DNA of 44,569 bases from Saccoglossus kowalevskii (Eukaryota; Hemichordata; Enteropneusta; Harrimaniidae), in the NCBI RefSeq assembly GCF_000003605.2, contig NW_003108585.1, positions 315,008-359,576 on the forward strand. Direction: 5' to 3'. Under the pieces are notes generated by a model. That model saw nothing but the letters and a program-made list of their open reading frames with translations, ran no database searches and was not told the DNA's origin. Shown here one piece after another: positions 1 through 44,569 of the stretch (position 1 is the stretch's first letter; each line of letters opens with the position of its first letter). A program made the translations under genes and the position numbers.

Positions 1-1483
1 AGATTGGATTTCCAGTATCAGAATATAAAATTTTGAACTTGGTAAATAGCATATGATGAGAGTTATATTTGGAAATCCTACTTGTATGGGGCACAAAGAA
101 ACTCATCAACACCATAAGTAGGACCTATAGTTTTGGATTTCCATTACTGTATAGTGAATGGTGATTTGGAAATAAAATTTTGTAAGACTTATACACCCAT
201 GGAAATTATACCCTGTATGAAGTAAACACACAAACTCATCAACAGGGGGGTGCAGATATAAACTGGAATGGCCCAATATCATATTTGCTGTATATTACTA
301 GCACATAAATAATAGTCATATTTCAATGATGGAGGATCTAATACACTAATTGATGTGTATTTTTTGGAGATCAAGTCTAATACAGATAATACGATAATGT
401 GAAATTGGATTTATAGAATACTTCACAGTTGTGTGAATAGCGTAAAAACTACATACTTGCTGCAAATAACAGACAAAGGAGGTGACAAAGAGCATATTTA
501 TGGTGTATATAATTCTATACATGTTGAAAGTAGTAACAATTTATAGTTTGGTTGGAGAAGGCACAGCTGTTGTTTGAAGTAATTAGTCATGTTATCGTGA
601 ATACCTTTTAGTCTATAAAATATTGGGCATCTTTCTGATATAAATGTAAACTTTCAATAAAACTATAGGATAATTCAGTGTAAGGCCATTAACCTCGATC
701 ACGTTTTTATGATCATTTTGATGAAGCTGCAGTCAGAATCAATGACATAGCCCCTGTTATGTTCTAATAGGTATAACATTGTGTGAAGTTCTAAAAAACA
801 GACAGGTTTCTCACAATAAAATATCACATAAAAGTAAGTTGTGTCATTGTAAAAAAAAACACCATAAATTTGGATTTGGAAACTGAGATAAATATTGTAA
901 CAGCCATCTGATGATGTGTACATTGGTGCAGACTAGGAAATATAAAACATTTACAAATAGCAAAAAAGATATGAAAATGGTTACAAATAATCCTGACAAG
1001 TAAGAGTGCTGTAACTTCAATGATTATGCAGCCAGGCCTATGAATGGAGTAGTGGGAAGATGAATGCCTGTGCCTATGAGCATAAATTGATATGCAAATT
1101 AACTAATTAGTATTCCCATTTTAGAAGAAATTATTCTCAAACATTCATCTATAAAAACAATAGGCATGTTCTAAGTTTCAATACATTTGTAACTTTACTT
1201 GTAACTTCAAATCAAATGATCAACGTAATATTTGAAATAAGATGTGTAGGTGTAGGTAATTGGAAACAGACACATCCTCTATCAGCCATTACTGATTCTA
1301 CTGTAACCACCTTTGTTAAATTGGTGAATGCATGTCTGTGAAATAGTGTGTCAATGGGGAATACGTAATCAAGTTATCCAATTGTCATGTGCTATCATGC
1401 ATACTAGATCATGAGATATAGCAGTGGAACATAAAATATAAGAAGTCATGACACGACACAGTCAGTGTATGTTTTCATTGCAG

Positions 1484-1552
1484 ATGATATGTGCAACTGA
1501 CTTGGTGGTCAAGTGGACTGGGGATGTGGACCAGAATATGATGAAGCTCTGA
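1484..1552 (+). CDS. Possible short terminal exon (weak)
   Basis: A T-rich tract ending in CAG at 1481-1483 is followed by 22 sense codons and TGA on the plus strand. The predicted peptide begins MICATDLVVKW and ends NMMKL. No upstream partner exon was found and the peptide is not recognised. It could equally be chance. I give it only because the acceptor is good and the local codons are less AT-biased than the surroundings. Confidence 0.12.
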   Translation: MICATDLVVKWTGDVDQNMMKL

Positions 1553-2149
1553 TAGTATCAAACCACAACAGCAATTTAAATGCATGTGTATCGTAAAGTA
1601 TTATGTATGTACAGTGGAAATTCAACTAGTCCTGTCAAGTTCAGTGATATGGATTGATGACCTGCATTTTTGAAAACAACCTGTTTGAATCAAACTCGTA
1701 AAAATACAGACATACAAATGAAATTTCTGCTTATTGAATTAAGGAGCTGATTTTCACAACCGGAATCGTTACTGTACTAACATTTCTAATTAATATGCAA
1801 GAATTAAAACGATCCCTGTATGTATTTAGCAAATGAAATTTCAGGACACAAAAATGCAGGAGGACGTACGTCAATTAAGTTTTATTGAAACCTAATACAA
1901 ATTGGCATGAATAAGCAAACCATTATTTTGTTCCTGTCATACTAAATTTGAATATTATTCAAATTTGGTGAAAACAAAAACAAGGAGCTGTTTTTTTAAA
2001 TAAAATCACAAAACAGAACCAAATAGTTTTCGAGTTGACAGATAAACAACTGCATTTGCAAGCAAAGCAAGGCACATGTAGTATGGTACATGTAGAACAG
2101 CAAATATGTATACTGTAAAATACTTAATTTTAGCTGGAATTAGCTGAAA

Positions 2150-2255
2150 CAACATTTTGGGTGTTTTGTATGGAATTTATTTTCACTGATTTTTGATGAG
2201 TTGAATGTGAAATATAGGAAAAAAAGTATATTCGCTTGAATCTATTTTCATGAAT
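2150..2255. repeat. Dispersed repeat, copy A
   Basis: This segment shares an ordered series of words with 23042-23145: TGTTTTGTATG, then GATTTTTGATGAGTTGAATG, then a run of A followed by GTAT and a TTTCA-rich end. The two copies differ by scattered substitutions and small indels, so this is an old interspersed repeat, probably a short non-autonomous element. The ends are not sharply defined. Confidence 0.6.
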
Positions 2256-4063
2256 GCATCCCTTCAGCAAAAAATAAATTCCAAGCAGAAAGTATTCTAC
2301 TGTACATTTTAAAGTGAGGCAATTGTCACAGAATTGAACAGACTCGCTGAATTCAAGACACTGAAAATGTGAGAGTAATAATCTCAGGAAGTATGTATCG
2401 CTTGATTGAACAGACAAAGAATGAAAATAAAAGAAGGCAATTATCAGAAAACATTTTTAGGGGAAAAAGGGCATCAATGAAGCTAAATTGGCCAATTCAA
2501 CACTCGTTTCCATAAATAACAGTATTTCATTACTCCAGTTATCAGAGCATGAGCTTCGGAATTGAGAGGGCACGTAATTTCAAGGCAAAATTTCATAAAA
2601 TTGCCTTAGCGTATAGGAATAACATAGAGAAATTGTGTATTTTTGAAAGTGCATGGAGACAAATTCTTTAGACGTTGAACCATAATTTAGCTCCAAATAC
2701 TCATTTTGAGCAGCGCCAACAGTTGTGCGCTGCGTGCTGCAATCTTCAATCACGCTCAACTCATGCTTGAAGTAATCATTTTTGACCTGGGCTTTAACCT
2801 TGTACTGTTACACCAGTTCTACTGTTAGGATATCAATAAACTGCTCAGCTGTGCTTGCTCATCAGGCATTTGCTTTACATTTCATTTATGCCTTGTATTT
2901 TAGACTTTCTGAATAGTACATGTATCTAACTAAACAATAAGCAACAAGTGGCAAAGTCGTAGAAGTTGTTGAATAATTTTGTCACATCCTTGTACAATCA
3001 GTCGGCTTAGGTCAAAAAAAGCAAGGAGTAAAAATAAACAATTTTGGGAGAGTATTATTGTAGGACAACCCCAGAGATTGCCATGATGAGTGACCATTAA
3101 TAGTCATACACACACATGCAGCTTTCACTTCACAGTCGTATCATTGTAGCATTCACATTGATACACTGTCACATTATGAGATTACAAGTACATGTGCGAG
3201 TCCATAATGTAAATTGTATGAAGTTTAATCTATCCCTAAAGTATGGGACAAAGTGAAAAGCTTAGGGAAGACAGCAAAATGATCAAGCAACATACTTTGA
3301 GGTCACAGTGGTGAGGTAACCCTGACAAGACTATTTACATGTACCATCAATTTTATAAACACCATATTTTTTATGGTAGGATTGTGCCTTGTGTTGTCAA
3401 ATCTTGTTTGGAATTTATACTTCAGATTGTGAATTGCCCCAGGAAGTAAATGTCTTTCTTAATTGGATGTTTATGTGTTTTGTAATCATATTACTACATG
3501 TACATGATGTCTGCTAATGAGTGGTCAGAATATTTAATGTGTTGATTCACTTGTACCATAAAAATCCCATTTAAAACACATCCTGATTACAAACCTAATT
3601 CAGAGTTTGGACCTTAAACAGTGTTTATGAGAACAATTCAAAAAATGCAAATGTCTCAATTGTCTGTGAAATCCATTTCACACAAACAGTTAATCAGCAT
3701 CATTGTGAATCAAGTCGTTTGTTAAAACTTCATGTAAACAACTAATGTATGTATAAACACACGCTGTATATATGCTGTTATGGGTCCCATATCAAACACA
3801 ATGCAGTGATTTTTAATAGGAGTTGAAGGGTAACAGTGTAGTTAGTGGTAAAAAGTGCCACTATCTGCATTCCATGTTTCATTAGAACTATGAACAACAT
3901 AGTTCTGTCAAACACCATATATTGTCAAATAAATTCACCGAAAAAAATCTCTGTACAAACAGGTTTGTAGGTGTAAGGAAAGATTGAAGTAAGCTGAACA
4001 GGTCACTTTGGTGGCCAAACAACACAGAAATATCAGTTTTATAATGACTAACATATATAATTC

Positions 4064-4462
4064 ATTCACTGTCACCGCCATATTGGTCCAAACACCAAAA
4101 CATCAACATTGCCAACTTAGTAGCTGACTGGTTTATTATGCATGTTCGAAATCGTTACATCATTAGAACTGATTAGTTCAAACAACTTTCACGAGGGTGC
4201 GTCGTCCAGCCATTTCATACTGTGTAAATACATAACTTTGCCATTTATTATATAGATATGTATAAGATTGAATAAAATAAATTAAAAAGCAATCGCATCG
4301 TGATATCCTATTTACATTCAAAAAGTCCCCACTATTAGTCTCCCTGTTGGATTGAGGTTGGATTGATCCAACTTGTTCTAATCGCTTCAACGATCTGCAA
4401 GCACACTTGGCTGGCAATGTTGCTGTTTTGGTGTTCGGAACAATATGGCGGTGACAGTGAAT
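4064..4462. mobile_element. Inverted-repeat element with 51-bp arms
   Basis: The left arm (4064-4114) and the reverse complement of the right arm (4412-4462) match at 48 of 51 positions. Both start ATTCACTGTCACCGCCATAT and both include AACACCAAAACA and CAACATTGCCA. The ~300-bp interior shows no transposase; a 79-aa minus-strand frame there is not recognised. This is the structure of a MITE or other non-autonomous DNA transposon. I could not find a convincing target-site duplication, so the superfamily is unassigned. Confidence 0.75.
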
Positions 4463-6064
4463 ACACTATATATTGTGAAAGCATGCCAAATATATGTGTT
4501 TTATGATATAATTAAATGACAGTGGTTAACATCATGGATAAAATTATTGTTGATTCTGATCTACAGACAATATAACCAATAACCATTGTACATAAACTTG
4601 TATGCTTTAAAATTAAAATTAAATTTAGCTAAATTATTTCCCCTGATTGGCTACTTGAATGTCTAAAAGAAAGTACTTTGGTATCCAACCTAGTTTTTTG
4701 AACATAAATCTCAACCAGTTGTATTTTGGTCAATTTTCAATTCAATTCTGAGTATGGCAATTGTCATTGAAAGTCATTGTTTTAATGAAAATAAGTTTAG
4801 AAAAACCCCGCTTTTATGTGCTTTTTGTCATTTATATGATAGAACTTTTTCCTTATCAAATTATCAAGAATTTGTAGAGGCTGAGCATTCTGCATATTTA
4901 CAAGTTAGCCATGGTTATCATCCCCAGTGTAATAGAGCAAATACGATAAATGCATAAAAATAAATCACACATGTAATTACATCTACTGGTATTTCCATTC
5001 ACATATTGAGATGATTAATGGAATGACATATAAAACAATGACTGTAAGCATATAACTGTAATTTGTGCCGATTATCAAATAAACCTCAAACACAAATTTA
5101 AAATCAACATGATATATACAGATGATAAACAACCATACCAGACATATTCTAAGCAAAGGCAAGAAACAGGATTGCAACGGAACACTCGACATCTCCCACG
5201 AGTAGTATTCCTTTTGAACACTGAGACATATGGGTAAAACGAACATTGTCTAGATTTTCACAAACACATATTAAAGTAGACTGGGAGAAAAACTCTCACT
5301 CTCACAAATCATATAAAGATTACACATATACACTCCAATTTATTTCTGTATGTATTAAATTTCATTACAATTTATTTCTTATGAGTTTCTGATGCGCAGT
5401 GTATCACGTAGATGTACTCCACCTGGAATTGTCATTTTCTGAATAGACATACAAAGCCTGGTTTTACTAATGCAATACTTTACTCAGTACTGTTCAAGGC
5501 AAAGGTAGTCAACCATACAAAGCATATTCCACCTATTTATGCCACACTCTCATACATGTGTCCCCTTTTAAGAAGTAGCTTTTTGTGCTTTGAATTCAGA
5601 GTCTACCTAAGTGCAAATTTCAATGCCATTTTAGGTGGTTGGTATTTTCTTTTTACTGTATCCATAGGTGGTAATGTTAAGTTGTTTACTTAAAACCAAG
5701 TTGGTGGTAGTGAACAGTGAATGCCCTGGTTCTCTATACCATCTTTTTAATGCGCTAATTGAAAATACAAAATGTACTTACCGTGCACTTTGCTACCAAG
5801 ACCTTATTCTATATTTGAGACTAGACAGACTATACAATTATATTTCTATCACATGACATTATGAGAATTTAATGTGGTATAAACAAGCAGCTGGAGAGCT
5901 TAGGGCAGTTGGCTATGATTAAAACTTATAGGAAGATTTTTTATTGACTTTTATCAAATGGCTTAATTTTATGCTCACAAAATCCAGATAAAGGTAGATC
6001 TGTCAAACATCCATGAAAATGGCGATTTTTGAGCTATTTACTAATGATTATAGTAGTACATTGT
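4463..6064. other. Non-coding stretch
   Basis: I see no supported gene. Open frames of 62 to 93 aa at 4754-4957, 5412-5693 and 5668-5856 (plus) and 5000-5246 (minus) have AT-driven composition and no recognisable motif or splice context. Confidence 0.5.
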
Positions 6065-6800
6065 AACAAGTCATTGTCAATGACACGTCCCCGTTCCGTT
6101 CATATTTGAGTGACATATACATTCAAAGCAGATCATGACCGAAATGCACATGCATATGTACAACACATTGTACTAAATTTGAACAAAATCCATCCATGCA
6201 TGACTGAGATCCGGTTCCGTAATTGTGAAAATACGTGATTTTGATGCATTTTCGGCCTTAAAATGGCCATCATTCAGCTATTGTTAAGCGGATCATGAAA
6301 CTAATGCACATATCTATTTGTGACATGATGTACCATGTGTGTGTGAAGTTTGAACTTGATCAATCCAGACATGTCTCAGATACGGATCCAGAACTGAATT
6401 CTTTAAAACAAAATGGCCGCCAGTCAGCCATTTCGAACTTGATCCGAAAAAAAAAAATGACGTGCATCAAGGTCCTATTATGTTTAATGTATGTACCAAA
6501 TTTGAACAAAATCCGTCCATGCATAACTGAGATCCGGGTCCGGAATGGTGAAAATGTGCGATTTCAATGCATTTTCGGCCTTAAAGCGGCCGCCATTTGG
6601 CTATCGTTAATGAGATCATGAAACAAATGCACATACATATTTATGACATGATGTACCTTGTGTGTGTGAAGTTTGAACTTGATCAATCCAGGCATGTCTC
6701 AGATACTGATCAAGAACTGAATTCTTTAAAACAAAATGGCCGCCAAACCCGATCAAAAAAAAAAAAAGACGTGCATCAAGGTCCTATTATGCTTAATTCG
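6065..6800. repeat. Tandem/dispersed repeat family, complete copy
   Basis: The element is built from alternating half-units of about 160 bp. One type contains TTTGAACAAAATCC and ACTGAGATCCGG. The other contains GAAGTTTGAACTTGATCAAT and AAAACAAAATGGCCGCC. The second type occurs twice, about 322 bp apart, starting near 6292 and 6614, each followed by an A-run and GACGTGCATCAAGGTCC. The first ~206 bp (6065-6270) recur almost unchanged at 44364-44569 with the same 5' boundary, so this is a mobile or dispersed family, not a purely local satellite. The open frames at 6295-6621 and 6597-6848 are products of the repeat and not genes. Confidence 0.85.
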
Positions 6801-6849
6801 GAAATATTTGGAAATTCTGCTGAATACTATTTAATTTTTATGAAATAAT

Positions 6850-9185
6850 GCTTCAACATATTAGTGTTTAGTATGTTAGCTGATAATAGCGACAATTTCA
6901 GTAATACAGAATAATGAATTGTTGCTATACAGTCAAAATTATGTTAGTGACTACCTTTGAGCAAATAAAATGCAATTTACATGTATTGTGACCCTTATAA
7001 TTTATACAAAAAACACCTATCTAATGTAACTAGTGACTGCACTTTGGGCACCAGTTTGGTGAAATATATTTTTGTTTTTATGAAATCAAATACTTTTTTT
7101 TGCCCTAGGTCTGCTAATTTTTGTTAATTAATAAAAGGAAAAAGAAAAGATGTTTTGCCTAAACATAATTTTGGTTCTAAAAATACAGCTCAACACATTG
7201 CCTGGTGAAATCCTCCATGAATATCCAAAATGAATGAGAAAAACGGCATCAGCAGATGCGTTATATAACCCATGACATGTTTCCAAATATCGCTGAATTC
7301 AAAAACCAAACCACACTGTTATATGATGACAGAGTGCATGGTAACTAATTCTAACCGACTGGCTCATCCAGCAAACTGAAATTTATTATTGCAGCAAGTG
7401 CAGGATCAGTATTTAAGGGAAACATTGAGTAATTAATATTGAAAACAAGAGTACAATGACACTTATAATATAGTTCATACTTGATAATTAAAAGCTATCA
7501 ACCGTAAAAATCAAATTAATAATTGTCTATGTTTGACACATGGGGGCAGCATGCATCTCGAGGTGAGACACATAGTGGCTGCGAATAGAAATGTTTGAAG
7601 CCATCCAATTTGCACCTTTGAGACAGAGGTCTCTGTGTTTTTTTCACTGCTAGGAAAAAGAGCTGACATTATCCAATGTGAATCTAACCCCGATAGATAA
7701 CATCACACACCTAGCATCTTTCACGGATGACATTTGCTGATATCTTATTACTTTTTGTTTTATCTCTTCACTTTATCTCTGCAGAAACCGTACGAATCAT
7801 TACCGTTGTTATACGACATTCAGAATTCTTTTTATTGTGATTACAGTTTTGCAAATGCACCCGAGACGGGGGATGTATAATGCAATCACCTACGGCTCGT
7901 TTGTCTTCACCTGCGTCCTTCCTGAAGTCATGTGACATTTGGTACGGAATGTGAAGAAAACGCAAATTGATGGAACCAATTAACCTATTAATCTGATCAA
8001 ATTGCTTAATACACCCGATTTAAGTGGTCAAGATGAAAGAAACACAAATGACTCTGCAATGATGGTTTATTTTGACATATCGATATTTTGGCAATATGCT
8101 TATAACTACTTAAAATGAATTGCATCGGTCTCAACAATGATTCAACTACCAGATCATTAGGCATATATTGTGATTTATTATCGCAGTACTTCTTCTATTT
8201 GATTTGATAGATCTGCTGAATTTTACCTCGGTTTATCTCTACCATGTACTCTTCAAACTTGTGTGCTTTTAAATAGAAGAAATACAGCATAGAAATTAGG
8301 AGACATCTGAGTACAGCCTTAGGGGGATTAGTGAAGTATAGGTACAGTCCTCAGACAATTATACTCCAGTCCTATGACTTAAGTTTCACATATGCGATGC
8401 ATATCAATTCACAGTCAAATCATTTAGCATCAGTTATAGCATATATCTAACCAACCATGACATATAGAGAAAGTATTGATATTAAAGTTTGCAATTTTTA
8501 AATAATTCATTCTATTCTCCACTCTATTGAACTTATTTAATATAGAAGGAAATACGAAATACGATAGCATGTAATTAAAATTTTGCTGATATTTCATGTA
8601 TTGCAAATATTAAGGAGAGGATTCCAAATACTCAAATTGGTTATAAAAGAAAAGAGTTGAACAAGTTAAGTTGATTACATTTTCATATACACATTTTGTA
8701 TCCATGATTATTTGCAAGGTGAAGATTTTTTTTTTCATTGTGGCTAATTTTGAGACTGACAATGAAGAATGCCAGAAGCGTGGCTGCTGGTGACAACATC
8801 CGATTTGCACTATGTTGAACAAAATGGTAAAACGATACTACTCTTTCCTGGCAAAAATTGACATTATAGTAAAACAATAGCCAATAAGTAAGTAAAAAAA
8901 AAATATCATTTTTTTTTAGACCAAAATTTATGTCATGTTATTAATTATTTATTATGATTCACATAATAAAGTAACAAAAATACAAGCCATGCATGACATA
9001 GTCCCTGTTAGTTATCAAACTTAAGATATATAGTTTTGTTTATAGTAATATAGTTGGAACATAAACATGTCAGACATATGGATCCAGAAGCTTCGCTCGT
9101 GAAAGTACGGCCGCAGGATACACCGCATCACTCATGAAAATAACTTCCATACGCAACGAAAGCCACGGGGAGGGTGTAGGGTTCT
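6850..9185. other. Non-coding stretch with two weak exon-like segments
   Basis: Mostly AT-rich DNA without a supported gene. A strong acceptor-like tract precedes a 31-codon open frame at 7785-7880 (plus), listed separately. A short minus-strand segment near 8227-8266 reads like coding sequence (HKFEEYMVEINR) and ends at a GTAAAA donor-like site, but it is only about 40 nt long and has no partner. Confidence 0.45.
7785..7880 (+). CDS. Possible terminal exon, unrecognised (weak)
   Basis: A long pyrimidine-rich tract ending TTTATCTCTGCAG (to 7784) is followed by an open frame of 31 codons ending in TAA. The peptide begins KPYESLPLLYDIQNSFYCDY and ends PETGDV. It is less AT-biased than the surrounding DNA. 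I find no upstream exon in a matching phase and no clear polyadenylation signal close downstream. It may be the last exon of a plus-strand gene, or a conserved non-coding segment. The minus-strand frame at 7768-7965 overlaps it and is the less likely reading. Confidence 0.2.
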   Translation, partial: KPYESLPLLYDIQNSFYCDYSFANAPETGDV

Positions 9186-9818
9186 GTCATAATATCTCGC
9201 AATCAGTAATAATATCTCGTAATCAGTAATCTCTCGCAAGCAGTAGTATCTCGCAATCAGTAATATCTCGCAATCAGTAATATCTCGCAATCAGTAATAT
9301 CTCGCAATCAGTAATATCTCGCAATCAGTAATATCTCGTAATCAGTAATATCTCGTAATCAGTAATATGTCGCAATCAGTAATATCTCATAATCAGTAAT
9401 ATCTCATAATCAGTAATATTTCGCAATCAGTAATATCTCATAATTAGTAATATCTCGTAATCAGTAATATCTCGCAATCAGTAATCTCGCAATAAGTAAT
9501 ATCTCGCAATCAGTAATATCTCGTAATCAGTAATATCTCGTAATCAGTAATATCTCATAATCAGTAATATCTCGTAATAAGTAATCTTTCTAGTCAGTAG
9601 TATTTCGCAATCAGTAATATCTCATAATTAGTAATATCTCATAATTAGTAATATCTCGTTATCAGTAATATCTCGCAATCAGTAATATCTCGTAATCAGT
9701 AATATCTCGCAATCAGTAATATCTCGTAATTAGTAATATCTCTCAATGCGTAATATCTCGCAATCATTAATATCTTGTAATCAGTAATACCTCACAATCA
9801 GTAATATTTCATAATCAT
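9186..9818. repeat. 17-bp minisatellite, about 37 copies
   Basis: Tandem copies of AATATCTCGCAATCAGT run with little interruption. Variants concentrate at the CG and GC positions of the TCGCAA core (TCGCAA, TCGTAA, TCATAA). Some units have small indels (for example near 9225-9245 and 9585-9600). No open frame of note runs through it. It lies about 4.5 kb beyond the last IFT74 exon I could find, so it may be intronic or intergenic. Confidence 0.97.
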
Positions 9819-12800
9819 GACGAACACTATTAACAACTATGAAAACATTGGTCAACCAAAATAAGAACAAGTATTTACATTCCCAGTTTTGAATGTAGTT
9901 ACAGAATCACAATTATTTTCTCATAGTAATTTCTATTTTGATGATAACAATTTCAAACCTTTGAAATTTTTCAAGAATTTATTCTTTAATTGAAGTGGCA
10001 TAGTCATGCAGTCGTGCAATGCAAGTTCAAATTTTGTGTTTTTTACAAAAGCCTTGTATATGTCGTATGTGACCCACATCAAACTTGATGCCGCCCGCTA
10101 TAAGTATTTTAGAACAAGGAAATAATTGTGCAATGAAGTGAACACATTAACTCTTTGTCCTTTGAACTTTTGAACATCCACATCAATTTTTGTCACCAAT
10201 CACATGCTAAACCTGCATAATTGACTCAATATTTTTATATAAATGCAGTTAGCCAATGGGTGATTATAAATATTTATAGTGTTCACGGGGGTTAGGAGAT
10301 TCAAATCAAAATTTTATTCCGACTTTCAAAGTTCGTAGTATAAAGAAATTGAAAACAAATTGTTAGCAGGCACATTTTTTTAGAAAAGGATTAATTTTGC
10401 TTTGTTCCTGCATTCGATTTGTTCCTGCATGTCAGTTAAAAATGTCAGAATTTAAGAAAAACATGAAAAAAAAATGTTCATTGTAGAACAAAATGAAACA
10501 CAAATTGAATTTAAATTTAAATACATGTAAATAGCAGCATAACATATTTTTGTTATGGGCTATTATTATCTTTCTTTTTTGCACCAGTTTTAACAGTAAA
10601 AATATTTTACATGTATGTTATAAAACAAATTATTCTTGATATCATCAATATTACAAATTCACCTTCACAAATTGAGAATTGACCAACTTTTCAATGAAAT
10701 TATATTTCACCATTATTATGTGCAATGGGAATTTCTCTCCTGTGGTACGTACAAATGATTGACTGTAATCTGTATGAGCAACCATTCGGGTCATAGACAG
10801 TGTAAGATAACTGGAATATTTTGGTATGTTTTACTGACATACACATGTATATACACCGTCATTTACTTGCATGGCGCTGAGAAAACATCATTATTTCAGA
10901 ATCAGCTCACACACTATATGATGTTAACAAACATAAATCCCACCCAATCCACCCTATGCATTAAACCATCATACAATCCTTGTAACAATATTTAGAATAT
11001 CATATATTGAAGGCCTCTATTTATTTTGACATGCTTCTGTACACACAACGGCATTGAACTTGTTCTTTAAACAGTGTAATGAAGGTCAAATTGTTGTTAT
11101 TATGTTCCCAAATGACTGGTAGATCAACAGAAATGAATCTTTGAACAAGTCTCTAATCCACATTGGTGCTTTAAGTACGTCAATATTTAGATGAAGAATC
11201 TGCTAGGAAATATTTTATGGACAAGGTTTAATGATCGTAGACCACAATTATATGCAACCTAATATTACCTTCACAGCATGGGTGTACAGAAGGATAATAT
11301 ATCAAGTTTTTTTCCCCAAACTTTTAGTTTATCATTCTACATCTTACAGAAGTAACTGAATTTAACTGAACAGTAATCACAATGTGTTTAATAGAAACAA
11401 TTCTATATATATATGTTCCTTTAGAAAAAAGTACTATTGGCCTAATAAAATAAATACTGTGTTTTCTGTAATTATACCTACCCATTATTTGGGGGAAAAA
11501 TAAAATTATTAATTTCAATGCAAATTAGCTATGGTCATTCCATTAATGTTGTATTTTTTTTGATTTCTATGCAATAAATGCATTGCACAATACCCGGTAT
11601 ATTCTAAAGGGAAGGATAGGTAAAGTAAAAAAAAAACAAGTTTTGATTATTCACAATGGTCTGCATGGCTTCAAGTAACTGATGGACTACCAAATATTAT
11701 TTTCCCTTTTCTTTATCAAGGCATTTATAAAAATAAAATTATGGCTGTTTAGTCCAAAATTAACAAAGAAATTCTAGAATAATACCAAAAATGAGCAAAT
11801 TGTTGAACTAAAATTGCAGTGTTAAAAATAATGGTGCTCACAGAGTTTATGGACACAGTTACCCAAGAATACATGTGTAAATTTTAAACCACTGATATTT
11901 TGACATTGCTATTTTGATGACTAAAAGTTCCAAGAAAAAAAAGGGAATAAAAATTGGAGGTTAAAGTCAATTTTATTTCTATATTGGTGGCCATTTTTTG
12001 ATTGAAAATTGTGCTCAAAATAGTGATCAGATTATCTTTTAGAGTGGAGAGGTTAAATTTGATAAAATCGCCTTTATGATATAGGTATGATATAAGGAAT
12101 ACTGTATTTGGTCTATTAGAATCACATCTCTGATAGAAGAGCATGTAAGCCAACAATTAAATTTATTTGTTTATTCAATTATGGTCATGAGAATTGTCAC
12201 CATAGACACACCCAAATTTGGTATTTTTTTTTTTTCAAAGTGTACCCAGGCACATTCGTCAAATTCAAGCCCTGAAACACAGGAAACACTACATGTACAT
12301 ACAAGTATAATATACTGACTATTCAGCAATTGACTTTGCCACATTTTGATGGGTTACAATCATTTTAAGAACAGAACGTACTTTATATGCAAGTCTACAT
12401 GTATGATGTAGTGATTCATAGTCGGAATGAGGCACACAGCTGTTAACTGTGTGAAGTAAAAAGTAAGAACAGGCACTTACAGTTGATAAATGTACCATCA
12501 AACTATTGCTTAAAACTAAGATTAAATGAACAGAATACAAAATACCAGTCTTTATCAACAAAGATTGTAACTGAATTATTAGTATACATGTACTGGTAAT
12601 GTTAAAAATGTTCATCAAACACTTTTTACCCAAAAAATACTACTAACATCTTGTCACTGTCAGGTTTGCATTACTGTTGAATGTTCAAGTACAATTTTAT
12701 AACAATATCTGAATATTTTTCTCCACAAGTCGCATCCTCTAGCAACAAAAGTGCTTCTGTGACATAAATAGGTGTAATGCGTTTACAGCTCCAATATTCC

Positions 12801-14371
12801 TTTGTTATGTGAATAATAAAGATTTTTGAGAGATATATACTATATTCTACAATGAGAAAAGACTACACACCCAAACAGAGCTGACTATGACATTGCTACA
12901 ACCCCCTCCCCCTTACATCATTTTGACACTTCACCACTCGCAAAGGTTTTTCGAAACAGTGTATACACTGTACTGCTAAATCTAGGTAACTCCACACCTA
13001 AAAATGTTCTAAAACAAATTACCACAAAATCACACACATTTACATGTTTGGCAGTGTATACACACAGACAAAAATTGTGAAAAGTACACACAGAGTAAAA
13101 CACTAGAAGAAAGTTTGAAAGTGACACAACTTCGAACCATAAAAAAGAAATGAATTCACACCTCAGCCACTGAGGGGGTACTTTATAGTCAGTGTGAAAA
13201 CACCACAAGAAAGGTCATTGAAATGTCATAAAAATGAAAGAAAATACATTTTGCATGTGCATATGCATTTTTCAATAATTCATTTGTTTATTTAGGACCA
13301 AATGGACTTAATTTTATATTGGCTACATGTCATGGTAACAATATTGATTATTTTGTGAAAGTTTACTTCTTTTTGGAATGGACAGAATAAATCGTAGTAA
13401 GTCATTTATATTTATCGAGTGGAAAGATATTGACCACTTTTTATTGTTTAATCAATATCAATCAAAAATTCACTCAGACACATTAGTAGGCAACTTTGAT
13501 CAGCAGACCCTGAATCCTGGGATATTAATTACACATTAACTACAATAATCTTCATTGCAGAACTTCATGAGAACATAATGCGTTTCACCAAACGGTAATG
13601 AGGCAATGGGCAATTATCCAAAACACAGTTTTCGTCATGGTCAGAAAACACGAGTCATAAAAAAAATCAATCACACATAAAAAGTTTGAAATGTCTGAGA
13701 CATGAGTCTAGAGGCATAGATGCACTGGCGGATGGAATCCAACTTAGTAATTTATGTTTCTAAACTTTAACAATAATTCATTCTAAACCTTATTGTGAAT
13801 CCCAAAGTATAAGAATGACAATGCTATAGTCTGTGTAATTAAAAACAGCATGTACCACATGGGAGGCTACTTGTGTAGCTATTGCAATATAAATATAACA
13901 TATCCTTCTTTAAGATATCTGAAAGGAAGGTAAGAATTTAAGGATCATATCATGTGTGATAATCCTAGTGTTGACAACATAAGGCAGATTAATTTTACTA
14001 CAGACATCGTAGTTTGATATTCATCTCCCCCAATAAGAAAATATATGTATGTATGTTTTATTTTACCATACCCTTCCCTACCTACCCAACACCTGGCAGG
14101 TAAACAGGGATATCATTTCTGATGAAAAAATGAGGTAAAAATCGCAGTGATGATATCACAAGGCAGATTTAACTACTACAAATACAGTAGACTTAAATAC
14201 ACCCTTTCTGGGAGTCAAAAGAGGGGACTGCAAATATATTTTAGAATAATATTTTAAGAGACAACTACACTACTGCCAATGTTCATTCAGTCCATACAGA
14301 AAATAGATGTTTCTCATATTTTTTGACCAATGAAATGAAGGCAGAATTGCACAAACTCAAAATCAACTTAC
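9819..14371. other. Non-coding stretch, possibly the 3' part of IFT74
   Basis: No exon could be supported. The missing C-terminal exons of IFT74 would be expected to the left of 14372, here or further left, on the minus strand. I searched by eye for the conserved family pattern (a Leu-Glu-Arg-Lys-Trp-Gln segment followed by an Asn-Asn-Phe segment) and did not find it. Open frames such as 10759-10995 (plus) and 11884-12156, 12319-12633 and 12918-13208 (minus) look like chance. A duplicated ~31-bp segment ending CATTAAGTTGTTA occurs just outside, at 14532-14563 and 14608-14638. Confidence 0.45.
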
Positions 14372-17300
14372 ATTTCTTGAATGTGTCTCTTCTTTTCATC
14401 AAATTCATTTTATCCTCGTGTAATTTCTGGAAAAATCATGGGAAAACAATTTTGTTTTTATTTGGAGTAGTTTATACATGTACACAAGCCTGTCTTTATT
14501 ATTTGTAAATGTGCCATTATTGAATTGTTGGAACATTTACCAGGTCATCATTAAGTTGTTATCTACCTGGTTATTATGGAGTTCCAGGTCAATATTGACT
14601 TGTGACATTTAACAGGTTATCATTAAGTTGTTAGACTAAATACTATTTGTGGTAATACAGTTAAAATACAGTATATTATTGTTGTCTTGCCTGAGCTAAT
14701 ATAATACCACATTTTTAATACTATTTAATGCGTTTGGCATCAGAGAATTATGTACTACTCATTATTCAAATAGTTCTTACCTTTTTCTTGTCATCAGCTT
14801 GTTTTTTGAGAGAGTCGAGATCACTGTATGTCTTAAGTTCCTCGTTCATCTGTTTGATTTTGTCTCGTAGCGTTTCTAATTCAGCATTTATTTTGGTTTC
14901 CAGTTGTTCTACTTTCTGTAGATCCATATGTAATCGTGTACTCTCTGTAAGAAAAATCATACAAGAGATTACAGCAGGCACCAAAACAAACTGATATTTG
15001 TCTATAAATTTCCCCTGCAACATTCCTTCTTATTGGTAAATGCAAGTGATAAATATATAATCCAACAATACTGTAAAAGAGAAATTTTCACTGGGTTTAA
15101 TTTTAGTTGATTTGATCTAGTAGGCATATTCACTAGGCTTCAAATTCACTGGGTTATAGACTGAGGTAACTGCACAACGCCCTCTGTCTACAGAGTGATG
15201 AAACCTGCAAAATTTGTGTGCCATAAAATATTTAAGCGAGAAAACAATTGCCTCATCTCCCCATTTTTGGAAAACAGTTTGACAACAATTTTTTTTGTGA
15301 GACCTAAGCAGACATTCATGATTACCAATAGAGTAGCATCAATCCTCAAATACAGCTCAGATTAATACAAAACTCTAGCATTAATTACTTGTGTCTACTA
15401 ATGTCTACTTAAGAGAATTATTCATGGAATATATAAATGTATCTGTTGTAAATATAGCGTGTTTTCAGAAAAGGGTCATTGCGTAAACTACTTGGAAAAG
15501 AATGATACACATGTTTGGAAACTGATGTACTGACTCAACTTTGTAGAGAAACAATCCCTGTATTCCTTAGAAGTTTGTCGCCATGTGTTTGCCGTTTGTG
15601 TTTATGTATACTCTAGAGGTATTGATTATAGAGCAATAACCTATATGATAACATCAGATCATACCTGTTGCTAGACCTGAAGCAGTAGCTTGTGATTTCT
15701 GCATTTCGTTTTCTTTGAAACTTAAATCCTCTTGCATCCTCGCTAGTTCTTGTGGAGTTGGCATATGTTTAGTCCGACCTAGACTCTGCAATCAAAAAAT
15801 GTGTCAAGTTAAAAATAATATGCAGTTAGTGAAAGTAAATAAATTTTCCATATCAAATACGGAACTGATACATTTTAGGGTTGACGTTTCAATGAAAAAG
15901 GCTAGTCTTTTAATTTGTCAATATTGTCTTCTTTGAGCAACCGCCTCCAAACTGAAATTTCACATGCCTTTTTAAGTGACTGAACAAGAAAATAACTTGC
16001 ACAATTTTCCTGACCAAATAATCACTGTGATAAATTTAATTGTCATTTCTTATTCAGGTATCAAAAAGGCAGATGACAACAACTGAGACAAAAGAGAAAA
16101 TAACATATATAAGTCATGAAACACATCATCCAAACTTACTCTGCTGGTGTGTTCTAACAAAGCTAGTATATTCCCTTCGATAGCTGTCTTTCGTTCCTAT
16201 TTTCAAGAAGAGACAACAAATTATATTAATTTTACAGAAATTTAACATAACGAGTAAACACAACTCTGATTGACACTGATTGCATTAGGATTTTGCATTG
16301 ATTGCATTGCTGTTGCATATTGATCACATTCTGGTCACATACATAGTTTTTTCGTCTTCTTTTTAACACAGATTCAGTTGAGTCAAAGCATGTACACAAG
16401 ATCAAAGTTGATATGTCCAGAAAAACAGTCAACAAACAAGCTGCTCTCTGATTGGTTTAAGATTTAGGTGTTAGGGTTGGGTAGCCAATCAGATGTAATC
16501 TTTGTAAGTAGCTTTGCAATGACTCGGCATATTTACATCAAACATTTTAGCCACCACAGTGGGAAAACACAGACATCACTGTCTAATTGCTGTTGCATTG
16601 TGAGATCATTTCTCTAAATGACCTAATCAAGATTACTCAACAGCCTTTTTGTTACCCAGCATGGTTTGGAAAAAAAAACGCAGGATGACAATATGCAATA
16701 TTAGTGAAAAAAATAAGATAAATGTGTGACACAAATGTGGAAGTATGTGACAGGTTGAACAAAAACTACACTGAATGTAGCACACACGAAAAAAAAAGGT
16801 ACACTTACCATTTCTGCTGATTTTGTTTCTTCAAAACTTTCTAAAAATTCTATAATGAAATGAATATGAAGGTAATATAGATCTGCTGGTTGGTCACAAT
16901 TTTGTCCAAATACAAGCACAAGTTTTATATTACATAAACAGCAACGTATACCGGTAATTTGGCCAGCTCAAATTGCTGAAACTACAGAATGCACAAGCTC
17001 TAATTCGCAACAAAATTGTCATTCCATGATTAATTGAAATGTTTGACTACCAAATTTTTAATTTACCACCTACATAAACCACACTATTGACCCCCTCCCA
17101 TAAAAATATCTGTTTTGACAAATTTAGTCAAATTGAGAATGTCATTAAAGTGCCTGCGAAATGGCTGCTATTTTCACGCCTAACATTATCCATTGATACA
17201 TAAATATTATTATTTTGTTATGTTTCTAAGCATGAATTATTTTTTTAAGTGGAAAAATGTGTTTTAAACTCAATCTACGGCAACTTTATTTTTGTGTATT

Positions 17301-18618
17301 TTAAAACGAGGCTCCTCATTAGCTTCTTATTTGCATACAGAAATTCCCCTTGTGACATCAGAAGGGGAAGTCGCATGGCAGCNNNNNNNNNNNNNNNNNN
17401 NNNNNNNNNNNNNNNNNNNNNNNNNNNNNNNNNNNNNNNNNNNNNNNNNNNNNNNNNNNNNNNNNNNNNNNNNNNNNNNNNNNNNNNNNNNNNNNNNNNN
17501 NNNNNNNNNNNNNNNNNNNNNNNNNNNNNNNNNNNNNNNNNNNNNNNNNNNNNNNNNNNNNNNNNNNNNNNNNNNNNNNNNNNNNNNNNNNNNNNNNNNN
17601 NNNNNNNNNNNNNNNNNNNNNNNNNNNNNNNNNNNNNNNNNNNNNNNNNNNNNNNNNNNNNNNNNNNNNNNNNNNNNNNNNNNNNNNNNNNNNNNNNNNN
17701 NNNNNNNNNNNNNNNNNNNNNNNNNNNNNNNNNNNNNNNNNNNNNNNNNNNNNNNNNNNNNNNNNNNNNNNNNNNNNNNNNNNNNNNNNNNNNNNNNNNN
17801 NNNNNNNNNNNNNNNNNNNNNNNNNNNNNNNNNNNNNNNNNNNNNNNNNNNNNNNNNNNNNNNNNNNNNNNNNNNNNNNNNNNNNNNNNNNNNNNNNNNN
17901 NNNNNNNNNNNNNNNNNNNNNNNNNNNNNNNNNNNNNNNNNNNNNNNNNNNNNNNNNNNNNNNNNNNNNNNNNNNNNNNNNNNNNNNNNNNNNNNNNNNN
18001 NNNNNNNNNNNNNNNNNNNNNNNNNNNNNNNNNNNNNNNNNNNNNNNNNNNNNNNNNNNNNNNNNNNNNNNNNNNNNNNNNNNNNNNNNNNNNNNNNNNN
18101 NNNNNNNNNNNNNNNNNNNNNNNNNNNNNNNNNNNNNNNNNNNNNNNNNNNNNNNNNNNNNNNNNNNNNNNNNNNNNNNNNNNNNNNNNNNNNNNNNNNN
18201 NNNNNNNNNNNNNNNNNNNNNNNNNNNNNNNNNNNNNNNNNNNNNNNNNNNNNNNNNNNNNNNNNNNNNNNNNNNNNNNNNNNNNNNNNNNNNNNNNNNN
18301 NNNNNNNNNNNNNNNNNNNNNNNNNNNNNNNNNNNNNNNNNNNNNNNNNNNNNNNGCTGCAAGCATGGAGGTAAAAAAAGAACAGAGGTGTGAATTCGAC
18401 ATTCAACACAAACCACCAAACAATTCAGAAACTTTTAGCCTTCGAAAATGAAAACAATTAGCAGTGTGTACGGGCTGTGTAATTTCCTGTTTGTCCGACG
18501 CTTCGTTTTCGTGTCACTGTCAAAATTATTGCTACCTTTTACTTAACAGGGACTAAATGGTCTCTATAAAACAATAATCAGGATCGCAAAAAAAGTCAAC
18601 TCATTTGAAACACTTGCC

Positions 18619-18657
<39 letters not shown>

Positions 18658-21600
18658 GAAATCCGCCTCAGTGATCATGGTCCGGAATCTATTTCTTTCA
18701 AAAGTATTGCGCCAGGTTTATGTTGTCGGCGTTTCTCTTTAAACCTAGTTTATTTTTCATGGACGAGGACAGTTTTTCCAAAAAAATGAATCTGAGGTTA
18801 AGTGGCTTTCGTCCACTGATGTCGCACCTTCGAATCGATTAGAAATGTGTGAATACTTACACTATGACTATATGTTTCACTGCAACTGCCCACAACACAA
18901 CATCAAAAAACTCTCTCTCTCTCAAAAAAAAAAAGAAAATAGACAAAAAAAGAAAGAAAAAAAACGCCGACTGAAAAATGTATATCGTTTAAAAGTATAC
19001 TGAATGACCAGTGTTATTACGGCTCAGGGGTATGACTTCCTCTCACATTTTGGCATTTGGTGGCGCACTTTCGGCGAGAGTCGGAAATCCGGAAACAGTC
19101 GACCATTTCAGGATAGGTGGGCGTGGCTACAACATGAGAAATATCCCAAATTTACTTGGATACGAGTAATCATTTTCAGCAAAAAAATCAATAACTGCCC
19201 ATTTCAGTGGAGTACAGATCTAAAATGGGAAACGTGAGGGTGGGCATTGCACAGGCACTTTAAGCTGAATTGATTATGTAGGCAACAGTACAGATATATT
19301 TCAGTTTTGAAAATTGACATGAAATCAATAAATCGGAAAGATTATAACCCTCGAGTACATTTTTTATAATGAGTATGAAGGTAAAGTGTATTTTGTTAAT
19401 GTTAAAGACACGTTAAAGCTGAAGTAAAACAGGAGGATATGACACATTGAGAGGAAGAGGAGGAAGTTGAGAAAAGTCTTACCATTCATGGTTTCTTCTC
19501 TCTTTTTCAATTCTTTGTATTTCATATTTCTTTCACCTGACATTTAAAACAAACATACATATAAAGCATTGGTGACAAAGCATAATCTTGTGTTGGGAGT
19601 GAATAATACCAGACTTTATAATTGCATGTAAATTTATACAATTACATGTAGAATTTACACCAAAAAGGTGTGTCCTACAGGCATCTATAAATGTACCCAC
19701 AAATGTAATCTTCTTGTTTGTAAAGAATTGTACACTTGAATTTCAAACTCTCTATATTTATACTTTATACTAGAAAAAGCAATCCTTGGATTTGTGAGTG
19801 AAATTTTAATGAACAGCAACAAGTTTTGAAATGGTGGACTGACATTTAGAAGAATTACTTTTCTAGTATTGCCAGTACCAGTGTAGTTGAATCAGATTCA
19901 TATTTTAGAGCACACTTTTAGAAAAGATCTGAAAACAATAGACGTGTATAAACCACGAAAGATGGACGCTAATGCAATTGAATGTGGACGGTGAACAAAT
20001 ATCATTGACCGACCTTCATGACCTGGAAAATAGTTGGTCAATAAATTAAAGCAGGAGCTGACTGACTATGGTTTATAGTATTTAATTTTAGAAAACAGCT
20101 CATTGTTTGTTGCTATTTGACTATATTTGAAAAATTACCCTGCTTTTCAATTTTTTTACATTGTTATTTGAAAAATTACCCTGCTTTTCAATTTTTTTAC
20201 ATTGTTATTTGAAAAATTACCCTGCTTTTCAATTTGTTTACATTGTTATTTACTTGGAGTTTAAATGTGCTAGGGGACATAATAATATACCTCTACTTCC
20301 AAGTTTCAATTAAATGACTAACATTTAGTATTAAACAAATGACCTTGCTGTTGGTAGAGCTCCGCTGTAATTGACAAGTGCAGAGGACAGTGGCAGTTAC
20401 TAGGTGGATATTTTATTTAAGGTAGAGATGCAGGTTGGGGGACTATATTTCTAATTGCCTCTAATTACTGTAATTACATGAGTAAAATATACTTTTTACC
20501 CATCAAGTTATATATCATTGGGAAGAGTTTTAGCTAAACTTTTGAGTTTTATGGTTTACAATAATGTACTATGATACCATATTAAGTGATGTTGATTTTG
20601 GGTTAAAATCATGCATTTTAGGTGAAAGTGCACTTAAAACTATTTAACTTTTGAATGCATACCCAGATTTTGATTTAAAAACATTTTTTTAAAACTTCTG
20701 TTTACTCGGAGCATAATGGCTTATTTATTAGTGTTTCCCTTGAAAAGTTTTTACACAGTGCTCTTTGAAACATTCACATTTTATAAATCATTCACAGATA
20801 ACAGAGCCGCTAATTGGCCGCTCTATTGTTTCTGTTCCAGTGAAGACAGTGAAAAAGTAGTCCCATTACAACAGTGTTTGTAAATATTTGTATGTGTAAC
20901 AATTATGGGTTAAGAAATAAAATTAATATTATTTGCAGCTATTATGGGTAACTTTACATACCTTGATGTTCTTCTAAATCCATCTCGAGGTGTTGAATTT
21001 CTTCGGTTATATTATTAATCTGCTCTTTCAACTCTTGAATTCTAAGCAATAAGAATATGAAGGTATTAACAAATGCTGTCACTTCCATACAAATGCAATA
21101 CTTAGTTTAGAATAGGAAAATATAGGGTATTTTTTGCTCCAGTGCAGCTTGTATTGCTCCACATCTAATAGCTGAAACTCGTGAACTGTTTTAACAATCA
21201 TAGGATTCATGTCTGACTGAATATAATACGACTTTTTCATCCCTTACCACTGAACACAATTTTGAGATGAAGAAATAATATAACTATAAAATACAAACCC
21301 CAAAATGCAATTTTTTCCCCATTTTCCATTTTCCTGAAAAATTTGTTTGGTGATATTTTTTCAAACTTTTGTAAGCGAATAATCTTTCATTTGGTCCATA
21401 TCTCCATAACATGGTGGCTATCGACAATGACTAAATTTTGTTAAATGTTGATTATGTATGTACCTTCATTTCTTCCTAATGCACAAACATGCATATCCAG
21501 TCAGTATCAGTACCGTAACATATATTCAATGGAAATTGAATGGCATGTAAAATGCAGTATCAAATCAAATAGCCAGCAGTTACTCAAGTTTCAGTGAAAC

Positions 21601-24600
21601 AAAAAAATTAATTGATGTGCATATATACTAGAGCTCTATACCAAACTTTGAGCAAAATCTGTCACAGCTTTTGTGAGAAATGATGACGAATGTAAAGTTG
21701 GATGTGCTTAATAACAACAGTTTTAAGATTACGTGTAAACAGGAACTAAAAATCAACTTACTGTCTTTCCATACTGGCTATTTCTTGATTATCTTCTTTG
21801 ACTTGTTTTAATAATCTTTCTCTTTCTTCAGCAGGTGATCCTTTTTGTTGTTCTTCGTCCACTATACTTGCTTTCTTGGCTTCTAGTTCATGTAATTGTT
21901 CATACAATCTAACAGCTTCCTGTTTTACTTGTGAGGTCGATAGTTCCTATGAATCAAGGGATTCAATTTAGACTGAATTCATGCAATGCTTTTCTTCTGA
22001 CAACCCACTGACTGAGGCAATGCTTTTATTCTGACAACCCCCACCTTTATTAAAGTATAATTAAATAATTTAAAATGTTTGAAATGATTTTTAAAGTTAC
22101 ATTCCCACTTGATCTGAGTCCTGTAAGCATTATATAGCCTTATATTGTGTATAATTCATGAGAAATTCTATCCAAATAAAATCAAGTTCGAAATTCTACT
22201 GAGATAAATTGCCATCAGTTAAAACAATGTTTGAGATTAGACAAGAGGACCTTCAGTACAGGATAGCTTCAGCGCTCCAATATTTCAGGATTTGTTGCCA
22301 TACCAACTGATTTTATCATTTTTCATGGTGATCACATAGTGAGAGGTGTTCTGCATATTACACAAAATATCATTTGATTATCTTCTTCATTTATTTATTA
22401 ATGTTTTACAGGTGACAGTTACTGACACTGAACATCATAGTTGTCTTTCCTTACTGTTTTTGATATGCAAATTGCAAACACAAACAGTCACAGTACATAT
22501 ACATATAGCACATTATGCCACTAAAACACCATCCCACGTTTTTAAATACTTGTCAGGGCTATGTGACCGTCTTCCAAGCATATTGGAATTGCAGACAATT
22601 TAACACACTATCCCGACATCAACCAGTTCAAAACAAGAGCATTATAATATAGATTTGCATTGTTTGGTGAACTTAATGAAAACACACAATACCTGGTATG
22701 ATTCTAATAAGAACTTGCATTCAACCTCAGTAAAATACATAATGAGGAGTAATGTAATTGGGAAAAATGTGTAAACATGTAGGCAACAGGAACACATCCA
22801 AGATGACAGAATGTTAAATTGCCAAAGAGAATGAACCGTAATAAAACTTATTGAACAGGATCTGCCAGGAAATGAGGTGTTGGCCAAATAAAAAGACCAT
22901 AGCAGATGGAGATGTGGAATGGAAATTATCTTACAAAAAACCCTTCATGCTTGAAACGAGGCAAGATTTTTAACCAATACCCTAGTAGTTACAGTGTTAA
23001 ATGCTTTAGGTGGAATTAAGTTTCACTAAAAAGACATTTTTGCTGTTTTGTATGAAGTTTAATTTTTTAGTGATTTTTGATGAGTTGAATGTAAAATACA
23101 GGGAAAAAAAAAGTATTTTCACTGGATTTAAATTTCATTGATTCATCTGTCTAGTGAAAATAAGGTACTTTTCAGTAAAACAAAGAACTTACATCTTCTA
23201 GATTGTCTCTTTTGGTATTCAAGGCATCTAATTCCTGTTGTTTGGCTTCAAGATCTCTCAACAAAGTTTCATTTGTAACTTTAAGCTGCATGTATTTGTT
23301 TTTCATTGTAGGACTCTGTAGAGAAAAGTGTAACATCAACAACTCATCTGCTATTTCAGATTGATTGTAAGCATCACAGTCGGTTGTGCAGTACATGTAT
23401 TTTACACTTGTTGTATATGATGCAAAACCACAATGTACGACTGTGAAGATTTAACATCATCAAAATTCAACTTGCCTAATTTTTTTTCTACAATCAAACC
23501 ATGCCATTCATAGATGACTGACAAGCTCTTGTGAGTACCGTAACACGAGTGATTACGGGAGTTATTTAAATAAAAATCGCTTCAAAATAGTCTTAATTGC
23601 AAGATTATCAGCTCTCATGGACTTTGATTTGCAAGCGATAAGGGAGTAGAGACTAGACCAGTCTTTTCAAACAGCATATTATTTCAAAGCTTTTGACCAA
23701 GACCTGTTAACAATGAACAATTATATCCAATTGAACCAAAATTAAGAAATTATAGAAAAATATATAAAATTTTATACTAGAGCTGATAGAAATAACCAAC
23801 TCACCATATCATCCACAAGACTATGGCTATACTAGAGCCTGATAGAAATAACCAACTCACCATATCATCCACAAGACTATGGCTATACTAGAGCTGATAG
23901 AAATAACCAACTCACCATATCATCCACAAGACTGTGGCTATACTAGAGCCTGATAGAAATAACCAACTCACCATATCATCCACAAGACTATGGCTATACT
24001 AGAGCCTGATAGAAATAACCAACTCACCATATCATCCACAAGACTATGGCTATACTAGAGCCTGATAGAAATAACCAACTCACCATATCATCCACAAGAC
24101 TATGGCTATACTAGAGCCTGATAGAAATAACCAACTCACCATATCATCCACAAGACTATGGCTATACTAGAGCCTGATAGAAATAACCAACTCACCATAT
24201 CATCCACAAGACTATCTGCCATTCGTTTGCACTGGTCAATTTCAACCTCAACAAGCTGAATTTGTTGCTCTTTCCTGGAAAGAAATAGATGTATATGTAG
24301 GTTTCTAATTGTTTCCAATGTTGTGTGTGTATAGGATTCACATCAAAATTATTATTTCTATCAAACATTAGGCAACATAAATAGATGGTACCCAGGAATT
24401 CAGTCCTTTATATTTTGAAAGCACTCAATGTAAATTTGTTACACCCACTAAAAGCCACCAAGCATTGAATATAAAAATAAAACATTGTGTTTTTTCTGAC
24501 AGATTACAGTACTGAGGAAAATATCTGTTTTGGATGTGCATGTCACTCTCTGCTTATGCCCTATGCAATAACCCTAGAGCTATTGGCTACAAAAGCTTTC

Positions 24601-27600
24601 AAAATGTTACTTTAATAAGCACCAGTAACAAATGAAAGTGGTTTTCATTTGAGAGTTCTGATGGTATTTCAAATATACCATGTATGCTTACTAATAGCCA
24701 ATGTGCTCTCTAAGATTTTACTTGAAAATCATACATTGATATAGTGATCTTCAAAAATATCTTACTATCGTAGTAATTTGTCAATATGCAGTTTTTTATA
24801 TAGTTTATGCCTTGACACCAATTTTTTTTTTACTCAAAATAGGGTAAATGTTTTCACACGCATTCTCTGTAATTTTCACTGAATTCAATCTTAATTTTGT
24901 TTCAAACAAACAAAATGTGACATTACTTCTAGTTTTTGTTCAAAAAGTTTAAATTTTCACAAGATTGTATGTGAAAAAGAGCAGACTATGAATAGAACTA
25001 TTTTGTGGATGGTGCTCAGCTTTTGCACTCAAAGGGTAAAAGAATCTCCCTACAATCGTATACAATCTTAATTTTATTCTTGAATACCTCTCTTCTCAGT
25101 AGTCAACAAGCTGACACAATTTGATTTTTTGGGGATTCCACTTTGACTCAAGATCTGTACAGAATAAGCCCTATAAGAGGGCATACTTTATAATAAAGCA
25201 TTAAATTACTCACTCTTGTCGTTCAGTGAATATAGCATCTATACTTTTGGCTTCCATGTCATTTTGTACTTTGAGCTGAAAATATTACAATTATAAGAGA
25301 GTTACACAGAGAAATGTACAATGTAAGTTTCAATAAATCCATTGTAATCCACAGCTCATTGCAATGAATTGTTTTATGTAGACAGAAACAGTACAGGGAC
25401 AGATGGCTAGGAATGCCAATAATGAGAAGAATCTACAATAATGTCACTGATGTTAGTTGGACCATAGACCCTCCTCTACTAGTAGGTTCTATGGTTGGAC
25501 AAGCTAATCATATACACAAACTGATAAAGTCAAATTTATTTGGATTTTAGGTATCACTTTTTCACTATTCTTTTTTACTTTCAATACAATTTTTGTGCTT
25601 TTTGTTTTACTGTCATAAATCTGACCAACTTCCATATGGAGTCCCATAGAAATCTCACAATTCTCAGAATGCTTGTTTCAAACAACAAAGCACTGTGCTG
25701 TGTATGTACACATTATGGTGGCGACATATTCTAGAAGCAAAACATTCTCTGATATTGGTTGGTAGTTTACTCTGAATGAACAGGATCTCCAATCGCAGTC
25801 GATCAGATGTGTGAAAGTGGATAACCGGTAAAACTAAAAATGCTAGAACAACAATTCTAGTTTTAATCAGATTATGGACCATGCATATATAACCTTGAAC
25901 TTTTATTATTTATAAATTTGTTTAATTATTCTTACCTCATTGAAATCTTCTAATACAACATCCATTTCAGTGTCAGTGTTCAGCTTGTCAACTAACTAGA
26001 GAAGTGAACAAAAATATTTACCACGTTACAGAAAATACTGTCAATTGCTCAAAGTTTTTTCAGTGAATTTTGCAAACTTTTATAACATTGAAAATGTCAA
26101 CAGGGTTCTAAAGACAGAGTCAGCGTGCCTTTCACAAAACCTAGTCCTGAAAAAAAATTGTGAAAATCCCTAGTAATGACACGTAGTTACAAGTGTCCCA
26201 AAGATTTTGACCACAGTATTAATTAAGAAGGTACAAATTAATCTCTATTATTTAAAAATAACAGCAGGTACCAATTCCCCATTCCTGAATTACCATCAGA
26301 CTGGATATAATTCTATTTGCGCATACGTAACCTATCTGGCAAACCGGCGAGGGTAGGACAAAAATATAAAATGTCAAAAGAGCACCAGTTCAGAAACCCC
26401 CAATTAACACATTTACAATGTCCAACCCTTATATGTACATAGTACCAGTAATGAGAAATACCTTGCTCACTCTCCCGAATAAAATAAAAATAACTTACAG
26501 TATTGTAATCACCTAGATGACCCTGTAAGTCCTTGAGCTCTGCAGCTAAAGCTTCCGCACTATAAAATAAATGAGCATAATACAATGTACCACAGGTAAA
26601 TGCAGATAAAGGTAACTTCATCTCAAATGATATTGAACTTGAGTAGAGCGATAGTTCTCAGTCTACTAATAGAAAAGCCTGGAAAACAGGCAACCCTTCA
26701 TGATCAAATGTCAACCTCAGATTTGTTTTTCAGACATGATACAAAGTTTCAGAGACAATGCATTTAGATAAAGAAAATAACTTGTGCTGCTGTACAGCTA
26801 GTGAAGGTACAGCAAGTTGCACATTGTTAAGCGCATTTCATTTAAATTCCTTTGTTCCTTTGTTATTTCTTTGTAGACGCAATGGACACAGCTACCTACA
26901 AGTCTTGAACAACATTGTAAGAATATTGAAAATGATAAAAGTACATTTCAGTATACAAATAGCTATTAATATTGAAATAATAATGATGTGTTGATTTAAT
27001 ACAGCCAAAATGTTCAAACTATCAATACAAATGTAACAACTCACGTTTTCTCATAAGACAAGTATTGTGAATTTTCTTGATTGAAATGATCCACTTCTTT
27101 CTGTAGTTTTGCACTTTCTGATTCCAAATCATGAATTTTGGTTCTTAACAAACCAAGGAAGTATGACTGATCTCTGACCATTCTGTTAAGCTCTATAAAA
27201 AATAATAATGGCATTGTAATAAGTCATGTATATTGTTTGTACACACACAAAAATGAGGGGGGAGGGTCCAGAAACTTAAAACACAAAACTGTTAAAACAT
27301 TTCATGACAATATTAACAAAATAAGGTTAAGACAGAATTTCAGAATTTGTACACAATACATTATATTATTAGACTATATGGTAAACCTGTACAGGTGTGG
27401 TAATGCATGCATTACTTGACATCACATTGTGGTAGTATTGATTTCCATCTAGTCATATTTTATATGTCATTGTATAGCAACAAGTTGTGCATGTGATAAT
27501 GTACACAGAGAAAAACTGAATAAATCAACTGAATTTGAAGTCGAAGTTACTACCAGGTACTTACTTCTGGGTCCCATTTTCATACCACCTAGACCCTGCT

Positions 27601-30185
27601 GTGTAATTGGTCTATCCGCAACATTGATCCTAGAATCAAGCACTGTTAAGATAAAAATACATAAGCGCATTAAATATCACAACAACTCAACAAAACACTA
27701 GTTCACTAGATATTTGGTGACAGGTCTTGTCATGCATAGGTTTAAGGTGTGTTCTATTAACACTAATATATAACTGAATAAATGAGTGAAAATAAAGTCA
27801 AAATTAAAACCCAAATGAAGTTTTTAAACTGATCACATTTATTACAATTAAACTAAAAGAATATAAACTATCTTATGGTTGAATTGAAAGAAAATTGCCA
27901 AATCAAAAAATGGCTACATAGTAAATGTACATGTTAATTATTTTATCATAGCGCAATGAAGAACTGTGTTTTGAACGAATATGTAATTAATATTGAATAT
28001 TATTATATACCTGTCACAATATCCCCATAAGTGCTGTAATTTTGCAGTAATGCACAGGGTTAATTGCATCCAATCTTATTTGGAGATGTGAATTCCAAAT
28101 ACGGAACGACTACATTGCATTTCATGCCTAGAAAGTTCAAATAGTTTTCACCATTTTGCTCGACTCTGGACTTCTTAAACCAGAGAAAATACAATAATAA
28201 TCGTTTTATGAGGATATCGGAAAGTATGCATGATTGCATTGACCTCTGCTGCACGTTGGTTGATACAATTGCAGTAACTGTTGTGTTGCGATATACTCAT
28301 AATAATGGCATACTATAATGATGTAAACACACTATTAGTCTTGATAACATACCCCCACTTCCACCAGCAGCAGCACCACCTCTTGATTCAGGTCTTGAAG
28401 TCCCTGGGGGCTAAAAATATACAAGTAGAACATCATATTTGTGCCTTTACATAGTGAAGGATTCTATGACAAGACTGTCTATCAGTGATGAAATAAACCT
28501 AATTTTGCAAGAAACATTTTTTTATGAGTCAGTCAGTGAAAATTGTAAAAATTTTATGCAAGTATCATGCTTAATTTCATTTTAGTGTAGAAATATTGCT
28601 AATTGCCAAATCATTAAGTATGAACACTGCAGGAATACGCCCTGCAAATTAGACAAATTTTCTCAACTTTGAAAGGCTGAGAGAAAGAACAGTGCATGTG
28701 CATCATTAATGTTTATAAATAAATATGACTACCATATTTGTTCGAATAGAAGAGCTTCTATTGGAGATTACTGAATCATTAAAATATTACTTATTTTGAC
28801 CACAGAAACACTGCTGTGATTCATATATAGACTACTACCAATAATAGAGAGGTTGATGGTTTTTATGAATAATTTCCTGGTTGTCATAAACTAAGTATCA
28901 TAATGATATGCTAAATTTAAAATACATGTATGAATATTTCCCCAACAAGCTAAAATTACTTCTAGATACACATATTAATTCAAGCTTTATAACTTACTGG
29001 GCCACCAGCAGCGCCGGTTGTTCTGGCTGAGGGTCCAGGTTGCCTAGTCATTGGACGGCTTGTCGTAGGTCTACGACCGGCAGTTGGTGGGCGGCTCCTG
29101 TAAGTTTAAGATCATTTTTATGTTGGTTAATTAGATGGGAATTCAAGAATTGTATATTAAATGAATATCTGTTGACCTTTTTATGTACATGTATGACACG
29201 AATACAATTTTTTTTCTATTTTCGAGGGGGTTGATTTCAGTCTTTTTTTTATTAAAATGGTTGGAAATGTGTTGAGCCAAGGATTTATGAGCATACATGG
29301 TGTAGTAACATACAACAATGCGAATTGAAGAATTCATCTGAATTGCAAGATGATCACGTTTTTAAAAAGGGAAAATGCGCGAGTCTGTGAAAAAACTGGT
29401 CAACGTTTGTTTCAGGCTATTTTTGCTGGTGTATTTTAAAAACATGTGTTATCCATTTTCCGACAACAGTAATTTCACTCATTTTTGGCAATTCCAAGCA
29501 TCCACTGTATAATGTGATGGTTAAAATATGTATGATTGAACTGCATTTGGAGATCATAGATATCAAAGTTGCATAACCTGATATTATAATAAATCGTTTT
29601 TATTAGAATATAATAGTGATATTCTGTGTAAATTGGTGTCACAGATAAAGGAAATTTTGGATCTGTATTACATAACGTAGAAAGGGGTCAACATTTTACC
29701 ATGCTTTGGCTTAATTTTCACTATACTCGTTTTAATGCTCATCTAACATTACTTAACATTAACGTGTAGTGCGCTAATAAGACCCCTTTAAATGTCGTGG
29801 GAATGTCACTATTCTGCTGTAGTTTTACTACTATTATTTTCATTACTGTGTTGTGTGTCAATCGTACAATAAATCTCATCCATCTTTCCTGTTTGGTCTA
29901 ATATTTATCTAAGCAAGACCTCAACGTCATCGATCCCACTCGGCACCGCACGTCCTTATACACATTATCGTCATAACCTATGCTCCGTCATAATATAACA
30001 CTACTCTTATATTTGCGTTGTTTAAAAATCTAAATCGTCAAAAATTTGACGATAAACAGTGACAACTCATCATAGAAGAAGAAATTGTGAGCGACATGTT
30101 GTTGTCAACGAAACGTAAACAGAACTGTGTTTAGCTATATTCACACTGAAAATATAAACGAAATTAACCCACTCGGTACTCACAT
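14372..30185 (-). CDS. Intraflagellar transport protein 74 (IFT74), 18 exons, 3' end not found
   Basis: Core IFT-B coiled-coil subunit. It pairs with IFT81, and its basic N-terminus helps bind tubulin cargo for cilium assembly. Exons in transcript order: 30184-30185 (AT of the start codon, preceded by 5' UTR), 28998-29097, 28353-28410, 27565-27642, 27045-27192, 26499-26559, 25936-25995, 25214-25275, 24196-24274, 23193-23315, 21762-21946, 20962-21041, 19483-19536, 16809-16849, 16140-16196, 15665-15785, 14781-14944, 14372-14426. All have GT-AG borders and join in one frame of 1528 nt (~509 residues). Residues 1-79 are rich in Arg, Pro and Gly, ending in the family hallmark [14 protein letters not shown]. 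Residues ~80-509 are coiled coil with recognisable family segments, among them [66 protein letters not shown] and [10 protein letters not shown]. Vertebrate IFT74 is about 600 residues, so roughly 80 C-terminal residues are missing. Confidence in the family is very high, and in individual borders high. Confidence 0.97.
17383..18355. other. Assembly gap (973 N)
   Basis: Unresolved bases inside the IFT74 intron and inside the TTAA-flanked element. The four long open frames that cross it have no biological meaning. The IFT74 reading frame joins correctly across this intron, so the gap need not hide a coding exon. Confidence 0.99.
18619..18655. repeat. (TC)n microsatellite
   Basis: An uninterrupted CT dinucleotide run of about 35 bp. 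It lies within the TTAA-flanked element, about 260 bp from the gap. A shorter CT run and A/G-rich low-complexity sequence follow at 18908-18965. Confidence 0.95.
20129..20251. repeat. 41-bp tandem repeat, three copies
   Basis: Three head-to-tail copies of a 41-bp unit beginning GAAAAATTACCCTGCTTTTC start at 20129, 20170 and 20211. They lie in the IFT74 intron between the exons at 20962-21041 and 19483-19536. The copies are nearly identical, so the expansion is recent. Confidence 0.95.
23042..23145. repeat. Dispersed repeat, copy B
   Basis: Second copy of the interspersed repeat described at 2150-2255, in the same orientation. It lies in the IFT74 intron just downstream, in transcript sense, of exon 10 (23193-23315). 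Confidence 0.6.
23773..24215. repeat. 56-bp minisatellite that copies the end of IFT74 exon 9 and its splice donor
   Basis: Eight near-identical units (period 56 bp, once 55 bp). The word CTCACC, which is the donor GGTGAG on the minus strand, starts at 23800, 23856, 23911, 23967, 24023, 24079, 24135 and 24191. The copy at 24191 is the authentic donor of exon 9. Each unit also carries about 20 nt of the exon end (TAGTCTTGTGGATGATATG in transcript sense), so every copy reproduces both sides of the 5' splice site. Copies at 23856 and 23967 follow slightly variant units (missing C, or G for A). The unit length is not a multiple of three, and the frame read through the first intronic unit meets a TGA at its copied donor. 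Any downstream donor would therefore give a truncated product. Confidence 0.97.
25461..25497. repeat. Short inverted repeat in IFT74 intron
   Basis: ACCATAGACCCT and AGGTTCTATGGT form a near-perfect stem with a short spacer containing CTACTAGTAG. It is a small hairpin-type repeat, perhaps the relic of a MITE. It lies in the intron between exon 8 (25214-25275) and exon 7 (25936-25995). Confidence 0.6.
28998..29097 (-). CDS. IFT74 exon 2, carries the G of the split start codon
   Basis: The acceptor CTTACAG at 29098-29104 is followed by G, AGC, CGC, CCA. Joined to the end of exon 1 (AT at 30185-30184) this gives ATG followed by Ser-Arg-Pro-Pro-Thr-Ala-Gly-Arg-Arg. The exon encodes the basic, proline-rich start of the tubulin-binding region and ends at a consensus GTAAGT donor. 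Exon 1 upstream of the AT contains an in-frame TAA about 45 nt back and no in-frame ATG before the split codon. A downstream ATG in this exon (codon 17) would lose the conserved basic residues, so the split start is preferred. Confidence 0.88.
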
Positions 30186-30300
30186 GTTTGTTGATTTTAG
30201 TCTGTCGACGGAAATGTTAATATTCGGTTACAATTAACGAGTTAGAGTGATATTTCTGCCAGGTGATTTTACAATTTACCCGCTACTCGACAGGCTCAAG
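30184..30300 (-). other. IFT74 exon 1 (5' UTR plus first two bases of the start codon)
   Basis: Transcript-sense sequence ends AAATCAACAAACAT at a consensus GTGAGT donor (30183-30178). The upstream limit is not visible; about 30300 is a guess. All bases but the last two are non-coding. In frame with the start codon the exon has a stop about 45 nt upstream. Confidence 0.7.
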
Positions 30301-30617
30301 AATTTCGCATACAGCATTCTGGGTAAAACGGTCAGAGGTGACTGCGCATGTGCAAAAATGAGTTTTCAGTTCACATTACGTTGCTGTAGAACAAACTTTA
30401 TATATGAACTCAAAAAAAAAAATTAACAATTCAAAGAATGTCGGATGTCTCAGTTACTTAAATGAAAATTGACGGCTTGTTTTACACCAGAAAATATTCC
30501 CAAATTCTCCGAAAACTTACACGTTGTAGTACTCACTTCTGAAAGAATAAATGACAGTGCTATCATTGTGACGTCACAGTGTTGCATATAAAGTCGTTCC
30601 AACACTTGTTTTTCACA
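30300..30617. promoter_or_regulatory. Divergent promoter region between IFT74 and the EF-hand gene
   Basis: The two genes point away from each other with roughly 0.5 kb between the IFT74 exon 1 donor and the EF-hand start codon. Motifs seen: GCATTCTGGG (30314-30323), half of a ZNF143/SBS site; TGCGCATGTGC (30343-30353), one mismatch from an NRF1 site; and GTTGCTGTAGAAC (30380-30392), a weak RFX X-box-like sequence that is one base short. Motif functions are known from vertebrates. Their use here is inference. Confidence 0.5.
30569..30593 (+). promoter_or_regulatory. CRE and TATA box of the EF-hand gene
   Basis: A perfect palindromic CRE, TGACGTCA (30569-30576), is followed 10 bp later by TATAAAG (30587-30593). 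The expected start of transcription is near 30617, leaving a 5' UTR of about 120 nt before the ATG at 30736. The arrangement suggests a cAMP/CREB-responsive core promoter for the plus-strand gene. Confidence 0.6.
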
Positions 30618-30735
30618 CGCGACCACAGTCTGATCTTCGCTAAAAACGTGCAAAATAACTAATTCTGCAACGTGGGCATTTGTTTCCAAATAACAGACGT
30701 TTTTTCGCTGCTGTCAAGATATTCGGCGTGATATT

Positions 30736-33700
30736 ATGGGATCCGGGGCGTCGACCTTGAAGGAGAACGACGTTAAACGCAAAATCCAGGCAATGGGGAA
30801 AGTCAATGCGGCTCTCGGCGCAATGAAGAGCAACCATGACACTGGAGCCGATGGCAATTCGTCGCAGAAAGAAATTACAAGTGCAAAATTATCAGAACCA
30901 GAAATCGATAAAGCTAGCGCTGGGTGGGTGAAGATATCAGCATGGAATAAGCTTACATTCGGTTTTAAGTAAGTACGTTTACAATTTGTTTCGTGCATTA
31001 TAATAATATAATATAATGAATGTATTGCATCCTTAGAAATAATTTCCATTGGTTGATCGCAATAAAATGTTAGTAATAAAGTACAATACATATAAAACTA
31101 AAGTAAAAGTAAAATGTCAGTTATTGTTATTTCTGATTTCAAATATTTTGTATAAGTATTCACCAACTTGTCTTATTAGTACGTCTTCTCTTGAACTCAT
31201 AATATATTTAAATATCTGGTCATCACTTTCCAATTCTTCTGGAATATTGATATTATTAAATAACTTTTGTCTTTCTGTTTGGTACCTAAGACATTCCATG
31301 AAGAGATGTTCTTCATTTTCAATTTTGATCCTGGAACATTGTTTACAGATTCTGTATTCTAAAGGTATTTTGGGTTGGGTATGTCTACCCTTTTCAATTT
31401 CTAATACATGACTGCTTATTCTGAAACGAATCATTATGATTTTATGTTTCAGATTACATAAGAGCAAATACGGTTCAAAAGTGTATGAGTCTTTAAACTC
31501 TATATACGTTCTCAGTTTTCTATTATCATTTGTTACACCCAACTTCTAGAACTCTACATACCTTTGTCGGATGTTTTTTCGTATGTTTTTTTTATTTTAC
31601 TGTGTGGTAATTTTTGAGGTATGAAAGACGAGGACAAGTGTCGTAACTATGTGATGTAAGGACAATATACGTTCATTATGCCAGTTTTCCGACACCTAAT
31701 TATGCGATTTTTGTTATATTCACTATTTGAAAACTACGATCGTTAGTTTGTTTCTGGGGAGCACATAATGACTGGAATAGGTAGGACATATGACAAATCA
31801 AAAACAACCATCTTCCACCGACTGATTTTTAAATAATAATTTACATCCCTCTTCTATGAAACGCAGACTTTTCGAAAAAATCGAAAAAATCAAAACAACT
31901 TTATTTTAGAGAAATATATTTAGATATACATGCATATATGCATTTCAGTTTGATTTGTTTGTTTGTTCGGGTAGTATTTCCAAAATAACAAGGTCTTCCA
32001 CTGTCAAAACACTGTCTTGTTCTTTTGTTATATTTTGACTTATGAGTAACAACCAGTCTTCGAAAAATTATCATCCCATTTTTGGTTTTCGCGAACATGC
32101 GAACTTAAAAAAGTATACCCTTCTCCGCGAAATCCAGACCCCACATGCGTATCACTCGACCAGCCAAGTCCCTCCCTGTTGGCACTTGAACGGCGGATAG
32201 CAATGCAAGTTGTGTGCATCGAGTCCACTGGGGCTTGTCAACTGACGGTGAATCCCTGTGATTGCCCATGTTTTGTGGTCGAGTCACCGTTGTGGTGCAG
32301 TACGTGCCCGGACACATGCTGTCATTGCTGGTCAGTGGTGGATCCAGCAAAATGTATTGGGGGGGGGGGGCAAGCTTCGCTTAAGATATACGGAGCGAAA
32401 ATCGCAGAGAAGCTATGTGTAATCCAGATGATANNNNNNNNNNNNNNNNNNNNNNNNNNNNNNNNNNNNNNNNNNNNNNNNNNNNNNNNNNNNNNNNNNN
32501 NNNNNNNNNNNNNNNNNNNNNNNNNNNNNNNNNNNNNNNNNNNNNNNNNNNNNNNNNNNNNNNNNNNNNNNNNNNNNNNNNNNNNNNNNNNNNNNNNNNN
32601 NNNNNNNNNNNNNNNNNNNNNNNNNNNNNNNNNNNNNNNNNNNNNNNNNNNNNNNNNNNNNNNGCCCCCCCTCTGGATCCACCACTGTTGCTGGTGCATC
32701 GAGTATTATCACATTTGCATATTTACACACCGATTATAGAAAACGATAAAACTGTCTTCGGTAGCGGGCAGAAACAATATGTATCAACAGGATTAGCGAA
32801 GGAATAGTGAGGGAATTGCTCCTTTACGTCCCGGGAAGTGACCGTACCACCGGAGATGTCTCTATTGGGTTATTTATTTAATAACATATTATACGCAACA
32901 CCTTCTGCCAAATTAATATAATTGTTTTCCTTTAATACTTGTTTTCATTCTTTTTCCATGTTTTATTGATTTATATTACTTTGTTTTTCTTATAAATCGC
33001 CAGTTTCTTCAAAAGTAGTTTTTTTTAAATCATTTTCGTGCTTTATTTTTTTTTTTTTTTTTTTAGGAATTTTTATAGAATTTGTATGTTTTAAATATGT
33101 GTTCTAGTAGTTAGTGTAATCCCATGCTTGGCTTCCAGGGTCGGTGACACCACGCAGCCCCTCGTGCATGCCAGTGGTGACGCAACCAAAACAATATGGA
33201 TACTAATCGTACTCAAATATTCAAAAGTAACAAATAATTTCATACATAAATGTCTCATTAAATATCTTTTAGAAATATTTAGGAATATATGCTTGTAATA
33301 AACATGTGTGTTGTCACTGCTGGCGTAGTGTATAGGCTGTGAAAAAAGTAACATAGTTTCCTCATATACACCACTGTTATTTGCTTGTTGGCTCAGATAA
33401 AGCGGGAGGGTCGTCACCTGCGCGCGCGCGGGAATTGAGTCCCAAGTGATGATAACAACACACGCTAAAAACGCAAAGGCTCATGGGTAGACGCTTGCTT
33501 GTAAACAATGACACGCTATGGCCATCCTCAGATTAGTATTACTAGTCTGAGGGCCATCTGACACATGCGCAGGTGACGACACCACCGCTTTAAATTAATG
33601 ACGTCGGTCGTCACTGGATACACCCCGATGTTTTTCAATATATATTCACAGAACATTACTAAAGTATATTTAATCAGTGTATGTATGTTCACAGTAATAA

Positions 33701-36700
33701 AAACGTGCAGAGAAAGAAACGATTGGCGGGAAAGAAGGCCCACACTAAGCCATGTATTGTGGAACAAGCTGCCGACGAAAATACGTTGACCTATGAGGAA
33801 CAGACTCTACCAGAACCGACTTATAAAGAACAGAATCCATCAGAACCGTTTAAGTACACAATGGCATCAGCGGAACTACTCGTAAGTAAACCTTCCACCC
33901 ATTCACGCCCTCTAGCGACAAAGTGCTACTGTGACGTCTAATTACGTAGATGGATGGAAGCGACGCCGTTCAAAAAACGACACAAGTGTTTGGCTTTGAA
34001 TGTATTTGTTATTGGCCGGAGACTATAAATTAAAACAATACCGACACGATCACGGTGGGTGCTCTTTCACCAATGTATGTCATAGAAGCGCTTCGCCACT
34101 AGAGGGCGCGACTTAAAGGAAGGCTACTATTACTACTTGCTATTACGTCCTGGGTTGTCACGCCCACACGAAAACTATTCGAGTATTTTTAACGTTATTA
34201 TTCATTGATTTGTAGTCTGGCTCTCCCCCGAGATGCGTTACATGTAATATTTTCCGCAATGCTGTTATGTACAATTGTCGCGTGTGTGCCAGATTCTTCC
34301 ATTCCATATGCCTTACTACAAGTAAACACGGCGGTGGCGCTAGAAAATCTTCATTACATCAAGTTAATATGATGGTTGGATGGAGCTGTCCTGAATGTGT
34401 AAGTGTCATATAAAATTATTTCAAAATTTAAATATGTAGATTTCTGGTGTGCATTATGTTGCGTTAATAATTTTTTCATCATGATATCAGCTCGTGCTAA
34501 TACAATATCTCTCCATTATATGTCGTTTCATCACGTCACATATATGGTCGCATAATATGAGGTTATTACGAGGATACCTCAAAGTATGCACGACGACAGT
34601 ACAGCGGAATTATCGACCGAAGCGCAGCGGAGGTCGATGGCGTACTGTCTGAGTGCATAGTTTGTGGTATCCTCGTAATAACCTTATTATAATACATCTT
34701 TTTCTTCCAAGGATACATCATGGGAATGCCTAAATACGAAACGTTTAGAACAGAACTTGAATCAGTGAACTTCTTTGTGTGGCAGCCATGTTTGTTTTTA
34801 TTATTAGAGGACGCGTACGCGCGTAATCATTCCACATTTGGAATTCGCATTTCCTTATATGGTAGGATGAAAATACACCGTAAAATACCGCAAAATTACG
34901 GCACGCTGTAACTTATGGCATTACGGTGACAGATGTATAATAATATCTTATATTCTATACCCGTTTCCTCCAATTTCACCCTTTAATTTGATTTTCTGTA
35001 TTCTTAGGAGGATATTGGAAAGCTGTTGACTGTTAGTGAAATGACTTCTGTTATTAGCCGTTTTGACAAGTTGGATTCAAATGAAGGTAAGTTAAAAACA
35101 AATAGTTATTAAAAATGATAATGTACTAATTACATCACGATCATCACCACTACCACTAGTACCAGTCCGAGACAACGATACGGATATGTTTTGAACTAAA
35201 CAGTATCACACTATCATCGTTTGATTATACCTACCTGTACAAATACGATACCCATGAGCGAACAGTTTTGTGTGTTTCATATAAAAATGACCACCCACCG
35301 ATTTGAAAGATCAGAATTGCGACATTGCGTCTGGGCATTATTTTTATCGTGTTCCCCGTGTCAGACCGGCGCAAGTAGCCACCGGAGGATTGCATAACCT
35401 CGCGTTCACATCAGCATTTTAACAACATTTACAGTTCAATATAACAACCTGGATATATTTCGGGTACCTTATTTGCAATAAATGTACTGTAATGCTTAAA
35501 TTCAGTGTATGACGCCATCACGCCAAAGTACTTATAACACCCGGTGTATGTTCACGTGTATTGTTCACTGTTTTACTCCCGCCGGCGTAAAGGGGGCGCC
35601 AAAAACAGGTGTTAACACGTTCTATGTCCTCCTGTGTACTACCTAATAGCACACATACGGTGTTTCAGTAATACACGTACATTGTATCATGATATCGGTT
35701 CTTCCGGGCCCTGGTATCGCATTTATTATACACGCGAAAATCCATGTATAATGACACTTGCCCCCACTTAAAGTGTCAGTCAGACGGAGTCATTCAGAGA
35801 TTTTTTTTTTCTTTTTTTGCGATGCAGATTCGAAAATCACGTTGGATGAATATTTAAACTACTACAGGATGAAAAGAAAAGAAGAATTTGGTGAAATCCT
35901 ATCCAGGTCGGATGAAAGGGATATCGAACAAATGGTAATAATTTATTGTTTGAATCGATTCCAATATTCTTATAGTACTCTAGTAGACACCACTTTTCAG
36001 CGTGTGTTCTGATGTATATTATCTTTCCATACTAGTTTTTCATGTCATTTGATCATTTTTCGCAGCCCAAAAAGTTATTATTACCGCAAAATTACTGGCA
36101 TGTCGATTTAGTTGACATTCACAGATGTCATTACTTTTAGCCCAATCCGTGAATAGTTGAGCTGGTCAATAAACCTTTAGATGCAAATCACCTCTGAGAT
36201 CTCACTCAGAGCGAGATTTGAGGACACTGAAAAAACATATGACGTCAGAATGGAACACTATTTCAGGGACAAAAACAAGTCTCGTGGAAATCTCGTTCTC
36301 AACGAGATGTTGGCGGTCAACGACAATAGCAACAATGGATTCTTTTTCACCGGTTCAATCCCAGAGAGTCCGGGAACTATAGTAAACTGTACGACAAGTA
36401 TGTATGGGGAGAAGGTAACGGCTGATATATATAGTATATAAAAATAGACAAGTAAAGGTGGAGCGTTGGCAAAATTTGAAGAGCAATTAATATTCTCCAA
36501 ACTGGTCTTTTTATATTTGACTTTTCTTTCGTCTGTTTTTTCCTGTATACAAAAGTGGGATCGCGGGAGCCTTCGTCCCTTGTCTATTTTTTATATTTAT
36601 CGACTGACATCTACCAGTCGATATCTCCCATACATATTAGGTGACGGAAACTCCACTCTACTCAAGAAATGTTGCATTCTTTCAGAATTGTTATTTGTTT

Positions 36701-38928
36701 TTTGTAATACATAATATTATTTATGAGAAATGTTTAGTATTATGTGTTTGTACTTCATACCACATATCATGTTATGCTCGTAGTTCAAGGACCTCGATTG
36801 CAACAGCGACGGAGTCGTCTCGTGGTGGGAATTTATGTATGCTGAGGGACTAAAACTGCTGTTTCGAAAAAGATCTCAGGTATTGCTCAATATTCTCTTT
36901 GACACTTAACAGCGTCACCAACGAACAAAGACAATACGACTCTCGTTTATTTGTGAAATTTTGATTTGACGTATGACATGATCGTCAGTTACAAAGGGTT
37001 TTGAATTGAATCTCTTGTTGAGTTCCTAGAAATAAACAGAAATATTTGCATAATTTGTATAATCACCATTTTGTGTCACAGTTGTCATATATTATTATAA
37101 GCAGTGTACATTATGCTTTGACAAAATATACTAGTATTGAGAAATGTTTCTCAAACAGACATCCTTATTCATAATTCTATCGAGTACGGTTGAACCGCGG
37201 ATAATAATATTTTTTATTATTATCTAAGGTTACACTAAAGACTAAAGTGCATATAAAAGATGCATCTCATTTGCATAAGTATTATCTCAATGTTGACACC
37301 ACTCACACAATGATCATCCCATCAAATATGTCATGCTCTTCTCACACCTATACTTTTCATATTGAAAGAGAGAATTGGTAGAGTATTTACAGCCGAGGGA
37401 AATTCAGAGAATGAGACATTACTTTCGTCAATACGATAACGGAAATAGGGGAATAATCACGAAGAAGAATGCCAGACAAGCGTTCCATAGGTGGTGTCAG
37501 GATTTAGGGTAAGATCAGCATTGAGTACGAAGTGCGCGAGTTCTCGCTCACTGGGTAGATCACGCGGAGTTTTCGCTTACTGGGTAGATCACGCAGAGTT
37601 CTCGCTCAATGAGTGGATAATGCGGAGTTCTCGCTCACTGGGTGAATCACGCGGAGTTCTCGTTCACTGGGTGGATCACGCGGATTCTCGTTCACTGGGT
37701 ATATCATGTGGAGTTCTCCTTCAGTGAGTGAAAATTATCGAGATAACGGCTAAAATGGAGATATGGGCCAAGTACTCGATTGATGATATACTAAAAAGTC
37801 TAATGTGCATTTACCTATATATAACTAGTACATACAAATAAATAACACAGCACAAACAATATTTTTTCCCCGATAAATCATATACTATAAAGTTGTTATC
37901 AAGATAACATACTAGTATTTCAAATTTAATGTTCAACTCATACTCAAAACTTCCTCTTCAAAGTTTGTTTTATGCCGTTTTTTGTGACAATTAAGTAATT
38001 CGTAATTACATGGGAATATATGTAGCTATCGATTGATATTAACGAGTCGAAAAATATTTACACTTTTTTTTTTTACAGACTCTCTCTTCCACCTTCAAAA
38101 TCATGCACCATAATGGCAGATTCAACTGACCCAAATGCAAATAGGTATAACAATTTACTTGGATTATTCTTTGAATTTGAAGGACAGCAAAGTCAAGTGC
38201 ACGTGACGAGGCAGTCATAACACAGGGGGAATGATATTACATGTGAAGATATTATCGTTTCAAGTGAACAGTGCGAGTAGAGTTGTGGTCCTAATTTATC
38301 TGTTCTTTCCTACGAGAAATGAAATCAACTGCGATTTCCTTTCAATTATTCCCAATTTCGATATTTTATTACATAAATACGAAAAATCTTTATTTATTTA
38401 TTTGACAAAGATGCATGCAAATATTACAATATTGAAGCAGTTTGAGAAAAATTCAATTTTTGCACACTACTGAGCACATTTTATATGATGACAAACTATT
38501 ATCGTCCTGGAAACATTTTTTTAAATGATTTCCAATAATCCCTTTCACCCTGTGTTACAAAGCAAAAGTTTGAGATAATATTCGCACTATAGAAACCAGT
38601 GTAAACATGATAATTTTGACCAATTTTTATTTCATTTCGTATCTCGATAAATCATACAATGACCTTTTTTTGTTTATTTTCACGTGGAAGTAATTTACAG
38701 TAATACTGCATAACATGGTATATTTCTCTTTCCAATAGGTTGATCAGTTGGGAGGTGTTTCTTCGGGACAATGCTCTCAGTGTGATCAGTACACGTCCCA
38801 ACGCAACGGACACCCATTCCTTCTTGGTCACCGAGGACATGATGCACGATGTCCGTATGCAGGCGGGCAAAGAAGTGTGGAATAAAAAAGAATTCAGTTC
38901 ACAACGAATGTCCACGTTCAAGTGGTGA
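30736..38928 (+). CDS. N-myristoylated EF-hand calcium-binding protein, 8 exons, 357 aa
   Basis: Exons: 30736-30968, 33695-33881, 35008-35086, 35828-35934, 36784-36879, 37393-37508, 38079-38144, 38739-38928. All borders are GT-AG and the frame is continuous (1074 nt with TGA). The start MGSGAST fits the N-myristoylation pattern (Gly2, Ser6), so membrane attachment is likely. Residues ~8-140 are Lys/Glu-rich without a known domain. EF-hand 1 has its loop at residues 163-174 (DSNEDSKITLDE), rebuilt across the exon 3/4 junction. EF-hand 2 loop is residues 207-218 (DCNSDGVVSWWE), with its helix across the exon 4/5 junction. A degenerate hand follows at 249-260 (DNGNRGIITKKN; no acidic residue at position 12), and a poor fourth near 285-300. 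Only two hands look able to bind calcium. The family is not recognised beyond EF-hand; it may be a calcium sensor or adaptor. ATTAAA at 38973-38978 is a likely polyadenylation signal. Confidence 0.88.
31049..31560 (-). mobile_element. LINE 3' remnant (C-terminal zinc-knuckle part), antisense in EF-hand intron 1
   Basis: A 141-aa minus-strand frame (31117-31542) reads like the extreme C-terminus of non-LTR retrotransposon polyproteins. It has a segment HKIIMIRFRISSHVLEIEKGR followed by a Cys-x2-Cys...His-x4-Cys cluster (CKQC, then EEHLFMEC). Nothing of the reverse transcriptase core is present, so it is 5'-truncated. It carries AATAAA-rich sequence at its 3' side. A related but different tail lies at ~40910-41757. 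Confidence 0.8.
31570..32332. other. EF-hand intron 1 sequence with a GC-richer block
   Basis: No gene supported. From about 32100 to 32332 base composition is noticeably GC-richer than its surroundings, and both strands have open frames (65-81 aa) without recognisable domains. The block directly abuts the hAT-like element and may be a piece of another transposon. Confidence 0.4.
32333..32687. mobile_element. hAT-like non-autonomous transposon with 8-bp target duplication
   Basis: The left end CAGTGGTGGATCCAG (32333-32347) and the right end (CTGGATCCACCACTG, ending 32687) are perfect inverted repeats of 15 bp. The element is flanked by identical 8-bp sequences TTGCTGGT at 32325-32332 and 32688-32695. 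Ends starting CAG and an 8-bp duplication are typical of the hAT superfamily. G- and C-runs next to the ends (near 32359 and 32665) would pair with each other. An assembly gap of 230 N sits in the middle. The host is intron 1 of the EF-hand gene. Confidence 0.85.
32434..32663. other. Assembly gap (230 N)
   Basis: Unresolved bases within the hAT-like element. Open frames across it (186, 125, 105 and 130 aa) are artefacts. Confidence 0.99.
33526..33552. repeat. 27-bp near-perfect palindrome
   Basis: CCTCAGATTAGTA and TACTAGTCTGAGG pair with one mismatch around a single central base. The flanks (GGCCATC before, GGCCATC after in the same direction) do not extend the stem perfectly. It lies in intron 1 of the EF-hand gene, about 140 bp before exon 2. 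Confidence 0.7.
34560..34684. mobile_element. Hairpin MITE in EF-hand intron 2
   Basis: The arms begin AGGTTATTACGAGGATACC at 34560 and end with its exact reverse complement at 34684. Homology of the arms continues inward through (G)TATGCAC and GACAGTAC for about 45 bp each. The centre holds a second small stem, CGACC...GGTCG, so the whole element can fold into one long hairpin. AT-rich flanks (ATAATA/TATTAT) extend the symmetry by a few bases. No coding capacity. Confidence 0.85.
36181..36414 (+). CDS. Candidate cassette exon of the EF-hand gene (78 codons)
   Basis: TTTAG precedes 36181 and a GTAACG donor follows 36414. The segment is exactly 78 codons, open, and phase 0 at both ends, so it could be included or skipped between exons 4 and 5 without shifting the frame. 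It encodes RMEHYFRDKNKSRGNLVLNE, which resembles RMRHYFRQYDNGNRGIITKK encoded by 37393-37508 of the same gene, so it looks like a degenerate EF-hand unit. When it is skipped, exons 4 and 5 join to make a textbook EF-hand entering helix. The polypyrimidine tract is weak. It may be an alternative exon or a decaying duplicated one. Confidence 0.5.
37531..37729. repeat. 29-bp tandem repeat, about 7 copies
   Basis: Copies of a unit like GAGTTCTCGCTCACTGGGTA followed by GATCACGCG, with substitutions, start about 20 bp after the splice donor of EF-hand exon 6 (37509). The GC-rich, CpG-containing unit differs from the AT-rich intron. The frame read through it (37491-37727) is a by-product. Confidence 0.93.
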
Positions 38929-39009
38929 TCAGCTACACCCGATTGTTATGTATTCACTAACATTATACGTGGATTAAACCAATGACTGTATTACGGATAA
39001 TTGTTTATA

Positions 39010-39049
39010 GTTTAAACCACCGTCCCTCAACACGGGACGGTGTTTAAAC
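39010..39049. repeat. Strong hairpin downstream of the EF-hand gene
   Basis: GTTTAAACCACCGTCCC (39010-39026) pairs with GGGACGGTGTTTAAAC (39034-39049) with a single bulged base and a 7-base loop (TCAACAC). It lies about 30 bp after the likely ATTAAA polyadenylation signal of the EF-hand gene. It could be an RNA structure in a longer 3' UTR, or the core of a small palindromic element. Confidence 0.8.
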
Positions 39050-39448
39050 GTATGTTATTTACGTCTGACACATTTATCGCATTTGCACCACATATTTGCA
39101 TATACTAGTCGCGCTTTTATCGCACTCGCATTGCGCACATATCGCATCGCACATTTCGCATAGACCGAGGATTCGACACCCGCCTACAAATTTATGGCGT
39201 TCTGCAGTTTTCATAATTTTAACCAGCTAAAACATCTATCTAGCGACCACAAATACCTTTTTTTGACCAAGAACAAGATGGCGGCGTATGTTTTGGGTTG
39301 ACATTGGAAATTGACGATTTTATCGACCCTAGTGGGAAATCTTATGTAATTTTGCTTCCAGTTAAGGTATTTAGAATAGTTAGACGTATCGACCTGTTTA
39401 TTTTTAACTGCAAAGCTGAATGCCTCTTAAATCGCCCAATACATTAGT

Positions 39449-39525
39449 GGTGGTGCGAGTTGGTTTGGTGCGAGTTGGCATTGGTGCGAGTTGGTCTGGT
39501 GCGAGTTGGTTTTGGTGCGAGCTGA
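39449..39525. repeat. Short tandem repeat GGTGCGAGTTGGT, 5 copies
   Basis: Five tandem copies of a 15-17 bp unit containing GGTGCGAGTTGG lie upstream of the sulfotransferase start codon. A cluster of related complementary words (CGCACTCGCA, ATCGCA) lies further upstream at about 39113-39165. It may be part of the promoter or 5' UTR of the sulfotransferase gene. Confidence 0.85.
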
Positions 39526-39659
39526 CCTGTGACCGCATCGCACTGGCTATCAAGCCCTATTTGGCCTCAATAAGCTTCAGTAATATTTGTTTATATGCAC
39601 ACTGCAGCTGGTGCAGATAGTACGAGCAGATATAGGACATACCACTTCAGAGCAGAACA

Positions 39660-40844
39660 ATGAGTCTCGGTGCTCGTCTTTTTGCCGTACTATGTGTATT
39701 TTTTCTCACAATATATTGCTGGTTATTAACTCATCACATTCATCTGCAAAGCATTGAAGCTGTTATCCAAAGACGACTGCATGCTCACAAAAGTATATAC
39801 AACAAGACAATGGATACTGTTTCATCTTTTACGCTCCCAACGGATGTTGACACGAACCGTACTTTCTATACCACAAAAACGGAGGCTCTGCCACCAGATG
39901 TTGACACAAACCTTACTGTATACATCAAGGCAAAGTTTGGAAATACATGCTATAAAGAAGAATCATTTTTTCACTGGTGGACAAACTACTATCTGACAGA
40001 TGATTTGTTGGTAGAAAATAAGACAGGATGCAGAAGGTCAATTTCAAATGTTTATGTTGCGGGCACTAAAAAGTGTGCTACGACTTCGCTCAGAGATTTA
40101 TTGGCAATTCACCCATACATAATGTATAGTCATACAACTGAAGGGGAAATTCATTTCTATGATAGACATTTTGATGAAGGTTATGAATGGTATCGGAGGC
40201 AATTTGACTTTTCTAAAGAATGGCAAGTAGTTATGGAACGAACTCCGCTGACATTCTCATTTCCTGAGGATGCTCCCAGAAAAATGGCTGAACTTAATCC
40301 TCAGACAAAGTTGGTGGTGATATTTTGCGATCCTGTGATCAGAGCAATATCAGACTATTTACATGAGAAAGAAACTGAATCATATAAGACGTTTAATCCC
40401 CCGTATTACAGGATCAATGACGAGTCTTTCGAACTATCAGTTTTCAAACCATCCGGCGCCGTTGACATTGACAATGAACTCATCAAGAAAGGAATATACT
40501 CGACACAGGTAAAACGGTGGCTCGAATATTTTCCTAGGACGCAAATCCACGTGCTTGATGGAAACGATTTTAATCAAGATCCTGTATCAGAAATAAATAA
40601 GATTGAAACATTTCTGGGACTGCCACATTTTCTGCGAAGAACACATTTGGATTTCAGCCAACAATTGTTCTGCATTGCTTTTCCCAAGGTTCGGTGCCCA
40701 AACAAAAAGCTGAAGGGCAGACCACATCCTGACATACCAGACAAGGTGCTACACAAGCTCTACGAGTTTTATCAACCGTATGACAGTGAACTTCAACATT
40801 TGTTGAATAGAACGTTTTCATGGATGGGGAAGAGTTCTACATAA
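39660..40844 (+). CDS. Sulfotransferase, heparan sulfate 3-O-sulfotransferase-like, single exon
   Basis: 394-aa Golgi type II membrane enzyme predicted to move sulfate from PAPS to a glycosaminoglycan. Residues ~7-24 form the membrane anchor, and ~30-125 the stem. The sulfotransferase domain follows. Its 5'-phosphosulfate-binding loop is GTKKCATTSL (135-144; Lys138 kept). EGEIHFYD (161-168) holds the catalytic-type Glu163, with His165 and Asp168. ERTP (193-196) follows. The 3'-phosphate motif is CDPVIRAISDY (223-233), with Ser231. KGIYSTQVKRWLEYFP (277-292) is typical. The Cys pair 338/346 matches the family disulfide, and KGRPHPD (352-358) and the RTFSW end (384-388) are typical of HS3ST and NDST domains. 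Odd points: the usual RDP is CDP, and the Lys of KTP is Arg. An 18-residue block of the stem is duplicated (59-76 and 77-94). The start has an adequate context (ACAATGA). The gene is followed by a LINE tail and a decayed relative. Confidence 0.92.
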   Translation: MSLGARLFAVLCVFFLTIYCWLLTHHIHLQSIEAVIQRRLHAHKSIYNKTMDTVSSFTLPTDVDTNRTFYTTKTEALPPDVDTNLTVYIKAKFGNTCYKEESFFHWWTNYYLTDDLLVENKTGCRRSISNVYVAGTKKCATTSLRDLLAIHPYIMYSHTTEGEIHFYDRHFDEGYEWYRRQFDFSKEWQVVMERTPLTFSFPEDAPRKMAELNPQTKLVVIFCDPVIRAISDYLHEKETESYKTFNPPYYRINDESFELSVFKPSGAVDIDNELIKKGIYSTQVKRWLEYFPRTQIHVLDGNDFNQDPVSEINKIETFLGLPHFLRRTHLDFSQQLFCIAFPKVRCPNKKLKGRPHPDIPDKVLHKLYEFYQPYDSELQHLLNRTFSWMGKSST

Positions 40845-40909
40845 CTGGAAATGTAAATACTATACATTGTAAGATAGAAAGTTGAACTGGTAGATTTGTA
40901 CACATATAT

Positions 40910-41757
40910 TCTCTGACAAAATATTACCAGAAAAACTTCATATAAAGTTTTGTAAGAGAGTTTTGGGAGTACACAGGAAGGCATCGAATATTGCTTGTAG
41001 AGGTGAACTAGGTCGTTTCCCACTTGTGATTGATGTTTGTACTACTGTTATAAAATGTTATCAAAGGTTGTCATGTAAGAAAACAAACAACATAATTATC
41101 GAAGCTGCTTTTAAAGAAAGTAGTGGGTTTAAATACGATCCCTGGTATAAATTTGTCCAAAAACTTCTACAAATTACAAATATGACAAACACGGATACTA
41201 ATCAGGCAAATTTTTGCAATCTCTTTAAAAAAAGTTAAACCAAATTTACTCAACAAATGTGGAAAGTCAGTTGAACAAAACTGGTCATAATAAACTAATT
41301 ATATATTTGAAAAATACTTGGATGACATAAAAAACAAAAAAAACACAAAGTAGCATTAACTAAATTTCGTATTTCAGCCCACTTCTTGCCAATTGAAATA
41401 GGCCGTCACAGGGGAATAAATAAAATTGACAGGGTATGTAACAAATGTGACTCTAATGATGTGGGTGATGAAAAACATTACTTTTTTCATTGTGACAGTT
41501 TTTCAGAACACAGAAAAAAATTCCTCTATACATTGTTCAAATACTCATCTGACTATCAAACCTTACCAAATGGAGAATTGTTTAATGTTTTCTCTAGTGT
41601 AGACAAATATATTTGTAGTATTTTAGCTAATTTTGTTTTTCAGATTTTAAAATTATTTTAGATTAGTTGTGATACCGTATGTTTCTTATGTTGGACTTTA
41701 CTCAAGCATTGTTTTTGTGTACGTTCCAAATAAAATATCCTATCCTATCCCTAGTAC
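40910..41757 (+). mobile_element. LINE 3' tail, 5'-truncated and decayed
   Basis: The first part (about 40930-41238) reads KFCKRVLGVHRKASNIACRG followed by ELGRFPLVIDV. This is the conserved segment just before the C-terminal knuckle in many invertebrate non-LTR elements. After a break, 41360-41661 encodes FRISAHFLPIEIGRHRG and a Cys-x2-Cys...His-x4-Cys cluster (CNKC, then EKHYFFHC), ending in TAG. The 3' end has AAATAAAA and then a short tandem TATCC tail (41740-41755), a typical LINE 3' repeat. No reverse transcriptase core remains. It lies directly behind the sulfotransferase gene, between it and the decayed sulfotransferase copy. Confidence 0.88.
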
Positions 41758-41954
41758 CAATTTTAACCTTGTCTTCCTGGGATGTTGATGGTATATATGC
41801 TCGTTTGTGTAACTGAAATATAAAACTGATAACTATTATACACACTACTGCAAGTTTTCCTCACGTGATATAAAATTACACTATGGTAGAACAAAAATGA
41901 GAATCCTGCCATCCGATCATGCAATTATGATGGTCTGTATTTAGTTTATATTTA

Positions 41955-42375
41955 TTTGTTGACATCCCTACTCAGTGACCTTATCTGATGATTCACTGTG
42001 ATCATGTCATTTTCAGACTTTTTACATGTAACTACAAATGTAATCATATACAAACCCGCTTTATTGCCAGATTAATGAACAATCTTTGGAATATTATGTG
42101 TCAAAGCATCATGTGCAATTAACATTGACAATGAATTAAGCAATAAACAAAAATATTAAAAAAATGTCAAAAATACAACAGATTGAACTTTCTGCTTAAA
42201 TTATCTGACACCAGTAACATTGTTCTACATTGCTTTTTCAAAAAATCAATACCCAAATGAGAAGAGGCATCTTACAATATGGGGTTCTCACCAATTGTAC
42301 AAGTTTTATCATCCGTATGACATTGAATTTCAGGATGTCTTGGATAGTAACTTTTCTGGACTGGAAAGAAATCTA
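41955..42375 (+). pseudogene. Decayed partial sulfotransferase copy
   Basis: Nucleotide and frame-broken protein similarity to the 3' half of the intact gene (about 40295-40825). Matching landmarks are TCAGACT-TTTACATG, AATCATATA, ACATTGACAATGAA, TTGTTCTACATTGC, and the peptide segments IAFSKNQYPNEK and YKFYHPYDIEFQ (parent IAFPKVRCPNKK, YEFYQPYDSELQ). It has deletions, stops and frameshifts and lacks the whole 5' half, including the nucleotide-binding loop. It probably arose from tandem duplication. Confidence 0.85.
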
Positions 42376-42379
42376 TCTA

Positions 42380-43473
42380 TTTCAAGACTTCCAGCTTTAT
42401 GTGCACATATATTACTGCATACTGCCGGTTACACTGGACTATGATTTATCATGACCTGAAAACACTTCTTGTAGCATACATCAGTGAGTTTGGTTGATTA
42501 AACAATGGAAGTCTCTATATGCATGTGCACTGGTTGTTTTGGTTAATATACGGTAATAACAAACACGTGCATAATTGTGTTTTCATCTTATGAATATTGC
42601 TGATAGTTCTGCAAATGCAACATTTTTAGTTTACGAAAAATCAAAGCCTGGTCTACAGACAGTAAAGAGCATCAAATGAAAATATTAAAAAACATATTTT
42701 GTCCAAATTGTATTATTAAATCAGCTTTCAAATCTGATAACTGGTTCTTGAGATATAAGTGGAATATGATCTGTGTATGGACAGAAACATACAATTATAC
42801 AAAGAAACAAATATCCTATTGTAATCTTGTATCAAAGTTTATTTCAATTTCACCATTTGTTACAAACACTTCAAGAATCTTTAACCATGCCAGGGCTATG
42901 GGCCATATAATTCATATGAATATAATCAAAACATGCAGAACCCATTCAACAAATAAACAACAACTCCAGAAAAATGAAAGGCAGTATTAAGTCGAACAAT
43001 AATATCAAGACTCGCTTGTGTTTGAATTTATAAATATTAGTGTTTATCTTGTAATTAATTCCTCAAGATAATTAGGATCTTTATGGAGAGTGGCCGACAT
43101 AACTAAAAATATTCATCCTTGACAGTGTTAAGTCATTCAGACAATGTAGATTGAAGTTATAAATAGAATTGCTCAGATCACATATCCTCAAAACAGCCGT
43201 GGCTGTTGTATCACACTATACTGAATTGAGGGGCAGAATAAACTTGAGACATCCACCATGTCGTCTTTAATTTCTCATTTTAAGACTCATAATTTGATGA
43301 TGAGCAAACTATATTTACTGAATTAATTAGTTTTCAGACATTCCAAAATAGTTACTATTGGTAACAAAATAGTACCGTATCACTTTGCTATCAGTAGAGT
43401 TTTTTGTGAGGGTTATGTCACCAATGGTTTTATGGTTGGCTTCAAAATTCCATATTTGTTACGTACACTACTC
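42380..43473. other. Non-coding stretch with one unrecognised open frame
   Basis: The only longer frame is 104 aa at 42676-42990 (plus). Its composition is AT-driven and it has no recognisable domain, so I do not call it a gene. ATTAAA in minus-strand sense near 43265-43270 may be the polyadenylation signal of the exon at 43474-43654. Confidence 0.45.
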
Positions 43474-43654
43474 TCATGTAGGAGTTGGAGGTTCGCTACT
43501 CTGACCTTTGACCCCACAAATAAAGGAATACATTCCTGGTTTGAGCTTCTCAGCTCTCGCCAAGATAATCCTCCAGTCAGTGTTATCAGCCAAAGATAGA
43601 TCATGTCGAGCTCTTTTAATCATTGATGATTTCACGCCGCATTTTCCTCTATTT
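43474..43654 (-). CDS. Likely terminal exon of an unrecognised minus-strand gene
   Basis: In transcript sense a good acceptor (ATCTTTTATTTCAG) precedes one base that completes a split codon, then 59 sense codons and TGA. The peptide starts NRGKCGVKSSMIKRARHDLS, contains DNTDWRIILARAEKLKPGMY and ends SSEPPTPT. The other two frames stop early. Codon use looks coding, unlike the surrounding AT-rich DNA. The rest of the gene would lie to the right, beyond the window. I do not recognise the family. The different 63-aa frame over the same DNA is a shadow. Confidence 0.6.
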
Positions 43655-44363
43655 CTGAAATAAAAGATAATTATTTAATTGGCTTTGTTGCCAGTCCATA
43701 CTACAAGCAATTGGTTATTTTAAAATAAAGCAATTGGGGTAGTCATTTTTCAAAAAGTTGAAAATACCAAAAATGAGACTAAAATTAGAGATTTGAAGAT
43801 ATCTTTACGAAATACAAAATCTGAGAAAGGTCCACCCATATATATTAAGTACCAAAGCAAGCAGACATGCCGTTTTTGAAAAAAAATGTAAAGCTGACGA
43901 TGATAGTTAATCAGTAATATGAACAGCTCTGTTCAAAAGCAAATGATTGCCAGTCACCTATTTTTGTTCGAATCTGTTGAAAAAATATATGATGTGCACA
44001 AATAACCCAAATAATGAGTATAAAACTTATGTGCAAACTTTCAACTGAATCAGGTGATAAATTAGTGATGAATCAGCCTTACATGAATAAAAACAAAATG
44101 ACCACCAAATAGCCATTTTTGTTCCATTCTCAAAAAAAAATATGATGTGTACCTGAAATCTTTAGTTTATTTATCTCTTAGAAATGCAAATTATATCTCT
44201 TAGAAATGCAAATTCACAAATTTGATCAAATGGTACTTGTGTTAACATTTTCACCACCAGTTCCCTCTTTTCATCACAAATTCACAAAACAGTCCAGTTT
44301 ATAGTCTGCACTTTCCTTCTGAATTTTGAGACTTTTTGTCAAATGGCTCCAAAATTATAAGAA
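43655..44363. other. Probable intron of the minus-strand gene, with degenerate repeat units
   Basis: Around 43920-44160 two loosely similar blocks of ~165 bp contain ATTTTTGTTC and AAATATGATGTG, resembling the units of the repeat that begins at 44364. A 20-bp direct repeat with two octamers lies at 44173-44214. No exon supported. Confidence 0.5.
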
Positions 44364-44569
44364 AACAAGTCATTGTCAATGACACGTCCCCGTTCCGTTC
44401 ATATTTGAGTGACATATACATTCAAAGCAGATCATGACCGAAATGCACCTGCATATGTACAACACATTGTGCTAAATCTGAACAAAATCCATCCATGCAT
44501 GACTGAGATCCGGTTCTGGAATTGTGAAAATACGTGATTTTGATGCATTTTCGGCCTTAAAATGGCCAT
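44364..44569. repeat. Dispersed repeat, second copy, cut by the window end
   Basis: Nearly identical to 6065-6270, with only a handful of substitutions over 206 bp and the same 5' boundary at AACAAGTCATTGTCAATGAC. The copy continues beyond the window. Confidence 0.95.

What the first reader, a model, noticed from the sequence alone, without database searches (positions are those of the whole stretch)
23773..24215. Serial 5' splice sites: a minisatellite has copied an IFT74 exon end and donor eight times
The 56-bp unit spans the exon 9/intron border, so each copy carries both ~20 nt of exon sequence and the GTGAGT donor. The spliceosome therefore sees eight almost identical donors in a row. 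The first must be used for a correct protein, since exon 9 joins exon 10 in frame only from 24196. Use of the next donor adds 56 nt, shifts the frame and reaches a TGA. Array length could thus tune IFT74 output through truncated, decay-prone transcripts. I recall intronic minisatellites that span exon borders being reported in amphioxus, but that comparison is from memory.
Basis: partly seen in the sequence, partly recalled or inferred. Interest (0 to 1): 0.85.

Follow-up and report, generated by a model that had tools for sequence, protein, structure and literature searches.

The report
Repeated splice donor in IFT74 gene
In an animal's cilia gene IFT74, a 56-base stretch containing the end of an exon and its splice signal has been repeated so that eight identical signals stand in a row; only the first gives a normal protein, and similar arrays have been described before in lancelets and humans.

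Summary
On the minus strand, 23773-24215 is a 56-bp minisatellite of 7.9 copies (98% match). It begins inside IFT74 exon 9 and carries the exon end and GTGAGT donor in all eight copies: the real one plus seven extra. Only the first donor (last exon base 24196) yields the conserved protein. The seven later donors, and intron retention, end at an early stop after 18-19 foreign residues. One correction: donor 4 adds 168 nt and keeps frame with exon 10, but still meets the stop. The donor is fourth strongest of 17 in the gene, so the decoys are not weak. Of 49 exon borders checked, only this one is clearly duplicated.

The structure matches amphioxus 'mirages' and resembles the human IFI6 minisatellite: a new member of a known kind. 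Adh, troponin C and globin mirages are reported not to disturb splicing. That array length tunes IFT74 output is untested here: no RNA, no second allele, organism unknown. Likeliest is a young, nearly neutral array whose first donor dominates, perhaps with some leaky, decay-prone transcripts.

The parts
24196..24274 (-). IFT74 exon 9 (79 nt); its last 20 nt (24215-24196) are the first part of array copy 1
   Evidence: gene model; PDB IFT74 alignments without a gap at the joint
23773..24215 (-). 56-bp minisatellite, 7.9 copies, spanning the exon 9/intron 9 border
24187..24198 (-). authentic donor ATG|GTGAGTTGG (last exon base 24196)
24131..24142 (-). decoy donor 2 (last exon-type base 24140); +56 nt, TGA at the joint
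24075..24086 (-). decoy donor 3 (24084); +112 nt, early stop
24019..24030 (-). decoy donor 4 (24028); +168 nt, frame kept but early stop
23963..23974 (-). decoy donor 5 (23972); +224 nt, early stop
23907..23918 (-). decoy donor 6 (23916); +280 nt, early stop; copy 6 carries one T>C and lacks one G
23852..23863 (-). decoy donor 7 (23861); +335 nt, early stop
23796..23807 (-). decoy donor 8 (23805); +391 nt, early stop; last, truncated copy
23316..24195 (-). IFT74 intron 9 (880 nt), 423 nt of it array
23193..23315 (-). IFT74 exon 10; joins DDM|SPTM in phase 0

Best explanation
A recent tandem duplication of 56 bp covering the last 20 nt of IFT74 exon 9 and about the first 36 nt of intron 9 expanded into an eight-copy minisatellite (the copies are shown; how they arose is inferred). 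It persists because everything past the first donor lies within an intron. The spliceosome most likely uses mainly the first, exon-proximal donor at 24196 (inferred), helped by the upstream exon and by the much shorter exon it defines (79 nt against 135-470 nt). The seven decoys are at most leaky, and their transcripts carry an early stop and would be expected to decay (stop shown; decay inferred). It is a mirage-type array with little effect on the gene at this length.
For: Array, borders and donors. Only the first donor gives the IFT74 protein; 7 of 7 others and intron retention stop at codon 235 or 236. The exon 9/10 joint shows no gap against two PDB IFT74 chains. The copies are nearly free of changes (one substitution in the exon-derived part, two single-base losses in the intron-derived part), as expected of young copies; this is a description, not a test of selection. 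No older degenerate copies were detected in the rest of intron 9 (p 0.97) or in intron 8 (p 0.86), with mononucleotide shuffles. Amphioxus Adh3, TnC and globin mirages are reported not to disturb regular splicing, and the authors infer the same for PGBD5: passages. Biallelic human IFT74 splice-site variants go with a lethal skeletal ciliopathy (passages), so an allele that mostly misspliced would be selected against (inference). Predicted accessibility of the first donor is the highest or tied in both folding measures, by a small margin.
Against: No transcript data. The decoys are as strong as the real donor: U1 duplex -9.2 kcal/mol, fourth of 17 donors in the gene (U1 end recalled). Folding barely separates the donors (global unpaired 0.28 for the first, 0.13-0.28 for the others; local 0.34 against 0.22-0.31). 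SRSF1 can favour the intron-proximal of two competing donors (passages), which would mean the last decoy, not the first donor. PMC3087553 says copied splice signals could act as cryptic sites giving aberrant transcripts. The other 15 modelled introns hold only 1 GTRAGT against 5.6 in shuffles, a value as low in 3.3% of 300 shuffles, which hints that strong decoys are costly, though the antisense strand also holds only 3.
Confidence: 0.65

Rival explanations
1. Tuning: the eight donors compete, a fraction of transcripts use decoys, carry the early stop and decay, so array length sets IFT74 output.
For: All seven decoys are strong and all give an early stop. In human IFI6 two downstream repeat units are said to serve as donors (passage in PMC4526556). 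In MIR137HG, VNTR length is reported to correlate with use of alternative donors (passages), though there the donors lie outside the repeat.
Against: Amphioxus Adh3, TnC and globin mirages are reported not to interfere with regular splicing. No RNA or length polymorphism could be examined here. The pattern of changes among copies gives no positive sign that the decoys are maintained (not a formal test).
Confidence: 0.15
2. Inert passenger: the decoys are never used at a detectable level and the array has no effect at all.
For: Published amphioxus mirages.
Against: Eight strong identical donors within 391 nt make some leakage plausible.
Confidence: 0.15
3. In-frame microexons: an acceptor (CTCTAG) inside each copy together with the copy's donor would make a 27-nt, stop-free, in-frame exon (YSHSLVDDM), so copies could add nine residues each to the coiled coil.
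For: The reading frame allows it in the four copies printed (2, 6, 7, 8).
Against: The acceptor is poor and lies 7 nt (6 in the shorter copy) past another AG with a better pyrimidine stretch, whose use leads to a stop (printed for copy 7, read by eye for the others); the gap between neighbouring 27-nt exons is only 28-29 nt. The two PDB IFT74 chains show no insertion at the joint.
Confidence: 0.02
4. Assembly artefact: the copy number (not the border-spanning repeat) is wrong because of misassembly.
For: The window has two gaps, 17383-18355 and 32434-32663, so the assembly is not finished. A mirage was aberrantly assembled in the amphioxus draft (passage).
Against: The array is short (443 bp) and copies 6 and 8 carry distinguishing variants. 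The sequencing method is not known.
Confidence: 0.03

Closest known systems
Amphioxus 'mirages' (Adh3, troponin C, globins BflGb6/BflGb9, PGBD5)
   Same: Minisatellite-like tandem copies of an exon-intron border that include the splice signal; [quoted passage not shown] The unit here, 56 bp, falls in the reported Adh3 range of 10-72 bp.
   Different: Different gene. The organism is not known; G+C here is 34%, lower than the amphioxus value I recall (about 41%), so it may lie outside lancelets. More uniform copies than the 81-100% identity reported for BflGb6.
Human IFI6 (G1P3, 6-16) minisatellite with multiple splice donors (Turri et al. 1995)
   Same: A minisatellite supplies serial splice donors at an exon end.
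   Different: In IFI6 downstream units are reported to be used and to give isoforms (one passage in PMC4526556; the original paper is not held). Here all downstream donors lead to a stop.
Human internal tandem repeats at exon-intron borders in segmental duplications (PMC2812944)
   Same: Tandem repeats across a border that can change splicing (passages).
   Different: Those are described as forming novel introns or being retained in exons of young paralogues; here an existing donor is copied into its own intron.

Membership tests
Mirage (amphioxus exon-intron border minisatellite) | Tandem copies of a unit that spans an exon-intron border | tested here: met
Mirage (amphioxus exon-intron border minisatellite) | Copies carry splice signals | tested here: met
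   8 of 8 copies carry ATG|GTGAGT
Mirage (amphioxus exon-intron border minisatellite) | Length instability between haplotypes or cells | not testable with these tools
   one sequence only; the genome search did not complete in any of seven tries
Mirage (amphioxus exon-intron border minisatellite) | Regular splicing undisturbed | not testable with these tools
   no RNA data
Mirage (amphioxus exon-intron border minisatellite) | Found in a cephalochordate | not testable with these tools
   organism unnamed; 34% G+C
IFI6-type serial-donor minisatellite | Downstream repeat donors used in mRNA | not testable with these tools
   no RNA data
Intron gain by tandem genomic duplication | Duplicated AGGT proto-splice site serving as donor and acceptor | tested here: not met
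   donor is ATG|GTGAGT; in the four copies printed (2, 6, 7, 8) no AG is followed by GT; copies 1-5 and 7 are identical

The most novel reading that the evidence does not exclude
The array is a length-variable dial on a cilia gene: each added copy adds a strong decoy donor that diverts a fraction of IFT74 pre-mRNA into decay, so unstable minisatellite length gives heritable, possibly somatic, variation in IFT74 dose. It would be a length-dependent counterpart of the IFI6 array, and possibly a mirage outside the lancelets.
Probability: 0.12. Interest if true: 0.65.

Novelty: new member of a known kind. Interest (0 to 1): 0.35.

Why it matters
Eight identical donors in nearly the same local sequence, differing mainly in distance from the exon, are a natural test of how the spliceosome chooses among equal 5' splice sites, a question usually approached with artificial minigenes. 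It also adds a ciliary housekeeping gene to the short list of genes with border-spanning minisatellites. If the organism is not a lancelet, it would widen the known range of mirages.

Tried and rejected
Second mirage: the 29-bp array at 37538-37718 starts 29 nt past the first intron base (37509) of a donor in a neighbouring gene and looked similar by eye. A local alignment of that border against its surroundings gave score 17 against a shuffle mean of 17.6 (p 0.66), so I rejected it. Of 49 borders tested, only IFT74 exon 9 stands out clearly (score 100 against a shuffle maximum of 28). The next ones are weak for 49 tests: exon 18 and 17 acceptors, which match each other (score 29, p 0.005 and 0.01), exon 3 donor (p 0.015) and exon 5 acceptor (p 0.05). 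The border set is incomplete: IFT74 exon 1, any IFT74 exons past 14372 and some borders of the neighbour gene were not included.

Recursive splicing: no AG|GT in the four copies printed. RNA folding as the reason for first-donor choice: differences too small. UAG triplets: 1 in the 40 nt before the real donor against 2-3 before the decoys; I recall UAG as the core of hnRNP A1 sites, and the hnRNP A1 preference for intron-distal donors is stated in PMC5585400 (passage). This is only a lead.

I saw no border-spanning minisatellite in IFT74 in the listings, but no search was aimed at that exact claim, and one search listed 8 of 37 papers. Of every paper cited I saw passages returned by the find function only, none in full. 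PMC3618361 and PMC2915984 only cite Turri et al. Pfam found no family in a 61-residue piece of IFT74, so the gene name rests on the PDB match.

Full report
Observation. Tandem Repeats Finder reports a 56-bp array at 23773-24215 with 7.9 copies and 98% matches. On the minus strand a copy reads ATAGTCTTGTGGATGATATG|GTGAGTTGGTTATTTCTATCAGGCTCTAGTATAGCC, where the bar is the exon 9/intron 9 border in the first copy. The exon-end plus donor core occurs eight times, with last exon-type bases 24196, 24140, 24084, 24028, 23972, 23916, 23861 and 23805 and spacings 56,56,56,56,56,55,56. A 26-nt probe with up to three mismatches finds these eight sites and no others in the window; 100 shuffles give none. 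Copies 1-5 and 7 are identical, copies 6 and 8 lack one G, copy 6 has one T>C, and copy 8 is truncated to 52 nt.

Gene. Seventeen coding exons on the minus strand (first acceptor corrected to 29097, last modelled exon ending at 14372) join into one open frame of 509 residues. The protein matches two IFT74 sequences in the PDB: 8bd7_G, E 6e-56, and 6ian_A, E 1.6e-20. The printed alignments show no gap at the exon 9/10 joint (DDM|SPTM); in 6ian_A a five-residue gap lies further downstream. This supports 24196 as the true exon end. The start codon is taken as split between a first exon ending near 30184 and exon 2; that was read by eye and the two letters were added. IFT74 exons beyond 14372 were not sought.

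Consequences of donor choice. I simulated splicing from each of the eight donors to exon 10. Donor 1 gives the open frame. Donor 2 adds 56 nt and meets TGA exactly at the joint after 18 foreign residues. Donors 3-8 (adding 112, 168, 224, 280, 335 and 391 nt) stop after 19 foreign residues at a TGA within the second copy's own donor; intron retention stops there too. So 7 of 7 decoys give an early stop, including donor 4, whose 168 nt is a multiple of three. This corrects the finding's statement that the frame is kept only from 24196. Further exon junctions lie downstream in the gene model, so decay of such transcripts is expected from general knowledge, but not shown.

Strength and density. 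With the U1 5' end (recalled) the donor's duplex energy is -9.2 kcal/mol, fourth strongest of the 17 donors. Intron 9 holds 7 internal GTRAGT sites; the other 15 modelled introns hold 1 in total. In these 15 introns, trimmed at their ends, dinucleotide shuffles give 5.6 on average and 3.3% of 300 shuffles are as low as 1; the antisense strand has 3. This is a weak hint that strong decoy donors are usually avoided.

How special is the place? Of 49 exon borders tested against 800 nt on each side, only this one has a clear duplicate (score 100 against a shuffle maximum of 28). But an interval of this size contains one of these borders in 32% of 42,039 placements, and exactly one in 12%. The surprise lies in the structure, not in the coincidence of position. 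No degenerate older copies were detected in the rest of intron 9 or in intron 8. The few changes (one in exon-derived sequence, two losses in intron-derived sequence) suggest young copies; they are too few to test for selection.

What decides which donor is used? Not sequence strength, since the eight are identical over the 26 nt probed. Predicted folding differs little: mean unpaired probability 0.28 for the first donor and 0.13-0.28 for the others over the whole region, 0.34 against 0.22-0.31 in 120-nt windows. What differs is the upstream context: the first donor follows 59 nt of unique exon, the decoys follow intronic repeat with 2-3 UAG triplets in the 40 nt before them against 1. The exon would be 79 nt with donor 1 and 135-470 nt with the others. 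Against first-donor use, PMC5585400 (passages) says SRSF1 activates the intron-proximal of two competing donors and hnRNP A1 the intron-distal one; in its minigenes, giving the upstream position the stronger downstream donor raised use of the upstream site. I infer that exon definition favours the first donor; this is not shown.

Comparison with what is known. Passages of PMC3087553 describe tandem repeats spanning exon-intron borders in amphioxus Adh3 and globin genes, called mirages, with length variation and, at Adh3, somatic instability. They say the Adh3 data and globin RT-PCR suggest no interference with regular splicing, while noting that the copied signals could be used as cryptic sites. 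[quoted passage not shown] A passage of PMC4526556 says that in human IFI6 two downstream repeat units serve as splice donors, citing Turri et al. 1995, which is not held. Passages of PMC2812944 describe repeats at exon-intron borders in human duplicated genes. Passages of PMC10298753 report biallelic IFT74 splice-site variants with a lethal skeletal ciliopathy, so correct splicing of this gene matters in humans. The present case is therefore a new member of a known kind. Intron gain through AGGT duplication (passages of PMC3443670) does not fit, because no AG|GT is present in the copies examined.

Limits. No RNA, no second allele, no relatives: the genome search tool did not answer in seven tries.

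Verdict. Confirmed structure, with a sound reading of the coding consequences; the regulatory claim remains open and is not the likeliest. Interest 0.35.

Noticed in passing
37538-37718: A 29-bp tandem array (6.3 copies) starts 29 nt past the first intron base of a donor (37509) in a neighbouring gene on the + strand; tested as a second mirage and not supported (p 0.66). One exon of that gene (36784-36879) has a weak EF-hand match below the curated cut-off (17 against 30 bits).
   Followed up: yes
9190-9817: A 17-bp tandem array of about 37 copies, far downstream of the last IFT74 exon modelled.
   Followed up: no
14372-29097: The other 15 modelled IFT74 introns hold only one GTRAGT against 5.6 expected from shuffles, a possible avoidance of decoy donors.
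   Followed up: partly
14426 and 14944: The acceptor regions of two neighbouring IFT74 exons resemble each other (score 29, p 0.005 and 0.01 among 49 tests), perhaps by chance.
   Followed up: no
39660-40844: A single-exon reading frame with a sulfotransferase domain (PF00685, E 9.8e-14).
   Followed up: partly
30184-30735: IFT74 and the neighbouring + strand gene appear to lie head to head with a short shared upstream region (read by eye).
   Followed up: no
20124-20251: A 41-bp tandem repeat of 3.1 copies in another IFT74 intron (20961-19537), away from its borders.
   Followed up: no
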